The notes under the pieces were generated by a model that was not told the DNA's origin, ran no database searches, and worked only from the letters and a program-made list of their open reading frames with translations. Shown piece by piece: positions 1-64,000 of a DNA stretch of 64,000 bases. Within the stretch, counting starts at the first letter, position 1. Every line of letters starts with the position of its first letter. The translations under genes were made by a program, and so were the position numbers. Source of the DNA: Bradyrhizobium sp. 195 (lineage in GTDB: Bacteria; Pseudomonadota; Alphaproteobacteria; Rhizobiales; Xanthobacteraceae); NCBI RefSeq assembly GCF_023101665.1, contig NZ_CP082161.1:6014001-6078000 (forward strand). Direction: 5' to 3'.

Positions 1-601
1 TCGCGCCGCGCTCCTTGCGGGCGCGGGAGGCGTGCGTCATCACGTTGACCTGGGTGTTGACGGGGTTGGTGCCCCAGATCACGACGAGGTCGGAGAGCGC
101 CATCTCGCGCGGATCGACGCCGGCGATCTTGCCGGTGCCGATGGCATAGCCGATGCGGGCGACATTGGCGCAGATGGTCTGATAGAAGCGGGAATATTTT
201 TTCACATGCGTGAGGCGATTAAGGCCGTCGCGCATCACCAGCCCCATCGTGCCGGCATAGTAATAGGGCCAGATCGATTCCGCGCCGAACTCGCGCTCGG
301 CCGCATTGAAGCGATGCCCGATCTCGTCCAGCGCCTCGTCCCAGGAGATCCGCGCGAATTGCCCCGAGCCCTTCGGCCCAATGCGGCGCATCGGAAACAT
401 CACCCGCTCGGGATGATGGATGCGCTCGGCATAGCGGGCGACCTTGGCGCAGACGACTCCGGCCGTATAGGTCTGCTGCTTCGAACCACGGACACGACCG
501 ATGCTGCGGCCTTCGACCACCTCGACATCGAGGGCGCAGGCCGAGGGGCAATCATGCGGGCAGGTCGAATGGCGGATTTCGATCTTGGCGTGCTGGTTCA
601 T
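1..601 (-). CDS. Molybdopterin oxidoreductase, N-terminal part (cut by window edge)
   Basis: The reverse strand reads open from an ATG at 601 to the window edge, giving the first 200 residues of a molybdopterin-containing oxidoreductase (formate dehydrogenase/nitrate reductase/DMSO reductase superfamily). Near the N-terminus a C-x3-C-x3-C cluster (TCPHDCPSACALDVEV) matches the [4Fe-4S] binding motif of this superfamily. Further on, WDEALDEI and the DLVVIWGTNPVNTQ stretch match the cofactor-binding fold. The C-terminus and stop lie outside the window, so substrate cannot be assigned. It is divergent from the Bug receptor gene at 834. It could be an assimilatory oxidoreductase or an uncharacterised cytoplasmic enzyme; no Tat signal is visible before the cysteines. 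Confidence 0.88.
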   Translation of the reverse strand, partial: MNQHAKIEIRHSTCPHDCPSACALDVEVVEGRSIGRVRGSKQQTYTAGVVCAKVARYAERIHHPERVMFPMRRIGPKGSGQFARISWDEALDEIGHRFNAAEREFGAESIWPYYYAGTMGLVMRDGLNRLTHVKKYSRFYQTICANVARIGYAIGTGKIAGVDPREMALSDLVVIWGTNPVNTQVNVMTHASRARKERGA

Positions 602-833
602 GGCCAAATTCGTAACACCAAAATACCTGTCAGCCGAGGGCATTTATCCGGCAATGCCCATGCGATTTGCTCAGATCACGTGCGCTGCGGGTTCCTGCCG
701 CGACTGCGAAGACGGCGCTCCACGCCGAAAACCGCGCGATATTCCCGGCGTGATCGGCCTGGTCAGCGGTCGACAGTCCGCATTCCCTGCCGTTACAGTG
801 CCGGCCAACAAGAACGATATCAGGGAGGTGGGC

Positions 834-1808
834 ATGAAGGCCCGAGGATTCATGCTGGTGGTCGCCGCCGGCCTGCTTGCCGCAGTCTCCGCCGCCCCCT
901 CATTCGCCCAGGATTATCCCAACCGCGCGGTCCGCATCGTCGTGCCCTTCGGCGCCGGCGGACCGGCCGATGTCGCAGCGCGGCTGATCGGCAATGTGCT
1001 CCAGGAGAGCTTTGGCCAGCCCTTCGTGGTCGAGAACCGCACCGGCGCCGGCGGGGTCATCGGCACCGTGGAAGCTGCGAAGTCGCCGGCCGACGGCTAC
1101 ACGCTGCTGATGATGTCCAACACCCAGACCGCGAATGAATCGCTGCTGACTCCGGACAAGCGCAAATACGAGCTGATGCGGGACCTCGCGCCGATCGCTC
1201 CGGTGAACTTTTCCGATCTCGTCATCGTGGTGAACCCGCAGGTGCCGGCGAAGACTCTTGCCGAGTTCATCGCTCTCGCCAAAGCGCAACCGGGCAAGCT
1301 GAACTATGCCTCTTCGGGTCAGGGCACGCCGTACCACATGGCCGGCGAGCTGTTCAAAGCCATGGCCGGCGTCGATGTCGTGCACGTTCCCTATCGCAAC
1401 AGCGGCGAGGCGCGCAGCGGCGTGATCGGCGGACAGGTGCAGATGATGATCGACGCGGTGCCGGCGATGGCGCCGAACATCGCCGAGAACCAGGTCCGCG
1501 CGCTCGCGACCACCGGCAAGCAACGCTCAGCCGTGCTGCCGAACGTGCCGACCGCGATCGAGGCGGGCGTAGCAGGCTATGAGGCGACGATCTGGCTCGG
1601 CCTGATGGCCCCCGCGGGAACGCCGAAGCCTGTGATCGACAAGCTCAATGCGGCCGTCAACGCAATGGTGAAGCGGCCCGACATCGTCAAGCTCTGGACG
1701 GAACAGGGTGCCGTGCCCATGTCGATGACCACGGAGGAATTCGACAAATTCCTGCGCGGCGATATCGAGAAATGGGCCGACGTCGTCAAGAAGTTCGACA
1801 AATCCTGA
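834..1808 (+). CDS. Bug family periplasmic substrate-binding receptor (TctC type)
   Basis: A 324-residue protein of the Bug/TctC family, the periplasmic solute receptors of tripartite tricarboxylate transporters. A cleavable signal peptide covers about residues 1-24 and ends at SFAQ. The mature protein starts DYPNRAVRIVVPFGAGGPAD, the typical Bug opening. The start at 834 is chosen because a GGGAGG ribosome site lies 6 bases upstream; the frame is open further 5' but without another good site. No TctA/TctB membrane genes are nearby, which is usual because Bug receptors are often orphan. It stands 15 bases before a molybdenum hydroxylase operon in the same direction, so it may supply that enzyme's substrate (inference). 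Confidence 0.93.
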   Translation: MKARGFMLVVAAGLLAAVSAAPSFAQDYPNRAVRIVVPFGAGGPADVAARLIGNVLQESFGQPFVVENRTGAGGVIGTVEAAKSPADGYTLLMMSNTQTANESLLTPDKRKYELMRDLAPIAPVNFSDLVIVVNPQVPAKTLAEFIALAKAQPGKLNYASSGQGTPYHMAGELFKAMAGVDVVHVPYRNSGEARSGVIGGQVQMMIDAVPAMAPNIAENQVRALATTGKQRSAVLPNVPTAIEAGVAGYEATIWLGLMAPAGTPKPVIDKLNAAVNAMVKRPDIVKLWTEQGAVPMSMTTEEFDKFLRGDIEKWADVVKKFDKS

Positions 1809-1823
1809 GGCCGCAGAGCGCGC

Positions 1824-2294
1824 ATGGCCACCATTCAATTCCAGCTCAACGGTACGGCGACGGTCGTGGATACCGATCTGGACCAGCCGCTGCTCGACGT
1901 GCTGCGCGGCCGGCTCGGCATGACCAGTGCGCATTTCGGCTGCGGCGCCGGGGAGTGCGGGGCCTGTCACGTTATGGTCGGCGACCGCGCGATAACCTCC
2001 TGCGATATGCCGATGTGGTCGGTCGCGGACAAGGACGTCGTCACCGTCGAAGGCCTCGGCACCGCAGAGCGACCACATCCGCTACAACGTGCCTTCATCT
2101 CCGAACAGGCGATGCAATGCGGCTATTGCGTCTCCGGAATCCTGATCAGCGCAGCGACGCTCCTGAAGCGCAATCCGTTCCCGACGGAGACCGAGGTCAG
2201 AGCGGCACTCGATCGCAATCTGTGCCGCTGCGGATCGCATAACCGCATGGTCCGCGCCGTGTTGCGGGCGGCGGCGGAGCTGGCGGCATCATGA
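1824..2294 (+). CDS. (2Fe-2S)-binding subunit of a molybdenum hydroxylase
   Basis: A 156-residue electron-transfer subunit of the xanthine-oxidase family (IorA/NicA/CoxS type). It has a plant-ferredoxin-like [2Fe-2S] domain with C40, C45, C48 and C60. An alpha-helical [2Fe-2S] domain follows with C99, C102, C134 and C136 (CGYC and CRCG motifs). All eight ligands are present, so it should be functional. Its stop overlaps the start of the large subunit gene by 4 bases (ATGA), which suggests translational coupling. Domain order and length match nicotinate dehydrogenase NicA and isoquinoline 1-oxidoreductase alpha. The specific substrate is not evident from the sequence. Confidence 0.94.
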   Translation: MATIQFQLNGTATVVDTDLDQPLLDVLRGRLGMTSAHFGCGAGECGACHVMVGDRAITSCDMPMWSVADKDVVTVEGLGTAERPHPLQRAFISEQAMQCGYCVSGILISAATLLKRNPFPTETEVRAALDRNLCRCGSHNRMVRAVLRAAAELAAS

Positions 2295-4423
2295 GTGCGT
2301 CGTCCCCTGCCCCGAAACTGCCGATCAGCCTCGCTGCCAATCCAAAACTGTCGTCCTGGGTGAACTTCACGGGTGAAGGTGGTGTGGCGATCTCGCCCGG
2401 CAAGGTCGAGATCGGACAGGGCATTGTCACGGCGCTGGCGCAGATTGCGGCGGACGAGCTCGATGTCGAGATCTCCAGGATCGAGATGATCCGCGCCTCG
2501 ACGGCGACGAGCCCGAACGAAGGCGTGACCTCGGGCAGCCTGTCGATCCAGCAATCCGGTCGCGCGTTGCGCCACGCCTGTGCCGAGGTGCGGCAGCGTT
2601 TCCTCGTTGCAGCATCAGAACGTCTCGGCGTCCAGGTCTCGCTGCTGAATGTCGATGACGGCACGATCTCGGGACCCGGCAACGTCAGGACCAGCTATTG
2701 GGAGCTGGCTGGCGATGTCTCGCTCGATCAGGACGCCACTGCGGACGCGGCAGCGAAGAGCATTGCCAAGCGCAGCGTGGCCGGACATTCGGTCCACCGT
2801 GTGGATATTCCCGACAAGGTGTTCGCGCGGCCGCGCTTCATCCATGATTGCCCACTGCCGGACCTGCTGCACGGCCGCGTGCTGCGGCCTGACATATCCG
2901 GCGCCAAACTGATCGCGCTCGACGAAACCGCTGCGAGGGCTGTTCCCGGCCTCGTCGCGATCGTCCGCGACGGCGGCTTTGCCGGCGTGGTCACCGACAG
3001 CGAGGCAGCAGCAGAAGCCGCACTGAAGGCTCTGCAGAAAGGCGCGACATGGTCGGTTGGCGAGCCGCTGCCCGATCAGGACGATCTGGCAGGCTTCCTG
3101 AAAAGCCAGCCGGTCGAGACCACACTTGTCGAGACCCGGACGGCGGCAATGACGCGCAAACACGCTCAAACGCTCCGCCGGCAATATACGCGCCCTTACA
3201 TGGCGCATGCCTCGATCGCACCGTCCTGCGCCATGGCGCAATGGGACGGCGATCGCGTCCATGTCTGGACCCACAGTCAGGGCGTCTATCTGCTCCGCGC
3301 CGATCTCGCCATCGTGCTCAAGCTGCCGGCCGAGAACATCGTCGTCGAGCACATGGAGGGCGCCGGCTGCTACGGACACAACGCGGCCGACGACGTCGCG
3401 CTCGATGCCGTGCTGCTGGCGAAGGCCGTCGGCGGCCGTTCGGTGCGGGTGCAGTGGTCGCGGCACGACGAGATGTCGCACGCGCCGTTCGGTGCGGCCA
3501 TGGCCATCGAGATCGAGGCCGATCTCGATGCGGACAACGAGATCGTCGGCTGGCGCCACGCGATCTGGAGCAACGGCCATGCCGCACGGCCCGGACGCGC
3601 CGCGCAGCCCGCGCTGCTGGCCGCGACCGAGATCGCAAACCCCTATCCCCGCATGATCTCGACGAATCCGCCGGCCGCCAATGGCGGCGGCGGCGATCGC
3701 AACTCCGTTCCGCTCTATGATCTTCCAGCCTGGACGATCACGAGCCATCGGCTGCTGACCATGCCGGTGCGCACCTCAGCGCTGCGGACGCTCGGCGCAC
3801 AAGGCAATGTGTTTGCCATCGAATCCTTGCTCGACGAGATCGCCGTCTTGCGCGGCGAAGACCCAATTGCGTTCCGCTTGCGGCATCTTGGCGACGAGCG
3901 GGCGAAGGATGTCATCCGCACAGCGGCTCGGCGCGCGGCGTGGAAACCGGAGAAACAAGCCGGTATCGGCCACGGCGTCGGCTTCGCTCGCTACAAGAAC
4001 ACGGGCGCATATTGCGCCGCGATTGCCGAGATCGAAGGCGCCGACGACATCCGCGTCAAGCGGTTGACCCTTGCGGTCGATGTCGGCGAGGCCATCAATC
4101 CGGACGGTGTCGTCAATCAGATCGAGGGTGGCGCGATCCAGGCGACGAGCTGGGTGCTGAAGGAGCGCGTCCGCTTCGACCGGACCCACATCACATCGAC
4201 CTCTTGGACGGACTATCCGATCCTGAGGTTCAGCGAGGTTCCGGCAGTGGACGTCGAGATCATCCAGCGGCCGGAGATCGAGCCGGTCGGCGCCGGTGAG
4301 GCCGCACACGGCCCGGTGACGGCGGCAATCGCCAATGCCGTCTACGATTGCCTCTGCGTGCGCGTGCGCGATCTGCCGATCACGCGCGACAGGATCATTG
4401 CAGCTGCGGAGCTTGCGTCGTGA
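2291..4423 (+). CDS. Molybdopterin-binding catalytic subunit, IorB/NicB-type hydroxylase
   Basis: A 710-residue catalytic subunit of the xanthine dehydrogenase family in the IorB/NicB arrangement, where a cofactor-binding half precedes the aldehyde-oxidase-like domain. The N-terminal stretch GEGGVAISPGKVEIGQG and the C-terminal VGAGEAAHGPV (with the glutamate expected for the active-site base, near residue 670) are typical. Members hydroxylate N-heteroaromatic rings or oxidise aldehydes, using Mo-cytosine-dinucleotide cofactor and water. Unlike many IorB proteins it shows no Tat signal, and unlike NicB it has no cytochrome c tail, so it is predicted cytoplasmic with an unidentified electron acceptor. 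It overlaps the downstream ModA-like gene by 4 bases. Confidence 0.9.
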   Translation: MSASSPAPKLPISLAANPKLSSWVNFTGEGGVAISPGKVEIGQGIVTALAQIAADELDVEISRIEMIRASTATSPNEGVTSGSLSIQQSGRALRHACAEVRQRFLVAASERLGVQVSLLNVDDGTISGPGNVRTSYWELAGDVSLDQDATADAAAKSIAKRSVAGHSVHRVDIPDKVFARPRFIHDCPLPDLLHGRVLRPDISGAKLIALDETAARAVPGLVAIVRDGGFAGVVTDSEAAAEAALKALQKGATWSVGEPLPDQDDLAGFLKSQPVETTLVETRTAAMTRKHAQTLRRQYTRPYMAHASIAPSCAMAQWDGDRVHVWTHSQGVYLLRADLAIVLKLPAENIVVEHMEGAGCYGHNAADDVALDAVLLAKAVGGRSVRVQWSRHDEMSHAPFGAAMAIEIEADLDADNEIVGWRHAIWSNGHAARPGRAAQPALLAATEIANPYPRMISTNPPAANGGGGDRNSVPLYDLPAWTITSHRLLTMPVRTSALRTLGAQGNVFAIESLLDEIAVLRGEDPIAFRLRHLGDERAKDVIRTAARRAAWKPEKQAGIGHGVGFARYKNTGAYCAAIAEIEGADDIRVKRLTLAVDVGEAINPDGVVNQIEGGAIQATSWVLKERVRFDRTHITSTSWTDYPILRFSEVPAVDVEIIQRPEIEPVGAGEAAHGPVTAAIANAVYDCLCVRVRDLPITRDRIIAAAELAS

Positions 4424-5118
4424 CGACAGTGACCATTTTGAGCGGTGGCGCGGCGCAAGGCCTGGTGCGCGGCCTCACGGAGGCCTTCAAGGCGCAGGCC
4501 GGCTTCGGCATCAACGGCGAATTCGGCGCGGTCGGCCTCATGGCCGACAAGCTGCGCGCGGGCACGCCGGCCGATCTCGTGATCCTGACGCAAGCGCTCC
4601 TGGCAAAGCTCGCTGAGGAGAAGCTCGTCGCCCCCTCCTCGATCACGGATGTCGGCCGTGTCGAGACCGCATTGGCGGTCCGCAGCCGTGATTCCAAGGT
4701 GACGGTGAAGACCGAGGCCGATCTGCGGGAGGTGTTACGCGGCGCCGACGCGATCTACGTCCCCGACACCAAGGCTTCGACCGCCGGGCAGCACGTCGCA
4801 AAAGTGCTGGACCAGCTCGGCATCGCCTACGAGGTCGCCTCTCGGCTCAAGATATTTCCGAACGGTGCAACGGCGATGCGGGAGCTCGCGGCGTCCACCG
4901 CGCAAAGGCCGATCGGCTGCACACAGGCGACCGAGATCATCGCGACCGACGGCATCGCGCTGTCGGGGTTGCTACCGCCGGGCTGCGAGCTCGTGACCAT
5001 GTACACGGCCGGCGTGACCGCCAGGGCCGCGCATCCGAACGAAGCTGCTGCACTGATCGCGCTCCTGGCTGGCGCAGATCACAGGGAGCTGCGCCAGCGC
5101 GCTGGCTTTTCCGGCTAA
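4420..5118 (+). CDS. ModA-like substrate-binding protein without signal peptide
   Basis: A 232-residue type II periplasmic-binding-fold protein resembling molybdate-binding ModA. It opens VTILSGGAAQGL and contains GEFGAVGLMADKLRAG and ADLVILTQ, and near the end CTQATEII, as in ModA-like proteins. The GTG start at 4420 overlaps the stop of the hydroxylase gene (GTGA). No hydrophobic leader is present, so the protein should stay in the cytoplasm. Being the third gene of a translationally coupled Mo-hydroxylase operon suggests a role tied to the enzyme, such as molybdate or cofactor handling, rather than uptake; this is inference. No ModB/ModC partners are in the window. It could equally bind the enzyme's substrate. 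Confidence 0.8.
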   Translation: MTTVTILSGGAAQGLVRGLTEAFKAQAGFGINGEFGAVGLMADKLRAGTPADLVILTQALLAKLAEEKLVAPSSITDVGRVETALAVRSRDSKVTVKTEADLREVLRGADAIYVPDTKASTAGQHVAKVLDQLGIAYEVASRLKIFPNGATAMRELAASTAQRPIGCTQATEIIATDGIALSGLLPPGCELVTMYTAGVTARAAHPNEAAALIALLAGADHRELRQRAGFSG

Positions 5119-5157
5119 GGCGGAATGAGGCCCGATAGCTGCGATGGCGGAGTTGGG

Positions 5158-5323
5158 CTCCCTCTCCCGCTTGCGGGAGAGGGTTGGGGAGAGGGTGCTT
5201 CCGCAATGGGGCAATCCCCCAGTGGAAAGAGCCCTCACCCGGAGCTTCGCGCCGACCTCTCCCGCAAGCGGGAGAGGTCAACGAGCCCGCGGCAATCGAT
5301 TCGATCCAAAGCCATTCCGCTCT
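5158..5323. repeat. Dispersed palindromic repeat, copy 1
   Basis: About 166 bases closely similar to 10145-10313. It opens with the inverted unit CTCTCCCGCTTGCGGGAGAG, has a GGGGAGAGGGTG stretch, the complementary GCCCTCACCC, then a second CTCTCCCGCAAGCGGGAGAG, and ends GGCAATCGATTCGA..GCCATTCCGC. The whole element can fold into a long hairpin. It fills the gap between two convergent genes, so it may act as a bidirectional terminator or mRNA 3' stabiliser. No ORF is supported inside it. Confidence 0.85.
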
Positions 5324-5334
5324 AGGCGCCCAGT

Positions 5335-6141
5335 CTATTTGTGCAGCTGGGTCAGCCCGGTCGGCGGGCCATCGACCGCGGTCCAGCCGCCGTCGACGAA
5401 CAGCGTGCTGCCGCTGACATAGCTCGCAGCGTCCGAGGCGAGATAGGCCACGGCGGTCGCGACCTCGTCGGCGCTGCTCCAGCGGTTGAACACGGTGTGG
5501 CCCGCGTAGAGATTGTAGATGTCGGGGCGCTGCTTGAACGGACCAGTCAGCGCGGTCTCGGCGATGCTCGGCGCGATCGCGTTGACGCGCACGCCGGCGT
5601 GGCCGACCTCGGAGGCAAAGCCCTTGACCAGCAGGCCGATGGCGGCCTTGGTCGAGCCGTAGACGCCGAGGCCCGGCTCGATAGTCACCGCCCGCACCGA
5701 GGAGCAAGCAATGATGCTGCCCCCTTTCTGAGCGACCATGATGCGGCCGAACGCCTGGAAGAACCAGACAGTGCCTTTGACGTTGAGGTTGAGGACGCGG
5801 TCGAGATCCTCCTCGGTATAATCGAGGATGGTCTTGCGGATGTTGAGCCCGGGCGTCGTCACGGCAATGTCGAGCCGCGAAAATTTCTGCATCACGGACT
5901 TGGCGAGCGCGTTCACGTCCGCAGCGCTGGCGGCGTCGCAAGCCGCTGCCTCCGCCCAGCCGCCCTTGTCGCGAATGCCGGCGGCAGTCGCTTCCGCGGC
6001 ATCGAGCGCGCGATCGGCGCAGACGACACGGGCCCCTAACCCGGCAAGGGCCTCGGCCGACGACTTGCCGATGCCGGATGCGGCCCCGAGGACAATTGCG
6101 GTCTTGCCGGTGAGATCGAAGAGCTTGCGATAGTCCGTCAC
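5335..6141 (-). CDS. SDR family oxidoreductase
   Basis: A 268-residue classical short-chain dehydrogenase/reductase. The nucleotide-binding motif GAASGIGKSSAE lies at about residues 19-30. The catalytic serine falls in IIACSSVRA, and the tyrosine/lysine pair in GVYGSTKAAIG (YxxxK). The C-terminus has the usual LFVDGGWTAVDG. It oxidises or reduces a hydroxy/keto group with NAD(P). It is the last gene of the TRAP operon (21 bases after dctM), so it probably acts on the imported organic acid. The substrate is unknown. Confidence 0.9.
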   Translation of the reverse strand: MTDYRKLFDLTGKTAIVLGAASGIGKSSAEALAGLGARVVCADRALDAAEATAAGIRDKGGWAEAAACDAASAADVNALAKSVMQKFSRLDIAVTTPGLNIRKTILDYTEEDLDRVLNLNVKGTVWFFQAFGRIMVAQKGGSIIACSSVRAVTIEPGLGVYGSTKAAIGLLVKGFASEVGHAGVRVNAIAPSIAETALTGPFKQRPDIYNLYAGHTVFNRWSSADEVATAVAYLASDAASYVSGSTLFVDGGWTAVDGPPTGLTQLHK

Positions 6142-6162
6142 TGATAACTTCTCCTGTAGCTG

Positions 6163-7455
6163 CTAGCCCTTGTAGCCCATCAGCAGGCGGGGCAGCCACA
6201 GCGAGAATGCAGGGACGTAGGTCACGAACATCAGTGCTGCGATCAGCGCGGCATAGAACGGCAGGATGGTGCGCATCACCGCGCCGACCGAGATGCCGCC
6301 GATGGCGCAGCCCACGAACTGCGTGGTTCCGACCGGCGGGGTGTTGAGCCCGAGGGCGCAGTTGATCAGCATCAGCATGCCGAACTGCACCGGGTCCATA
6401 CCCGCCTTCATCGCGATCGGCAGGAAGATCGGGGTGCAGATCAGAATGGTCGCCGCCATGTCCATGAACGTGCCGAGCACGAACAGGATGACGTTGATGA
6501 GCAGGAAGATCATCCAGGGTTGCGTGGATACCTTGCTCATCATCTCGCCGGCGAGATCGGCCACCTCGTACAGCCCCATCAGGTACTGGAACATGGTGGA
6601 GACGCCGATCAGCAGCAGCACCACGCCCGTCGTCTTCACCGCCTTGGCAGCTGCCCGCAGGAAGTTGCTCCAGGTCATGGTGCGGTAGATGAAGAAGGTC
6701 AGCAGGATCGTGTAGGTGACCGCGACGGCGGCGGATTCGGTTGCCGTGAACACGCCGGAGAGAATGCCCGTCAGGATGATGCCGACAATCAGAAGGCCGG
6801 GCAGCGCGGCCGCGAACGAGCGGAACACCTCGGCCCAGCCCGGGAACTTGCCGGCGGGATAGCCGCGCTTCACCGCGACGGCGTAGGCAGCGACGAGCAT
6901 GCAGACCATCAGCACGATCGCCGGCAGGAGGCCGGCGGCGATCAGCGCGCCGATCGAGACCTTGCCGCCGGCGGCCAGGGCATAGATGATCATGTTGTGG
7001 CTGGTCGGCATCAAGGCGCCCACCAGCGAGGCGTGGGTGGTGACGTTGACGGCGTAGTCGGTGTCGAACCCTTCCTTTTTCATCATCGGGATCATCACCG
7101 CGCCCATCGCCGACACGTCGGCCACGGGCGAGCCGGAGACGCCGCCGAACAGCGTGCAGGCGACCACGTTCGACATGCCGAGGCCGCCGCGGATGTGGCC
7201 GACGAGATTCTTGGCGAGCTGCACGATCTTGTCGGCGACGCCGCCATGCAGCATCAGCTCACCGCTGAAGACGAAGAACGGAATCGCGAGGAACGAGAAG
7301 ATGTTCATCCCCGACATCATCTGCTGGAAGATGACCGCGACCGGCAGGCCTTCGTAGAGGATGGTGCAGATGGCCGAGAGGCCGATCGCGAAGGCGACGG
7401 GAACGCCGAGAATCAGGAAGCCGAAGAAGGTGGCGCCGAGGATGATCAGTTCCAT
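6163..7455 (-). CDS. TRAP transporter large permease, DctM family
   Basis: A 430-residue integral membrane protein of the TRAP-T large subunit family, the ion-coupled channel of a tripartite ATP-independent periplasmic transporter. About twelve hydrophobic segments are visible. Typical motifs include GVPVAFAIGLSA near the N-terminus, ALMPTSHNMIIYALAAGGKVSIGAL mid-protein in shortened form, and GLNTPPVGTTQFVGCAIGG near the C-terminus. It overlaps the small permease gene by 10 bases. Length is normal for the family. Confidence 0.95.
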   Translation of the reverse strand: MELIILGATFFGFLILGVPVAFAIGLSAICTILYEGLPVAVIFQQMMSGMNIFSFLAIPFFVFSGELMLHGGVADKIVQLAKNLVGHIRGGLGMSNVVACTLFGGVSGSPVADVSAMGAVMIPMMKKEGFDTDYAVNVTTHASLVGALMPTSHNMIIYALAAGGKVSIGALIAAGLLPAIVLMVCMLVAAYAVAVKRGYPAGKFPGWAEVFRSFAAALPGLLIVGIILTGILSGVFTATESAAVAVTYTILLTFFIYRTMTWSNFLRAAAKAVKTTGVVLLLIGVSTMFQYLMGLYEVADLAGEMMSKVSTQPWMIFLLINVILFVLGTFMDMAATILICTPIFLPIAMKAGMDPVQFGMLMLINCALGLNTPPVGTTQFVGCAIGGISVGAVMRTILPFYAALIAALMFVTYVPAFSLWLPRLLMGYKG

Positions 7456-7997
7456 GAGGGGACGACCTCTTCGCCGCGCAGGAGAGCCATGATGTGCTCG
7501 ATGGAAAAGGAGACGATCAGGATGCCGGAGGCGATCAGCGGCACGTAGCGGATCACCTCGGGAAGACCGAGATTGGGAATCTTCACGGTTCCGACTGAAG
7601 ACCCGAGGATCCAGCCGTTGTAGGCCATCGCAATGCCGAACACGGCCACCAGGACGTGGATCACGAGCTCGATCTTCTCCCGCATGTGATCCGGAAGCAT
7701 CACCAGCAGACTGTCCATGCCGATGTGTCCGGCATCGCGCACGCCGACGGCGGCACCGATCAGCGTGACATAGAGGATGAGGACCAGCGCGAGATTCTCC
7801 GTCCAGGTCGGGCTGGAATTGAGGACGTAGCGCCCGAACACCTGATAAAACACGATGATCACGATGACGAGCAGGCCGGTCACGGACAGATACATGCCGG
7901 CGCGAGCAACGGGGGCGTTGATCCGCGACAGCAAGCCTGTAGATGGGCGTGCTGCCGTATCCCCGTGCTCGTGACTTGCGACGTGTGGGTCTGTCAT
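7446..7997 (-). CDS. TRAP transporter small permease, DctQ family
   Basis: A 183-residue membrane protein with four predicted transmembrane segments, the small subunit of the TRAP system. The conserved W-T-E-N-L motif (SSPTWTENLALVLILYVTLIG region) and GVRDAGHIGMDSL are typical of DctQ. An N-terminal soluble extension of about 30 residues precedes the first segment. It lies 68 bases after the receptor gene and overlaps dctM, so all three are one operon. Confidence 0.93.
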   Translation of the reverse strand: MTDPHVASHEHGDTAARPSTGLLSRINAPVARAGMYLSVTGLLVIVIIVFYQVFGRYVLNSSPTWTENLALVLILYVTLIGAAVGVRDAGHIGMDSLLVMLPDHMREKIELVIHVLVAVFGIAMAYNGWILGSSVGTVKIPNLGLPEVIRYVPLIASGILIVSFSIEHIMALLRGEEVVPSWN

Positions 7998-8065
7998 TTC
8001 CGCGGCTCCTTGCGAGGGTCCGGAGTCACCTCCGCGGCAACGCCGGACCCGACGCGGCTATGGTC

Positions 8066-9037
8066 CTACTTCGTGTCCTGGATGCGCTTGACGAGGCCCT
8101 GAAGCTTCTCGTCGCCGGCGAACTTCTGGTACACCGGCTTCATCGCGTCGACGAACTCCTGCTTGTTGGCGATCGTCACGACCTGGGCGCCGGCCGCCTC
8201 GACGGTCTTGCGAGAGGCCTGCTCACGCTCGTCCCAGAGCTTGCGCATGACGGGCACCGATTCCTTGGCCGCCTTGCGAACCATCGCCTGGTCCTCCTTG
8301 CTCAGCGTGTCCCAGACCTTCTTCGACATCACGAGAACTTCGGGCGCCAGGGAGTGCTCGGTGATGTTGTAGAACTTGGCGGCCTCGAAATGCCGCGAGG
8401 ATTCGTAGGAGGGCCAATTGTTCTCGGCAGCATCCACCAGGCCCGTCTTGAGCGCGGTATAGACCTCGCCATACGGCATCGGCGTCGGGTTGGCCCCTAA
8501 GCTCTGGATCATGCCGACCCACAAATCGGACTGCTGGACGCGGATCTTCAGGCCCTTGAGATCGGCAAGCGACTTGACCGGAGCCTTGACGGTGTAGATG
8601 GACCGGGCGCCGCTGTCGTAATAGGCAAGGCCGACCAGGCCGGCCGGCTCCATGGCGGCCAGGATCTCGTCGCCGACCGGCCCGTCGAGGACGGTGCGCA
8701 TGTGCTGCGTGTCGCGGAAGACGAAGGGCAGACACAACGCGATGGTTTCCGGCACGAAGTTGTTGAGCGGCGATGCGTTGATCCGCATCATGTCGAGCGC
8801 GCCGATCTTGAGCTGCTCGATCGTGTCCTTCTCGGAGCCCAGGGCGCCGTTCGGAAACACCTTGACGCCGAGCTTGCCGCCGCTCGCCGCCGCGAGTTGC
8901 TTGCCCATGAACTTGACGGCCTCGACGGTCGGATAGTCGGCGGGATGGATGTCGGCGGAGCGGAAATCGCGTGCGGTCGCCAGGGGCGCTGAGAGCGCCA
9001 GCGCAACGGCTGTGATGATACCGGTGAGTGTCTTCAT
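8066..9037 (-). CDS. TRAP transporter substrate-binding protein, DctP family
   Basis: A 323-residue periplasmic receptor with a signal peptide of about 22 residues (cleavage after LATA). The DctP signature is present: GLKIRVQQSDLW contains the arginine that contacts the ligand carboxylate in this family, followed by GEVYTALKTGLVDAAENN. The substrate is most likely a carboxylic acid. It is the first gene of the dctPQM-SDR operon. The promoter region (9038-9328) is shared with the divergent cyclase-family gene and contains a strong palindrome at 9175-9205. Confidence 0.94.
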   Translation of the reverse strand: MKTLTGIITAVALALSAPLATARDFRSADIHPADYPTVEAVKFMGKQLAAASGGKLGVKVFPNGALGSEKDTIEQLKIGALDMMRINASPLNNFVPETIALCLPFVFRDTQHMRTVLDGPVGDEILAAMEPAGLVGLAYYDSGARSIYTVKAPVKSLADLKGLKIRVQQSDLWVGMIQSLGANPTPMPYGEVYTALKTGLVDAAENNWPSYESSRHFEAAKFYNITEHSLAPEVLVMSKKVWDTLSKEDQAMVRKAAKESVPVMRKLWDEREQASRKTVEAAGAQVVTIANKQEFVDAMKPVYQKFAGDEKLQGLVKRIQDTK

Positions 9038-9174
9038 CTGGGCTTCCTCCGGGGTTGATTATGTCGTTGTCGGGCAGGCTGCGGGCCGCCTTGGGTCGCT
9101 CCACTTCAGACGTGAAGTCAAGCACCAAGTCGTCCGTAGGGCGGGCGGCATTCTCTGTCCAAGCCAATTCCGGC

Positions 9175-9205
9175 ATCGATCGATGCAAGAGTTGCATCGA
9201 TCGAT
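9175..9205. promoter_or_regulatory. Operator-like palindrome with 14-bp arms
   Basis: A perfect inverted repeat: arm ATCGATCGATGCAA at 9175-9188, spacer GAG, and complementary arm TTGCATCGATCGAT at 9192-9205. It is almost central in the 291-base region between the divergent TRAP operon (start 9037) and the cyclase-family gene (start 9329). This position suits an operator controlling both directions. No regulator gene lies directly beside it. Confidence 0.65.
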
Positions 9206-9328
9206 TTCTGACGCAATTCGCATTATGGCGGGGACGGCGGCTGGCCGACGTCGCCGCCACGTGACTTGACGCCACCAATGCAGGCCCCTCAAGATATTCG
9301 AAACAGCGGACCATGTTGAGGGAATGCC

Positions 9329-10126
9329 ATGCCGCGGAAGCTGATCGATATCTCTGTGCCGCTTCGAAACGACGTGACGGCCGATCCACCCGGCAACCAT
9401 CCGACAATCCAGTATATCGATCACCAGCAGGGCCTGCCCCGGATGCTGCAGTTCTTCGACGGTCTCAAGGCGCAGGATCTGCCGGACGGACAAGGCTGGG
9501 CCGTCGAGCAGGTCTCGCTGTCGACCCATAACGGCACGCATCTCGATGCGCCCTGGCACTTCCATCCGACCATGAACCGCGGCGAGCGGTCATGGACCAT
9601 CGACGAGGTCCCGCTGGAATGGTGTTTCCAGCCCGGCGTGAAGCTCGACTTCCGGCATCTGCCCGACGGCTACGTGGCGAGCGCCGACGACGTCGCGAAG
9701 GAGCTGAAACGCATCGGACACACGCTGTCGCCGCTGGAGATCGTCGTCGTCAACACCAGCGCCGGCGCGAAATTCGGCAAGGCCGAATACGTCAATTCCG
9801 GCTGTGGCATGGGCTATGAAGCCACCATGTATCTGCTCGAACGCGGCGTGCGGCTGACCGGCACCGACGGCTGGAGCTGGGACGCGCCGTTCGTCTACAC
9901 TGCGAAGAAATATGCCGAGACAAAAGATGCCGGCCTGATCTGGGAAGGCCACAAGGCGGGACGGCACATCGGCTATTGCCATCTGGAGAAGCTGCACAAT
10001 CTCGATCAATTGCCCGCGACCGGGTTCACGGTCTCATGCTTCCCGGTGAAGATCGAACGCGCCTCGGCGGGCTGGACCCGCGCGGTCGCCATCATCGACG
10101 ATCAGAGCGTGATAAAATCACTTTGA
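9329..10126 (+). CDS. Cyclase family protein (kynurenine formamidase-like hydrolase)
   Basis: A 265-residue member of the metal-dependent cyclase/KynB family. The hallmark H-x-G-T-H-x-D-x-P-x-H motif is present as HNGTHLDAPWHF at about residues 71-82, providing zinc ligands. Family members hydrolyse amides or lactone-like ring compounds (for example N-formylkynurenine or isatin). Divergence from the TRAP operon suggests it processes the transported compound. The exact substrate is not evident. An SD-like GAGGGAA precedes the ATG. Confidence 0.88.
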   Translation: MPRKLIDISVPLRNDVTADPPGNHPTIQYIDHQQGLPRMLQFFDGLKAQDLPDGQGWAVEQVSLSTHNGTHLDAPWHFHPTMNRGERSWTIDEVPLEWCFQPGVKLDFRHLPDGYVASADDVAKELKRIGHTLSPLEIVVVNTSAGAKFGKAEYVNSGCGMGYEATMYLLERGVRLTGTDGWSWDAPFVYTAKKYAETKDAGLIWEGHKAGRHIGYCHLEKLHNLDQLPATGFTVSCFPVKIERASAGWTRAVAIIDDQSVIKSL

Positions 10127-10144
10127 TCGCCGCAACGAAGGTGA

Positions 10145-10313
10145 CTCCCTCTCCCGCTTGCGGGAGAGGGCTGGGGAGAGGGTGTTTCCGCGACGGGATA
10201 ATCCCCTAGAGGAGAAAGCCCTCACCCGCGCCTTTCGGCGCGACCTCTCCCGCAAGCGGGAGAGGTTGCACCGAGCCCGCGGCAATCGATTCGACCTGAA
10301 GCCATTCCGCTTA
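10145..10313. repeat. Dispersed palindromic repeat, copy 2
   Basis: A second copy of the element at 5158-5323, in the same orientation, with the same paired CTCTCCCGC..GCGGGAGAG units and the same GGCAATCGATTCGA tail. Differences cluster in the middle (10190-10235). It again lies exactly between two convergent genes (cyclase ending 10126 and Crp-type regulator ending 10326). Confidence 0.85.
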
Positions 10314-10325
10314 AGGCAGACGGCG

Positions 10326-11054
10326 TCACTCGCCGCCGAGGCCGCTCTCGGCGAGTTCGCGCAGTGCGTCCGTATCCAGCACGACGATGGCGCCGTGCTC
10401 GAGGCGAACCCAGTTGCGGCCGGCCCAGGCGCGCAATTGCTTGTTGATGCTCTCGCGCGTCATCCCCACCATCTCGCTGATCTCCTGCTGGGTAATGGCG
10501 AGCGTGCCGCTGCCGGAGTCGAACTTGCGCTCTTCGGTGAGACCGAGCAGCGCGCTCGCGAGCCGGCCCGGCAGATTCTGGAGGATCACCTGCTCGACCT
10601 GCTGACTGGTCCAGCGCAGACGCGCGCAGAGCAGCTCGATGAATTTCATCGCCAGGGCCGGCTGGCTCTTCACGAACGGCAGAAAGTCCCGCCGATCGAT
10701 GATGTAGAGCTCGCAATTGGTGTTGGCGGTGGCGTCGGCCGACCTTGGCGCGCCGTCGAGCACTGCGATCTCGCCGAAGATTTCTCCGGGGCCGATCAGA
10801 TTGAGAATGGCGTTCCGTCCATCGGGCGACGAGGAGGAAATCTTGACTGTCCCCGTGATCACCGCGAAGAGATTGTTGCCGGGATCGCCCTTGGCGGCGA
10901 TCGTCGCGCCGCGCTTCACGGTGGTGTGCTTGGCGTAGCGGCAGAGCTGATCGAGCGCCTCCGGCTCCAGATCCGCGAAGATCGGGTGCTTGCGCAGGAC
11001 CGATAGTTTGTTGCCCGCCGACTGTCGGGGGTCGCCGGTCTTGTCCTGAGGCAC
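10326..11054 (-). CDS. Crp/Fnr family transcriptional regulator
   Basis: A 242-residue regulator. A cyclic-nucleotide-binding-like beta barrel (about residues 25-145) contains GEIFGEIAVLDGAPRSADA, close to the cAMP phosphate-binding cassette of Crp. A C-terminal winged helix-turn-helix follows (TQQEISEMVGMTRESINKQL, about 188-207). There is no FNR-type cysteine cluster, so it should sense a small ligand or none rather than oxygen. The GTG start at 11054 is preceded by AGGAG. The upstream 357 bases contain a small palindrome (11184-11200) and an FNR-type box (11372-11385). Confidence 0.92.
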   Translation of the reverse strand: MPQDKTGDPRQSAGNKLSVLRKHPIFADLEPEALDQLCRYAKHTTVKRGATIAAKGDPGNNLFAVITGTVKISSSSPDGRNAILNLIGPGEIFGEIAVLDGAPRSADATANTNCELYIIDRRDFLPFVKSQPALAMKFIELLCARLRWTSQQVEQVILQNLPGRLASALLGLTEERKFDSGSGTLAITQQEISEMVGMTRESINKQLRAWAGRNWVRLEHGAIVVLDTDALRELAESGLGGE

Positions 11055-11183
11055 GCCGCGGGGCTCCTAAGACTACGAGGCACTGAGGTTCCTGCGTAGT
11101 CAACGTTATCAGGCTTTTCAACCGGAAAGCACGCGCGCGGTTTGAGGCAAATGCCGCGAAAAAGCCGCGGTCGAGCCGGAATG

Positions 11184-11200
11184 CGCATCCGGAGGATGCG
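11184..11200. promoter_or_regulatory. Small palindrome upstream of the Crp-type gene
   Basis: CGCATCC-GGA-GGATGCG, 7-bp perfect arms with a 3-base spacer, 130 bases upstream of the GTG start of the Crp-type regulator. It could be an operator. At 11214-11230 follows ATCGATGCAGAGTTGCA, which resembles half of the 9175-9205 palindrome. No gene is supported in 11055-11411. Confidence 0.35.
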
Positions 11201-11371
11201 TCGATGCGTTTTGATCGATGCAGAGTTGCAGGCCGCGCAAGCCGCGATTGCGTTGAGGCGCTGGCGAACAGCCAACCCTGCCGGGCGGGCGTCGGTGCTG
11301 GCGCGGTTCTGAGCGAACGAAGACCTCAGGAGCTTCAGCGCTTGGAATCCGGATCGAGCCGGCCGGCGTCA

Positions 11372-11385
11372 TTGATCGAGATCAA
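11372..11385. promoter_or_regulatory. Perfect FNR/FixK-type box
   Basis: TTGATCGAGATCAA exactly matches the TTGAT-N4-ATCAA consensus. It lies just downstream of the FNR-type gene's stop and 317 bases upstream of the Crp-type gene's start, so its target is unclear: a long leader, a distal promoter, or an unannotated small RNA. Confidence 0.7.
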
Positions 11386-11411
11386 AAAGGACAGGACGTC
11401 GCGATGGACTG

Positions 11412-12125
11412 TCAGGCTGCGGCCAGCGCCTCCGCGCGCGCAGGATCGAGCAGGCTGATGCCGCCGTGAATGATCTCGATGACGCCGTGACGCTCCAGCT
11501 TGGTGAAGGTGCGGCTGACGGTTTCGATGGTCAGGCCGAGATAGTCGGCGATGTCCTGACGGCTCATCGGAAGCGGGACCGTGTCGGACAGCCCCTTGGG
11601 CGCGACCAGCCGTTCACGCCAGCCGAGCAGGAAGGTCGTGACCTTCTCGTCCGCCGAGCGGCGGCCGAGCAGGACCATATGGTCGCGTGCCTGGCTCAAC
11701 TCGCGGATGGCGAGCTCGTTGATCCGCCTGAGCAACTGCGGCCGGTCCTCGATGAAGCGGCCGAACGGCGCTTTGGCGAACTGGCACACGGTCACCGCGC
11801 CGATCGCATCGGCGGAAAAATTGTGCCGGCCGGACAGATTCATCCCCAGGAAATCACCGGGCAAGGCAAAGCCCACGATCTGCCGCCGGCCGTCGGGCAG
11901 CAGCTTGTACAGCCGCATGACGCCTTCGAGGACGTTGTAGAACAAGGTGGTGATGTCCTCCTCGGAGAACACGGTCTCGCCGGACTCGAAATGAACGCGG
12001 CGTCCGAGATGCTCGAATTCCCTGAGCTCGGCCGCATCCAGCGACGAACACACCGCCGCTCCGCGTACGGCGCAATCGTCGCAGACGTGCCCGCTCGGCT
12101 CAATCGTGTCCACGGAAGGCTTCAT
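11412..12125 (-). CDS. FNR-type oxygen-sensing transcriptional regulator
   Basis: A 237-residue Crp/Fnr regulator with the cysteine pattern of [4Fe-4S] oxygen sensors: C15, C18 and C26 at the N-terminus plus C114 in the VTVCQFAKAPF segment, equivalent to the internal cysteine of E. coli FNR. The recognition helix LTIETVSRTFTKLE carries the E-xx-SR residues that read TTGAT half sites. The start at 12125 is chosen because AGGAG lies 6 bases upstream; the frame is open to 12281 but without such a site. A TTGAC-N4-ATCAA box lies 84 bases upstream, suggesting autoregulation. It is the likely controller of the FNR-type boxes across 11-25 kb, though a FixK protein elsewhere could use the same sites. 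Confidence 0.9.
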   Translation of the reverse strand: MKPSVDTIEPSGHVCDDCAVRGAAVCSSLDAAELREFEHLGRRVHFESGETVFSEEDITTLFYNVLEGVMRLYKLLPDGRRQIVGFALPGDFLGMNLSGRHNFSADAIGAVTVCQFAKAPFGRFIEDRPQLLRRINELAIRELSQARDHMVLLGRRSADEKVTTFLLGWRERLVAPKGLSDTVPLPMSRQDIADYLGLTIETVSRTFTKLERHGVIEIIHGGISLLDPARAEALAAA

Positions 12126-12209
12126 CCACCGCTCCTCGCATCGGTCCAGCTCCGCCCCTCGGCCAAGCCCGCCACGCAGCGGCATTTTACTGCACTGCGC
12201 CAAAGCCAG

Positions 12210-12223
12210 TTGACCCAGATCAA
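12210..12223. promoter_or_regulatory. FNR/FixK-like box between FNR-type gene and cytochrome c
   Basis: TTGACCCAGATCAA, one mismatch from TTGAT-N4-ATCAA. It is 56 bases before the cytochrome c start (12280) and 84 bases before the FNR-type start (12125), so it can serve either direction. The distance to the cytochrome gene suits activation from about -41.5. Confidence 0.65.
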
Positions 12224-12279
12224 ATTTGGGTTGGCATCCTGTCTTATTCTGCTTCCAGAGTTCGACGGGATCACTTTCC

Positions 12280-12597
12280 ATGCTGCGAGGCGCCCTGCGT
12301 CACGGCCTGATTGGGCTGCTTCTGACTACGTCTGCGCTGGCCGCCCCCACCGCCGAACAGCGCGGCAAGGCCTTTGCACGGGCCAATTGCGCACGCTGCC
12401 ACGCGATCGACCGGGCCTCTCAAAGCCCGCTCAAGATCGCGCCCCCGCTGCGCACTCTGCATCGGCGCTATCCGATCGAGACCCTTGGTGAGGCGCTGGC
12501 CGAAGGGATTTATACCGGCCACGCCGACATGCCGGCCTTCGAGCTCAGTCCGGACCAGATCCACGACCTGCTGTCCTACCTGAAGACGCTGGAATAG
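12280..12597 (+). CDS. Small class I cytochrome c
   Basis: A 105-residue secreted monohaem cytochrome c. A signal peptide spans about residues 1-21 (cleavage near LAA-PT). The haem motif is C37-A-R-C40-H41, and M84 in HADMPAF is the likely sixth ligand. The ATG at 12280 begins the signal peptide cleanly; upstream in-frame codons lack a leader. The FNR-like box 56 bases upstream implies induction at low oxygen, for example to feed a high-affinity oxidase. It is convergent with the MlaD-type gene. Confidence 0.9.
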   Translation: MLRGALRHGLIGLLLTTSALAAPTAEQRGKAFARANCARCHAIDRASQSPLKIAPPLRTLHRRYPIETLGEALAEGIYTGHADMPAFELSPDQIHDLLSYLKTLE

Positions 12598-12600
12598 ACA

Positions 12601-13704
12601 TCACACCGCCTGCACGGTCCACCCGATCAGTTCCTTGGCGATGCGAGCAAAGGCCGCGTCGAAGGCGGCGACTGAAGCCGCCGGCTCGACCTTGTCGAGC
12701 CTTTCGCTGGTCTCGACCAGGCGCGAAGCAATTACCTTGCCGTTCTTGTCGACGATCCGCGCCGACAGTCCGATCTCGACTCGTGGCTCGCCCTCCGTGG
12801 CGATCCGAAAGCGCCGGATGTCGATCAGGAGCTGGTACTCTGCCTGACCGAGATCCGACGTGCGCAGTGGGGCGTGGGCGATGTCGTAATTCTCAAAACT
12901 GTCGATCAGGCGCGCCTGGAGCAATTTCGGAATGCTGTCGGCCCAGAGGAAGTCTGCAAAGCCCGGCCTGTCCCCGCCAGGGGCGAACAGCATGCGCTGG
13001 GTCTGCAGCATTGCGACCGCGCTCGGCTCGGGAATGGCCAGTGACGCCGAGAGCGTCTTGGCGGCCGGGCCGAGGTTCTGCGGCGTGTGCAGATCGTAGG
13101 TGACCTTCTGCGCAGGCGCGCCCCCGCCGGTCATCTTCTCCAGGCCCGCCAGAATGCCGTCGATCTTGCCGGTGTTGCGCGCGAGCCCGTCGGAGAACGT
13201 TTTCAGATTGGCGATGGTGTCCTTCAGCGGGCGGGAATTGTCCTCGAGCACGGTGTCGACCCGGCGTAGCGCATCGCGCGCGGCCTGCGTCATGCTTTGA
13301 CCGGCGCCGGCCTCCGCAATCAACGACCGGGGCTCGCCGGATTTGGCCATGATCACTCCGCCCTCCAGCGTCACCACCGGCACGCCGGTCAGGCCCTGGA
13401 ATTCGAGGCCGACCTTGGTGTCGGAACGCACCGGCGTGGCCGAGGCGACCGAGATCGTCGCATTGACGAAGCGCGGGTTATCAGGCGCGAGCCCGAGCTG
13501 GGTCACCTCTCCGACACGAATGCCGTTGAACAGCACGCCGGCGCCGACCAGAAGGCCAGGGACCGGCCCCTGGAATTGCACGTGGTAGTTCGTGCGCGGC
13601 CCGATGCCGCCGGTGTTGTTCAGCCAATAGACGAAGCCGAACACCGCCAGGATCGCGGCCAGCACGAAACTGCCGATCAGCACGTAGGGAGCGCGGGTTT
13701 CCAT
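12601..13704 (-). CDS. MCE/MlaD domain fused to ABC-transporter auxiliary lipoprotein-like domain
   Basis: A 367-residue periplasmic protein anchored by one N-terminal transmembrane helix (about 8-28). An MCE/MlaD domain follows (about 35-120; GLLVGAGVLFNGIRVGEV, GLTGVPVVTLEGG), then a helical linker. A C-terminal half (about 200-367) resembles the ABC-type transport auxiliary component (PqiC/DUF330-like), with AQYQLLIDIRRF-type strands (AEYQLLIDIRRF). In many bacteria these are two proteins; here they are one chain. It binds lipid in an Mla-type trafficking system with the two following genes, 3-4 bases apart. Confidence 0.88.
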   Translation of the reverse strand: METRAPYVLIGSFVLAAILAVFGFVYWLNNTGGIGPRTNYHVQFQGPVPGLLVGAGVLFNGIRVGEVTQLGLAPDNPRFVNATISVASATPVRSDTKVGLEFQGLTGVPVVTLEGGVIMAKSGEPRSLIAEAGAGQSMTQAARDALRRVDTVLEDNSRPLKDTIANLKTFSDGLARNTGKIDGILAGLEKMTGGGAPAQKVTYDLHTPQNLGPAAKTLSASLAIPEPSAVAMLQTQRMLFAPGGDRPGFADFLWADSIPKLLQARLIDSFENYDIAHAPLRTSDLGQAEYQLLIDIRRFRIATEGEPRVEIGLSARIVDKNGKVIASRLVETSERLDKVEPAASVAAFDAAFARIAKELIGWTVQAV

Positions 13705-13707
13705 GTC

Positions 13708-14481
13708 TCATCTCATCTGGTGTTGCAGCATCTGCGAGCGCTTGCCGTGGAAATAGGCGCGCACCCAGGGATGCTCGGATTGCAGCAATTCGCGCATCGG
13801 ACCGATCGCCACGATCTTGCCGTCGGCGAGCGCAGCGACGCGGTCGCAGACCGTGGTCAGGCTCGCAAGGTCGTGGGTCACCATGAACACGGTCAGACCC
13901 AGCGTCTTTTGCAGCGTCGTGATCAGCGCGTCGAAATCGCCGGCGGCGATCGGATCGAGGCCGGAGGTCGGCTCGTCCAGAAACAGGATCGGCGGATCGA
14001 GCGCGAGCGCGCGCGCCAGCGCCACGCGCTTGGTCATGCCGCCGGACAGCTCCGCCGGATATTTGTCTGCGTCCTGGGCACGCAAGCCGACCATTTCGAG
14101 CTTGGCGATCGCAATCTCGTCCATCAGCTCCTGCGACAGGACGAGATTTTCACGCAACGGAAACTGAACGTTCTGACGGACCGTCAGCGAGGAGAACAGC
14201 GCGCCCTGCTGGAACAGGATGCCCCATGTCGTGGCTGCGCCTCGTCCGTGACCGCCAGTGGATTGTCCCATGACTTCGATGGTCCCGCCTTGGCGCGGGA
14301 TGAGGCCGATGATGGTCCGCATCAGCACCGACTTGCCGCCGCCGGACGCCCCCACCAGCCCGAGGATCTCGCCCCGGCGGACGTCGAGCAACAGATGGTC
14401 GAGCACGGTCTGGCGGCCGAATCCGACCACGAGGTCACGGACGCGGATCGCGAACTGGTCTTGCGATGCATCCATCGTCAC
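13708..14481 (-). CDS. MlaF-type ABC transporter ATPase
   Basis: A 257-residue ATPase of the lipid-trafficking MCE transporter. Walker A is GASGGGKS (about 38-45), the signature is LSGGMTKRVALARAL, and Walker B is PILFLDEPTSGLDP. The permease gene upstream overlaps it by 4 bases. It powers the MlaE-type permease at the inner membrane. Confidence 0.94.
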   Translation of the reverse strand: MTMDASQDQFAIRVRDLVVGFGRQTVLDHLLLDVRRGEILGLVGASGGGKSVLMRTIIGLIPRQGGTIEVMGQSTGGHGRGAATTWGILFQQGALFSSLTVRQNVQFPLRENLVLSQELMDEIAIAKLEMVGLRAQDADKYPAELSGGMTKRVALARALALDPPILFLDEPTSGLDPIAAGDFDALITTLQKTLGLTVFMVTHDLASLTTVCDRVAALADGKIVAIGPMRELLQSEHPWVRAYFHGKRSQMLQHQMR

Positions 14482-15614
14482 ATTCCGATCGAGGCGAAGA
14501 AGATCGCGAACAGGCCGTCGAGCACGATCACCAGGAAGATCGACTTCACCACCGACGTCGTGGTTTGCCGCCCGAGCGACTCCGCACTGCCCTTGACGCG
14601 CAATCCCTCGCTGCAGGCCACGATCCCGATCACCAGCGCCATGAAGGGCGCCTTCAGGATGCCCACCTCGAAATGGGTGACCGTGATGGCCTCGTGCAGC
14701 CGGGCGATGTAGATCGCCGGCCCCATGTCGCCATAGAACTGCGCGACGAGACCGCCGCCATAGAGCGCGGCAATCGATCCGATGAAGGTGAGGATCGGCA
14801 GCGCAATGACCAGGGCCACAACGCGCGGCAGGATCAGGACCTCGACGGGATCGAGCCCCATGGTCGAGAGCGCGTCGATCTCCTCGCGCATCTTCATCGA
14901 GCCGAGCTCGGCGGTGTAGGCGCTTCCCGACCGGCCGGCGACCATGATGGCGACGATCAGCACGCCGAGCTCACGCAGCACCAGGATGCCGACCATGTCG
15001 ACGGTGTAGGATTCCGCGCCGAATCTGCGGAAATGGAAGAAGCCCTGCTGCGCGATGATGGCGCCAATCAGGAAGGTGATCAGCGCGACGATGGGGATCG
15101 CCTGCCACCCGATGCGGTAGAGCTGATACACCAGCGACGTCAGCCGCAGCGAACGCGGCCGTCGCAGCACACCGATCACCGCCATGAACAATGCGCCGAG
15201 CATCTGGAGGAAAATCGTGAGGTCTTCCCGCGCACTGAGCGTGGATTTGCCGAGATCGCCTAGCCTCGCCAGCACCGGGTTCGGCGCAGCCGTCGGAGCA
15301 GGCGTATTGCGGTTGACCTGACGGACCTCGTCCATCAGCCCGCTGAAATGTTCGGCGCCCCCGACGAACTCGGCAGATCTGCCGGATGATGCGGCCCTGC
15401 GCGACAGCTTTTCCAGGACCCAGGCCCCGAGCGTGTCGAGCGCGCTGACGCCCGACATGTCGAGGGTGACGAGACGCGACTGATCGACGTCGGCTCCGAC
15501 CGACCGGGACAATGTCTCGAGCGTGACCACATTCGCGGCGGTCCAGGGCCCTTCAGGACGCAAGTTCAGCACGTCGCCGGACGGCGTTGCGAGCAACAGC
15601 GGTTCGTGGTTCAC
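14478..15614 (-). CDS. MlaE-type ABC permease with N-terminal STAS-like domain
   Basis: A permease of about 378 residues. The first ~100 residues are soluble and STAS-like (VTLDMSGVSALDTLGAWVLE), and the remainder is the MlaE membrane domain (EIDALSTMGLDPVEVLILPR is a hallmark). A GTG at 15614 is preferred because GAGG lies 8 bases upstream; a GTG at 15623 would add three residues. In E. coli the STAS protein MlaB is separate; here it is fused, as in other alphaproteobacteria. It is the first gene of the operon MlaE-MlaF-MlaD, with an FNR-like box about 60-70 bases upstream. Confidence 0.92.
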   Translation of the reverse strand: MNHEPLLLATPSGDVLNLRPEGPWTAANVVTLETLSRSVGADVDQSRLVTLDMSGVSALDTLGAWVLEKLSRRAASSGRSAEFVGGAEHFSGLMDEVRQVNRNTPAPTAAPNPVLARLGDLGKSTLSAREDLTIFLQMLGALFMAVIGVLRRPRSLRLTSLVYQLYRIGWQAIPIVALITFLIGAIIAQQGFFHFRRFGAESYTVDMVGILVLRELGVLIVAIMVAGRSGSAYTAELGSMKMREEIDALSTMGLDPVEVLILPRVVALVIALPILTFIGSIAALYGGGLVAQFYGDMGPAIYIARLHEAITVTHFEVGILKAPFMALVIGIVACSEGLRVKGSAESLGRQTTTSVVKSIFLVIVLDGLFAIFFASIGM

Positions 15615-15683
15615 GCGTTCCACCTCATCGGGGCAATCGGTCCCAGTCAGACGGCATTTCTAGGCCAGCATATGGCCGCCGGC

Positions 15684-15730
15684 TTGACCTGTCTCAAGAC
15701 CCGGACACGCCGCGGATTGACGCAAATCAA
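15684..15730. promoter_or_regulatory. Two FNR/FixK-like boxes in a divergent promoter
   Basis: TTGACCTGTCTCAA at 15684-15697 (two mismatches) lies 60-69 bases before the MlaE-type start, and TTGACGCAAATCAA at 15717-15730 (one mismatch) lies 57 bases before the DUF883 gene start. Each divergent gene therefore has its own box at a distance compatible with class II activation. Confidence 0.6.
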
Positions 15731-15787
15731 GCGCGATCGCGCACGCGGGTCCTAGGCTTGCTTGCACTCAAGGGGGATATCAAGTCC

Positions 15788-16063
15788 ATGTTCAACAGTG
15801 ACAGGATGAGCGAAGAATTGCGGGCGCTGAAGGTCGATGTCACACGCTTGCTGAGCACGGCCGGCGAGGAGATGTTCGAGAGCTCGAAAGATCGTGCCGA
15901 GGCGCTCGCCGACCAGATCAGGGCCGCGCTCAGCGAGCTCGGCGAAACCGTTGACGAAGAACAGGAGCAGCTTCAGGGCCTCATTGCGGAGCGCCCGATC
16001 ACATCGCTCGCCTCCGCCTTCGCGCTCGGCGTGGTTGTCGGCTTCATGCTGAGGAGACACTAA
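15788..16063 (+). CDS. DUF883-like (ElaB/YqjD) tail-anchored membrane protein
   Basis: A 91-residue protein with an amphipathic, charged helical body and a C-terminal hydrophobic anchor (SLASAFALGVVVGFMLRRH), with ERPITSLASAFALG just before it as in the DUF883 family. E. coli relatives ElaB and YqjD are inner-membrane proteins that bind ribosomes in stationary phase or stress. The start at 15788 has GGGGAT upstream. The next gene follows directly at 16064, a YqjD-YqjE-like pair. The FNR-like box suggests low-oxygen induction. Confidence 0.8.
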   Translation: MFNSDRMSEELRALKVDVTRLLSTAGEEMFESSKDRAEALADQIRAALSELGETVDEEQEQLQGLIAERPITSLASAFALGVVVGFMLRRH

Positions 16064-16552
16064 GTGAATACCGAGAATGTGGTCAAACATCTGCGCGCGC
16101 TATGGCGCACCGACAGGATCATCGCGGACATCAGACTGCGCCATCTGCTTGTCGGCCTCGGCCTGCGCGCCTTTGCGGCACTGATCGCGGCGTTTGGGCT
16201 TCTGATGCTGGAGCTGTCTGCCTATTTCGCGCTGGTCCAGACCTGGAGTGCAATCGCCGCGGCGGCCATCCTCGGCGCCGTCAATTTTGCCATCGCGGCC
16301 GCTCTCTTCGCGATCGCCGGCCGCGCTCCGTCAGGCCGCGACATCGAGCTTGCCAACGAAATTCACGACACCTCTATCGAAGCCCTTCAGCTCGAGGCGC
16401 GTGCGCTCCAGGCCCAGGTGTCAGGCGCGGTGCATCATCCGCTCAGCACGATCGTGCCGGTGCTGCTGCCGTTGATCGCCATCATCATCAGGAACTTGCG
16501 GACGACGACCAAGACATCCGCCGCGGCAAATTCGGCTGAAGGGCGCTCCTAG
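16064..16552 (+). CDS. Phage holin-like / YqjE-type membrane protein
   Basis: A 162-residue membrane protein with two strongly hydrophobic segments (about 28-52 and 60-84) and a third near the C-terminus (about 127-145), like the putative holin superfamily (YqjE/DUF1469-like). The GTG start follows the DUF883 stop immediately (TAA-GTG), so the two are cotranscribed. Despite the family name there is no phage context; a membrane stress role is more likely. Confidence 0.7.
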   Translation: MNTENVVKHLRALWRTDRIIADIRLRHLLVGLGLRAFAALIAAFGLLMLELSAYFALVQTWSAIAAAAILGAVNFAIAAALFAIAGRAPSGRDIELANEIHDTSIEALQLEARALQAQVSGAVHHPLSTIVPVLLPLIAIIIRNLRTTTKTSAAANSAEGRS

Positions 16553-16561
16553 CGGGCGCGC

Positions 16562-19255
16562 TCAGAGCTTCAACTTGACGTCGCAGATATCGGGTTCGGC
16601 GGGATCCGGCTTGACCTCGAAGCCGAGGTCCCGGCACATTTCGAGCATGACGGTGTTCTCCTTGAGCACGTCGCCCGATATGGTCTTCAGCCCTTCCGAC
16701 TTGGCGTAGTCGATGATCAGCTGCATGAGGGCCCAGCCGAGCCCCCTGCCCTTGAGATCGGACCGCAGCAGGATCGCGTATTCGCCGCTCTCGTAGATCG
16801 AATCCGAATGGAGCCGAACCACGCCGACCATTTCGCCGGTTGCCTCGTCGAACGCAATGAAGGCCATCGCGCGCGCATAGTCGAGCTGGGTCAGGCGTGC
16901 GATAAACTCGTGGGTAAATTCCTTCATCGGTGCGAAGAAACGCAGGCGAAGGTCGTGCGCCGTGACGTGGCGCAGGAATTCGTGGATGGTCGGCTCGTCC
17001 TCGGGACGCATGGGCCGCACGAAGATGCGCCAGTCGTCCTTGACCTTGAGGCGGCGTTCCCATTGCGACGGATAGGCGCGGACGGCGAAATTGGCCGGGC
17101 CGGAGCCGACGAACTTCCGTTGCGGCGGCCCGACCGCAACGCGGGCATCCACCGCGGTCACGCCGGTTTCGTCCGCCAGCAGCGGATTGATGTCGAATTC
17201 GCGGATCTCGGGAATGTCGGCCGCCATCTGCGCCAGCTTGACCAGCACCATGGCGACGGCATCGTGCTTGACCGCTGGCACGTCACGATAGGCCTTTAGG
17301 AGCCGCGACACGCGGGTGCGGTCGATCAAATCGCGCGCGAGCTGCAAATCCAGCGGCGGCAGCGCAAGCGCCTTGTCGTTGATGATCTCCACCGCGGTGC
17401 CACCACGGCCGAACACCACGACGGTGCCAAAAGTGGGATCGTCGGCGAGGCCCAGGATCAGTTCGCGCGCCTTCGCCTTCACGACCATCGCCTGGACGAT
17501 CACGCCGCCGATGCGGGCCTCTGGCCGCAGCTTTCTTGCCCGGGCGAGAATGTCGGAGGTGGCCGCACGCACGGCCTCCGGCGTCGTCAGATTGAGCACG
17601 ACGCCGCCGACGTCGGATTTGTGGATGATGTCCCGCGACATGATCTTCAGCACGACGGTGTCGCCTTGTGCGAAGATTTCCTTTGCATAGGCCACCGCCT
17701 GCTCGACGTCGCTCGCCGCATAGGTCGGCACCATCGCGATGTCATAGGCTTCGAGCAAGTTCTTGATCTCGACAGGCTCGAGCCATTCACGGCCGTCCGC
17801 GATCGCGGCGGTGACGATCTGCCTCGCCCCCCGGGCATCGGGCACGAACGTATCGGGCATCGCGGGAGGAACCTGGCTCAGCTCCTCGACCACCTCGCGG
17901 TGCCGGACCAGATGCATGAAGCCGCGCACGGCGTCGTCTTCGGTCGGATAGTTCGGCATACCGGCGCCGGAAAGTGCCTGAATGACGTGCTGATCGGCTC
18001 CGACCCAGGCCGCCAACACTGGCTTCGCCCAGCGGCCATGTTGCTCGCGATATTTGCCGACGAGCTCCGTCACGGTCGTGGCGATCTCGGCCGCCGAGGC
18101 GATTGCCGTTTGCACGTTGAGGACGAGGACCGCATCATTGTCGCGATCGGCCAGCAGCACCTCCAAAGCCGCCGCGTAGCGCGAGGCGTCAGCGTCGCCA
18201 ACGATGTCGACGGGATTTGCACCGGACCAGGTCGGCGGCAGCGCCGCGTCGAGCGTTTTGCGCACCTCCGCCGAGATGGTCGCCGGGATTCCGCCGAGTT
18301 CGACCAGTCGATCGACGGCGAGGACGCCGATGCCGCCGCCGTTGGTCAGGATGGCGAGACGCTTTCCCGTCGGCGATTCGACGCGGCCGAGTGTCTCGGC
18401 ACAATCGAACAGCTCACGCAGATCGGAGACCCGCAGCACACCCGCCCGGCGGAATGCCGCGTCATAGACGGCGTCGGCGCCGGCGAGCGCGCCGGTATGG
18501 GTGGCGGCCGCCTTGGCGCCCTGCGCCATGCGCCCGGACTTCACCACGACGACGGGCTTCACACGCGCCGCGGCGCGCGCCGCCGACATGAACTTGCGCG
18601 CGTCCTTGATGGACTCGATGTAGAGCAGGATCGCGCGCGTCTTGTGATCCATCGCGAAATAGTCGAGCAGATCGGCAATATCGACGTCGATCTGATCGCC
18701 AATCGAGACGATGCCGGAGAAGCCGACGCCGCGTTGCGCAGCCCAGTCGACCATGCCGGCGGCGATCGCGCCCGACTGCGAGATCAGCGCGAGGCTGCCC
18801 GCCCCCGGCATATGCGCCGCGAAGCTGGCATTCAGACTGACCCCGGGCATCATGATGCCGAGACAGTTCGGTCCGATCAGCCGCATGCCGTATTTGCGGG
18901 CCGAGGCGATCGCGGCTTCGTACAGAGATCCCGGTCCATGGCCGAGCCCGGCCGAGACGATCAAGGCGCCCGCCGAGCCGCGACGCCCGGCCTGATCGAT
19001 GATATCAGGAATCTCGCGCGCCGGCGCCGTGATGACCACGAGCTCGGGCACGAAGTCCAGCCGCTCCAGACTCTTCACCGCGGCAACGCCGCCGACTTCG
19101 GCATGGCGTGGATTGACGAGGCCGAACCGCCCCTTGAAACCGGCCTTGTGAATGTTCTCCAGAACGGCACGTCCGACCGAGACCGGACGGGCGCTCGCAC
19201 CGACGAGCGCGACTGAACGCGGCGCCAGCAGATTGTTCAGACGATAGGTTGACAT
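16562..19255 (-). CDS. PatZ-like protein: NDP-forming acyl-CoA synthetase fused to GNAT acetyltransferase
   Basis: An 897-residue protein with four parts: CoA-binding domain (about 1-130, GASARPVSVGRAVLENI), succinyl-CoA-ligase-like domains (about 140-460), ATP-grasp domain (about 490-715, GGVIVQAMVVKAKARELILG), and a C-terminal GNAT domain (about 740-890, RSDLKGRGLGWALMQLII is the acetyl-CoA loop). Architecture and length match E. coli PatZ/YfiQ, which acetylates lysines of acetyl-CoA synthetase and others. It lies 65 bases downstream of the universal stress gene in the same direction, so both may answer to the FNR-like box at 20208. Confidence 0.92.
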   Translation of the reverse strand: MSTYRLNNLLAPRSVALVGASARPVSVGRAVLENIHKAGFKGRFGLVNPRHAEVGGVAAVKSLERLDFVPELVVITAPAREIPDIIDQAGRRGSAGALIVSAGLGHGPGSLYEAAIASARKYGMRLIGPNCLGIMMPGVSLNASFAAHMPGAGSLALISQSGAIAAGMVDWAAQRGVGFSGIVSIGDQIDVDIADLLDYFAMDHKTRAILLYIESIKDARKFMSAARAAARVKPVVVVKSGRMAQGAKAAATHTGALAGADAVYDAAFRRAGVLRVSDLRELFDCAETLGRVESPTGKRLAILTNGGGIGVLAVDRLVELGGIPATISAEVRKTLDAALPPTWSGANPVDIVGDADASRYAAALEVLLADRDNDAVLVLNVQTAIASAAEIATTVTELVGKYREQHGRWAKPVLAAWVGADQHVIQALSGAGMPNYPTEDDAVRGFMHLVRHREVVEELSQVPPAMPDTFVPDARGARQIVTAAIADGREWLEPVEIKNLLEAYDIAMVPTYAASDVEQAVAYAKEIFAQGDTVVLKIMSRDIIHKSDVGGVVLNLTTPEAVRAATSDILARARKLRPEARIGGVIVQAMVVKAKARELILGLADDPTFGTVVVFGRGGTAVEIINDKALALPPLDLQLARDLIDRTRVSRLLKAYRDVPAVKHDAVAMVLVKLAQMAADIPEIREFDINPLLADETGVTAVDARVAVGPPQRKFVGSGPANFAVRAYPSQWERRLKVKDDWRIFVRPMRPEDEPTIHEFLRHVTAHDLRLRFFAPMKEFTHEFIARLTQLDYARAMAFIAFDEATGEMVGVVRLHSDSIYESGEYAILLRSDLKGRGLGWALMQLIIDYAKSEGLKTISGDVLKENTVMLEMCRDLGFEVKPDPAEPDICDVKLKL

Positions 19256-19320
19256 GAAAGCAAATGCGCCCGGTCAGCGACGGTTTCGATGGTTGACGAT
19301 CAGGCCGGAAAATGACGCGC

Positions 19321-20160
19321 CTAGTGCGAGATCATAACCCAGCATGGTGGCTGGCCAATGACGGTCTTTGTCACACCGCCCCACACGATCTCGTTCAGAC
19401 GCGAATGATGATAGGCGCCCATCACGATCGCATCCACACTGTGGGAATTCGCCCAGCTTCCCAAGACCTTGCCGATCGAGCTGCCGCTGCCTTTGGCCGT
19501 TTCGAACGAGGCGTAGACGCCGTGTTCCCTCAGATGATCGACCAGAGCGGTTCCGGATTGCACGATCGCTTCGGTCTTGTCATCCGCAACCGTCACCACG
19601 CGGACCGAGGCGGCCGCCTGAAGGATTGGCAGCGCATCGCCGACCGCTCGCGCCGCACGCGCGGAGTGATCCCAGGCGATCATGACGTTCTCGAATTCAG
19701 GCCGAAGTTCGTCCGCGAGATGTTCCGGACAGAGCAGAAGCGGCCGGCCCGATTCGAACAGGAAGGTTTCGACAATCCTCTCCGTTCGACTGTCGTGCGG
19801 CTTCACGGGAATCAAAGCGAGATCGCTGAAACGGGCGTGCTCGGCCAGGATCGCCGCGATCTGGTCCGCCGGTATCTTGCCCGTTCGGCTCCAGGCGCGA
19901 ACGTTGGCACGGGACGCCGCGTTGGCGAATGCGCTCAGGAGCTGCTGCGTGTCGTTCGCCTCGCGCGAGCTGCCGGTCTCCGCGGAATCGCGATCGGTGG
20001 GCAGCATCACCTTTGGCCGCTCGAAAACGTCTTCCTCGAGCGCCAACGCGGTGATCCTGGCGCCGAGGGCGGCGGCGACGGCCACACATTTCTCGATCGC
20101 AACCAGGGCCGGCCCGCGCGGCTGGCCGACAAGCGGCAGAAAGACATCCTTGATGGGCAT
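19321..20160 (-). CDS. Universal stress protein, tandem USP domains
   Basis: A 279-residue cytoplasmic protein made of two USP-type halves. The second (about 155-279) begins VMIAWDHSARAARAV and ends with a G-x-x-x-H-S-x8-GGVTKTV nucleotide-binding-like motif (MGAYHHSRLNEIVWGGVT). USP proteins help survival under hypoxia and growth arrest. An FNR-like box lies 47 bases upstream of the start. The downstream PatZ-like gene is probably cotranscribed. Confidence 0.9.
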   Translation of the reverse strand: MPIKDVFLPLVGQPRGPALVAIEKCVAVAAALGARITALALEEDVFERPKVMLPTDRDSAETGSSREANDTQQLLSAFANAASRANVRAWSRTGKIPADQIAAILAEHARFSDLALIPVKPHDSRTERIVETFLFESGRPLLLCPEHLADELRPEFENVMIAWDHSARAARAVGDALPILQAAASVRVVTVADDKTEAIVQSGTALVDHLREHGVYASFETAKGSGSSIGKVLGSWANSHSVDAIVMGAYHHSRLNEIVWGGVTKTVIGQPPCWVMISH

Positions 20161-20207
20161 CGGGATTCTCCTTGGCCGCTACAATAGGCCGGCTTACGTC
20201 GAGGCGC

Positions 20208-20262
20208 TTGATCCTCGTCAAGCCAAGGGAACTCGGTCCGAAACAGCGTTGACCGACGTCAA
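20208..20262. promoter_or_regulatory. Two FNR/FixK-like boxes, stress protein / kinase promoter
   Basis: TTGATCCTCGTCAA at 20208-20221 and TTGACCGACGTCAA at 20249-20262, both palindromic TTGAY-N4-RTCAA sites. The first is 47 bases before the universal stress gene and the second 79 bases before the kinase-fusion gene. Confidence 0.65.
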
Positions 20263-20341
20263 GGACTGGCCGCGATCCGCTCCTAAGGGTTACCCTGATC
20301 GTCGGGCGGACTGCCTCCCGACGCAGCTGGATGTGCCAGGA

Positions 20342-21889
20342 ATGACAGACGATTCTGCGACCCAGGACCGGATCTTTGCGGCGCTCACCAATTCCGCCGA
20401 GCATCCGGGCGTCAAGCGGATCGACACGCACGCGGCTTCGGTCTTTCTCGAGGGTAGGCGCGCACTGAAGATCAAGCGCGCCGTGCAGTTTCCGTTCCTT
20501 GATTATTCAACGCTCGCGAAGCGCAAGGCAGCGTGCGAGGAGGAGATCAGGATCAACCGGCCGCTGGCGCCGCAGATCTATCATCGCGTCGTTGCGATCA
20601 CCGAGGAGCCGGACGGATCGTTCAAGGTCGACGGCCAGGGCAGTCCGGTCGAATATGCGGTCGACATGTCGCGCTTCGACGAAAGCCGGACGCTCGATCA
20701 TCTGGCAAAGACCGGCACGCTGGATGCCGCTTTTGCCTCGGCTGCTGCCGACGCCATTGCAGCTTCGCACGCGGCGGCGATCCACGCCGAGGGCGAGGCA
20801 TGGGTCTCCTCCATCCCTGCCCTGATCGACGGCAACATTCACGGTCTGCGAGCCGGCGGCCATTTCGACGCGGGAGATATCGAAAAGCTCGGCAGAGCCT
20901 CGCACGAGGCATTCCTGCGTGCTGGCCCCCTGCTCGCAGAGCGCGGCGGGAAAGGCTTCGTGCGCCGCTGCCATGGCGATCTGCATCTCGCAAACATCGT
21001 TCTGATCGAGGACCGTCCCGTGCTGTTCGACGCCATCGAGTTCGATGCGCAGATGGCGACCGTCGATGTGCTCTACGATCTCGCATTCACGCTGATGGAC
21101 CTGTTGCATCACGATCAGCCAGGCGCGGCCAACATCGTCCTGAACCGCTATCTCGCCGCGACGCCGACCGACAATCTCGACGCGCTCTCGGCCCTGCCGC
21201 TGTTGATGTCCATCCGGGCAGCGATCCGCGCCCAGGTGGCGCTGGCTCGGCTGAAGCCACCGCATTCCGATGATCCCAGCATTCTTGGCCAGGCACAGCG
21301 CTATTTTGACCTCGCCAGGATGCTGATCCAGCCTCCTGCTCCGTGCCTGATCGCGGTCGGTGGATTGTCAGGCACCGGCAAGACGGTTTTGGCGCAAGCG
21401 CTCGCGCCCGTCGTCGCGCCGCCGCCGGGGGCCGTCGTGCTGCGCAGCGACCTCGTCCGCAAACGGATGTTCGGGGTGGAGGACACCCACCGCCTGCCGC
21501 CGTCCGCCTACACGCCGGAGCACGCAGCGCACATCTACGCCACGCTGGTTCAGTATGCTGGACGGGTGCTGGCGCAAGGCCATTCGGCGATCATCGACGG
21601 CGTGTTCGCCCGCGAGGACGAACGGGACGCGATCGCCGCACTGGCGCGCGAGCGCAACGTGCCGCTGAACGGCCTATTCCTCGTTGCCGACCTCGCAACC
21701 CGGCAGAGACGGATCGGAAGCCGCCAGGGAGACGCATCCGACGCCACGCAAGAGGTTGCCGCGCTGCAGGAGCACTATAATATCGGCCATATCGGCTGGG
21801 CGACCATCGATGCATCCGGGACAGAGGAGCAAACGCTCCAAAACTGCCGGGACGCGATCGCCGAGGGGCAAATAAGGCAATCTGATTGA
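20342..21889 (+). CDS. Aminoglycoside-phosphotransferase-like domain fused to P-loop kinase
   Basis: A 515-residue fusion. The N-terminal part (about 1-320) is a phosphotransferase-like kinase fold with the catalytic CHGDLHLANIVL and metal-binding FDAIEFD motifs. The C-terminal part (about 330-515) is a P-loop NTPase with GGLSGTGKT. The natural substrate of this family is not known to me; it need not concern antibiotics. The ATG at 20342 is preferred because the coding signal and family-like start (MTDDSATQDRIF) begin there. Placement behind an FNR-like box and next to a CHAD gene suggests a stress or energy-storage role. Confidence 0.85.
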   Translation: MTDDSATQDRIFAALTNSAEHPGVKRIDTHAASVFLEGRRALKIKRAVQFPFLDYSTLAKRKAACEEEIRINRPLAPQIYHRVVAITEEPDGSFKVDGQGSPVEYAVDMSRFDESRTLDHLAKTGTLDAAFASAAADAIAASHAAAIHAEGEAWVSSIPALIDGNIHGLRAGGHFDAGDIEKLGRASHEAFLRAGPLLAERGGKGFVRRCHGDLHLANIVLIEDRPVLFDAIEFDAQMATVDVLYDLAFTLMDLLHHDQPGAANIVLNRYLAATPTDNLDALSALPLLMSIRAAIRAQVALARLKPPHSDDPSILGQAQRYFDLARMLIQPPAPCLIAVGGLSGTGKTVLAQALAPVVAPPPGAVVLRSDLVRKRMFGVEDTHRLPPSAYTPEHAAHIYATLVQYAGRVLAQGHSAIIDGVFAREDERDAIAALARERNVPLNGLFLVADLATRQRRIGSRQGDASDATQEVAALQEHYNIGHIGWATIDASGTEEQTLQNCRDAIAEGQIRQSD

Positions 21890-21900
21890 CGCGGGCAAGA

Positions 21901-22875
21901 ATGTCGCGACCCACCACAAGCTCAACGGCGGCCAAGCATGCCAAGCCGGCGACGCGGCGCAATGCGCTGCCTGCCCGCCTCAGCCCCGGCATGGCCTGCG
22001 ACACCGCGTTCCGGATCATCGCGCGCCGTCACCTCGATGCCGTCCTCGCCCAGCATGACGGCACCTGCCGCGGCGATCCCGACGCGCTGCACCAGATCCG
22101 GATCGCACTGACGCATCTGCGCACCGCCATCCGCTTCTTCTCGCCGATGGTCGACGACACTCTGCGCCCAAATGTCTGGGCCGAACTGAAATGGCTCAAC
22201 AGCCAGCTCGGCATGGTGCGGGACCTCGACGTGGCGATCGAGCGGGTCGTCGCCGAGAGCGGCGACGAGCTCGCCGTCATTGCCGAGCTACAGCACTGGG
22301 ACGAGAAACGCACCGAAAGCCACCGCCTGCTCGCGCGCGCACTGCAATCCGCGCGGTATCGCCGCCTTGTCGAGCAGACCTCGACCTGGATCGAGAGCGG
22401 CCCCTGGTCGACCCGGCGCAGCAAGGAAGCCATTCGACTGCGCCGCTGCACGCTCGCCGATCACGCGTCGGAGCGGCTGACCGAGTGGGAGACCAAGCTG
22501 CTCAAGAAAGCGCGAAAACTCCGCAAGCTCGACGTCGAGAAACGCCACAAGCTGCGGCTTCTCAACAAGCGGATGACCTATTCGATCGAGTCGCTCCAGG
22601 ATCTGTTCGCCGGGGATTCACTGACGAAACAGAAGTCCATCCTCAAGAAATTGCGCAAGGCGCAACGCTCGCTCGGACACTTGAACGACGATGCGCGAGG
22701 ACAAGCGCTGGCAGCGTCATTGAACGGCGCCGGCCTCGATGCGGGCAATCGCTTCCTCAACCGCAAGCGGGAAAAGAAGCTGTTGCGGACGGCGTCAGCG
22801 GCCTACCGGAAGCTGGACAAGACCAAGCCCTTCCGCTCCGCGGACCTGGCGCCGAGTGCCGAGCCGGAAGTTTAG
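21901..22875 (+). CDS. CHAD domain-containing protein
   Basis: A 324-residue basic helical protein with the CHAD pattern: paired histidines and arginines in LHQIRIALTHLRTAIRFF and KLRKAQRSLGHLNDDA. CHAD domains bind polyphosphate and occur on storage granules. The ATG at 21901 is chosen over a TTG at 21886. The 5' end lies 11 bases after the kinase-fusion stop, so the two form an operon. Its stop overlaps the convergent PHA synthase stop by 4 bases. Confidence 0.88.
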   Translation: MSRPTTSSTAAKHAKPATRRNALPARLSPGMACDTAFRIIARRHLDAVLAQHDGTCRGDPDALHQIRIALTHLRTAIRFFSPMVDDTLRPNVWAELKWLNSQLGMVRDLDVAIERVVAESGDELAVIAELQHWDEKRTESHRLLARALQSARYRRLVEQTSTWIESGPWSTRRSKEAIRLRRCTLADHASERLTEWETKLLKKARKLRKLDVEKRHKLRLLNKRMTYSIESLQDLFAGDSLTKQKSILKKLRKAQRSLGHLNDDARGQALAASLNGAGLDAGNRFLNRKREKKLLRTASAAYRKLDKTKPFRSADLAPSAEPEV

Positions 22876-24725
22876 GTGTGGACGTAGTCCCCCGGCGCAT
22901 CGGGCAGGCCGGGAGAGTCTCCGATTCCGATCGGCGGCGGGTCGCAGGGCGCGCCGGAGCGTGCCGCCAGCCATTTGGCCCATTCCGGCCACCACGACCC
23001 TTCAACGTGCGGAGCCAGCTTCAGCCATTCGTCTGCACCAACGTAGGGCGCGTCCTCGGCTTTGGTCAGCACCTGATAGCTGTGGCCTGGCTCCTCCGGA
23101 GGCGCAACGACGCCGGCATTATGGCCGCCGCTGGTCAACAGGAACGTCACGTCGGCGTCGACCTGGTAGTGGATTTTATAGACGGAGCGCCACGGCGCCA
23201 CGTGATCGGCGAGCGTGCCGACCACGAACATCGGCGCGTGAATATCGGATAGCGAAATGCTCCTGCCGCCGACATGGTATCGCCCGCCGGCCAGATCGTT
23301 GTCGAGGAATAGCTTGCGCAGATACTCCGAATGCATGCGATAAGGCAGCCGCGTTGCGTCCGCATTCCAGGCCATCAGATCGTTCAGTGGCGCGCCCTCG
23401 CCCATCAGATAGTCGTGCGACAGCCGCGACCAGATCAGTTCGTTGGAGCGCAGCAGCTGGAAGGCGCCGGCCATCTGCGTCGTGTCGAGATAGCCACGCT
23501 GCCACATCATGTCTTCGAGAAAGGCGACCTGGCTCTCATTGATGAAGAGCGTCAGCTCTCCGGCCTCGGTGAAGTCGGTCTGGGCCGCAAGAAGAGTGAC
23601 GGTGCCGAAACGGTTGTCACCGTCGCGCTCCATCGCGGCGGCGGCGATCGACAGCAATGTGCCGCCCAGACAATAGCCGAGCGCATGGGTCTTCCGGCCC
23701 GGCATGACCAAGCCGATCATGTCCAGCGCCGCCATGACGCCCAGCCTGCGATAATCGTCGAAGGCGAGATCACGATCCCTTGCATCGGGGTTGCGCCAGG
23801 AGATCGCAAACACGGTGAAACCCTGACCGGTCAGATATTTGACCAGCGAATTCCGGGGCGAGAGATCGAGGATGTAGTATTTCATGATCCAGGCCGGCAC
23901 GATCAGGATCGGTTCGGGTCGGACCTGCGCGGTCGTCGGAGAGTACTGAATCAGCTCGATCAGCTCGTTGCGATAGATGACCTTGCCGGGCGACGCCGCC
24001 ACCGTCTTGCCGACCACGAACTGCGCGTCATCCGCCGACCTTGAGTTGGACAGCAGGCGCATCAGGTCGCTGCACCAGTTCTGCCATCCGAAAACGAAAT
24101 TCTCCCCGCCGCTCAGGAATGCCTTCTCCAGAACCTTTGGATTGGTCGCCATGAAATTCGACGGCGCCAACATGTCGAGCGTCTGGCGCATCGAGAACTC
24201 GACGATGGCTTCGTTGGCGTGCGACACGCCGCGCACGCCGGTCGTGGCATCGTGCCACCAGCGCTCTCCCAGCAGAAATGCCTGCGCCAGCAGATTGAAC
24301 GGCGCGGCCTCCCATTGCGGTCCGGTGAAGCGGCGATCCCGGTCCTGCGGCTGGATCACAGACCACGGCTTCTGCTCCGGCGACGTCGCGTGCGCCACAG
24401 CCTCGGCCAACCGGCCGGTGTCGCGCAGGATGTTGCGGAAAATCTCCATCTGACGCTGCGGCGCCGCAGCGAGATGCGAACCCCAATCGAGCCAGGCGAG
24501 CGACAGGGCCAGCGGTGAAATGCCGCCCGTGAACCGTGCCAGCATCGCGTGAAACGCGCGATCGAGAGGATATGGCTCTGATGCAGGCAACGGGTCGGCC
24601 GCAACCGGCGCCCCCGAACGCTTTTCGGAGCCCGCCGTCGAGACCTCGGGAGCAGCCGTGGGATTGACGGGGAGAGCCTGCACCGCCGGCTCCTTGGCTC
24701 GTGGAAGTATCTGCACGACGCTCAT
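22872..24725 (-). CDS. Poly(3-hydroxyalkanoate) synthase, PhaC family
   Basis: A 617-residue PHA polymerase. The lipase-like box GYCLGG supplies the nucleophilic cysteine. A conserved aspartate lies in VGTLADHVAPW, and the catalytic histidine in TSGGHNAGVV. Length and an N-terminal PhaC_N-like region (SLAWLDWGSHLAAAP) match class I synthases. It makes carbon-storage polymer from hydroxyacyl-CoA in the cytoplasm. The FNR-like box 67 bases upstream suggests PHA synthesis is raised when oxygen limits respiration. It converges on the CHAD gene. Confidence 0.92.
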   Translation of the reverse strand: MSVVQILPRAKEPAVQALPVNPTAAPEVSTAGSEKRSGAPVAADPLPASEPYPLDRAFHAMLARFTGGISPLALSLAWLDWGSHLAAAPQRQMEIFRNILRDTGRLAEAVAHATSPEQKPWSVIQPQDRDRRFTGPQWEAAPFNLLAQAFLLGERWWHDATTGVRGVSHANEAIVEFSMRQTLDMLAPSNFMATNPKVLEKAFLSGGENFVFGWQNWCSDLMRLLSNSRSADDAQFVVGKTVAASPGKVIYRNELIELIQYSPTTAQVRPEPILIVPAWIMKYYILDLSPRNSLVKYLTGQGFTVFAISWRNPDARDRDLAFDDYRRLGVMAALDMIGLVMPGRKTHALGYCLGGTLLSIAAAAMERDGDNRFGTVTLLAAQTDFTEAGELTLFINESQVAFLEDMMWQRGYLDTTQMAGAFQLLRSNELIWSRLSHDYLMGEGAPLNDLMAWNADATRLPYRMHSEYLRKLFLDNDLAGGRYHVGGRSISLSDIHAPMFVVGTLADHVAPWRSVYKIHYQVDADVTFLLTSGGHNAGVVAPPEEPGHSYQVLTKAEDAPYVGADEWLKLAPHVEGSWWPEWAKWLAARSGAPCDPPPIGIGDSPGLPDAPGDYVHT

Positions 24726-24792
24726 GGCTCAATGTTCCCGAGGGCTTCTGTTTGATGTCGGCGGCAGGATATGGCGCGGCTTCGCGTAAGCC

Positions 24793-24871
24793 TTGAGCTG
24801 CATCAAACCGAGGGCAAGGATCACAATTGCTTCATCGGAACGGCAGGCTTCGTCCGATTGACCTGAGTCAA
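24793..24871. promoter_or_regulatory. Two FNR/FixK-like boxes, PHA synthase / CBS promoter
   Basis: TTGAGCTGCATCAA at 24793-24806 (one mismatch) is 67 bases before the PHA synthase start; TTGACCTGAGTCAA at 24858-24871 is 64 bases before the CBS-BON gene. The near-equal spacing to each divergent start supports function. Confidence 0.65.
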
Positions 24872-24935
24872 GCCGTCCCCCGGCGTCCGCGTTAATTTTT
24901 GTGCATCGAAATTCGACAAGCCAGCGGAGTTGTCC

Positions 24936-25664
24936 ATGCGCGCCCACCAGATCATGACCCGGTCGGTCATCTCGGTTAACCCCGACACCAGCATCGTCGA
25001 GGCGGCGAATATCATGCTGAAGCGGCATGTCAGTGGTCTCACGGTGGTCGACGATACCGGCAAGCTGGTCGGCGTCGTCTCGGAAGGAGATTTCATCCGC
25101 CGCAGCGAAATCGGCACCGGGCGCAAGCGCGGACGCTGGCTGCGGTTCATCCTTGGTCCAGGCAAATCCGCCAGTGACTTCGTCCACGAGCACGGCCGCA
25201 AGGTCGCGGAGGTGATGACCGACTCGGTCGTGACCATCACGGAGGATAAGGCGCTCGCCGAGATCGTCGACCTCATGGAGCGCAACAACGTGAAGCGACT
25301 GCCGGTGGTGCGCGGCGACCAGGTCGTCGGGATCGTATCCCGCGCCAACCTGCTGCAGGCGGTGGCGGGGCTCGCCCGCGAAGTGCGGGATCCGACGGCA
25401 GACGACGACCACATTCGCAACCGCATCATCGACACCATGGAGAAGAACGATTGGTGCCCGTTCGGACTGAACGTCATCGTCCGCGACGGCATCGTTCACC
25501 TCAGCGGCGTCATCTCCGAAGAGCGCACGCGGCAGGCCGCGATCGTCGCAGCGGAGAACGTCGAGGGTGTGAAGAAGGTGCACGACCATCTGTGCTGGGT
25601 CGACACCATGTCGGGCATCTATCTGAACTCGCCCGAGGATGACGAGCTCGCCAAGGCTAGCTGA
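24936..25664 (+). CDS. CBS-pair and BON domain protein
   Basis: A 242-residue protein with two CBS domains (about 1-60 and 88-145; AHQIMTRSVISVNPDTSI and VAEVMTDSVVTITEDKAL) followed by a BON domain (about 160-225; VIVRDGIVHLSGVISEERTR). CBS pairs bind adenine nucleotides and often act as energy sensors. The ATG at 24936 is chosen because CGGAG lies 6 bases upstream; a TTG at 24930 would overlap that site. An FNR-like box precedes it. Confidence 0.9.
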   Translation: MRAHQIMTRSVISVNPDTSIVEAANIMLKRHVSGLTVVDDTGKLVGVVSEGDFIRRSEIGTGRKRGRWLRFILGPGKSASDFVHEHGRKVAEVMTDSVVTITEDKALAEIVDLMERNNVKRLPVVRGDQVVGIVSRANLLQAVAGLAREVRDPTADDDHIRNRIIDTMEKNDWCPFGLNVIVRDGIVHLSGVISEERTRQAAIVAAENVEGVKKVHDHLCWVDTMSGIYLNSPEDDELAKAS

Positions 25665-25688
25665 GAAGGCGAGTTGAGCCGAGCTGAG

Positions 25689-26153
25689 TCAGCGCGGAAT
25701 GACGGCGGTGGCCTCGATCTCGACGCGCGCCGCCTTCTCGACGAGGCGCACCACCTGCACCAGTGCCATCGCGGGGTAATGCGCCCCGAAAATCGCACGG
25801 TAGATCTTGCCGAGCTCCTTCAAGTTCGACAGGTACTCTTCCATGTCGACGACGTACCAGGTCAACCGCACGAGGTGCTCTGGTCGCGCACCGGCCTCGG
25901 CCATGATAGCGGCGATGTTGCTCAGGGTCTGGTGCACCTGCGCAACGAAGCCTTCCGCGAGACGCTCTTCGGCATCCCAGCCGATCACCCCGCCGGTGAC
26001 GACGATGCGGCCCTCGGCGGCCATGCCATTGGCATAGCCCTTCGGCATCGGCCACCCCGACGGCTGGAGCACCTGCACCCGCGAACGGGTGTCATCGTCG
26101 GCTGCGGTCGGCAGCACCGCGAGCTGCGGGCCCTTCGGCGTCGTCACGGGCAA
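25689..26153 (-). CDS. Rid (YjgF/YER057c/UK114) family protein
   Basis: A 154-residue Rid-fold protein, about 25 residues longer than RidA at the N-terminus. The core is recognisable (GRIVVTGGVIGWDAE, VVRLVEKAARVEIEATAVI). The position of the RidA catalytic arginine (in the PAR-x motif) appears to be methionine (YPAMALVQV), so classical 2-iminoacid deaminase activity is doubtful. It follows the aryl-CoA ligase gene by 13 bases and is surely cotranscribed with it. In this context it may act on an enamine/imine intermediate or a ring derivative. Confidence 0.85.
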   Translation of the reverse strand: MPVTTPKGPQLAVLPTAADDDTRSRVQVLQPSGWPMPKGYANGMAAEGRIVVTGGVIGWDAEERLAEGFVAQVHQTLSNIAAIMAEAGARPEHLVRLTWYVVDMEEYLSNLKELGKIYRAIFGAHYPAMALVQVVRLVEKAARVEIEATAVIPR

Positions 26154-26166
26154 TTCTCCATCCTTA

Positions 26167-27858
26167 TCATTCCACCGCGACGCCCGAGGACGTCACCGCG
26201 GCCTGCGCCAGTTGCCGCAGGGTAAAGCGCTTCAATTTTCCGGTCTCGGTCTTCGGCAGTTGCGTCACGAACTCGATCGCGCGCGGATATTTGTACGGCG
26301 CGATCTCGCGTTTGACATGTTCCTGCAACTCGGTCACCAGCTGCGCGTCCGGTGTCACGCCGGGCGCCGCGACGACATAGGCCTTCACGATCATGCCGCG
26401 CGCCTCGTCCGGGGCACCAACCACACCGCACTCGGCGACCGCCGGATGCGTGAGCAGTGCCGCCTCGACGTCCGTGCCGGCGATATTGTAGCCCGCCGAC
26501 ACGATCATGTCGTCGGAGCGGGACTGGTACCAGAAATAGCCGTCGCCATCCATCAGATAGGTGTCGCCGGTGATGTTCCAGCCGTCCTGGACGTATTTGC
26601 GCTGGCGCTCGTCGGCGAGATAGCGGCAACCGGTCGGCCCGCGCACCGCGAGCTTCCCCATGGTGCCCGGCGGAACGCCACGGCCCTCATCATCGACGAT
26701 CTTGGCTTCATAGCCCGGCACGGGCTTTCCGGTGGCGCCGGGACGGATCTCGTCCTCGGTTGCGCTGATGAAGATGTGCAGCAGCTCGGTCGAGCCGATG
26801 CCGTCCATCAGTTTGATGCCGGTGGCCTTGAGCCAGGCATCGAAGGTTGGCTTGGGCAGCGTCTCGCCTGCGGAAACACATTTGCGAAGCGAGGAGATGT
26901 CGTGGCCCGACAGCTTGCCGATCATCGCCCGGTATGCGGTCGGCGCCGTGAAGCAGACCGTGGTCTTGTATTGCTCGATCGCCGCCAGCATGTCGTCCGG
27001 CGTCGTTTTCTCCAGCACGACGAAGGAGGCGCCGATATGCATCGGAAACAGCACGCCGCCGAAGCCGAACGTGAACGCGAGCGGCGCCGAGCCGATGAAG
27101 CGATCCTTCTGCTCGGCCCGCAAGATATTGCGCGCATAGCCGTCGCAGACCGCGAGCATGTCGCGATGGAAATGCATGGTGCCTTTGGGATCGCCTGTGG
27201 TGCCCGACGTGAAAGCGATCAGGCAGACATCGTCCGAGGCGGTATCGACGGCCTTGAATTCCGCGCTAGCGCCGGCAATCAGCGCTTCGAGCGAGTCCGC
27301 CGCGCCATTGCCCCAATAAACGACCCGTCTGAGAGTCGGCGCAGCCGCTTTCGCCTTCTCCATTTCTTCGGCAAGCTTGCCGTCGCACAGCGCCAGCGCA
27401 ATCTCCGCCTTCTGAATCGGATAGGACAGCTCCTTGGCGCGGAGCAGCGGCATCGTCGCCACGACGATGCCGCCGGCCTTGATGACCGCGAGATAGGTCG
27501 CGACCATCATGGGGTTGTTGGCCGAGCGCAACAGCACGCGCCCGCCGGGGATGAGACCAAGCTCGCCGACCAGCACGTTGGCGAGGCGGTTCACGAGTGC
27601 CTGCAGCTCGCGATAGGTGTAGCTGACGGTGGGGCTGATGACGCAGGGCGCATTGCCATGCCCCTGCTCGACCCAGCGATCGAGGAAGTAGCTGACGCAA
27701 TTCAATCGAGGCGGATAGCGCAGCTCCGGCCGCGTGAAGATGAACTCGGGCCAGAGTTCGCGCGGCGGCAGATGCTGCTGCGCAAACGTATCGACATGGG
27801 CCGTCGCAGCGTTGCCGTCATGCGAGCCCGTCACTTGAACCTTGGCGGCGTTGGCCAT
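26167..27858 (-). CDS. 2-aminobenzoate/benzoate-type CoA ligase (AMP-forming)
   Basis: A 563-residue adenylate-forming ligase of the benzoate-CoA ligase family. The AMP motif FTSGTTGDPKGTMHFHRD lies near residue 215. The adenylation signature GSTELLHIF, the hinge DMIVSAGYNI, and the C-terminal lysine in PKTETGKLKRF are all present. The opening (HLPPRELWPEF..YPPRLNCVSYFLD) resembles 2-aminobenzoate-CoA ligases. It activates an aromatic acid as CoA thioester, the first step of the pathway completed by the monooxygenase/reductase at 32607. A MarR-type operator lies 50 bases upstream. Confidence 0.88.
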   Translation of the reverse strand: MANAAKVQVTGSHDGNAATAHVDTFAQQHLPPRELWPEFIFTRPELRYPPRLNCVSYFLDRWVEQGHGNAPCVISPTVSYTYRELQALVNRLANVLVGELGLIPGGRVLLRSANNPMMVATYLAVIKAGGIVVATMPLLRAKELSYPIQKAEIALALCDGKLAEEMEKAKAAAPTLRRVVYWGNGAADSLEALIAGASAEFKAVDTASDDVCLIAFTSGTTGDPKGTMHFHRDMLAVCDGYARNILRAEQKDRFIGSAPLAFTFGFGGVLFPMHIGASFVVLEKTTPDDMLAAIEQYKTTVCFTAPTAYRAMIGKLSGHDISSLRKCVSAGETLPKPTFDAWLKATGIKLMDGIGSTELLHIFISATEDEIRPGATGKPVPGYEAKIVDDEGRGVPPGTMGKLAVRGPTGCRYLADERQRKYVQDGWNITGDTYLMDGDGYFWYQSRSDDMIVSAGYNIAGTDVEAALLTHPAVAECGVVGAPDEARGMIVKAYVVAAPGVTPDAQLVTELQEHVKREIAPYKYPRAIEFVTQLPKTETGKLKRFTLRQLAQAAVTSSGVAVE

Positions 27859-27908
27859 CGCACGCTCCTTTCAGCATGGATTGCACCCGGCAGCACGATC
27901 TGGAAAAC

Positions 27909-27929
27909 ATTTTAGGCTTAAAACAATTT
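27909..27929. promoter_or_regulatory. MarR-type operator A (CoA ligase operon)
   Basis: AT-rich near-palindrome TTTTAGGCTTAAAA followed by CAATTT, 50 bases before the CoA ligase start. It matches five other sites in 28549-36836, and with the site at 34992 it also shares the trailing GCGCAA. Confidence 0.7.
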
Positions 27930-28005
27930 GGCGCAATAGCGGATTTTGGGCATGCCGTGCTTTTTCCTGCGGCAAAAGGGATTGGGCGGCCTGCCGGCCC
28001 CGTGC

Positions 28006-28536
28006 TTACGGCCGGCGGCGCGCGGCCGATTTCTGCGCCGACGCCTTGGTCTTGGCGAGGAGGCGCATCAATTCGCGCACATCCTTCGGCGAGAGATCGG
28101 CGAAGAGATCGGCGATCCAGGTCTCGTGCTCCGCAGCCATCCTGCGGAACTCGGCGCGGCCGAGCTTCGTGAGGCGGATCACCTGGACACGGCGATCCGT
28201 CTCCGAAGTACGTCGATCGAGATGGCCGGATTCCACGAGGCGCTCGACGAGACCGGTGACGTTGCCGTTCGACACCATCATCCGCTTGGAGACATCGGAC
28301 AGCGTCATGCCATCGGGCGCCTTGTCGAGCTGCGCCATCAGATCGAAGCGGGGCAGCGTGACGTCGAACCGCTGCCGCAGCCGGCCGCGAACCTCGCCCT
28401 CGATCAGGGTCGTACAGGTCAGGAGGCGCAACCACAGCCGAAGCTCTTCGGCGTGGTCTTCCGGCGTTTCGACGGCCTTGGTCTCGGAATCGAGCATCTC
28501 GGTGCGGTCACTCTCGGCGGGCATTGGCGCCGGCAC
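28006..28536 (-). CDS. MarR family transcriptional regulator of the aryl-CoA cluster
   Basis: A 176-residue MarR-fold regulator. The winged helix covers about residues 75-130 (TLSDVSKRMMVSNGNVTGLV recognition region; wing at SETDRRVQVIRLT). The C-terminus is basic. The GTG start at 28536 has GGGGA upstream. An operator copy at 28549-28569 overlaps its own start region, implying autorepression. The same sequence lies before every operon of the cluster, so this protein is the likely repressor, released by an aryl-CoA ligand as with other MarR proteins of aromatic catabolism (BadR, CouR). The ligand is inferred. Confidence 0.9.
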   Translation of the reverse strand: MPAPMPAESDRTEMLDSETKAVETPEDHAEELRLWLRLLTCTTLIEGEVRGRLRQRFDVTLPRFDLMAQLDKAPDGMTLSDVSKRMMVSNGNVTGLVERLVESGHLDRRTSETDRRVQVIRLTKLGRAEFRRMAAEHETWIADLFADLSPKDVRELMRLLAKTKASAQKSAARRRP

Positions 28537-28548
28537 GGATTCCCCAAC

Positions 28549-28638
28549 ATTTTGAGCTTCAAATAAATTGAAGCCGGCCGCAAGTCCAAAGCTGCAACAA
28601 TCGACCGCACGTGAATTTCTTTAGGCTTCAAATAATTG
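28549..28638. promoter_or_regulatory. MarR-type operators B and C
   Basis: Site B, 28549-28569 (core TTTTGAGCTTCAAATAAATT), covers the region just upstream of the marR start. Site C, 28618-28638 (core CTTTAGGCTTCAAATAATTG), faces the divergent binding-protein gene, whose start is 135 bases away. Confidence 0.7.
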
Positions 28639-28773
28639 GCGCGACGCTTGCATGCGCACTGCCGCTCGAATGGCGACGTCTTGAGCTTGCTTGCCGCGGC
28701 AGCCATCATCGGCATAAGCTTGGATCGGAGTACGCGGCCTGCAGCGCTCGCCGATAGTCACGAGGGAAAGATC

Positions 28774-29946
28774 ATGAAGACGCAAATGACCTTGGCCGCA
28801 GCCACCGTGCTGCTTGGCGCCGCGATGACCCCAGCCCTCGCCGAGGAGAAGATCAAGCTGGGCGTGATCGTGACCCTGTCGGGGCCCGCGGCCGCGCTGG
28901 GTCAGCAGGTTCGCGACGGCTTTGCGCTCGCGGTGAAGGATCTCGGCAGCAAGATGGGCGGCCGTGACGTCGAGGTCGTCGTGGTCGACGACGAACTGAA
29001 GCCGGACGCGGCGGTGACCAAGGCCAAGGGCCTCCTGGAACGCGACAAGGTCGACTTCGTGATCGGCCCGATCTTCTCCAACATCCTGCAGGCGATCCAC
29101 CGGCCCGTGACGGAATCGAAGACCTTCCTGATCAGCCCCAATGCCGGCCCGTCGACGTTCGCCGGCAAGGACTGCAACCCCTTCTTCTATGTGACCTCGT
29201 ATCAGAACGATCAGGTGCACGAGATCCTCGGCAAGGTGGCGCAGGATCGCGGCTACAAGCGCATGTACCTGATGGTGCCGAATTATCAGGCCGGCAAGGA
29301 TTCCGTGGCGGGCTTCAAGCTCGACTACAAGGGCGAGATCGTCGAGGAATCCTACATGCCGCTGAACACGCTGGACTTCCAGCCTGAGTTGTCCAAGATC
29401 TCGTCGCAGAAGCCCGATGCCCTCTTCACGTTCATGCCGGGCGGCCTCGGCGTGAATCTGGTCAAGCAATACCGGCAGGCCGGGCTCGCCGACAGCATTC
29501 CGGTGCTCTCGGCGTTCACGGTGGATGAATCGACCCTGCCGGCACAGCAGGACGCGGCCGTCGGCATGTTCGGCGGCGCGAACTGGGCTCCCAACCTCGA
29601 CAATCCCCAGAACAAGAAGTTCGTCGCCTCCTACGAGGCCGCCTACAACGTCGTGCCCGGCACCTACGCCTTCCAGGCGTATGACGCCGCGATGTTGATC
29701 GACAGTGCGGTCAAGGCCGTGAAGGGCGATCTCTCGAACAAGGACGCCGTCCGGACCGCGCTGAAGAAGGCCGACTTCACCTCGCTGCGCGGCGCCTTCA
29801 AGTTTAACACCAATGGCTATCCGATCCAGGATTTCTATCTGACCAAGGTCGCCAAGCGTTCGGACGGCAAGTTCCAGACCGAGATCGTCCAGAAGGTCTT
29901 CGAAAATTATGGCGACCGCTATGCCAAGGACTGCAAGGCGAACTAG
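28774..29946 (+). CDS. LivK-type ABC transporter substrate-binding protein
   Basis: A 390-residue type I periplasmic binding protein of the branched-chain amino acid/aromatic acid class. A signal peptide spans about residues 1-23 (TPALA cleavage). The mature part opens KIKLGVIVTLSGPAAALGQQ. The ATG at 28774 has GAGGGAAA upstream. No permease or ATPase genes of this class are in the window. Relatives bind aromatic acids, fitting uptake for the ligase pathway. The final G of its TAG stop comes from the IS element; before insertion the stop was TAA. Confidence 0.92.
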   Translation: MKTQMTLAAATVLLGAAMTPALAEEKIKLGVIVTLSGPAAALGQQVRDGFALAVKDLGSKMGGRDVEVVVVDDELKPDAAVTKAKGLLERDKVDFVIGPIFSNILQAIHRPVTESKTFLISPNAGPSTFAGKDCNPFFYVTSYQNDQVHEILGKVAQDRGYKRMYLMVPNYQAGKDSVAGFKLDYKGEIVEESYMPLNTLDFQPELSKISSQKPDALFTFMPGGLGVNLVKQYRQAGLADSIPVLSAFTVDESTLPAQQDAAVGMFGGANWAPNLDNPQNKKFVASYEAAYNVVPGTYAFQAYDAAMLIDSAVKAVKGDLSNKDAVRTALKKADFTSLRGAFKFNTNGYPIQDFYLTKVAKRSDGKFQTEIVQKVFENYGDRYAKDCKAN

Positions 29947-29959
29947 GTGGTGTGGACAC

Positions 29960-30382
29960 TTATCGCATCCATAAGACGATGGCAGCGAGGGTGACGACGG
30001 CACGGTAGTTTCGGGCGGTCTTCTCGAAGCGGGTTGCGACGCGGCGGAACTGCTTGAGTTTTGAGAAGCAGCATTCGACGAGATGGCGCTGGGCATAAAG
30101 ATGCTTGTCGAGCGGGTATTTGATCGCACGTGACGGATTGTTGGGAATGACGGCCATCGCTCCCTTGGCAGCGATGGCTTGGCGCAAGTGATCGGCATCA
30201 TAGGCCGTATCGGCCATGACGACCTCGGCGGGCAAGCCGTCGATCAATGCGGCGGCTTGCGGTGCATCACCCTTCTGACCTGCGGTAAGCATGAGCCGCA
30301 CGGGACATCCCAAGCCTCGAACGGCCATATGTATCTTGGTGCTCAGGCCCCCGCGCGAGCGGCCGATCGCTTGATCTTCCAC
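29960..30382 (-). CDS. IS5-family transposase, second reading frame
   Basis: A 140-residue C-terminal transposase part. It holds GGLSTKIHMAVRGLGCPV, the second catalytic aspartate in VMADTAYDADHLR, and the glutamate in RHLVECCFSKLKQFRRVATR with the Y-(2)-R-(3)-E-(6)-K-like region. Its frame is +1 relative to the first; a slip on the A5G5 tract would yield one full transposase. Confidence 0.9.
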   Translation of the reverse strand: MEDQAIGRSRGGLSTKIHMAVRGLGCPVRLMLTAGQKGDAPQAAALIDGLPAEVVMADTAYDADHLRQAIAAKGAMAVIPNNPSRAIKYPLDKHLYAQRHLVECCFSKLKQFRRVATRFEKTARNYRAVVTLAAIVLWMR

Positions 30383-30389
30383 TTGATCT

Positions 30390-30734
30390 TCAGACCCCCT
30401 TTTTGGCCCCGGCGGCGTGCTGATGCGCCCGAACGATGGTGGAATCGACGATCAGATATTCGAAGTCCGGATCATCAGACATCGCCTCGAAGATCCGCCA
30501 CCAAACACCCTTGATGCTCCATCGACTGAAGCGCCGGAACACGCTGTTCCAATCTCCAAACGCCTCTGGAAGATCACGCCAGGGAGAGCCTGTTCGTACG
30601 ATCCACAGCACACCTTCCACGAACATCCGGTTGTCGCGCCCGGTGGAGCCTTTCTGATCGGGGCGACCTATGATGAGCGGCGCCATCCGTTCCCACGCCG
30701 CGTCGCTCAACACCAAACGGTCCATCACACCCAA
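30390..30734 (-). CDS. IS5-family transposase, first reading frame
   Basis: A 114-residue N-terminal transposase part: DUF4096-like opening (LSDAAWERMAPLIIG), WRDLPEAFGDWNSVFRRF, and the first catalytic aspartate in YLIVDSTIVRAHQ. It ends within an A5G5 tract (30395-30404 on the complement) that likely supports programmed frameshifting into the second frame. Confidence 0.9.
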   Translation of the reverse strand: MGVMDRLVLSDAAWERMAPLIIGRPDQKGSTGRDNRMFVEGVLWIVRTGSPWRDLPEAFGDWNSVFRRFSRWSIKGVWWRIFEAMSDDPDFEYLIVDSTIVRAHQHAAGAKKGV

Positions 30735-30836
30735 GGCGGCCTCCCAAAAAGAAGCCTTGAATCTGATTTGCTCCTAAAAGGGAATCCTTAGAGTCCACAC
30801 GACCTAAGCCATGTATCGCGTTACGGGAGGACTGCA

Positions 30837-31295
30837 ATGAAGAGTGAAATCACCGGCATCACGCGGGCCAATGAAGGGATCCAGGGCATTTCCTGGAACA
30901 TCCTCGGCCAGACCTATGTGCCGAAGAGCAATACCGAGCACAGCTTCTCCTGGCATGCGACCTTGCCGCCGGGCACGTTCGTGCCGCCGCACATCCATCC
31001 CGACCAGGATGAGTATCTCTACATGCTCGAGGGCAAGCTCGACTTCGTGCTCGGCAATTCGGAGTCGCAGGCGACCGCGGGCGATTTGATCCGGCTCGGC
31101 ATGGGCGTGCCGCACGGCATCTTCAACAAGTCGGAGCAGACCGCAAAGGTGCTGTTCTGGGTGTCGCCGACCAAAAAGCTGTTCGACCTGTTCTGGGGCC
31201 TTCACAACATGAAGGAGCAGAAGCCGGAGGACGTCGTGGCGATGGCCGCCGAGTTCAACATCCACTTCCTGCCGCCGCCGCCCGGCGCCGGCTAG
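30837..31295 (+). CDS. Cupin domain-containing protein
   Basis: A 152-residue single-domain cupin. Metal-ligand motifs are visible as PPHIHPDQDEYLYMLEG (H, H, E) and GVPHGIFN (H). GGGAGG precedes the ATG at 30837. Before the IS insertion it followed the binding-protein stop by about 29 bases, so they were one operon; now the IS separates them, and its transcription may depend on the IS or read-through. It could be a small dioxygenase or isomerase of the aromatic pathway; substrate unknown. Confidence 0.85.
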   Translation: MKSEITGITRANEGIQGISWNILGQTYVPKSNTEHSFSWHATLPPGTFVPPHIHPDQDEYLYMLEGKLDFVLGNSESQATAGDLIRLGMGVPHGIFNKSEQTAKVLFWVSPTKKLFDLFWGLHNMKEQKPEDVVAMAAEFNIHFLPPPPGAG

Positions 31296-31304
31296 CGGCG
31301 CGTC

Positions 31305-32555
31305 TTACGCACGGACCGCAGCAAGTCCCGGCACGGCGGCGAAGCCGGCCTTGGTGGCATAGCCGCGTACGATCGCCTCGCGCTGGGAATAGCTCAGGAC
31401 GTTGTCGACGTTGTCGAATCCATCTGGCGCGAGCTGCTCGACGGCGTCGATGACGCCCTCGGGACCGCCGCGTCGGTTGGAGCGGACGATGTCGGCCGTC
31501 ATCGGCAGACGCTTCTTCTCGTATTCGAGCAGCGCTTGGCGCGGATGCTCGGCGCGCACCAGCGCGTCCGCAAGGCAGCGCGCATCGAGGATCGCCTGTG
31601 ACGCGCCATTGGAGCCGACCGGATACATGGGATGCGCGGCGTCGCCGAGCAGCGTGACGCGTCCGGACGACCAGTATGGCAAAGGATCGCGGTCGCAGGT
31701 CGGATATTCATAGAATTCGGGCGTCGCCGAGATCAGGCTCTTCACATCGACATAGGGCACCGAGAAGCGCGCCACGTGCGGCATCAGCTCTTCGCGGCGG
31801 CCCGGCCGCGACCAGTCTTCTTTCCGCGGCGGCGGCGCGTTGCCCTCGCCCACCTTCACCAGCACGGCCCAGTTGGTCAGGCGGCTCGCCGGGCTCGATC
31901 CTTCCGCGATCGGATAGATCACCACCTTGGCATTGAGGCCGCCGGCCACGATCATGGATTTGCCAGTGAGGAACAGCGGCCAGTCGCGCGCACCGCGCCA
32001 TAGCATCAGGCCATTCCAGCACGGCGGGCCTTCGTTCGGGAACAACGTCTCGCGGACGCGGGAATGGATGCCGTCGGCACCGATCAGGATATCGCCGCGC
32101 GCCGTGTGAATGTGCGCGCCTGCACGATCGAAGAAGTAAGCGGTGACGCCGCCCTCGTCCTGCGTGAACGCACCGAGCCGGCAGCCAGTGTGAATCGCCT
32201 CCTGACCGAGCCGTTCCTCAACGGCGCGATGGATGACGCCCTGGAGGCGGCCGCGATGGATCGAGAATTGCGGCACGTCGTGGCCGGCGTCGATGCCGCG
32301 GGCTTCGCGCCAGACCTCCTGGCCGTGGCGGTTGAGATAATAGAGCTGATCGGTGCGGATCGCGACGTCGTCGAGCTTCTGCAACAGGCCGAGACCTGCG
32401 AGCTCGCGCATCGCATGCGGCAGCGTGTTGATTCCGACGCCGAGCTCGCGAATGGTGTCGGCCTGCTCGAAGATCTCACAATCCAGCCCGCGCGAGCGCA
32501 GCATCAATGCCGTGGTGAGACCACCGATACCGCCACCGACGATAATCGCCTTCAT
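31305..32555 (-). CDS. FAD-dependent monooxygenase, PhzS-like
   Basis: A 416-residue class A flavoprotein monooxygenase. The dinucleotide motif GGGIGGL is at about residues 7-13. FAD ribityl motif VTLLGDAAHPMYPVGSNGAS lies near residue 295. The stretches ELGVGINTLPHAMREL, VWREARGIDAGHDVPQFSIHRG are closely reminiscent of PhzS, a phenazine monooxygenase, more than of salicylate hydroxylase. It probably hydroxylates an aromatic or N-heteroaromatic acid. It is 51 bases downstream of the monooxygenase/reductase gene, in the same operon under operator D. Confidence 0.88.
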   Translation of the reverse strand: MKAIIVGGGIGGLTTALMLRSRGLDCEIFEQADTIRELGVGINTLPHAMRELAGLGLLQKLDDVAIRTDQLYYLNRHGQEVWREARGIDAGHDVPQFSIHRGRLQGVIHRAVEERLGQEAIHTGCRLGAFTQDEGGVTAYFFDRAGAHIHTARGDILIGADGIHSRVRETLFPNEGPPCWNGLMLWRGARDWPLFLTGKSMIVAGGLNAKVVIYPIAEGSSPASRLTNWAVLVKVGEGNAPPPRKEDWSRPGRREELMPHVARFSVPYVDVKSLISATPEFYEYPTCDRDPLPYWSSGRVTLLGDAAHPMYPVGSNGASQAILDARCLADALVRAEHPRQALLEYEKKRLPMTADIVRSNRRGGPEGVIDAVEQLAPDGFDNVDNVLSYSQREAIVRGYATKAGFAAVPGLAAVRA

Positions 32556-32606
32556 CGCCCAAACTCCACTCGAAACACAGGCAATGGGTTAACGTCGCAC
32601 GGGCGG

Positions 32607-34958
32607 TCACTCCGCCGCAAGCGGCTTTGTCGCCTCCGCCTTGAGCTCGGCCCGGGTCTTGGGCTTAGCCTTAATGCGCAGCTCGTCGAGGTCCTGCCGA
32701 TCGCGGACGCTGTTGCGGAAAATTTGCTCTTTTCCCGGCAGATATTGTGGCGGACAGAACGCCTCGTTTGCTCCGTACCAGGCCGCCGCCTTCATGGTGA
32801 AGAACGGGTCGACCAAATGCGGGCGGCCGAGCGCGACGAGATCCGCCCGGCCGCCGGCCAGGACGGTGTTGGCCTGGTCCGCCGTCGTGATGTTGCCGAC
32901 GCACATCGTGGCCACGCGCGCCTCGTTGCGGACCTGATCCGAGAACGGTGTCTGGAACATGCGCCCATAGATCGGCTGCGCGTCGCGGACGGTCTGCCCC
33001 GTCGAGACGTCGACGAGATCGACACCGGCTTCGGCGAAGGCGCGCGCGATCGCCACCGCGTCATCGCCGGTGATGCCGCCGTCGGCCCAGTCGGTCGCAG
33101 AAATGCGCACCGACATCGGCTTGTGCGAGGGCCACACCGCCCGTAGCGCCTCGAAGATTTCGAGCGGGAAACGCAAACGGTTCTCGAGCGAGCCGCCATA
33201 CTCGTCCGTGCGGTTGTTCGTCAGCGGCGAGATGAAGCTCGCGAGCAGATAGCCGTGGGCGCAGTGCAGCTCCAGCATGTCGAAGCCGCAGCGCTCGCCG
33301 CGCTCGGCCGCCGCGACGAAAGCATCCTTCACCGCGTTCATGCCGGCACGATCGAGCTCGCGCGGCACCTGACTGTCGGGGAAATAGGGCAGCGGCGATG
33401 CCGAGAACACGTCCCAGCCGCCATCTTCCAGTGGCCGGTCCATCCCGTCCCACATCAGCTTGGTCGCGCCTTTGCGGCCGGCGTGGCCGAGTTGCAGGCA
33501 GATTTTCGCGGCCGAATTGCCGTGGACGAACTCCACGATGCGCCGCCAGGCGGCCTCCTGCTCGTCGTTCCACAAACCGGCGCAGCCGGGCGTGATGCGG
33601 GCATCGCGGCTCACGCAGGTCATCTCGGTGAAGATCAGCCCGGCGCCGCCAATCGCGCGCGAGCCATAATGCACCAGGTGGAAATCGGTCGGCACGCCTT
33701 CCTTGGCCGAATACATGCACATCGGCGACACCACGGCGCGATTGGCGAGCTTCATCTCGCGCAAGCGGAACGGCTGGAACAGCGGCACCATCGGACGGTC
33801 AGTGTCGACATCGAAGCCGCTGCCGCGCACCTGCCTGGCGAACGACTTGTCGACCTCCGCCACGAAATCCGGCGCGCGGAGCTTGAGATTGTCATAGGTG
33901 ATCGCCTTCGAACGCGTCATCACGCCGAAGGCAAACTGCACGGGATCAAAATTCCAGAAGCGATCGACATGCTCGAACCAGACCAGCGAGACGTCGGCGG
34001 CGTGCTGTGTCTTCTCGACTTCCTCACGGCGGCCATGTTCATAGAGATCGAGCGCCGCCTTGGTGCTCGGCGCGTTCTGCATGGCGTCGGCCAGCGCAAT
34101 CGCGTCTTCCATCGCGAGCTTGGTGCCGGAGCCGATCGAAAAATGCGCGCTCGCCTTGGCATCACCAAGCAGCACCATGTTGTCCTTGACCCAGCGCTTG
34201 CTGCGGATCATCGGAAAATTGCGCCACATCGAGCGATTGGTGAGCAGCTTGTGCCCGTCGAGGAACCAGCCGAAAATGTCGGCCATGCGCGCGGCGGACT
34301 GGGTCTCGTCCAGCCCGGTCAGCCCGGCCCGCTCAAAGGTCTCAGGGTCGGTCTCGAAGATCCAGGTCGAGTGTCCGACCTCATACTGATAGGCGTGGGC
34401 GATGAACGGACCCCACTCGGTCTCCTGGAAGATGAAGGTGAAGGCGTCGAGCGGCCTGGTTGAGCCCATCCAGGCGAACTTGTTGGAGCGGACGTCGACC
34501 TGCGGCTGGAAATGGTCGAGATATTTCTCCCGGAAGCGGCTGTTGATGCCGTCGGCAATCAGGATGAGATCGGCATCGGCGAAGCGGGAGTCGTCCTCGA
34601 CGTCCACCTCGAAGTGCAGGACAACGCCAAGCTCGCGGGCCCGCTCCTGGAGAATCAGAAGCAGTTTGCGCCGCGAGCAGCCGCAAAAGCCGTTACCGCC
34701 GACCCGGTGGACGGTCCCGCGAAAATGCACCGCGATGTCGTCCCAATAGGCGAATTCCTGGGTGATGCGGCGGTAGCTCGGAAGATCGTGCTTTTCGAAA
34801 TTGTCCAGCGTGGCGTCGGAGAATACCACGCCGAAACCGAACGTGTCGTCGGCCCGGTTGCGTTCATAGACCGCGACGTCGGCGCTCGGGCGCTGCTTCT
34901 TGAGCAGGATCGCAGCGTAGAGACCCGCGGGTCCGCCACCGATGATCGCGACTTTCAT
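32607..34958 (-). CDS. 2-aminobenzoyl-CoA monooxygenase/reductase-type fusion (salicylyl-CoA 5-hydroxylase family)
   Basis: A 783-residue two-domain flavoenzyme. The N-terminal half (about 1-375) is a class A FAD monooxygenase ([35 protein letters not shown]). The C-terminal half (about 385-760) is an Old Yellow Enzyme domain ([30 protein letters not shown]). This fusion is characteristic of 2-aminobenzoyl-CoA monooxygenase/reductase of aerobic anthranilate degradation and salicylyl-CoA 5-hydroxylase annotations: it hydroxylates then reduces the CoA-bound ring without aromatic ring cleavage. The ATG at 34958 has GAGG 6 bases upstream. Operator D lies 33 bases upstream. Confidence 0.9.
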
Positions 34959-34991
34959 AGGAGCCTCGCCAATCCACCCGGCCATGAAACT

Positions 34992-35012
34992 ATTTTAAGC
35001 CTAAAATAATTT
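34992..35012. promoter_or_regulatory. MarR-type operator D (monooxygenase/reductase operon)
   Basis: The most symmetric copy: TTTTAAGC-CTAAAA followed by TAATTT and GCGCAA. It is 33 bases upstream of the monooxygenase/reductase start. Confidence 0.72.
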
Positions 35013-35055
35013 CGCGCAAGTCCCCTTGCTGACGATACCGGGGAAAGGCGCCCGC

Positions 35056-35892
35056 TCAATCGCCCCTGAAGACCGGCTTGACCTTGTTGGCGAAAGCCTC
35101 GAAAGCGCGCGTGAAATCGGCCGTCGTCATGCACAGCGCTTGGGCGACGGCTTCCGCCTCGATCGCCTCCTCCACCGACATGGCCCATTCCATTGCCAGC
35201 ATCCGCTTGGTCATGGTGTTGGCGAAGGTCGGCCCTTCCGCGACCTGCTTGGCCAGCGATTGCGCCTGGGTCAGCACCTGCTCCGGCGTCACGATGCGGC
35301 TGAAGAAGCCCCAGCGCTCGCCCTCCTCCGCGGTCATGAACCGCCCAGTGTAGAGCAGCTCGGAGGCGCGGGACTGTCCGATGATCCGCGGAAGGATCGC
35401 GCAGGCGCCCATGTCGCAACCGGCGAGGCCCACCTTGTTGAACAGGAACGCGACCTTGGCCCCGCTCGCTGCGAGGCGCATATCCGATGCCATGGCGACG
35501 ATCGCACCGGCCCCGGCACAGATGCCCTCGACCGCAGCCACGATCGGCTGCGGGCAGGCCCGCATCGCCTTGACGAGGTCGCCGGTCATCCGCGTGAAGG
35601 CCATCAGCCCCTTGGTGTCCATCTTCACCAGCGGACCGATGATCTCGAACACGTCACCGCCGGACGAGAAATTACCACCGGCGCCGGTGACGACGATGGA
35701 TCTGACCTCGTCGTCGAATGCGCAAGCGCGGAAGAAGTCGGTCAGCTCCCGGTAGCTTTCGAACGTCAGTGGATTCTTTCGTTCGGGCCGGTTGAGCGTG
35801 ACCGTCGCAACGCCGTCGACCACCGCCAGCAGGAAGTGCTGCGGCGAATAGTCCGCGAGCGGAATGGTGACGGGATTTGCTGGTCTGCTCAT
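35056..35892 (-). CDS. Enoyl-CoA hydratase/isomerase family protein
   Basis: A 278-residue crotonase-fold enzyme. The oxyanion-hole strands [15 protein letters not shown] and [21 protein letters not shown] are clear. The start at 35892 is chosen by AAGGAG 6 bases upstream; a longer frame has no such site. It follows the SDR gene by 43 bases. In a 2-aminobenzoyl-CoA-type pathway it would hydrate the reduced cyclic enoyl-CoA. Confidence 0.92.
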
Positions 35893-35935
35893 GCGATCTC
35901 CTTGGCTTCCTTGTTCCGCGCCTGCGCCAGGCACG

Positions 35936-36697
35936 CTAGACCTCGCCCCCGGCCACTGCAATCGCCTGCCCTGTGATCGCACCGGCGCCTTCGCCGCACA
36001 ACCAAAGAACCGCGTCTGCCACCTCCTGAGGCGTGATCAGGCGTCCTTGCGGATTGTGCTTGGCGAGCTCTGCGATCGCCTGCTCGCGGCTACGCCCCGT
36101 CTTGGTCATGATGTTCTCGATGCTGCCGGCGACGAGATCCGTGTCCGTGAAGCCGGGACACACCGCGTTCACGGTGACATTGCTGCCGGCCATCTCGAGG
36201 GCAAGGGAACGCACGAGGCCGACCACGGCGTGCTTGGCCGCAACGTACGCACTGACATAGGCGTAGCCCTTCAACCCCGCCGTCGACGCGACCGCGACAA
36301 TACGGCCGTAGGGACGGCCCTTCATGTCCGGCAGCACGGCACGGACGGCGTGGACCACGCCCATGAAGTTGACATCCATCATGCGCGTGAAAAGAGCGGT
36401 GTCCGACTTCGCGAATGGCGCCGATTCAGCGCTGCCAGCGTTGGCAATGAGGATATCGATCGGCTGCCGCACGCTCGCCTCGGCAATGGCGGCCTTCAAT
36501 GACGCTTCGTCGGAAACATCCGCGACGGACGCAAAATGCGCGGCGCCGGCGTCGACCGCCTCTGCGAGAGTCGCCGCATTCCGGCCAAGCACGGTCACGG
36601 TGGCCCCGGCACCGACGAGAGAGGCCGCGATCGCGCGGCCGATGCCGCGACCTCCACCTGTCACCAGCGCGTGCGGCGAGTGCGGCAATCCGGACAT
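35936..36697 (-). CDS. SDR family oxidoreductase (3-hydroxyacyl-CoA dehydrogenase-like)
   Basis: A 253-residue SDR with [11 protein letters not shown] (about 14-24), NAG at the usual place (IANAGSAES), catalytic serine in VASTAGLKG and [10 protein letters not shown] (YxxxK). It should oxidise a hydroxyacyl-CoA in the ring-degradation route. First gene of the SDR-hydratase operon with operator E 39 bases upstream. Confidence 0.9.
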
Positions 36698-36736
36698 GCG
36701 CAGGCTCCCTCGGATCTCGTGATCGTTGCTCCCTAT

Positions 36737-36836
36737 ATTTTAACCTTCAAATTTTTGCAACGAAAGCGGCGGTCGCCGCCCCGAACATCACGGCACGCGA
36801 GGCGGCCCGAAAATTGCTTTAAGTATAAAATTATTG
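36737..36836. promoter_or_regulatory. MarR-type operators E and F in a divergent promoter
   Basis: Site E, 36737-36757 (core TTTTAACCTTCAAATTTTTG), faces the SDR-hydratase operon; site F, 36816-36836 (core CTTTAAGTATAAAATTATTG), lies 55 bases before the hydrolase-led operon. Each divergent unit again has its own copy. Confidence 0.68.
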
Positions 36837-36891
36837 CTTCCCATCCCCCACAGGCCTGTTAGCATCACAGCGCCGAGCAAAAGGATGTCGC

Positions 36892-37707
36892 GTGTCGCAG
36901 CCTGCGCCAATGATAACAAAGGACGGACGCTTCTCCTATGAAGCCGCGGGCGATCCGAACGCGACACCTCTGATCTTCCTGCATGGCATCGGTGGCGCTG
37001 CGCGAGCCTGGCGGCGCCAGCTTGCCACATTCGGGCGCCGCTTCCGCGCCATCGCGTGGGATATGCCGGGCTATGGCGGATCGGCGCCGCTTGCCAGCGT
37101 CAGCATCGCTGCCCTGGCGCAGGCGCTCCAGCAATTCATCGAGCAACTCGGGGCAACCAGACCCATTCTCGTCGGCCACTCGATCGGCGGCATGATCGTC
37201 CAGAAATGGCTGGTACAGTCCCCGAAACCGGCTCGCGCGGTCGTGCTGGCGCAGACCAGCCCCGCCTTCGGCAAGGCCGATGGCGACTGGCAGAAGTCGT
37301 TCATTGCGGCGCGGCTCGGGCCACTCGATCGCGGCGAGACGATGAAATCGCTGGCGCCGTCGCTGGTGAAAGAACTCGTCGGCGACGATCCGGATCCAAA
37401 GGGAATGGAGCTTGCGCGCGAGTGCATGGCAAGCGTGCCGGAGGCGAGCTATCGCGCCATGATGCTAGCCTTGATCGGGTTCGATCAGCGCAGCACGCTC
37501 AAGGACATCTCCGTTCCGACGTTGCTGCTGTCCGGGTCCAAGGACAACAACGCGCCGGCACCGATGATGGCGAAAACGGCGAGCTACATCCCCTCCGCCG
37601 AATATGTCGAACTGCCCGGCGTCGGCCATCTCGCCAACCTCGAGCGTCCCGATGCCTTCGACGAAGCGCTTGGCCGCTTCCTGAATTCCGTTACGACCAA
37701 AGCGTAA
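36892..37707 (+). CDS. Alpha/beta hydrolase
   Basis: A 271-residue alpha/beta hydrolase: LHGIGGAARAW (oxyanion region), nucleophile elbow GHSIGG (serine near residue 99), and catalytic histidine in LPGVGHLANLE. The GTG start has AAGGA 7 bases upstream. It leads a five-gene operon of CoA-dependent enzymes. It may hydrolyse a cyclic ketone C-C bond or a thioester; NicD-like deformylase activity is another option given the NicX-like gene nearby. Confidence 0.88.
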   Translation: MSQPAPMITKDGRFSYEAAGDPNATPLIFLHGIGGAARAWRRQLATFGRRFRAIAWDMPGYGGSAPLASVSIAALAQALQQFIEQLGATRPILVGHSIGGMIVQKWLVQSPKPARAVVLAQTSPAFGKADGDWQKSFIAARLGPLDRGETMKSLAPSLVKELVGDDPDPKGMELARECMASVPEASYRAMMLALIGFDQRSTLKDISVPTLLLSGSKDNNAPAPMMAKTASYIPSAEYVELPGVGHLANLERPDAFDEALGRFLNSVTTKA

Positions 37708-37719
37708 GGTGACGACGCG

Positions 37720-39009
37720 ATGACCATGCAAGTCAGCAAGACCATCGGCGCGAGTAACAAGGTGGCGCTGGATGCGCCGATCTTCGATCCCGTCGCATTC
37801 CGCCTGAACGACGAGCAGGCCGGCATCATCGCGCGCGCCCGCGAGATCGGCCAGAGCGTGTTCGCCGCTCGCGCCGCCGCTTACGATCGCGAGGCGATCT
37901 TTCCGGTCGAGAACTACCGCGACCTGCACCGCGTCGGCCTGCTTGGCATCGCCGTTCCCAAGAAACACGGCGGGCTCGGCGCGAACTACCAGACATACGC
38001 CTTGGCGGCGGCCGAGATCGGCCGCTATTGCGGTGCGACCGCGCTGACCTGGAACATGCATGTCTGCTCGACCCTGTGGTCGGGCCCACTCGCCGACGAC
38101 CTCGACATGGACGCCGAAACCCGGGCTGAGCACGAGCGGCGTCGGGCGGTGCACTACAACCGCATCATCGATGACGGCGCGATCTATTCGCAGCCTTTCT
38201 CGGAGGGTGGTGCGGCCGCCGCCGGCGGCGTCGCCTTCGGCACGGAAGCAAAACCCGTGGAAGGCGGCTGGATCGTCAACGGCAAGAAGATCTTTGCATC
38301 GCTCTCCGGCCACGCCGACTATTACGGCGTGCTTTGCACCGAGATCGAGGAAGGCGAGAAGGCATCGCGCCGCAACACGCTTTATCTCGCCATCTCCGCC
38401 AAATCGGACGGCGTCTCGGTCGTCGGCGACTGGGATCCGCTCGGCATGCGCGGTACGGTTTCGCGGACGCTTCTTTTCAAGGATGTGTTTGTACCTGGCG
38501 ATTCTGCGCTGATGCCGCGCGGCGTCTATTTCCAGGCCGCGATGCGCTGGCCGCACATGTTCCTGACGTTGTCGCCGACCTATATGGGCCTGGCGCAAGC
38601 CGCCTACGATTTCACCGTGCGATACTTGCGCGGCGAAGTGCCGGGCATGCCGCCGGTCAAGCGGCGGATGTACCCGACCAAGCAGATCGCGGTCGCGCAG
38701 ATGCAGATCAAGCTCGAACAGATCAAGGCGATCTGGTTCCAGGCCGTCACCGAAGCGTGCGCCAATCCGAGCAAGGAACAGGTGCTGCGAGCCTATGCCG
38801 CGCAATATTCGGTGATGGAGGGCGCCAACGAGCTCGCCGCGCTCGCGATCCGCACCTGCGGCGGTCAGGCCATGCTTCGCTCGCTGCCGCTGGAGCGGAT
38901 CTATCGCGACAGCCGCTGCGGCTCGCTGATGCTGCCCTGGACTGCCGAATTGTGCCTCGACCGGATCGGACGCGAGGCGCTGTATGAGGCTGGCGAGACG
39001 GACGACTGA
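37720..39009 (+). CDS. Acyl-CoA dehydrogenase family protein
   Basis: A 429-residue flavoprotein of the acyl-CoA dehydrogenase fold. An N-terminal helical domain, a mid beta domain with IYSQPFSEGGAAAAGG, and a C-terminal helical domain with RTCGGQAMLRSLPLERIYRD are visible. It introduces a double bond alpha-beta to a CoA thioester. It is 12 bases after the hydrolase and 2 bases before the ligase gene. Confidence 0.9.
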   Translation: MTMQVSKTIGASNKVALDAPIFDPVAFRLNDEQAGIIARAREIGQSVFAARAAAYDREAIFPVENYRDLHRVGLLGIAVPKKHGGLGANYQTYALAAAEIGRYCGATALTWNMHVCSTLWSGPLADDLDMDAETRAEHERRRAVHYNRIIDDGAIYSQPFSEGGAAAAGGVAFGTEAKPVEGGWIVNGKKIFASLSGHADYYGVLCTEIEEGEKASRRNTLYLAISAKSDGVSVVGDWDPLGMRGTVSRTLLFKDVFVPGDSALMPRGVYFQAAMRWPHMFLTLSPTYMGLAQAAYDFTVRYLRGEVPGMPPVKRRMYPTKQIAVAQMQIKLEQIKAIWFQAVTEACANPSKEQVLRAYAAQYSVMEGANELAALAIRTCGGQAMLRSLPLERIYRDSRCGSLMLPWTAELCLDRIGREALYEAGETDD

Positions 39010-39011
39010 TC

Positions 39012-40547
39012 GTGGACCTTTGCAGTCTGATCGATCGCAACGCGGCGTTCGCGCCAGACAAGACGGCCATTGCCTTCGAAGGGGAACGGCTGAGCTATGC
39101 GGCTTTCGCCGCGCGCATCGAGCGGACCGCTACGGCATTGAAGCAGCAGATCGGCGTCGGCCGCGGCGACCGCGTTGCCATCCTCAGTCTGAATCGGCCG
39201 GACTATCTGGTTCTGCTTTATGCCTGCGCGCGACTTGGCGCGATGCTGGTGCCGCTGAACTGGCGCCTCGCCGTCGCCGAGCAACTCTTCATTCTCAATG
39301 ACGCAGGCGCCAAGGTGCTGGTGCTCGAGCAGGCCTTTGAGGGCGTTGTTTCCGAGCTCGGGCGGACCGCGCCGGGGACGGCGGTCGTCGGCCTCGACTT
39401 TGCGCCGCCTCGCGGCACGACATTGGAAAGCCTGCTGACGCGCAGCGACGGCACCAGCCGAAATCCGCACACCGATCTCTCCTGCCCGCTGCTCATCGTC
39501 TACACATCAGGAACAACCGGGCGACCGAAAGGCGCGGTGCTGCGCCAGGAGGCGCTGTTCTGGAATGGCGTGATGAGCCAGCACATGCACAACATGACGT
39601 CCGATGACCATGTGCTGACCGTGCTGCCATTCTTCCACGTCGGTGGCCTCAATATCCAGACGACACCCGCGCTGCAGCTTGGCGCGACCGTCACGGTCCA
39701 CGCGCGTTTTGCGCCGGAAACTGCGCTTGCGGCCATCGAACAGGAACGGCCGACACTCACCGTGATGGTGCCTGCGATCATCCAGGCAGTGAGCGAGCAT
39801 CCCGCCTGGGCGACTGCGGATCTTTCGTCGCTCAAGGCCGTCGCCACCGGCTCGACCATCGTGCCGCCGCACCTGATCGAGCGTTTCCTCGCGCGCGATG
39901 TCCCGGTGCTTCAGGTCTACGGCTCGACCGAAACCTGCCCGATCGCGGTCTACACGCGGCTTGGCGGCGACCTTTCGCGCGCGGGATCGACCGGCCTTGC
40001 CGGCCTGTGCTGCGAAGCGAAGGTGGTCGATCATTCCGGCAACGAGGTGCCAGCGGGCACGCCGGGCGAGATCGCGGTGCGCGGAGCCAACGTGTTCTTC
40101 GAATATTGGGGTAACGAGACCGCGACGCGCGACGCATTGCACGACGGCTGGTATCGCACCGGCGATATCGGCTTGTGCGACGCCGACGGCTATTTCTGGG
40201 TGCGCGACCGCAAGAAGAACATGATCATTTCGGGGGGCGAGAACGTTTACCCGGCGGAGGTCGAGCGCGTCCTGCTCGAACACCCCGATGTCAGCGAATG
40301 CGCCGTGATCGGCCGGCCGGACCCGCGCTGGGACGAGGTCCCGATCGCCTATGTCATCCCCCGATCCGGCTGCCGGCTCGAAGCGAACGAGCTGACAGCC
40401 CATCTCCAGGCGCAACTCGCCCGCTACAAGGTGCCGCGCGACATCGTCTTCGTCACCGACCTGCCGCGCACGGCGCTGGGAAAGGTCCAGCATTTCCTGC
40501 TGAAACAACTTGATGCGCAGTCCCGCGCGCAAGGAGAAGCATCTTGA
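39012..40547 (+). CDS. AMP-dependent acyl-CoA synthetase
   Basis: A 511-residue class I adenylate-forming ligase: YTSGTTGRPKGAVLRQEALF, adenylation motif YGSTETCP, hinge DRKKNMIISGGENVYPAEVE, and lysine in LPRTALGKVQHF. A second ligase beside the benzoate-type one suggests activation of a downstream or alternative (aliphatic or cyclic) acid. The GTG start lies 2 bases after the previous stop, and its end overlaps the next gene by 4 bases. Confidence 0.92.
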   Translation: MDLCSLIDRNAAFAPDKTAIAFEGERLSYAAFAARIERTATALKQQIGVGRGDRVAILSLNRPDYLVLLYACARLGAMLVPLNWRLAVAEQLFILNDAGAKVLVLEQAFEGVVSELGRTAPGTAVVGLDFAPPRGTTLESLLTRSDGTSRNPHTDLSCPLLIVYTSGTTGRPKGAVLRQEALFWNGVMSQHMHNMTSDDHVLTVLPFFHVGGLNIQTTPALQLGATVTVHARFAPETALAAIEQERPTLTVMVPAIIQAVSEHPAWATADLSSLKAVATGSTIVPPHLIERFLARDVPVLQVYGSTETCPIAVYTRLGGDLSRAGSTGLAGLCCEAKVVDHSGNEVPAGTPGEIAVRGANVFFEYWGNETATRDALHDGWYRTGDIGLCDADGYFWVRDRKKNMIISGGENVYPAEVERVLLEHPDVSECAVIGRPDPRWDEVPIAYVIPRSGCRLEANELTAHLQAQLARYKVPRDIVFVTDLPRTALGKVQHFLLKQLDAQSRAQGEAS

Positions 40548-41632
40548 AGATTGCGGTTCTGGGCGGGGGAAACGGCTCTTTCGCGGCTGCAGGCGATTTT
40601 GCGCTGTCGGGGCATGAGGTCCGGCTGTGGCGCCGCGATGCCGATCAGGTCGCCGCGCATCGCGCCGCCGGCTCGCGCATCCTGGTGAGGGATCACAACG
40701 GCCGCCATGACGTGACGCTCGCGCTGGTCACGACCGATATGGCCGAGGCCGTGGACGGCACGGAGCTGATCCTGTGCCCCGCTCCGGCCTTCGCGCAAGC
40801 AGACATTGCCCGCCTGCTCGCCCCGCATTTGCGGGACGGTCAGGTCGTATTCTTGCCGCCGGCGACATTCGGCTCGATGATCCTCGCGCAGGCTGCGCGG
40901 GATGCCGGGAACCATGCGAAGGCGAGCTTTGCCGAAACCGGCACATTGCCGTGGCTCACCCGCAAGCACGGACCATTCGAGGTCGCGGTCACCATCCGCG
41001 CCAAGCGGCTTCCGGTCGGCGTGTTCCCGCTCGACCAGATGCCGCATGCACTTGAAGTCATCGGACGCGCTTTCCCGGACGTGATCGAACCGTGTGGCGA
41101 CGCGCTGTCCGGAGCGCTGATGAATGCAGGACCCATCATCCACCCGCCGTTAATCGTGATGAACGCCGGTCCAATCGAGCATTTCGAGCGCTGGGACATT
41201 CACAAGGAAGGCACGCAAGCCGCGATCCGTCGGGTCACCGACGCACTCGACGCGGAACGCATCGCGGTCCGCGAGGCGCTCGGCTACGGTGCGCCACATT
41301 TCCCGCTCGCTCATCATTACGCGAAGGAAGGCGAGATCTGGATGTATGGCCGCGGGTCACACGACCGGCTGACCGAATCCGGTGACTGGCGCGAACGGAT
41401 CGTGCTGACCGAGCATCGCTACATGCGTGAGGATTTGCGGCTTGGGTTGTCTCTGCTGGTGTCCGTCGCCGGCCTGGCTGGCGTGGCCACACCGCTGGCC
41501 AATGCGTTCCTGTCGATCGGTGGTGCGGTCTGCGGCGAGGATTTTGCGCGAGGTGGCCGAACGCTTCAAACGTTGGGGCTCGACAATCTCAGCAAGGCTG
41601 AATTGCAGACGCTGCTTCGCAATGGATTCTGA
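40544..41632 (+). CDS. NAD/NADP octopine/nopaline dehydrogenase family protein
   Basis: A 362-residue two-domain dehydrogenase: N-terminal Rossmann fold (AVLGGGNGSFAAAGDFALSG) and a C-terminal helical octopine-dehydrogenase-like domain with the HEGTQ-like NMNAGPIEHF and AHHYAKEG motifs. Family members reduce a 2-ketoacid-amine imine to an N-alkyl amino acid or do the reverse oxidation. The TTG start is supported by AAGGAG 7 bases upstream. Finding an opine-type enzyme within an aminoaryl-CoA operon hints at handling of nitrogen-containing intermediates. Confidence 0.85.
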   Translation: MKIAVLGGGNGSFAAAGDFALSGHEVRLWRRDADQVAAHRAAGSRILVRDHNGRHDVTLALVTTDMAEAVDGTELILCPAPAFAQADIARLLAPHLRDGQVVFLPPATFGSMILAQAARDAGNHAKASFAETGTLPWLTRKHGPFEVAVTIRAKRLPVGVFPLDQMPHALEVIGRAFPDVIEPCGDALSGALMNAGPIIHPPLIVMNAGPIEHFERWDIHKEGTQAAIRRVTDALDAERIAVREALGYGAPHFPLAHHYAKEGEIWMYGRGSHDRLTESGDWRERIVLTEHRYMREDLRLGLSLLVSVAGLAGVATPLANAFLSIGGAVCGEDFARGGRTLQTLGLDNLSKAELQTLLRNGF

Positions 41633-41635
41633 TCG

Positions 41636-42628
41636 ATGACCAATCGCGTCAATATCGCCTGTCTGGGGGCCGGCCGCATGGGGCGCGGCATTGCCGTCGC
41701 ATTCGCTTATGCGGGACACAGGGTCACGATGATCGACGTCAAGCTACGTTCCGCGGAGGAGTTCGCCAAGCTGAAAGCGGACGCGCTGGGCGAAGTCGGC
41801 AAGACCTTTGCCAGCCTGTCGAAGCTGGGACTGCTGACCGAAGCGGATATTGATCCGCTGATCGCGCGGGTCTCGGTGGTGTCGGCCGGCGAAAGCGGTG
41901 AAGCGCTATCCGACGCTGGGATCGTCTTCGAGGGCGTTCCCGAAGTCGTCGAGCTCAAGCGCGAGGTGCTGGGATCAGCCTCAAGGCAGGTCAGCGAGGA
42001 TACGATCATCGCCTCGACGACGTCGACCATTCTCGTCGACGATCTATCCGGCGCGATCGTGAATCCCCGCCGCTTTCTCAACGTGCACTGGCTCAACCCG
42101 GCCTATCTGATCCCGCTGGTCGAGGTTTCGCCCGGCAAAGCCACCGATCCCGCCATTATCGACGAAGTCAAAGCTCTGCTCGAAGGCATCGGCAAGATGC
42201 CTGTCGTCTGCGCGGCGACGCCGGGCTTCATCGTTCCGCGCATCCAGGCGCTGGCGATGAACGAGGCCGCACGCATGGTCGAGGAAGGCGTCGCCAGTGC
42301 GGAGGAGATCGACAAGGCGATCCGCTACGGCTTCGGCTTCCGCTACGCCGTGCTCGGCCTGCTCGAATTCATCGACTGGGGTGGCGGCGACATCCTGTAC
42401 TACGCGAGCCGGTATCTCGAAGGCGCGCTCGGCAGCGAGCGCTATCGGGCGCCGGACGTCATTTCCCGCAATATGCACGAAGGCCGGATCGGGCTGCGCA
42501 CGGGCGCAGGCTTTCTCGATTATTCCGGCATGGACGTCGACGCCTATCGCGCAAAGCGGCTGCAGGCGATGGTCGACCTGCTTCGTCACTTCGGACTGGC
42601 GCGCCCCCCGGTGCTCGATCGCGACTAG
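41636..42628 (+). CDS. 3-hydroxyacyl-CoA dehydrogenase family protein
   Basis: A 330-residue NAD-dependent dehydrogenase of the 3-hydroxybutyryl-CoA type: CLGAGRMGRGIAVAFAYAGH Rossmann motif, catalytic histidine in NVHWLNPAYLIPLVEV, and a C-terminal helical domain with PGFIVPRIQALAMNEA. It oxidises a 3-hydroxyacyl-CoA to the 3-keto compound. Last gene of the five-gene operon; its stop overlaps the convergent NicX-like gene by 4 bases. Confidence 0.92.
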   Translation: MTNRVNIACLGAGRMGRGIAVAFAYAGHRVTMIDVKLRSAEEFAKLKADALGEVGKTFASLSKLGLLTEADIDPLIARVSVVSAGESGEALSDAGIVFEGVPEVVELKREVLGSASRQVSEDTIIASTTSTILVDDLSGAIVNPRRFLNVHWLNPAYLIPLVEVSPGKATDPAIIDEVKALLEGIGKMPVVCAATPGFIVPRIQALAMNEAARMVEEGVASAEEIDKAIRYGFGFRYAVLGLLEFIDWGGGDILYYASRYLEGALGSERYRAPDVISRNMHEGRIGLRTGAGFLDYSGMDVDAYRAKRLQAMVDLLRHFGLARPPVLDRD

Positions 42629-43671
42629 CCAAAGACGTCCTGGAGCACGCCCTCCCGGACCACGGCAACGCCGTCGAGCTCGATCGTCGTTCCCATCATC
42701 GGCAGGTCGAAATGCCCCGCCGTGTAGCGGCCGGCGAATTCGTTCGCGCCGGTCGAGAACAGGAAATTGCCGGAGACGGCGCGAATCTCGGTGCCGTTGG
42801 TGTCGCGCTGGTCATACATCGACAGCGCTTCATAGCGCGCACCGGGGTTCATGCCAAAGCCGACATGCGACACGGCGTAGGCCTCACGATCGCCCCAGGC
42901 GGCGAGATAGGCGCGCATCATCGCGGCATCCGTGCCCTCGCCTTCCAGCTCGACGACATAGTCGTCCTTCAAGGTCATCTTCACGGGCGACGTCAGGTAC
43001 CGCTTGAAGGTGAGATTGATGTCCCCGGGCGCCATCACCAGCGTGCCGTTGATCGTTCCGCTCTTGGGGAAGCTGACGACGATGCCACCCGGCCAATGCG
43101 CCAGCGTGCCGGGCTTGTCGGTCCAGCCCCACACGCCGACAGTGGACGCGCCGACCATATCGACATCGAGCGCCGTGCCCGCCTTCGACGTCACCCGCAT
43201 CCGCTTGGTCCCGCGCAACATCTTGGCCGCTGCACGAACGCGCTTCTCGAGCGCAGAATCCGGCACCATCCGCTCCAGCGCTTCGGGATGCTCGTTGGAG
43301 ATCACCAGGATCCGCGCGCCGGCCTTCAATATCTCGGGCGTCTCCACCGCGTGCATCAGGCCCTCAATGGTGCAATCCACCACAAAGCCGGCCTGCTGCA
43401 GCGCGGTGATGACCGGGCCGAGGCGCTGGATCGCCTCGCTCGCGCCGGTCGATCGCACCGGCACGATATTGCGGTTGCGCGGTGTCGGCATCACCACATG
43501 AAACGGCCGCGCGCCCATCCGCAGCAGCGCGAGCTCAGCCAGATGCACGTTCAGCGCACGCGACTGGGTTTCCGAGAGGATCGCGGCGGTATCGCCGGCC
43601 TTGACGGCGCAGCGTTCAAAGATCTCGCAAAATGCGTCGATCCATTTTGCCTCGATGCGATCAGCCAGCAT
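42625..43671 (-). CDS. NicX-like (2,5-dihydroxypyridine 5,6-dioxygenase / M29-fold) protein
   Basis: A 348-residue protein matching the length of NicX, the Fe(II) ring-cleaving 2,5-dihydroxypyridine 5,6-dioxygenase that resembles M29 aminopeptidases. H269 in VSHVGFGMNP and the H320-F-D322 pair in AGHFDLP have the spacing of the NicX iron triad (H, H-x-D). The general aminopeptidase-like core contains VVELEGEGTDA. It would open a hydroxylated N-heteroaromatic ring. It is the last gene of an ABC-transporter operon (38 bases after a permease). A peptidase-like function cannot be excluded without structure comparison. Confidence 0.72.
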   Translation of the reverse strand: MLADRIEAKWIDAFCEIFERCAVKAGDTAAILSETQSRALNVHLAELALLRMGARPFHVVMPTPRNRNIVPVRSTGASEAIQRLGPVITALQQAGFVVDCTIEGLMHAVETPEILKAGARILVISNEHPEALERMVPDSALEKRVRAAAKMLRGTKRMRVTSKAGTALDVDMVGASTVGVWGWTDKPGTLAHWPGGIVVSFPKSGTINGTLVMAPGDINLTFKRYLTSPVKMTLKDDYVVELEGEGTDAAMMRAYLAAWGDREAYAVSHVGFGMNPGARYEALSMYDQRDTNGTEIRAVSGNFLFSTGANEFAGRYTAGHFDLPMMGTTIELDGVAVVREGVLQDVFG

Positions 43672-43708
43672 GGTTCACTCCCGGTCGTCTGGTTTCTTCT
43701 TGGTCAGT

Positions 43709-44476
43709 TCACGCTTCGGGAAAGCCCCGTAGCAGATACGAGCGCAGCGCCCCGAGCAGGGCGTTCAGGATCAACCCCAGCAGCGAGATCGTGATCAGCG
43801 GCACGAACATGTCGACGGCCTGGAAGGTTCGCGCCGCGGTCACGAGCGCGTGCCCCAACCCGTCAGTCGACGTGATCATCTCCGCCAGAAACACCACGAT
43901 GCAGGAAATGACAAGCCCGATCCGGCATCCGGTCAGGATCGACGGCATCGCCGCCGGCAACACCACCTTGAAGAGGATTTCGGTGCGTGGCGTTCCCGCC
44001 GCCATCGCCGACCAGATCAGCTTCTGTTCGACGGTCGACGCACCGTAGTAGGTGGACAACAGAATAGGGAAAAGTGCGTCCGCAGCCACCAACGTGATCT
44101 TCGACCCGTGGCCGAAGCCGAGCAAAAGCAGGAGTGCCGGATAGAGCGCAACCTTGGGCAGTGGCGCCAATACGCGAACGATCGGCCGAACCACGGCGTT
44201 GATGGCGGGACTGGCGGCGGCGGCAATGCCGATACAGACACCTAGCACGACGGCAATCGCGAACCCTGCAAACAGCCGGATCAGGGTTGCCGCGATCTCC
44301 TGCTGAAACGTCCACGTCACGAGTTGCTGGAGCAGCCGGCTGAAGACGAAGCCCGGCGGCGGCAGCAGGACCGCGGGCGCGAAGCCGAACGACACCAGGC
44401 CTTGCCACAACGCGACGATCAGCACGATCGGGGCAATCCCAAGAAAGACGTTTGCGGAGACAAGGCGCGGCATCAC
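43709..44476 (-). CDS. NitT/TauT-type ABC transporter permease
   Basis: A 255-residue SsuC/TauC-like permease with six predicted membrane segments and the EAA-like loop LIWSAMAAGTPRTEILFKVVLPAAMP contacting the ATPase. It overlaps the preceding permease gene by 4 bases. It forms a heterodimeric channel with that permease. Confidence 0.92.
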   Translation of the reverse strand: MMPRLVSANVFLGIAPIVLIVALWQGLVSFGFAPAVLLPPPGFVFSRLLQQLVTWTFQQEIAATLIRLFAGFAIAVVLGVCIGIAAAASPAINAVVRPIVRVLAPLPKVALYPALLLLLGFGHGSKITLVAADALFPILLSTYYGASTVEQKLIWSAMAAGTPRTEILFKVVLPAAMPSILTGCRIGLVISCIVVFLAEMITSTDGLGHALVTAARTFQAVDMFVPLITISLLGLILNALLGALRSYLLRGFPEA

Positions 44477-45258
44477 GAGAAGCTCAGCGGCATGTCGAAT
44501 TGAGGCTCGGACCAGGGCACCAGTCTGGCACGAACCCTTTCGAAAATCGCGTCGATGCAGATTCCCATCGCACCCACGATGATGATCATCGCAAAGACGG
44601 TATCATACTGGCCCATGTCGAGCGCATTGAACAGGATGTTGCCGGCGCCCGACTGACGGGCGATCATCTCGCTGGTGATCATCGTGATCAGCGCCAGCAC
44701 CAATCCAGTGCGGCATCCAGTCAGGATTTCCGGCAGCGCCGCGGGTAGCACGATGCGCACCAGGCGTTGTGCGGGCGAAAGCCCCATCGCGGCTCCCGAC
44801 CACAGCATCTTCTCTTCGACCGCCTTTGCGCCTTCAAAGCTGTGATAAATCACGGGTAGGCTGACGCCCAGGAAGATCACCAATGTCTTGGTGACGTCGC
44901 CGACGCCCAGCCAAAGCATGATGATCGGCATCAAGGCGGCCTTCGGCACCGGATAAATCACCATCAAGAGTGGATTGAAAAAAGCCGCAACGCCCCGGCT
45001 GCGCCCCATCAGCAGGCCCAGCGGAATCGAAACCAGCACCGCGACGCCAAACCCGATCGCCATGCGGCGAAGCGAGGCCAGGATGTTGATCAGGGATTCC
45101 TTGTCGCCGAGAATATCCGGAATGGCGCGGATTGCCTCGATTGCCGTCGGGAAGCTGTCGTTCTTCAGCGCAAGCGAGGCGACCTGCCACGCTGCCAGCA
45201 ATCCGATGCAGGCCAGCACCGGAGCGCCCCGTCTGATCAAGGCGGCCGGCGACATCAT
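44473..45258 (-). CDS. NitT/TauT-type ABC transporter permease
   Basis: A 261-residue permease paralogous to the next gene, with EAA-like loop EKMLWSGAAMGLSPAQRLVRI. Overlaps both neighbours by 4 bases, indicating a tightly coupled transporter operon. Two different permeases rather than one homodimeric permease is less usual for this class. Confidence 0.92.
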   Translation of the reverse strand: MMSPAALIRRGAPVLACIGLLAAWQVASLALKNDSFPTAIEAIRAIPDILGDKESLINILASLRRMAIGFGVAVLVSIPLGLLMGRSRGVAAFFNPLLMVIYPVPKAALMPIIMLWLGVGDVTKTLVIFLGVSLPVIYHSFEGAKAVEEKMLWSGAAMGLSPAQRLVRIVLPAALPEILTGCRTGLVLALITMITSEMIARQSGAGNILFNALDMGQYDTVFAMIIIVGAMGICIDAIFERVRARLVPWSEPQFDMPLSFS

Positions 45259-46100
45259 GAGATGGGACCGCCTTCGTCGCCTTCATCGAACATTCGCTCG
45301 ATGTCGACGACGTACTTCTGATAACGCGGGTCGAGCAACAGCTCGTTGCGGCGGCGCGGACGCGGCAGATCGATGTCGATCACTTGCCGGATGCGGCCGG
45401 GTGATTTCGACATCATCACGACCTTGTCGGAGAGAAAGACGGCCTCGTCGACCGAATGGGTGACAAACAGCACCGTTTTGCGGTCGCGCTCCCAGATGTT
45501 GAGAAGGTCGTTCTGCAGGCGCGTCCTCGTGTGCGCATCGAGCGCACCGAACGGTTCGTCCATCAGCAGGACTTCGGGATGGTAGGCGAGCGTCCGCGCC
45601 AGCGCGACGCGCTGCTTCATGCCGCCCGACAATTCCTTGGGGTAGAAATTCTCAAAGCCCTTGAGGCCGACCATCTCGATCAAGGTCCGGCTCTGCGCTT
45701 CCGCCTCGGCGGCGCGTACACCTTGCTGCCGCGGGCCGTACATCACATTGCCCAGTACGGTCTTCCAGGGGAACAGGGCAAACTCCTGGAACACCGGTCC
45801 GCGATCCGGACCGGGCCCCGTGATCGCATGGCCCTTGATCTTAGCCGTGCCATGGGTCGGGCTGACAAAACCGCCGACGATATAAAGCAGTGTCGACTTG
45901 CCGCAACCGGACGGACCAAGGATGGAGACGAAGGCTCCCTCCTCGATCGTCAGCGAGATGTCCGAAAGCGCCACATGATTCTTGCGCGCCGAGGTCTGAA
46001 AGACCTGCGAGACGCGGTCGATCTCGATGATCGCAGAAGCCGGCTCTCGTGACGTCACCGGTCTCACCCATTCGCTCGATCTCGCAGGCACTACCGTCAT
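45255..46100 (-). CDS. NitT/TauT-type ABC transporter ATPase
   Basis: A 281-residue ATPase: Walker A GPSGCGKS, Q-loop FQEFALFPWKTV, signature LSGGMKQRVALARTL, Walker B VLLMDEPFGALD. The ATG at 46100 starts the family-like region; the frame is open to 46481 but that part overlaps the IlvD gene antiparallel in coding sense and lacks homology. Drives uptake with the two permeases and the receptor at 47954. Confidence 0.93.
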   Translation of the reverse strand: MTVVPARSSEWVRPVTSREPASAIIEIDRVSQVFQTSARKNHVALSDISLTIEEGAFVSILGPSGCGKSTLLYIVGGFVSPTHGTAKIKGHAITGPGPDRGPVFQEFALFPWKTVLGNVMYGPRQQGVRAAEAEAQSRTLIEMVGLKGFENFYPKELSGGMKQRVALARTLAYHPEVLLMDEPFGALDAHTRTRLQNDLLNIWERDRKTVLFVTHSVDEAVFLSDKVVMMSKSPGRIRQVIDIDLPRPRRRNELLLDPRYQKYVVDIERMFDEGDEGGPIS

Positions 46101-46182
46101 CCCGTCGCTCGCCTCACCGTGAGGCACGAGCTTAGCAAGAAACCTGCCAGACAGGCGGCCGTTTTCGCACCTGTGCGATGCG

Positions 46183-47877
46183 TCATTCGAACCACGGCCA
46201 TTCTGCCGGCCCTTGATGCGTAACGGCTCCACTGGGCGCCTGCCCAACCAGTCGCGCATATTTAGCAAGCGCACCTGCACGATGACGCGGCGGGCGCTGC
46301 TTCCAATCCCGACGCCGCGCGGCGAGTTCCTGCTCATCGAGCAGGATATCCATCCGCCGGTTCGCGGCATCGATCCGGATCCTGTCACCGTCGCGGACGA
46401 GCGCCAGCGGACCGCCGACAAATGCTTCGGGAGCCACGTAGCCGATGCACATGCCGCGGGTCGCGCCGGAGAACCGTCCATCGGTGATCAGCGCCACCTT
46501 TTCGCCCATGCCCTGCCCGTAGATCAGCGCGGTGACGCCGAGCATCTCACGCATGCCGGGGCCGCCGACCGGCCCCTCGTTTCGGATCACGAGAACTTCG
46601 CCCGCCTTGTAGCTGCGATCACGAACCGCTTTGACACAGGCTTCCTCATCTTCGAACACGCGCGCGACGCCTTCGAAGTACTGGCTCTTCAGGCCAGCGA
46701 CCTTGATCACCGCGCCATCGGGGCAGAGATTTCCCTTCAGCACCGCGACGCCTCCGTCAGGCATGATCGGCGCGCTAGACGCGTAAACCACCTCCCCATC
46801 CGGCGCGTTCGCCGCGCCGTATTCTTCAGCAAGCGTGCGGCCCGTAATGGTGATGCAGCTACCATCAATATGACCGCTCGCGATCAGCTCTCGAATGACC
46901 ACAGCGGCGCCGCCGATGTCGTAGACGTCCTTTGCCGTGTATTTGCCACCGGGCCGCAGATTTCCGATCAGCGGCGTCCGGGCAAAAACCTCGCCCACAT
47001 CGTCGATCCCGAATGCAATGCCGGCTTCGTTCGCGATCGCCGGCAGATGCAGCGCGGCGTTGGTCGAGCCGCCCGTCGCCGCAACGATCGCCGCGCCGTT
47101 CTCGAGGGATTTCCGCGTCACGATGTCGCGTGGCAACGGCCCGCCGCGCTCCAGCATCTCCATGATCAGGCGCCCGGCCCGTCGCGAGATTTGCGCACGC
47201 TCCGCATAGACGCCGGGCACCATTGAGACGTTGGGGATGGTCAGCCCCATCGCCTCCGAGACCATGCCCATGGTGTTCGCGGTGAACTGGCCGGCGCACG
47301 CACCGATCGTCGGCAGGCAGGCGCGCTCGATCCGCTCGAGCGTGGCGCCGTCGATCTCGCCGGTCATGAAGCTGCCTACCGCCTCATAGGAGTCGAGCAC
47401 CGTCAGCGTGCGTCCGTCCGCGCGGCCCGGCAGCGAGCTACCGCCATAGATGAAGATGGACGGCACGTTGCAACGAACCATGCCCATCATCACGCCGGGA
47501 AGTGTCTTGTCGCATCCGCCGTATCCGATCAACGCGTCATAGGCCAGACCATGGACGACGGCCTCGATCGAGTCGGCGATCAGTTCACGCGAGAACAGCG
47601 AGAACTTCATTCCCTCGTGGTTCATGCTGATGCCGTCGGAAACCGACACGGTCGAGAATTCGCGCGGCGTGCCGCCGGCCTCCTCGATTCCGGTCTTGGC
47701 AGCGGCCACCTGGAAGTCGTGGGTCATATTGCAGGGCGTCTGCTCGCCCTTCATGCTGACGACGCCCACCATCGGCCTCGCAATCGCAGCGTCGTCGAGC
47801 CCCATGGCACGCATGAAGGCCCGGTGCGGGGCCCGGTCGAGGCCGTCTGTCGTGACTCGTGATCGCAACTTCTTCAT
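46183..47877 (-). CDS. IlvD/Edd family dehydratase
   Basis: A 564-residue dihydroxy-acid dehydratase family enzyme. Cysteines for the Fe-S cluster lie in [21 protein letters not shown] and [14 protein letters not shown]. The C-terminus has [24 protein letters not shown]. It dehydrates 2,3-dihydroxy or sugar acids. It sits inside the ABC transporter operon between receptor and ATPase genes, so it likely acts in a catabolic route rather than isoleucine-valine synthesis. The ATG at 47877 begins MKKLRSRV, typical of the family. Confidence 0.93.
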
Positions 47878-47953
47878 GCGTGCATCTTTTTGTGCCTCAT
47901 CCGGAGGATCCGGGACGCCGCGATATCCTCGGCCGGATCGCCCGCTCGGTCGT

Positions 47954-48937
47954 CTATTGAAGCGGAGCGACGATCGTCGGATGCTTGAACTGCGCGACAT
48001 CCAGTTTCGGCAGCATTCCGGTCTCCGCGTAGATGTCCAGCATCTTCTGGATCGCGGGGAAGTTCGGCGCTGCGCCTGGATCACGGCCGAAGTCGTTGTC
48101 CTTGAGCAGGTAGGTTTCGAGCACCGGGATAGGCGCCTTCAGCACTTCATTGACGACTTTCAGCGTCTCCTCTCGGTTCGCCAGCGCCTTCTTCATGCCC
48201 GAGGTGATATCGCGGACATAGGCCTTGACCTGCTCCGGGTTCTTGTCGACGAAATCGGCGCGGCAGGCTTCCAGGATGTGCACGATATTCGGCATGGCCT
48301 CCGACAGGGAGAACAGCTTCCTGGTGCCGCCCTTCGCTTCCGCGCGCGCAGCAAACGGCTGATTCATGTTGACCGCATCGACGCGGCCCTGGCGCAGCGC
48401 GTCCTCGGAGACTGCAAAGCCGACCTCGACCAGCTTGATATCCTTGGTCGGATCGACACCATTCTGCTTCAGGAGCAGATTGAACGGCCCTTGCGTGCCG
48501 CCACCGATCACGGAAATGCCGACCGTCTTGCCCTTGAGATCGGCGATCGTCTTGATGGGCGAGTCATCCTTGACGGCCCAATAGACCGAGAAACCGCCGG
48601 GCTTCTCGAACACGTGCTGCGCAACGATGTAGGCTTTGAGATTGCCGCCGACCACCCCATTGGAGAGCGACAAGGGCGCTTGCGTCGCGCAGTCCAGCGC
48701 GCCGGCTGCCAAGGCCTGCGTCATCGGCGCGGTGCCCTGAAACTGGGTCCATTCGATGTTGTAGGTCTTGCCGAGATTGGGAAACTCAGCCGGACGGCGC
48801 ATCATCCAGTATTTGGATTCCTCGGCTGGAATCGTCCAGCCCACGCGGATCGTCTGCTGCGCCCACGATGGGCTCGCCGCCGCGCTCACCGCGGCCGCCG
48901 TCCCAAAAGCCATGATCCACTTCGAAACGGTCCGCAT
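47954..48937 (-). CDS. NitT/TauT-type ABC transporter substrate-binding protein
   Basis: A 327-residue periplasmic receptor with a signal peptide (about 1-26, cleavage at SWAQ). The core shows [19 protein letters not shown] and [14 protein letters not shown] as in SsuA/TauA-like binding proteins. The start at 48937 has GGAG 8 bases upstream. First gene of the operon receptor-IlvD-ATPase-permease-permease-NicX-like. Ligand unknown; the NicX-like gene suggests a pyridine-type or aromatic acid. Confidence 0.9.
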
Positions 48938-49103
48938 CGTGCCCACTCCGCTGCTCCGGCGCCGACCGGCGCCACCCAATCCGACTGCCGCAAATGTTTC
49001 ATGGTTCAAACAATCAGGCAAGCCATGCGAGCCGGGCGGTTTCGCCGTTAGGCGCGCAATGTATGGTAAAGCGGCGTTGCGCTGCGACAGAAGGAGGCAA
49101 CCT

Positions 49104-50012
49104 ATGGCTGATGCGAGCAAGGCGAACCCGCAAGGCGTCGAGAGGCTTGGCTATCTCGGCCTGGGGCTGATGGGAACGCCGATGACCCGACGCCTGCTCA
49201 AGGCCGGCGCTCAGGTCACTGTCTGGAACCGTTCGGAGGGCAAGGTGGCTCCGCTCATCGAAGCCGGTGCCAAGCGCGCAGTCACGCCGCGCGATCTCCT
49301 GGTGAACTCGGATATCGCCTTCATGTGCGTGACCGATGCGGCGGCGGTCGAAGAGGTGATCTTCGGGCCCGAGGGGCTGGCAGCGGCGCCCGGCGCAGGC
49401 AAGCTTGTCGTCGACTTCTCGTCGATACATCCCGACGCCGCGCGAGATCTCGCAAAGCGACTGAAAGACGCCAATGGCGCTGACTGGATCGATGCACCGG
49501 TTTCCGGCGGGACGAAGGGCGCCGAGGAAGGCACACTCGCCATCATGGCGGGTGGAGAAGCGGCCGACATCGAGAGGGTGCGGCCCTACGTTCTGGCCAT
49601 GGCGCGCAGATTCACCCACATGGGTCCCATCGGGGCCGGTCAGACCACAAAACTCTGCAATCAGGTCATCGTCGGTTGCGCGATGGCCGTCCTCGCGGAG
49701 GCCACGCGCCTGGCCGTCAACGCCGGAATTGACGCCAACCGATTGCCTGAAGCGCTCGCCGGCGGCTTTGCGGATTCCATCCCGCTTCAGCTGTTCGTGC
49801 CGCGAATGGTCCAGGGCATTCACTCCCCGCCTCTCGGTCACATCGCCACGATGCTCAAGGATCTCGATACGGTTGCCGACGTCGCACAGGCGACGTCGAC
49901 GCCAGTGCCGATGGCCTCGCTTGCGGGGCAACTTTTCAGGTTGGCCAAGGCCGCGCGCGGCGCGGAAGCGGACGCGCTGGAGCTTTACAAGCTTTCAGCG
50001 GCAGAGCGCTAA
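49104..50012 (+). CDS. NAD(P)-dependent 3-hydroxyisobutyrate dehydrogenase-like oxidoreductase
   Basis: A 302-residue beta-hydroxyacid dehydrogenase: GYLGLGLMGTPMTRRLLKAG cofactor motif, substrate motif DAPVSGGTKGAEEGTLAIM, and catalytic lysine in GAGQTTKLCNQ. The start at 49104 is fixed by AAGGAGG 7 bases upstream. Could be a tartronate-semialdehyde or hydroxyisobutyrate-type enzyme. Divergent from the ABC operon. Confidence 0.92.
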   Translation: MADASKANPQGVERLGYLGLGLMGTPMTRRLLKAGAQVTVWNRSEGKVAPLIEAGAKRAVTPRDLLVNSDIAFMCVTDAAAVEEVIFGPEGLAAAPGAGKLVVDFSSIHPDAARDLAKRLKDANGADWIDAPVSGGTKGAEEGTLAIMAGGEAADIERVRPYVLAMARRFTHMGPIGAGQTTKLCNQVIVGCAMAVLAEATRLAVNAGIDANRLPEALAGGFADSIPLQLFVPRMVQGIHSPPLGHIATMLKDLDTVADVAQATSTPVPMASLAGQLFRLAKAARGAEADALELYKLSAAER

Positions 50013-50036
50013 GCCATCGAGCGCGACCTGAGCACG

Positions 50037-50600
50037 CTAAGGCGTCTTCTTGCGCTCGTCGTCCGCGAGAAATCGGCCGAACGCCCCTTGCGCGAAAAGC
50101 AGCGGCTCCTGCGTATTGTAGGTATAGGCCTCGACCGCGCCGAGAAAAATCACGTGGTCGCCGCCATAATAGCGATTCACGGAGCGGCATTGAAAATTGG
50201 CAACGCTCTCCGCAAGCACCGGCGCCCCGCCGAGGCCCGGCGTCCAGTCCACACCGGTGAACTTGTCGTCTGACGACTTGGCGAATTTGCTCGCAAGCGC
50301 CTGCTGCGAAGCGCCAAGCACGTTGACCGTGAAATGGCTGGCATTCTGGAAGATGGTCAGGCTCGAGGAATAGACGACCAGGCTCCACAGGACCAGCGGA
50401 GGATTCAGCGACACCGAGGCGAACGAATTGCAGGTTAGCCCGTAGGGCTTGCCGTCGGGCGCTGCCGCCGTGATGATCGTCACGCCCGTTGCATAGGTTC
50501 CGAGCGCGTTGCGAAAGTCGCGAGGATCGATCTGCGAGCTATCGCTCGCGAACTCGTTGGCGGGATCAGGAACACGCGGCTGCTTCGGCAGATCATTCAT
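50037..50600 (-). CDS. Flavin reductase family protein
   Basis: A 187-residue HpaC/HsaB-like NAD(P)H:flavin reductase: FRNALGTYATGVTIITA opening, GLTCNSFASVSLNPPLV flavin-binding region, and the GDHVIFLGAVEAY C-terminal motif. It lies 9 bases after a group D monooxygenase gene and should supply it with reduced FMN or FAD, forming a two-component monooxygenase. Confidence 0.93.
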   Translation of the reverse strand: MNDLPKQPRVPDPANEFASDSSQIDPRDFRNALGTYATGVTIITAAAPDGKPYGLTCNSFASVSLNPPLVLWSLVVYSSSLTIFQNASHFTVNVLGASQQALASKFAKSSDDKFTGVDWTPGLGGAPVLAESVANFQCRSVNRYYGGDHVIFLGAVEAYTYNTQEPLLFAQGAFGRFLADDERKKTP

Positions 50601-50609
50601 CAGCCGGCC

Positions 50610-51839
50610 TCACAACGTGAGATTCTCGGACGGCAGGCCCAGCGCCACGCGTCCATAGTTGGTCCCGGCCGCATCGAAGTTGAATGCGAGATGCGAATTG
50701 ATCGCGTGAGCATCGCGGAACTGCCGCTGCAACACACCGGTCGTGAACAGGCCGCGCGCGCCGCTCGCGGCAAACAGCATCGACACCGCGTCCGTACATA
50801 AGTTCACTGAAAAAGATCCGTCGCGCCGATAGCGGGTCTTGGTCGCCATGTCGGGGACGTGACCGCGCCGCGCGTGCTCCATGGCATCGAGGCACGCCGA
50901 CCGCATGATCAGGCGCGCGGCGTCGATCTTCGCCGAGGCCTCAGCAATCTTGATCTGAGTGCTCTGAAAATCGCTCAGCTTGGCGCGGTTGTAGGTCGAA
51001 ATGCGATGACGTGCGACCTCCGTGTAATCGTCGAGGCACGCCTGCGCATTCCCCAGTGCGACACCGGAGAGGACGTATGGGAACAGCGAGAACACGGGGA
51101 GCGCATACAGCGGATTTGGATTGATCTTGCTTCCCGGCGTCGGGCCGCCGGCGAGATCGCCCACAGCGACCGACATGTGGCCAGCTACGAAGGCATCCCT
51201 GACCTCCACATCGCAAGACCCCGTCCCGCGCAGTCCCGCGACGTTCCAGGTGTCCAGCACCTTGTAATCGCCTTTCGGCAGCAGGAAGATGCGATACTCG
51301 ATGCCGTCCGCCTCGTCGTCGGAGTAGACCACGCTTGCAAGCATGTTCCATTCGCAGGAGGCGACGCCTGAGGAGAATGGCCAGCTGCCGCGCAGCTGGT
51401 ATCCGCCTTCGACTTTCGTGGCGCGTCCGGCGGGGAAAATGAACGAGGATGCGATCAGCGCGTCCGGATCACGGCCCCAGACCAGATCCTGCGCCTTCTG
51501 CTCGAACATGCCGAGCATCCAGTGATGGCTCGCCAGATTGGCGAGATTCCAGGCTACCGACGCATCCGCTTGTCCGAGCAGCTCCGCGCAGTCGACGAGG
51601 GCGACATAGTCAAGCTCGGCGCCGCCGATCCGTGCCGGTTGGAGCATCCGGAACAGACCACCGTCGTGGAGATCCCTCTCGGTTTCCGACGGCAGATGCC
51701 GCAGCTCCTCGGTTCGCGCCGCGCGCTCTCGTAGTCGCGGCACCAGGGCCCGAGCCTTCGCGATCAGTGCCGCATAGGCGTCTTCGCCGGCTTCCGGCCC
51801 GGTGGACTGACCCATGCTCGGCGTTCGACCAGGCGCCAT
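50610..51839 (-). CDS. Flavin-dependent monooxygenase, oxygenase component (acyl-CoA dehydrogenase fold)
   Basis: A 409-residue group D flavin monooxygenase with acyl-CoA dehydrogenase fold (HsaA/HpaH-like), with GGYQLRGSWPFSSGVASCEW as the flavin-contacting region. Uses reduced flavin from the neighbouring reductase to hydroxylate an aromatic or N-heteroaromatic ring. The ATG at 51839 has GAGG 8 bases upstream; an internal ATG at 51815 does not. It is 99 bases downstream of the CoA-transferase gene. Confidence 0.88.
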   Translation of the reverse strand: MAPGRTPSMGQSTGPEAGEDAYAALIAKARALVPRLRERAARTEELRHLPSETERDLHDGGLFRMLQPARIGGAELDYVALVDCAELLGQADASVAWNLANLASHHWMLGMFEQKAQDLVWGRDPDALIASSFIFPAGRATKVEGGYQLRGSWPFSSGVASCEWNMLASVVYSDDEADGIEYRIFLLPKGDYKVLDTWNVAGLRGTGSCDVEVRDAFVAGHMSVAVGDLAGGPTPGSKINPNPLYALPVFSLFPYVLSGVALGNAQACLDDYTEVARHRISTYNRAKLSDFQSTQIKIAEASAKIDAARLIMRSACLDAMEHARRGHVPDMATKTRYRRDGSFSVNLCTDAVSMLFAASGARGLFTTGVLQRQFRDAHAINSHLAFNFDAAGTNYGRVALGLPSENLTL

Positions 51840-51938
51840 TCGTGTCCCTCACTTTCACACATTTATGCGGCCGCCCCATCGCCAAATCAAGCCAATGCAG
51901 CTGGCATCGATTCGCATGCCGGGCGCCACCGCGGAGGT

Positions 51939-53207
51939 TCAACCGGGCGCAGAGAGTTTACCCGAGCCAAAGACACCCTTCAGGGCAAACGCCGTGATCC
52001 GACGCTCGTCATAGCCGAGCATATCACGCAGGACATCCTCGGTATGCTCACCTAACAGGGGGGCTGCAACGGGATCGACCGCACCGGTGAGGCTCATGGT
52101 GATTGGCGGCTCGATGTTGGGCACCCATTCCGCTTTAGGGTGCGGAATCCGGTTCAAGCGATGGCGCTCGCGAGCTTCGGGTGCGTTGAACCCCTCCTCC
52201 ACCGTCCGGAGATAGCCGACCGGAATATTGGCCTGCTTCATCTTCGCCATCCAGTTTTCGAGCGTATCGCTGGCAAAGACCTCCGCGATGGCCGCACGCA
52301 GGAGCTCTTTGTTCTCGGAGCGGGCCTTGCGCGTGGCGAATTGCGGATCGGTGATGAGATCTGGCCGGTTCAGCACCTCGACCACGAGCCGCCGATAGAG
52401 CCGATCGTTGGCGCAAGCCATATAGAGCGGCCCATCGGAGGCCTCATAGACGCCGACGGTGGGAGATCCGCTGGGCGAATTGCCGAACCGGCCGGGATTT
52501 TCGCCGTTGATGAGATAGGCCATGCCGTAGAAGCCGGTCATCCCCATCGCAATATCGAACAAGGCGACTTCGACGTGTTGCCCGCGGCCGAGCCGGTCCC
52601 GCGCCAACAGCGCCAGCAGGATGGCGTTACAGGCGGACATCCCCGTCGCCATGTCCACGATCGGCGGGCCGGTGCGAACCGCCGGGCCGTCGGCAAATCC
52701 GTTGAGCGACATGAAGCCGCTCTCGGCCTGCGTGATGGGATCGAAGCCGGGGCGCGAGGCGAACGGTCCGGAGCGTCCGTAGGCGGAGATCGAGCAGTAG
52801 ACCAACCGTGGATTGAGCGGCGCGACCGCCTCATAGTCGAGCCCGAACTTCTTCATGACCCCGCTTGAAAAGTTCTCCACGACCACATCCGCCTTGCGGA
52901 TCAGATCCAGCGCGATCTCCCGGGCCTCCGGCACCGAAAGATCGAGCGCAATGCCGCGCTTGTTGCGGTTCAGGCTGAGATAGGCGGCGCTTTCGCCGCC
53001 AATTTCGGCGTGCTCATAGGCGCGCGTGTCGTCGCCACCGTCGGGATTCTCGATCTTGATGACGTGCGCGCCGAAATCGGCGAGGGTCTGTGTGCAGGCC
53101 GGGCCGGCGACGACACGCGTGAAATCGACGACCAGCAGACCATCGAGCGCAGTCAGCCCTCCCGTCGCCCGCGGCGAACGTTCCGGCAAGTGAGGCTTGT
53201 TGGGCAT
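51939..53207 (-). CDS. CaiB/BaiF family CoA transferase
   Basis: A 422-residue class III CoA transferase: LLVVDFTRVVAGPACTQTLADFGA opening (shortened here), IENPDGGDDTRAY, and the catalytic aspartate expected in the GPPIVDMATG segment. It moves CoA between a donor thioester and an organic acid. The start at 53207 has GGAG 9 bases upstream. It probably heads an operon with the two-component monooxygenase. Confidence 0.9.
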   Translation of the reverse strand: MPNKPHLPERSPRATGGLTALDGLLVVDFTRVVAGPACTQTLADFGAHVIKIENPDGGDDTRAYEHAEIGGESAAYLSLNRNKRGIALDLSVPEAREIALDLIRKADVVVENFSSGVMKKFGLDYEAVAPLNPRLVYCSISAYGRSGPFASRPGFDPITQAESGFMSLNGFADGPAVRTGPPIVDMATGMSACNAILLALLARDRLGRGQHVEVALFDIAMGMTGFYGMAYLINGENPGRFGNSPSGSPTVGVYEASDGPLYMACANDRLYRRLVVEVLNRPDLITDPQFATRKARSENKELLRAAIAEVFASDTLENWMAKMKQANIPVGYLRTVEEGFNAPEARERHRLNRIPHPKAEWVPNIEPPITMSLTGAVDPVAAPLLGEHTEDVLRDMLGYDERRITAFALKGVFGSGKLSAPG

Positions 53208-53323
53208 CGATGGTGCTCCCTTACATCGGCTTATGGCCGCCGAATTTCCTGCAAGAGCAAACTTAAAGCCCGGCGCCGCCAACTTCGCAAGTGCGGCGCT
53301 CGCATCGGCCCGAAACGCAGAAG

Positions 53324-53353
53324 CGGCCCGGCAGCCGTCAAGCTGCCGGGCCG
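53324..53353. terminator. Strong GC hairpin downstream of nothing obvious
   Basis: CGGCCCGGCAG and CTGCCGGGCCG form an 11-bp stem with an 8-base loop. No run of T follows clearly. It sits 117 bases upstream of the CaiB-type start, so it does not end that gene; it may end transcription entering from the accessory region or be part of a leader. Confidence 0.4.
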
Positions 53354-53452
53354 TTGGACATTTCCGAGCGTAGGGAAGCCACGCGCCCTCGCGCAGCCAA
53401 TTCTAGTTTGAGAAAGTCACGTTCCGCATGACGGGAAACCCACTGCAATTGT

Positions 53453-53560
53453 TCAGCGCAGCCACTTTCCCGAGCCGCGTCCACCATAAACGCCCTTGTA
53501 GCGCGCAGGTTTCAGCAGAGGCTCGAAGATCTTGGCCGTCGGAATTTTCAGGATGGACAA
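53453..53560 (-). pseudogene. Fragment of phage terminase large subunit (N-terminus)
   Basis: An open stretch of 35 codons reads KIPTAKIFEPLLKPARYKG followed by VYGGRGSGKW, then a stop. This matches the N-terminus of phage terminase large subunits up to the Walker A-like GGRGSGK, after which the normal protein continues for several hundred residues. Here it stops at once, so it is a remnant. The next gene upstream on the same strand (53661-54002) is in the place of a terminase small subunit. Confidence 0.6.
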
Positions 53561-53591
53561 TGGATACGCTCGCTCGCCCTAGGGCAGTCCG

Positions 53592-53622
53592 ATTCTGCCG
53601 GTGCTTTGCCCGAAGTGTCAAA
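53592..53622 (+). repeat. Hairpin-core repeat, copy 1 (core only)
   Basis: ATTCTGCCGGTGCTTTGC then CCGAAGTGTCAAA: the conserved core of the six-copy family, with two substitutions and without the usual 5' hairpin (only GCCCTAGGGC lies upstream). Confidence 0.75.
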
Positions 53623-53660
53623 CGATCAACCGTAAATTCCGAATCGAGATTTCCGCAAGC

Positions 53661-54002
53661 TCAAACGTTGCTGGCTGCCGGATCGCCGTCGACGGCGTTG
53701 TCCGGACGCACGATGACGCGCTCGACCCGGTGGATGGATTCCACTGCGCCCTCTTCGCCGCTCTCGATCGGCTGCGCTGACTTACCCCAGCCGCGATCCA
53801 GGATGGCATTGGCCGCAGAGAGACGCACGGCGGGCGTCGCATCGTCGCTGCGCATGATGCCGACGAGAACCTTCAGGGCCGTCCTGGTGTGGCTACGCGC
53901 CAGCGAGCGGATTTCGGTCAGGGTCCGCGCCCTGGACGTTTTCCTGGCCGCCGGCGGTCGGGACGGCTCGCTTGCGAGCTCGCTTGCGATTTCCTCATTC
54001 AT
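53661..54002 (-). CDS. Hypothetical protein, terminase-small-subunit-like
   Basis: A 113-residue protein with an acidic N-terminus, a central helical basic segment (RTLTEIRSLARSHTRTALK), and ATPAVRLSAANAILDRGWGK, a motif seen in phage DNA-packaging small-subunit-like proteins. The start at 54002 has GGGAG upstream and overlaps the stop of a tiny membrane peptide gene (TCATGA). Located just upstream of the terminase remnant, it may be a surviving prophage gene. Confidence 0.65.
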   Translation of the reverse strand: MNEEIASELASEPSRPPAARKTSRARTLTEIRSLARSHTRTALKVLVGIMRSDDATPAVRLSAANAILDRGWGKSAQPIESGEEGAVESIHRVERVIVRPDNAVDGDPAASNV

Positions 54003-54070
54003 GACAACGTCTCCCACAGCACGATTGCGACCAGACCCGCGAGCGCGAGCGATATCAGATAGGCGGTCAT
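53999..54070 (-). CDS. 23-residue membrane peptide
   Basis: ATG at 54070 opens a 23-codon ORF (MTAYLISLALAGLVAIV, then LWETLS) that is almost wholly one transmembrane helix. GGGAGGG lies 5 bases upstream. Its stop overlaps the start of the 113-residue gene (ATGA), so translation is coupled. Function unknown. Confidence 0.55.
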   Translation of the reverse strand: MTAYLISLALAGLVAIVLWETLS

Positions 54071-54326
54071 CGTCCCTCCCAGAAAAGAAAATGCGCGGCA
54101 GATCGCGTCAAGCGAAGCGCGATCGTTTCGGGCGCGAACCCTATCTCCGTGTCTTCCGGAGACCGCAGCGGCGCGGGCAATTGGCCCTGCGCCGCGGGCC
54201 GGCACGTTCGCGCGTGCACGGCCAGCAATGGTTCGGACGGCGGCGCGCCGATCGGCGCTCCAAGGTTTGACGAGTGCGTGGCCGCAATGCGCCGCCGCCG
54301 TCCGATTCAGAAATCGAAACGAAAAG

Positions 54327-54411
54327 ACCCGCGGCGGACGTTGTCCGCGCGGGTGAACCAAACTCGTCTCGATGAATGTCATCATGCCGGAGTGTTGCCC
54401 GACGTGTCAAA
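54327..54411 (+). repeat. Hairpin-core repeat, copy 2
   Basis: Hairpin ACCCGCGGCGGAC..GTCCGCGCGGGT (54327-54354), then the core TGCCGGAGTGTTGCCCGA plus CGTGTCAA. The outer A-T pair replaces the G-C pair of copies 3 and 5. Confidence 0.8.
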
Positions 54412-54459
54412 GCCAAGTTGAATGAGCCTGTGTTGAGCAGGCCTGTGTTGAATGAAGAA

Positions 54460-54543
54460 GCCCGCTGCAGATTTCTCCGCGCGGGCTGAACCAAACGTCT
54501 TTCGATGATGCAATTCTGCCAGTGTTTTGCCCGACGTGTCAAA
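54460..54543 (+). repeat. Hairpin-core repeat, copy 3
   Basis: Hairpin GCCCGC..GCGGGC (54460-54486), then GATGATGCAATTCTGCC and the core TTTTGCCCGACGTGTCAA. It ends 46 bases before the small acidic gene. Confidence 0.8.
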
Positions 54544-54589
54544 CGAACTTGCAGACGCGTCGAAAGTTAGCCGATCGGGAGGACGGTCC

Positions 54590-54790
54590 ATGACACCCAA
54601 GACGACGTTACAGCAGACATCGCGTAGCCTGCCCGGAGACGAGCCGCGCCGCGACAAAAAGCGCGAGATGCAGGACCGGATCATCGAAGATTCCGGCGAG
54701 ACCGGGGACAGTGGTCGCGATCTCGAGCACGGCGAAGGCGGCACCATCAGCCTTCCCGAAAAGCCCGGCGATTTGTCGAAGGACGATTAG
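54590..54790 (+). CDS. Small acidic hydrophilic hypothetical protein
   Basis: A 66-residue charged protein without hydrophobic segments: basic N-terminal third, acidic remainder (RIIEDSGETGDSGRDLEHGE). The ATG has GGGAGGA 6 bases upstream. Low complexity and charge suggest a disordered stress-type protein. Function unknown. Confidence 0.7.
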   Translation: MTPKTTLQQTSRSLPGDEPRRDKKREMQDRIIEDSGETGDSGRDLEHGEGGTISLPEKPGDLSKDD

Positions 54791-54797
54791 GCTCGCC

Positions 54798-54823
54798 GGA
54801 ACCTACCCGCCAGGGGGCGCGTT
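54798..54823 (+). promoter_or_regulatory. EcfG-type general stress promoter candidate
   Basis: GGAAC (54798-54802), 17-base spacer, CGTT (54820-54823): the alphaproteobacterial EcfG consensus. It is 30 bases before the response regulator start. Just downstream, TTCCTTC (54826-54832) and GAAGGAA (54837-54843) can pair and would mask the AAGGA ribosome site if both arms are transcribed. Confidence 0.5.
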
Positions 54824-54853
54824 GATTCCTTCGTTGGAAGGAACGTTCGCGCG

Positions 54854-55198
54854 ATGAGCCACACTGTACTGGTCGTTGATGACGATCCCGCCGTCCTCGA
54901 TGTGATCATCGGCATGCTGGAAGATCTCGGCTGCGAGGTGGTCAGCGCCCAAAGCGGCCCGGACGCACTCGATCGGCTCGAGCAGTACAAGGAGATCTCC
55001 ATCCTCATCACTGATATCAACATGCCCGGCATGGATGGCCATGAACTGGCCGAGCTGGCAAAGCGAGCCCGTCCGGAGCTGAAGGTGCTGCAACTGTCGG
55101 GTCGCGAGCCCCGGCGCGACGGCCTGCCGATGATCCGGAAGCCGTTCTCGTTCGAGGAACTCGCCGACGTCATGCAGCGAACCGCCGGCATTCGCTGA
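54854..55198 (+). CDS. Single-domain response regulator (CheY-like)
   Basis: A 114-residue receiver domain with no output domain. Acidic pocket VVDDDP (about 7-12), phospho-acceptor D54 in LITDINMPGMDG, switch serine S82 in QLSG, and lysine K96 in IRKPFSFEEL. It receives phosphate from an unidentified kinase and acts by protein contact. EcfG-like promoter upstream; the hairpin-core repeat copy 4 follows 14 bases after the stop. Confidence 0.9.
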   Translation: MSHTVLVVDDDPAVLDVIIGMLEDLGCEVVSAQSGPDALDRLEQYKEISILITDINMPGMDGHELAELAKRARPELKVLQLSGREPRRDGLPMIRKPFSFEELADVMQRTAGIR

Positions 55199-55212
55199 AT
55201 CTGCAAAACAAA

Positions 55213-55297
55213 ACCCGCAGCGGGCATCTCCCGGCGCGGGCTGAACCAAACTCATTTCGATGATGCCATTATGCCGGTGTGTTGCCCGACGTGTCAA
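55213..55297 (+). repeat. Hairpin-core repeat, copy 4
   Basis: Hairpin ACCCGCAGCGGGC..GCGCGGGC (55213-55241), then GATGATGCCATTATGCC and GTTGCCCGACGTGTCAA. It lies directly behind the response regulator stop, where a terminator is expected. Confidence 0.8.
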
Positions 55298-55421
55298 CGC
55301 GGCGAGCGCGGAAGAGCAAGCCCCTCCTCCCAACTCAATATGTGGTGCGCAACGGGCTTGCTTCAAGTCCCCGCCTCTGCCGTAGAACCCCCGACCCAAC
55401 AACAAGCCGAGGGGTCACGAC

Positions 55422-56954
55422 ATGCCTGTACTGCTTCCCAATTCCCATTCGCGCGGCCGAACGGAGCGAACCCGCGTGAGGAACCCGGCACGGAGCGAGC
55501 ACGCCGTCGTGATTGCCGGCGGCGGCCCGACCGGGCTGATGCTGGCCGCCGAGCTCGCGCTCGCCGAGGTCGACGTTGCCGTCGTCGAACGGCGCCCGGA
55601 TCAGGCGATTGTCGAGACGCGCGCCGGCGGTCTGCACGCGCGCACCATCGAGATCCTCGATCAGCGCGGCGTCGCCGAGCGCTTCCTGCGCGAAGGAAAG
55701 ATCGTCCAGCTCGCCGGCTTCGCCTGGACCAAACTCGACATCAGCGACCTCCCCACAAGGCACGCTTACGGGCTCGCGCTGCGGCAGACCCACATCGAGC
55801 GCATCCTGGCCGATTGGGCCATGGAGCTCGCGATCCCCTTCTATCGGAATCGCGAGGTCACTGGCTTTGCGCAGGACGAGACTGGCGTCGACGTGACGCT
55901 GTCCGGCGGCGAGACGCTGCGCGCAAATTACCTGGTCGGCTGCGATGGCGGTCGCAGCCTGGTGCGCAAGACCGCGGGCATCGATTTCGCCGGCTCCGAT
56001 CCGACGCTCAGCAACCTCATGGCCGAGGTCGAGATGCGCGAGGAGCCGGAATTCGGCTTGCGCCACGACGCGCTCGGCTTCCACGGCCTCAGCAAGACCG
56101 AGAGCGGCCGCGTGCTGGTCGTCGTGACCGAAGCAACCCTCGAGCGCACCGCTTCGCCCACCCAGCGCGACCTCAGCGACGCGCTCGTGGCCGTGTACGG
56201 CACCGATTTCGGTCTGCAAAACCCGGCGTGGATCTCCCGCTTCACCGATGCGGCGCGGCAGGCCGTGTCCTATCGCAGCGGGCGCGTGCTGCTCGCCGGC
56301 GATGCCGCGCATATCCATCACTCCGTCGGCGGGCAAGGCCTCAACATCGGCGTGCAGGACGCCGTCAATCTCGGCTGGAAGCTGGCGCAGGTGGTCAACC
56401 GCGTCTCGCCCGACAGCCTGCTCGACACCTACCATGCCGAACGCCATCCGGTGGCTGCGCGCTTGCTGAAAAACACCATGGCGCAAATCGCGCTGCTCCG
56501 CCGCGGCGACAACGGCCGCAAGGCCGCGCGCGACACCATCGCCGAACTGCTCGGCATGGACGAGCCGCGCAAACGTTTCGGTGCGATGATGAGCGGGCTC
56601 GACATCCGCTATGATCTTGGCGAAGGACACGCGCTGCTGGGGCGGCGCATGCCAGATCTCGATGTGACGGTCGAAGGACGGAAGTTGAACCTTTTCACGC
56701 TGCTGCACGGCGCGCGGGGTGTGTTGCTCGATTTTGACAGGGCCGACGGCATCGACGTGGCGCCGTGGACGGATCGCATCGATGTCGTCGACGCCACCTA
56801 TGAGGGCCCATGGGAGCTTCCCGCTATCGGACAGGTCACCGCGCCCGGCGCCGTGCTGGTGCGGCCCGACGGGTACGTGGCGTGGGTCGGAGACGGAAGC
56901 CAAGGCGGGTTAGAGGATGCGCTGACGCGCTGGTTTGGATCGGCTGCCAAGTAG
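55422..56954 (+). CDS. FAD-dependent monooxygenase, TfdB/PheA-like
   Basis: A 510-residue class A flavoprotein monooxygenase: GGGPTGLMLAAELALAEVDV dinucleotide motif, DG motif YLVGCDGGRSLVRK, FAD motif RVLLAGDAAHIHHSVGGQGL, and a C-terminal thioredoxin-like domain (about 400-510). It resembles phenol/rifampicin-type hydroxylases. It stands alone between repeat copies 4 and 5. Substrate unknown. Confidence 0.9.
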   Translation: MPVLLPNSHSRGRTERTRVRNPARSEHAVVIAGGGPTGLMLAAELALAEVDVAVVERRPDQAIVETRAGGLHARTIEILDQRGVAERFLREGKIVQLAGFAWTKLDISDLPTRHAYGLALRQTHIERILADWAMELAIPFYRNREVTGFAQDETGVDVTLSGGETLRANYLVGCDGGRSLVRKTAGIDFAGSDPTLSNLMAEVEMREEPEFGLRHDALGFHGLSKTESGRVLVVVTEATLERTASPTQRDLSDALVAVYGTDFGLQNPAWISRFTDAARQAVSYRSGRVLLAGDAAHIHHSVGGQGLNIGVQDAVNLGWKLAQVVNRVSPDSLLDTYHAERHPVAARLLKNTMAQIALLRRGDNGRKAARDTIAELLGMDEPRKRFGAMMSGLDIRYDLGEGHALLGRRMPDLDVTVEGRKLNLFTLLHGARGVLLDFDRADGIDVAPWTDRIDVVDATYEGPWELPAIGQVTAPGAVLVRPDGYVAWVGDGSQGGLEDALTRWFGSAAK

Positions 56955-57042
56955 TTCAGCTTCGGCGCAAAACCACGCGGCTTAGAATCCGGACCTTCGT
57001 GCGGTCGCTAATCGAAGGCGCGCCGGTCCCGGCAAACGAAAA

Positions 57043-57125
57043 GCCCGCGACGGATTGCTCCGCGCGGGCCGAACCGAACTCTTTCGATGATGCTATTCTG
57101 CCAGTGTTTTGCCCGACGTGTCAAA
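57043..57125 (+). repeat. Hairpin-core repeat, copy 5
   Basis: Hairpin GCCCGCGACGGA..TCCGCGCGGGC (57043-57069), then GATGATGCTATTCTGCC and the perfect core TTTTGCCCGACGTGTCAA. Lies 88 bases after the monooxygenase stop. Confidence 0.82.
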
Positions 57126-57152
57126 CTCACGCGCCGCAGCCGTCCACTCCCT

Positions 57153-57269
57153 TCAGGGGTGCCCAAGCAAAAGCACCGCGAGAAGCGTGGCAGAAAGCAA
57201 CGCCAGCCAGATCAGCGAAACAACAATAGAGGCGAAGTGCCAATCTATATCGCCGCGTCTGGCCCGCAT
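57153..57269 (-). CDS. 38-residue single-span membrane protein
   Basis: A 38-codon ORF: a charged start (MRARRGDIDWHF) followed by one long hydrophobic helix (SIVVSLIWLALLSATLLA to residue 35). GGAG lies 8 bases before the ATG at 57269. It is 33 bases downstream of the Tat-signal gene on the same strand, so the two may be cotranscribed. Function unknown. Confidence 0.55.
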   Translation of the reverse strand: MRARRGDIDWHFASIVVSLIWLALLSATLLAVLLLGHP

Positions 57270-57302
57270 TCTTGTCTCTCCGCAGCAGTCATGCTCGGCA
57301 AC

Positions 57303-57527
57303 TCAGCGGTCCTTGTCGGGTTTACCGTTAGGACTGCCGTCATAGCCGCCGTTGCCTTTGCCATTGTTGCCGTGATGGTGATGATGGACACCGCGCCCGC
57401 CAGAGTGCGCAATCGCGTTGGAAGTCAAGGACGTCGAGAGCAAGAGTGTAATTGTCGGCGGCGTCACCGCCGCGAACTTGCCGCAGGTCTTCAAGAACTC
57501 CCGACGGTCGTCGTGTTGGTCTGGCAT
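57303..57527 (-). CDS. Small Tat-exported His/Gly-rich protein
   Basis: A 74-residue protein with a twin-arginine signal: DDRREFLKTCG at residues 6-16, a hydrophobic stretch to about A40, and a mature part of only about 34 residues containing five consecutive histidines (48-52) and many glycines. The start at 57527 is set by GGAGGAAG upstream; an ATG at 57539 overlaps that site. It may bind metal in the periplasm (inference). Confidence 0.68.
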   Translation of the reverse strand: MPDQHDDRREFLKTCGKFAAVTPPTITLLLSTSLTSNAIAHSGGRGVHHHHHGNNGKGNGGYDGSPNGKPDKDR

Positions 57528-57539
57528 GGCTTCCTCCAA

Positions 57540-57955
57540 ATGGTAAAGGCAATTAAATAGTATTAAATAAATTAAATCAATTGAATTTTGTTCCTAATTA
57601 ATTCGGGAGAAGGCCGTTTCGAATGACCCATTCGACACGGCGGCCGGCGCTCGCGGCAACCGGGGTCAATTCTCACAGCCACTCTGCCAGTGGAACCGTA
57701 AGCGCGTAGGGAGAATGCAGTGTTCCGCACCCGGAAAATGCCATGCGGAATGTCGCGTATGGCAGCGGGTACAAAATTAATCGCCGTTTCCGCGATTCAC
57801 ATTTGCAATCGCGGGAACTGAAGATGATCGCAATTCTGATCGGCCGCTCTGGTTTCGATCCGGTGCGGAAAAGCGGCCTCGGCATCGAGCCAGAAACCTC
57901 CAGATGCCGGGGCCGTCGTAATGTTCACAATTGGACCGTAGTGCCGGGAGGCCGG
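57540..57955. other. Non-coding stretch with AT-rich tract
   Basis: 57541-57600 is extremely AT-rich for this DNA (TAAATAGTATTAAATAAATT and similar). No convincing gene is seen up to 57955. It likely holds the promoter of the Tat-signal gene and perhaps a nucleoid-protein binding site. Confidence 0.6.
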
Positions 57956-58129
57956 ATGTATAGTCGCGTTGCTGACTTGCGCCAACGTCTCGAAGCGCTT
58001 GCTTCCAAGCTTTCCGAATTGGAAGAGATTCGACACAAAGTAGCCCAGGCCGAAGATGAGGCTCGCACAAGGCAGGGAGCCAGCTTGACGAGAGATCGGC
58101 TGAATCTGGCGGCAAGAAAACAGGCATAA
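57956..58129 (+). CDS. Small coiled-coil hypothetical protein
   Basis: A 57-residue heptad-rich protein (VADLRQRLEALASKLSELEE) with a basic tail. The ATG has GGGAGG 5 bases upstream; the longer open frame upstream has no such site. Lies 75 bases before the H-NS-like gene. Function unknown. Confidence 0.55.
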   Translation: MYSRVADLRQRLEALASKLSELEEIRHKVAQAEDEARTRQGASLTRDRLNLAARKQA

Positions 58130-58204
58130 GGGATAATTGAGGGACCGGCAATTGCTCGCCGCCCTCGCGTCAACGGACCAGCAGGCTCTGGTTCGGGTGC
58201 GATC

Positions 58205-58375
58205 ATGGAAAAACAGCAACTCACGAGTATGTCCATCGATGAATTGTGGGCCCTCCACACAGACGTCGATGAGATTATCGCCGCAAGGATAGTCGCTAAA
58301 AAGGCAGAGCTCGAAGCGCGGCTTGCGCAACTGCAACAGCCGACTAAAGTCATAGTTGATCAGCGCTCTACCTAG
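58205..58375 (+). CDS. Truncated H-NS-like protein, oligomerisation part only
   Basis: A 56-residue ORF. SMSIDELWALHTDVDEIIAA (residues 8-27) and the following KKAELEARLAQLQQ match the N-terminal dimerisation region of alphaproteobacterial H-NS histone-family proteins. The C-terminal DNA-binding domain (with its RGKQPRW-type motif) is absent; after a short tail the ORF stops at 58375 and no such domain follows in any frame I examined. It may be a natural antagonist that poisons H-NS oligomers (as H-NST does) or simply a decayed gene. Confidence 0.65.
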   Translation: MEKQQLTSMSIDELWALHTDVDEIIAARIVAKKAELEARLAQLQQPTKVIVDQRST

Positions 58376-58436
58376 GCTTGGCAGACTTTGTTAGCGGCCC
58401 CTCCCTTCAAGAGCGCGGATCGCCCTGGTGTGCCCA

Positions 58437-58805
58437 CTAAGGCGGGCGAACCACTCCGCGAAGGGGTAGCGCCAGTTGAAGGGCAAATGGCCGCGAAGCG
58501 TTGGCTTCCACGAAGGCCTGTAAGGCCGGAGTGATCTCGGCGTCCTCAGCGACAGCTTCCGCCAATTCATCGGCGATCTCGCTGGTCGCGTCGCGCGCGT
58601 AACCTTCGATCGCATTGAACACGACGATGCGGACCGGATAGGTGTATTGGCCTGACAGCAAGTCGCGGACGATGGTGTCGCGGTCGGTGTCTTGCTCGTC
58701 TGTCTCGCGCCAAGCGCATCCGGCACGCGCGCCAAAGTCCTCAAGCACCAGATAGATGTCCCGGTCGAGGCGATCAGTCGGGACGATCGATGGCGATGAA
58801 CGCAT
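58437..58805 (-). CDS. Hypothetical protein
   Basis: A 122-residue acidic protein, first half with LDRDIYLVLEDFGARAGCAW and TIVRDLLSGQYTYPVRIVVF, then a helical DEI/DELAEAVAEDAEITPAL region. No transmembrane segment. The start at 58805 has GGAG 7 bases upstream. The family is not recognised; rhizobial-type conserved hypothetical proteins of this kind are common in accessory regions. Confidence 0.7.
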   Translation of the reverse strand: MRSSPSIVPTDRLDRDIYLVLEDFGARAGCAWRETDEQDTDRDTIVRDLLSGQYTYPVRIVVFNAIEGYARDATSEIADELAEAVAEDAEITPALQAFVEANASRPFALQLALPLRGVVRPP

Positions 58806-58989
58806 ACGCATACTCCGAAACTACGCGTGGGCGGCGAGACGGCCCCGGCTGGCAGGGGGGCTTGGGGGGTATGGCCGGGGCCGCTCCGCCAGCTCGGCGG
58901 CGAGCCGGCACCAAACCAATCCGTCGCGACAGCCGCAGTTCCGGAGTTGAGGGGATTCTTGCGAGGGTAAAGGCGCACAGGGCATTAAA

Positions 58990-59015
58990 AAGGGGCTATC
59001 TCGCGATAGCCCCTT
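58990..59015 (-). terminator. Rho-independent terminator-like hairpin
   Basis: AAGGGGCTATC / GATAGCCCCTT: an 11-bp perfect stem with a TCGC loop. Read on the minus strand it is followed by TTTTTAA, as expected for a terminator ending leftward transcription from the 59-61 kb genes. Confidence 0.65.
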
Positions 59016-59070
59016 GCCGGTTGAAATTGTTGTTGGGATCAAATGCCAGCCCCGGCCTGCGCAGTTCTAC

Positions 59071-59268
59071 CTAGATGGCGTAGAATGTGGAGTCCGGGAA
59101 ACTGCGGTGTCCGCTAGAGGAACGCTCAGGGTCCGCTCTGCCTGAGGAAGCGGCATCAGCGCCCAGCTTGCGCTCGATCTTCTTCCGGCTGCTGCCCACC
59201 TTCTTGACCGCCTTCTTCACCGCCGAGGCCGAGCGGCCTGTCTTCTTTGCCTCGTAGCCAACCGGCGT
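59071..59268 (-). pseudogene. Lysine-rich reading-frame remnant
   Basis: A minus-strand frame ending TAG at 59071 reads EAKKTGRSASAVKKAVKKVG then SSRKKIERKLG, similar to the C-terminus of small DUF3606-like basic proteins. No start codon with ribosome site precedes the conserved part and an in-frame TAG lies just upstream, so it looks like a decayed gene. Confidence 0.35.
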
Positions 59269-59288
59269 ACGCTACTCTGAATCAGTCC

Positions 59289-60908
59289 TCACTCCGGCGG
59301 AAGCAACGGCCGTATCCAACGCGAGAACCACTCTTCGGCGTCCTTGCGCGGATTGCCTGGACCATCCACTCCGAAGATCGGCGGCGGAATGAGGTAGCTC
59401 GGCTCGTCGGCGAACGCGCCGATCGGGCTGCTAGGCTGCGATTGCCGGGCAGCAGCGGTCGGCACGGTCCAGCTGCCGAACCGCTCGTTGAACTCAGTGG
59501 ATGGCAGATACGGGATCGGCGCACTTCCCGATGTGAATACGCTGCCCGCGTTGGACTCGTTGACCCGGGCCAGGCGCCGAACGTCTTCGGGCGCGACTGA
59601 TCCTGCGGCAGGCGTGGGCGCAACTTGAGGCAGATGCTCGGCAGGCATAGTGCCGCTTGGCGTGCTCGCCCAATTGCCGAAGCGATCTACGAACGTACTG
59701 GCATGTTCTGGTTTGGGAGAATTGTCTTCAACCAGCCATCCGGGCGCAAGCCCGAGAGAACTACCGCCTGCCCGAGGGGCAGGATTGCTCGGGGCAAATG
59801 GATCGTATGGAGTCGTGCCGGTAGAGAAGACGCCTTTGCCGGTTATCCCAGCGCCGCTCTCCGCACCGGAAGCGCGAGCCGGCACCGTCCCTGCGAGCCC
59901 CATAGCGCCTAACATTCCCAGCAACGGGAGCAGCTGCGGAGCGACCACCCCAAGCGCAGCGACTGCTGCGACACCATACAGCGCGTTAGGCGGCGTGGCG
60001 GCCGAAGGAGGATCCGGATCTAGGATCGGGGAGCGCTCGAAAAACGGCAGCGGAGCCCCGCTAGCCGGATCGAACCTGAGGACCAGCGGATCTTGAGGGG
60101 GCACCGTGGTGGGAGGTAGCGCCCCAAAGCCTCGGGGATCAGCAGCACGCAAACCGGGAAGCCCATAAGTTTGAGGCGGACCCGGCGTCAATCCTTCCGG
60201 TCGATCCAAATCTTCAGGTAAAGGCGGAATAAAGGGTGGGACCCGTGTATCAATGACTGGAGGAATGAGGCCAGGCCGGTCGGGAACAGGTTCAACGGCT
60301 TCGAAGTGCTGCGAAATAGGTGAATCAGTGCGTCCCTCCCGCGAGTATCGCCTTATGATCGCTAACTTGTCTGCGAGACTGAGAGTCCCGTCAGGAAGGA
60401 GGATGGGAGCACGCAGAGCGCCTCGCCATTGGCTGGCAGCATGAAGTTGATCAACAGTGTCCTGCATCTGCCGAATGCTGTCGCGATTCTCTTCGGCATA
60501 TGTTTTCCAATTTGCATGCCAGTCATCGATCTGCCTGTTCGCGCCCTCGGGCGTCATTCCCGAAGGCGTATTGGTAAGCAAATGCCCCCTCGCCAACGCG
60601 TGCTTGGCAGCTGCAAGAAAGCTGCTCATCTCGGCATCCAATTGATCAACAGCAGCCGTATCGCCTTCCTCAGCGACGGCGAAAGATGGGTGCGACTGGA
60701 GCCCCTCGAGAAATTTGCAGAACATCTTGTTGTAGCTCGCAAGATGCCCTCCTGTATGAGGGCTTGATCCTAACTCTCGAGCAGCTTCCTGACTTGATGG
60801 AAGATCGATCAAATTCTTGATGCCATGAAGGTTGAAACGATTGCCCAAGACCTTGAGTGTGAAGTGGCCAGCAAGGCTCTGTGGCAAGATGTGATGGATC
60901 TGGAACAT
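59289..60908 (-). CDS. AHH-type HNH nuclease domain protein with proline-rich tail
   Basis: A 539-residue protein. Residues 4-60 show an AHH/HNH-superfamily toxin nuclease pattern: IHHILPQSLAGH, NLIDLP, and HTGGHLASYNK, with H5, H6, H51 and H55 as candidate metal/catalytic residues. About 80-190 is helical; 200-310 is proline-rich; a hydrophobic segment lies near 315-345; the rest is low-complexity. In most polymorphic toxins this nuclease is C-terminal, so its position at the extreme N-terminus is unusual. The ATG has GAGG 5 bases upstream. The Imm11-like gene upstream could encode its immunity protein. Confidence 0.68.
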   Translation of the reverse strand: MFQIHHILPQSLAGHFTLKVLGNRFNLHGIKNLIDLPSSQEAARELGSSPHTGGHLASYNKMFCKFLEGLQSHPSFAVAEEGDTAAVDQLDAEMSSFLAAAKHALARGHLLTNTPSGMTPEGANRQIDDWHANWKTYAEENRDSIRQMQDTVDQLHAASQWRGALRAPILLPDGTLSLADKLAIIRRYSREGRTDSPISQHFEAVEPVPDRPGLIPPVIDTRVPPFIPPLPEDLDRPEGLTPGPPQTYGLPGLRAADPRGFGALPPTTVPPQDPLVLRFDPASGAPLPFFERSPILDPDPPSAATPPNALYGVAAVAALGVVAPQLLPLLGMLGAMGLAGTVPARASGAESGAGITGKGVFSTGTTPYDPFAPSNPAPRAGGSSLGLAPGWLVEDNSPKPEHASTFVDRFGNWASTPSGTMPAEHLPQVAPTPAAGSVAPEDVRRLARVNESNAGSVFTSGSAPIPYLPSTEFNERFGSWTVPTAAARQSQPSSPIGAFADEPSYLIPPPIFGVDGPGNPRKDAEEWFSRWIRPLLPPE

Positions 60909-61135
60909 GCTAGCCTCTTGCGTTGCGCCAAGGCATGAATCAGCGCGGCACCAGAGGTCGGTGCCCGCATGCGAGTGGAGGAAACTAAATTGTCAGACTT
61001 GATTGCTCGGCCCTGCTGTCGGGCGAGGCGGCAGCTGATAACCAGCAATGCCTTCGAGGCGCCATGCAATTGCTCGATGCGAGGCTTCGCATGAGCAGCC
61101 AGGAAACGCCTGGCCGAAGAATGGCAATAAAAAAA

Positions 61136-61206
61136 GCTCGCGATATCTCGCGAGCCCGACTTCTCTAGACCATACTATTCTGCCGGTGTTTTGCCCGACG
61201 TGTCAA
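61136..61206 (+). repeat. Hairpin-core repeat, copy 6
   Basis: Perfect hairpin GCTCGCGA-TATC-TCGCGAGC (61136-61155), then TATTCTGCCGGTG and core TTTTGCCCGACGTGTCAA. The stem sequence differs from the other copies but pairs fully. It sits between the AHH and Imm11-like genes. Confidence 0.82.
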
Positions 61207-61344
61207 CGAGCAGCCACGACAACGGACGCAGCAAAAGACCTGACACCATCCTGCCGATGAAACGCGGCTGGACACGAAGCTCTTGCCTCTGATCGGCGGA
61301 TCTCTCGACGAAAGATTTCAAGATCGACAACGCGGCGCATCAGT

Positions 61345-61965
61345 TCAATACTTGGTCGCATCGGTAAATCCGATGCCTTTCATGCCCGCCTCCTTGCACG
61401 CATCCTTAGCGACCTGGTCGCAGACTATCGTGGGATAGAAGAGAAGCCTGAAGATATGAGCCGCCCCGACACTATCCTCTTTGAAGACGAGGCTGCTTCT
61501 TCCCCTCAGATTGTAAACTTTGCGGCCGGGCGTGGGATATTCGATCTCAAGAACCGATTTCGCTTCATCGACGGCATCGAGGACCCGAACGACATCACAC
61601 AGCCAATAAGTTGGTGCCGCACGGCCGTCTCGGGAACGTGTCTCGCATCTGACAAAACGAACGCCCTCCATATCCAATGCTTCAAGAAGGCTCTTCATAC
61701 GGTCCGAAACGAGACGGTAGTCGTGAAAGAGCTCCCAGTCCGCGGGAGCGCGGCCGAGAGATTTGTCGATCACAAGTCGCGGTGGTTCAGGGAAAGGCAC
61801 GAAGCCTCGCCCCGGTGGTGGAATGAGTACCTGGCGTCCGCCTGCGAGAACTGCGAGATTCTCCATCTCCCATCCCGGCGCCGTTTGAAACCGAGCCAGA
61901 CCGACGACATAGAACCTTCGAGCCTTCGCCTTACCCCGGCGCCTCTCTGGAGGAGAACCAACCAT
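61345..61965 (-). CDS. Imm11-like (DUF1629) putative immunity protein
   Basis: A 206-residue cytoplasmic protein. The C-terminal part (KSVLEIEYPTPGRKVYNL, AHIFRLLFYPTIVCDQVAKD) and the middle (RLVSDRMKSLLEALDMEGVRF) resemble the Imm11/DUF1629 immunity family of polymorphic-toxin systems. It is 437 bases upstream of the AHH-nuclease gene on the same strand. Assignment is from motif memory only. Confidence 0.55.
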   Translation of the reverse strand: MVGSPPERRRGKAKARRFYVVGLARFQTAPGWEMENLAVLAGGRQVLIPPPGRGFVPFPEPPRLVIDKSLGRAPADWELFHDYRLVSDRMKSLLEALDMEGVRFVRCETRSRDGRAAPTYWLCDVVRVLDAVDEAKSVLEIEYPTPGRKVYNLRGRSSLVFKEDSVGAAHIFRLLFYPTIVCDQVAKDACKEAGMKGIGFTDATKY

Positions 61966-62027
61966 CAGTCTTCTCTCGTTACACGTAGGTCTAGCACAGC
62001 CTGGCGCGGTGTGCCGACGCCGCCCAT

Positions 62028-62801
62028 TTACACGGAATCATCAGTACAGCAAAAAACCGACAGCCCCCCAAACACCTCGGAGTTCTTGTAACGAACCTGG
62101 ATGCGCTCGCTCGCGCTTGCCCCGATCGTGTCGCCGTCCTTCACGACGCTGCCATGCTCGATCAGATACACGGACAGTCCCGCCACCTTGTCGAACAAGG
62201 CCGGAAGCGTGAGCTTGCCGGTCACGAACTCGATCTCACGGCCGACGAATGCCGATAGTCCCATCGTGACCGCGCCGATCTTGGCACCTGAGCCGAACGG
62301 CAGAATGTCGACCCATAGCCCCAAGGGATAGCCGGGATACGGTGCGAAAGAATCGCGGGACGTTTCGAGCCAGAGATCCGCGGGCCGCGCGACACGGCCG
62401 GCCCACACCACACCGCAGCACTCCGGCATCGTCGCAATCAACGCACCGATGACTGCGGTCGTGACGCGCGCGGCGACCAGCGGCTGCTCACCCTTTCCGA
62501 GCATCGATACAATCAAATGACCTCGATGCCGGGCGGCCACGGCCTTGCTCTCCGGCCACGTCGTGGCAGCGCGCGCCCACAGTCCCTGATCGTCCGGGAC
62601 GGGTGCCGGCATCGACATGACGGCAACGAGCTCTTTGCCGCAGCGAATGAGCGGCGAGTTTGCCTGCGCCTTCGCACGACCGTCGTCCATCGCCTCCGTT
62701 GCCAGCTCCGGATGTCGGGCGTGAAGGACCTTGGCGACCGCAGACATGTCCGGCGTTACGGGATTGTTCAATAGGACCAAAGAAAGAATCGAGTTACTCA
62801 T
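62028..62801 (-). CDS. DUF4261 domain-containing protein
   Basis: A 257-residue protein with SILSLVLLNNPVTPDMSAVA at the start, ATTWPESKAVAARHRGHLIVS mid, PECCGVVWAGRVARPADLW, and GYPLGLWVDILPFGS. These resemble DUF4261 proteins, often found in toxin-immunity neighbourhoods. The ATG at 62801 begins the family-like region; the upstream extension to 62927 lacks a good site. Ends 63 bases before the Imm11-like gene start, so the two may be one unit. Confidence 0.68.
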   Translation of the reverse strand: MSNSILSLVLLNNPVTPDMSAVAKVLHARHPELATEAMDDGRAKAQANSPLIRCGKELVAVMSMPAPVPDDQGLWARAATTWPESKAVAARHRGHLIVSMLGKGEQPLVAARVTTAVIGALIATMPECCGVVWAGRVARPADLWLETSRDSFAPYPGYPLGLWVDILPFGSGAKIGAVTMGLSAFVGREIEFVTGKLTLPALFDKVAGLSVYLIEHGSVVKDGDTIGASASERIQVRYKNSEVFGGLSVFCCTDDSV

Positions 62802-63184
62802 CAACTGACCCGCGGAAATGACGGACGAATTCGACTTTGCTGTTCGCCCAGAGGTTGAAATAGCGTTATGAATAGAACAAATCAAGAACAATGTCAATCG
62901 ACGTTCTTGCCTTCTGTTGAAGCTCAACAGGGGTTTCGGCCTGGAGCTGGGCGGGAGACCCCATCTCGATCAACTGCGGCGCGGCGGCGGGACACTATCG
63001 TGCGCCAAGCTAAAGCGCACAGCCTCGAGACCGGAAGCGGCGCCGTTCGAGCCCGCGCCGGCTCTGTACCGCGAGCGTGGCTTTGTGGACGGCGAGGCTT
63101 TCGTTCGATGACCGGCCGATCGCGTTCACCAATTCCTGCCCCTCGCACCTCAGACCAGAGCAAGCATGGTGACGACGCAGCCCG
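62802..63184. other. Intergenic region, no supported gene
   Basis: About 380 bases. Rightward open frames exist but show no family resemblance, ribosome site or coding pattern. The region 62845-62900 is moderately AT-rich and may hold the promoter of the DUF4261 gene. Confidence 0.5.
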
Positions 63185-63355
63185 TCACCCGGCGTCCTCG
63201 TCCGACTGCCCCTCCTTCGGAGGCACGTCCATCGTCTTGCGTCCCAGGAATGTATCGGGTGGCGGCTGCTTCAAAAGCTCGCGGGCTTCGCGCACGATCT
63301 GGCGCATGTATTCTGTCTGGTCATGGTCGACAGACGTCGGCCGATATACCGGCAT
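63185..63355 (-). CDS. Small hydrophilic hypothetical protein
   Basis: A 56-residue protein (MPVYRPTSVDHDQTEYMRQI start, helical REARELLKQ, acidic tail). The ATG at 63355 has GGGAG 8 bases upstream. No family recognised. Confidence 0.58.
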   Translation of the reverse strand: MPVYRPTSVDHDQTEYMRQIVREARELLKQPPPDTFLGRKTMDVPPKEGQSDEDAG

Positions 63356-63687
63356 CGGTGTGCTCCCTGGCATTGCAGGCGGGAGCACGCTGGGTCTCTC
63401 AGCCACCGACGCCTACGGGCAGAGCCTCGGCCGGTGATGATCGTAAACTACCACAGGTCGTCTCGGTTCCAGAGCGAATAGTTCATCATCTGCCGCAGCA
63501 TGAGTAAGCGGCTCAAACCGCTCAACTCGTGCAACACCAACGAAGATTCTTTCGTCCACCGTATCAAAAGATACAGACTCGCCGCCGCCGCAGGCCTAGC
63601 CTTCATCCGTCACCGCAAGGCTCTTGGTATCGGTCGGTGATGAGAACGCCAATTGCGCTCCCGCCTCCTCCAACGAGGGAGCACGCC

Positions 63688-63888
63688 ATGCTGAAGCGGC
63701 GTCGTTTCAAACAGACTACGACACTCAACGAAAGACTCGCCGACGAAGCCATACGCTGCCGCGAGGAAGCGCGCCGGCTGGCGCCGGGACGCCGCCGCGA
63801 GATGCTGCTGCGCCGGGCGCGGCAGGACGAGACCGCCATGCAGATCGATGCCTGGCTGCGCTCGCCCGGCCTGAGGGCGCCGACATGA
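63688..63888 (+). CDS. Small basic hypothetical protein
   Basis: A 66-residue arginine-rich helical protein (LADEAIRCREEARRLAPG, RREMLLRRARQDETA). The ATG has GAGGGA about 7 bases upstream. Its TGA overlaps the next start (ATGA), indicating coupling. Resembles short rhizobial proteins of unknown function. Confidence 0.65.
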   Translation: MLKRRRFKQTTTLNERLADEAIRCREEARRLAPGRRREMLLRRARQDETAMQIDAWLRSPGLRAPT

Positions 63889-64000
63889 GCCAGCAATATC
63901 GCGCCTACCTCGTCGGCGAGAACGGCGTCTTCCGCTCCGCCGAAGCATTCGAGGCCTCGTCCGACGAGTCCGCTCTCACCTTCGCGCAGCAGTTCACGCG
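63885..64000 (+). CDS. Hypothetical protein, N-terminus (cut by window edge)
   Basis: An ATG at 63885 overlaps the previous stop. 38 codons are visible (SQQYRAYLVGENGVFRSAEA..), open to the window edge. The YRAYLVGENGVF start is common in small rhizobial hypothetical proteins. Function unknown. Confidence 0.6.
   Translation, partial: MSQQYRAYLVGENGVFRSAEAFEASSDESALTFAQQFT

What the first reader, a model, noticed from the sequence alone, without database searches (positions are those of the whole stretch)
27909..36836. Six matching operators define a single MarR regulon over an aryl-CoA cluster
Six AT-rich 21-base near-palindromes (27909, 28549, 28618, 34992, 36737, 36816) share TTTTAAGC/GCTTNAAA plus a trailing TAATT. 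Each sits before a different transcription unit: the ligase-Rid operon, marR itself, the LivK-type binding protein, the monooxygenase/reductase operon, the SDR-hydratase operon and the hydrolase-led five-gene operon. Every unit start in 25.7-42.6 kb has exactly one. This fixes the membership of the pathway from the sequence alone and names the MarR protein at 28006 as the probable regulator.
Basis: partly seen in the sequence, partly recalled or inferred. Interest (0 to 1): 0.85.

Follow-up and report, generated by a model that had tools for sequence, protein, structure and literature searches.

The report
MarR operators link tryptophan to anthranilate-CoA
Six matching DNA switches sit before six transcription units of an anthranilate-CoA breakdown cluster in a Bradyrhizobium-like genome, and the same switch, conserved in relatives, also stands before the distant tryptophan-to-anthranilate operon, so one repressor probably runs the whole route from tryptophan.

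Summary
The six sites are real, at the stated places, and far beyond chance: left out one at a time, each ranks first in the window. A matrix built only from the six finds the site before most orthologues in 80 related loci (ligase 76/78, binding protein 77/77, marR 75/80, monooxygenase 59/62, SDR 55/68, hydrolase 41/42) and before none of seven control genes.

The regulon is larger than the window. Two more operators, weak alone but conserved in relatives, stand before a hydrolase/tryptophan 2,3-dioxygenase/kynureninase operon 1.87 Mb away and in a cupin-monooxygenase/AraC module 3.8 Mb away. In a sister clade both modules lie inside the cluster. This points to anthranilate as substrate: a tryptophan-anthranilate-2-aminobenzoyl-CoA regulon, probably repressed by the MarR protein. 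The inducer, perhaps 2-aminobenzoyl-CoA, is inferred only.

'Exactly one site per unit' fails for the cupin gene, which an inserted element separates from its probable operon. A new member of a known kind; ten paper searches found no description of it.

The parts
27905..27928 (.). operator 1, before ligase-RidA operon (AAACATTTTAGGCTTAAAACAATT)
   Evidence: a site before 76 of 78 orthologues
28545..28568 (.). operator 2, before marR (CAACATTTTGAGCTTCAAATAAAT)
   Evidence: a site in the marR upstream stretch of 75 of 80 (that stretch can hold operator 2 or 3)
28614..28637 (.). operator 3, marR / binding-protein intergenic region (AATTTCTTTAGGCTTCAAATAATT)
   Evidence: a site in the binding-protein upstream stretch of 77 of 77 (operator 2 or 3)
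34988..35011 (.). operator 4, before monooxygenase/reductase operon (AACTATTTTAAGCCTAAAATAATT)
   Evidence: 59 of 62
36733..36756 (.). operator 5, before SDR-hydratase operon (CTATATTTTAACCTTCAAATTTTT)
   Evidence: 55 of 68 (stretch can hold operator 5 or 6)
36812..36835 (.). operator 6, before hydrolase-led five-gene operon (AATTGCTTTAAGTATAAAATTATT)
   Evidence: 41 of 42 (operator 5 or 6)
28006..28536 (-). MarR-family regulator (GTG at 28536; a good part of the relatives align only from residue 13-14, so ATG at 28497 is a likely true start)
   Evidence: Pfam MarR_2 and MarR above gathering score; matches at E <= 1e-20 in 102 of 149 related genomes
26167..27858 (-). aryl-CoA ligase, probably 2-aminobenzoate-CoA ligase (substrate inferred)
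   Evidence: TIGR02262 385 bits, cut-off 375
25689..26153 (-). RidA-family (enamine/imine deaminase-like) protein
   Evidence: PF01042
28774..29946 (+). branched-chain-type ABC substrate-binding protein
   Evidence: PF13458; start chosen at the signal-peptide-like MKTQMTLAAATVLLGAAM (inference)
29941..30800 (.). inserted element with a DDE transposase piece (29960-30382, -) and a second open frame (30390-30734, -), between binding-protein and cupin genes; IS5-like by recall
   Evidence: break of alignment with L031, L033, L040, L055, right edge 30800-30820; DDE_Tnp_1
30837..31295 (+). cupin, in most relatives right behind the binding-protein gene; no operator of its own
31305..32555 (-). FAD monooxygenase (NF005720, PRK07538 type), follows the monooxygenase/reductase gene
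32607..34958 (-). bifunctional flavin monooxygenase/oxidoreductase, 2-aminobenzoyl-CoA monooxygenase/reductase type (substrate inferred)
   Evidence: NF006101 1136 bits, cut-off 1078
35056..35892 (-). enoyl-CoA hydratase family protein (NF006107)
35936..36697 (-). SDR dehydrogenase
36892..37707 (+). alpha/beta hydrolase, first gene of five-gene operon
37720..42628 (+). rest of that operon: acyl-CoA dehydrogenase-like, acyl-CoA ligase, octopine-dehydrogenase-like, 3-hydroxyacyl-CoA dehydrogenase (NF006125)

Best explanation
The sites are operators of one regulon. The MarR protein encoded at 28006-28536 probably binds, as a dimer, a 24-bp dyad (AATTAYTTTAAG|CTTAAARTAATT) that overlaps the spacer and -10 region of promoters, and so represses them. 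The regulon takes tryptophan to anthranilate (kyn operon, elsewhere in the genome), anthranilate to 2-aminobenzoyl-CoA (ligase), and that through the flavin monooxygenase/reductase, hydratase, SDR, RidA and the five-gene operon towards central metabolism; a binding protein may help uptake. The inducer is perhaps 2-aminobenzoyl-CoA, made by the regulon's own ligase. Shown by sequence: the sites, their conservation, the two extra loci. Inferred: binding by this MarR, repression, the inducer, the order of the enzyme steps. The confidence given is for one MarR-controlled regulon joining kyn and anthranilate-CoA genes, not for the inducer.
For: Six sites verbatim, each first in leave-one-out. A matrix from the six alone finds sites before 76/78, 75/80, 77/77, 59/62, 55/68 and 41/42 orthologues, and 0/68, 0/73, 0/71, 0/67, 0/41, 0/37, 0/25 before seven control genes. 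Whole-genome scan: the six, then C1:4176077 (18.0 bits) and C1:2241953 (14.4 bits). C1:4176077 precedes hydrolase-TDO-kynureninase; a site of at least 20 bits lies within 300 bp of that hydrolase's start in 54 of 57 genomes examined, own included. C1:2241953 stands between cupin-FMO and AraC genes; conserved in 30 of 30 loci returned, own included. In a sister clade both modules lie inside the marR cluster; there the module-3 site is present in 10 of 11 fully covered G-handle loci and in 5 of 5 named ones (L085, L088, L089, L092, L097). In other families the site is present in 9 clusters with recognition helix (S/T)(N/A)GN and absent in 3 with (S/T)GGN. A TTGC(GC)-16 bp-TAAAAT element overlaps the operator in the ligase and monooxygenase promoters of relatives. 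Of 20 genomes scanned, the one without hits is the one without this MarR.
Against: No binding or expression data. The two distant sites are weak on their own in the genome scan (E 0.04 and 0.6), and in the six-site pattern scan the three hits outside the cluster equal the three of the reversed control pattern; their case rests on conservation. G065 has the MarR and kyn genes but no site by them (L168); G012 has only a 16-bit one. G054 (L176) has no module-3 site of 12 bits, L071 none of 20. Operators were also missed at some cluster genes of relatives (monooxygenase L096, L103, L110; ligase L104, L109; hydrolase L077). Some relatives have further hits by genes I did not identify. G016 has kyn and module-3 sites without a MarR match (incomplete assembly). 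NCBIfam names the monooxygenase salicylyl-CoA 5-hydroxylase and the kyn-operon hydrolase a hormone-sensitive lipase, so the substrate and the formamidase step are inferred.
Confidence: 0.87

Rival explanations
1. Same regulon and repressor, but the effector is free anthranilate, kynurenine or another intermediate rather than 2-aminobenzoyl-CoA.
For: A free carboxylate, IAA, is the effector of IadR-type MarR proteins (PMC9613470, passages). The sequence does not decide. KynR is called a kynurenine-responsive regulator in PMC12164975 (abstract start in search listing).
Against: The genes most constant in clusters with the site are ligase, monooxygenase, SDR, hydratase and RidA; kyn genes are often elsewhere, which favours a ligand made or used by that core. 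CouR answers to p-coumaroyl-CoA and not to the free acid (PMC4737184, passages).
Confidence: 0.45
2. The cluster serves salicylate or another hydroxybenzoate through salicylyl-CoA 5-hydroxylase, and the kyn link is secondary.
For: NF006101 names the enzyme bifunctional salicylyl-CoA 5-hydroxylase/oxidoreductase.
Against: The operator and, in a sister clade and in other families, the gene neighbourhood tie the cluster to tryptophan 2,3-dioxygenase and kynureninase, which make anthranilate. A RidA-type protein behind the ligase fits removal of an amino group (inference). No gentisate dioxygenase was named among the cluster genes scanned.
Confidence: 0.07
3. Another regulator that recognises the same dyad, such as a paralogous MarR, controls some or all sites.
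For: A relative, G061, carries a second MarR (50% identical) beside a second monooxygenase with the same operator (L232).
Against: The window's genome has only one MarR match at E <= 1e-20, and it is the one inside the cluster with its own operator.
Confidence: 0.06
4. The sites are AT-rich promoter elements and not a regulator's operators.
For: They overlap promoter-like hexamers.
Against: 24-bp dyad with both arms conserved; none before the seven control genes; no shuffle of the own kyn or module-3 promoter regions reached 20 bits in 5000 each; the site follows the MarR recognition helix across families.
Confidence: 0.02

Closest known systems
CouR of Rhodococcus jostii RHA1 (MarR repressor answering to p-coumaroyl-CoA; PMC4737184, passages seen)
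   Same: MarR-family protein encoded in an aromatic-acid cluster; inverted-repeat boxes at several promoters including its own; acyl-CoA made by the pathway as the (here only proposed) effector
   Different: Box there is cATTGA-N5-TCAATg overlapping -35; here a 24-bp AATTAYTTTAAGCTTAAARTAATT dyad overlapping spacer and -10-like hexamer. This regulon lies in three places of the chromosome. No biochemistry here.
2-aminobenzoyl-CoA (abm) pathway of aerobic anthranilate use, first described in Azoarcus evansii (recalled); abm and kyn genes are both listed for Cupriavidus metallidurans CH34 (PMC8879955, passages)
   Same: CoA ligase (abmG), bifunctional flavin monooxygenase/reductase, beta-oxidation-type enzymes
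   Different: The passages seen give gene content only, and strain CH34 did not grow on anthranilate as sole carbon source. An operator shared by kyn and abm genes was not described in the papers found.
IadR / IadR2 MarR proteins of auxin (iad) loci (PMC9613470, passages)
   Same: MarR family; iad loci degrade IAA to anthranilic acid, the proposed substrate of this cluster; no ligand or DNA site was found for IadR2 there
   Different: No iad oxygenase was named among the window cluster genes scanned, and the window MarR's PDB matches at 1e-6 do not include 3CDH. Whether IadR2 belongs to the same subfamily was not tested.
KynR, a kynurenine-responsive regulator (PMC12164975, abstract start in search listing; Lrp/AsnC type recalled)
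   Same: Tied to tryptophan breakdown through kynurenine
   Different: Different protein family (recalled); here a MarR appears to control kyn genes together with the anthranilate-CoA route

Membership tests
MarR-family repressor of an aromatic acyl-CoA pathway | MarR winged-helix domain | tested here: met
   Pfam MarR_2 46.8 and MarR 39.0 bits, above gathering scores
MarR-family repressor of an aromatic acyl-CoA pathway | Inverted-repeat operator before own gene and pathway genes | tested here: met
MarR-family repressor of an aromatic acyl-CoA pathway | Binds these operators | not testable with these tools
   only co-occurrence of recognition helix and site
MarR-family repressor of an aromatic acyl-CoA pathway | Released by an aryl-CoA | not testable with these tools
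   none
2-aminobenzoyl-CoA (abm) pathway | aryl-CoA ligase plus bifunctional flavin monooxygenase/oxidoreductase in one cluster | tested here: met
   TIGR02262 and NF006101 above cut-off
2-aminobenzoyl-CoA (abm) pathway | Substrate is 2-aminobenzoate | tested here: inconclusive
   indirect: shared operator and, in other species, neighbourhood with kynureninase and TDO
IadR2 group of auxin loci | Lies in an iad locus | tested here: not met
   no iad oxygenase or indolepyruvate oxidoreductase named among the cluster genes scanned in the window
Kynurenine (tryptophan to anthranilate) operon | tryptophan 2,3-dioxygenase and kynureninase | tested here: met
   TIGR03036 434 bits (cut-off 391) and TIGR01814 271 bits (cut-off 246)

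The most novel reading that the evidence does not exclude
One MarR protein senses 2-aminobenzoyl-CoA and controls the whole route from tryptophan (and, through anthranilate, perhaps from auxin) to central metabolism in Bradyrhizobium and relatives, as a regulon that is contiguous in one clade and scattered over millions of bases in another while keeping its operator. The same ligand class could explain the orphan IadR2 regulators of auxin loci.
Probability: 0.35. Interest if true: 0.65.

Novelty: new member of a known kind. Interest (0 to 1): 0.5.

Why it matters
It turns a local motif into a defined, testable regulon, and shows by conservation that tryptophan breakdown and the anthranilate-CoA route are wired together in a large group of soil bacteria. 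It gives an exact operator, a promoter geometry, a candidate repressor and a candidate inducer. It also places two flavin monooxygenases and two cupins of unknown role in or beside the same regulon. Anthranilate is where tryptophan breakdown meets bacterial auxin (IAA) breakdown in B. japonicum (PMC9613470, passages), so the effector question may bear on root signalling as well.

Tried and rejected
A consensus pattern from the six sites gave three hits outside the cluster: the kyn site and two (C1:7983401, C2:42580) with no match of 12 bits or more to the relatives' matrix (L124, L125), dropped. The reversed control pattern also gave three hits, so alone proves nothing about distant sites.

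Window site 48992 (AAATGTTTCATGGTTCAAACAATC, 25 bits) was considered as a seventh site. Its core, TTTGAACCATGAAA, is kept in 29 of 30 loci, own included, without the AAGCTT-type centre, and the covariance model does not list it at E <= 10. I take it for another regulator's site.

Idea that the paralogous MarR cluster of G061 (L232) is the auxin IadR2 locus: genes that look like iadA/iadB and two MarR genes lie about 25-30 kb further on (L238, by eye only). A protein there that resembles isatin hydrolase by eye had no PDB match at 1e-10 and no NCBIfam match at 1e-60. Left as a lead.

Counts and rows dropped. In one search a row needed identity of at least 45%, a match starting at residue 25 or earlier, and the stretch inside the locus. 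The 80 loci are the best 80 of 549 confirmed. Of 80 non-redundant 24-mers, 66 went into the model; I left out 14, weaker or odder ones, by hand. That training set includes kyn and module-3 sites of the sister clade, so one search is not independent of them; and one search are. Of 57 genomes with the kyn hydrolase I examined 56 (G030 not) and added G086, picked for its MarR cluster: 54 of 57 have the site, G012, G065 and G131 do not reach 20 bits. Two more kyn sites, in G015 and G077, came from following model hits and are left out of that count. Of 46 genomes with FMO2 the 30 loci returned were scored, plus the sister-clade clusters. Of 13 SDR misses, three (L107, L108, L110) have SDR inside a gene row and ten have the divergent enzyme set. 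One search listed only part of its matches, and model searches scored 150 candidates per genome.

Not done: structure prediction, because it would not settle the ligand.


Full report
The observation. Matrices built from any five rank the sixth first among the remaining positions of the 64-kb window. The genes were identified by profile: ligase (TIGR02262), RidA (PF01042), MarR, a Peripla_BP_6 binding protein, a cupin, an FAD monooxygenase, the bifunctional monooxygenase/oxidoreductase NF006101, hydratase NF006107, SDR, an alpha/beta hydrolase, an acyl-CoA dehydrogenase-like protein, a second ligase, an octopine-dehydrogenase-like protein and the hydroxyacyl-CoA dehydrogenase NF006125. Each site precedes one unit. 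The marR/binding-protein region and the SDR/hydrolase region hold two sites each.

Independent test in relatives. 80 named loci around the MarR gene were fetched (Bradyrhizobium, Tardiphaga, Microvirga and a few others). A matrix from the six window sites alone (threshold 17) was run on 270 bp around each orthologue's start: ligase 76/78, marR 75/80, binding protein 77/77, monooxygenase 59/62, SDR 55/68, hydrolase 41/42. Controls inside operons or next door: RidA 0/68, cupin 0/73, FMO 0/71, hydratase 0/67, acyl-CoA dehydrogenase 0/41, second ligase 0/37, PHA synthase 0/25. Neighbouring divergent genes share one stretch, so these are not all separate sites; 35 of 80 loci hold six, some being cut by contig ends. 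In Microvirga the genes are rearranged, with marR and SDR inside a gene row. Sites of 15 bits or more stand only in the binding-protein/ligase region (L107, L108, L110) and before the monooxygenase (L107, L108, not L110).

The true operator. 152 distinct 21-mers with their flanks show a 24-bp dyad: AAWT arm on the left, a TTTARGCTTMAA core, a YAATT arm on the right. The majority consensus of 66 sites is AATTATTTTAAGCTTAAAATAATT. In relatives' ligase and monooxygenase promoters the operator covers the spacer and -10 of a TTGC(GC)-16 bp-TAAAAT element; repression by blocking the promoter follows as inference.

Two more operators in the genome. A sequence-only model of the 66 sites was run over the whole 9.14-Mb genome (150 of 476 first-look candidates scored). 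It gives the six, then C1:4176077 (18.0 bits) and C1:2241953 (14.4 bits). The first lies before a hydrolase, tryptophan 2,3-dioxygenase (TIGR03036) and kynureninase (TIGR01814); NCBIfam calls the hydrolase a hormone-sensitive lipase, and its role as formamidase is inferred from the operon. The site was also among the three outside hits of the plain six-site pattern, though that pattern's control gave as many. The second lies between a cupin-FMO pair and an AraC-type gene.

Conservation decides. Of 57 genomes examined (own included), 54 have a site of at least 20 bits within 300 bp of the kyn hydrolase's start; G012 has 16.2, G065 and G131 none, and G131 is not among the genomes with a MarR match. 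All 30 module-3 loci returned have a site between cupin and AraC (21.4-34.7 bits). Shuffled own kyn and module-3 regions reach at most 15.4 and 16.5 bits in 5000 shuffles each, against 33.1 and 30.3 observed. In a sister clade (for example B. valentinum L085, B. retamae L088, L089, L092, L097; L170, L172, L174-L182) the kyn genes and module 3 lie within the marR cluster with operators of their own; the module-3 site is there in 5 of 5 of the named loci and 10 of 11 of the others, L176 being the exception. L071, where the module sits at the edge, shows none of 20 bits. A regulon that is contiguous there lies in three places here.

The regulator. Outside the genus, clusters of monooxygenase, SDR, MarR, hydratase, ligase and RidA recur, some with TDO or kynureninase. 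The site (20 bits or more) is found in L183-L187, L189, L190, L192 and L167, whose recognition helix (placed by general knowledge of the family) reads (S/T)(N/A)GN. It is not found at 12 bits in L191, L193 and L194, which read (S/T)GGN. L195 is cut before the promoter, and L188 has no abm genes near. The groups also differ by descent, so this is support and not proof. Of 20 genomes scanned, the one without hits, G041, is the one without this MarR. G016 has kyn and module-3 sites but no MarR match; it is 89% complete in 720 contigs.

The cupin gene has no operator. In 68 of 73 relatives it follows the binding-protein gene by 19-159 bp on the same strand; in five, 3.5-3.8 kb lie between. Here an inserted element of about 860 bp with a DDE transposase piece lies between them, so its control may be broken in this strain.

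Substrate and effector. The link to kynureninase makes anthranilate the likely substrate, against the salicylyl name of the enzyme model. A RidA-type deaminase fits an aminated intermediate. 2-Aminobenzoyl-CoA as effector follows the CouR precedent (PMC4737184, passages) and the genes most constant in the clusters; free anthranilate or kynurenine remains about as likely.

Literature. Ten full-text searches listed no paper that, by title and start of abstract, describes a MarR regulon of kyn and 2-aminobenzoyl-CoA genes. Most subscription papers are not held. PMC9613470 (passages) reports that iad auxin loci make anthranilic acid and that no ligand or DNA site was found for IadR2.

Noticed in passing
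window 29941-30800: Inserted element with a DDE transposase piece (IS5-like by recall) just after the binding-protein stop codon, absent in four relatives compared; it separates the cupin gene from the binding-protein gene.
   Followed up: partly
window 48992-49015: A second near-palindrome, core TTTGAACCATGAAA, kept in 29 of 30 loci, before a gene starting near 49100 whose product resembles 3-hydroxyisobutyrate dehydrogenase (by eye); probably another regulator's site.
   Followed up: partly
G000:C1:2239774-2243023 (L123): Cupin, FMO-like monooxygenase and AraC regulator module with the operator; role in tryptophan/anthranilate breakdown unknown.
   Followed up: partly
L084, L086, L087, L090, L091, L093, L094, L098, L099, L101: Same MarR, binding protein, cupin and FMO (about 77-88% identical) but a divergent enzyme set (monooxygenase about 52%, SDR 53-58%, hydratase about 60%, RidA 43-49%); enzymes seem replaced under the same control.
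   Followed up: no
L232 and L238 (genome G061): Second MarR (50% identical), second NF006101 monooxygenase and RidA with the same operator, about 25-30 kb from genes that look by eye like iadA/iadB with two further MarR genes.
   Followed up: partly
L080, L081, L100, L102, L104: 3.5-3.8 kb lie between binding-protein and cupin genes; what is encoded there was not looked at.
   Followed up: no
L043: Record titled Frankia sp. RB7 carries this cluster at Bradyrhizobium-like identity (MarR 95-96%); probably mislabelled or contaminated.
   Followed up: no
G036:C1:3217454, G021:C1:4169179, G025:C1:5283045, G062:C1:3889209, G086:C1:2814816 and 2822254, G054:C1:3626012 and 3633693: Further operator-like hits in relatives whose neighbouring genes were not identified.
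   Followed up: no
window 42625-43671: 348-aa protein with no Pfam or NCBIfam match at 1e-3, between the cluster and a TauABC-type transporter.
   Followed up: no
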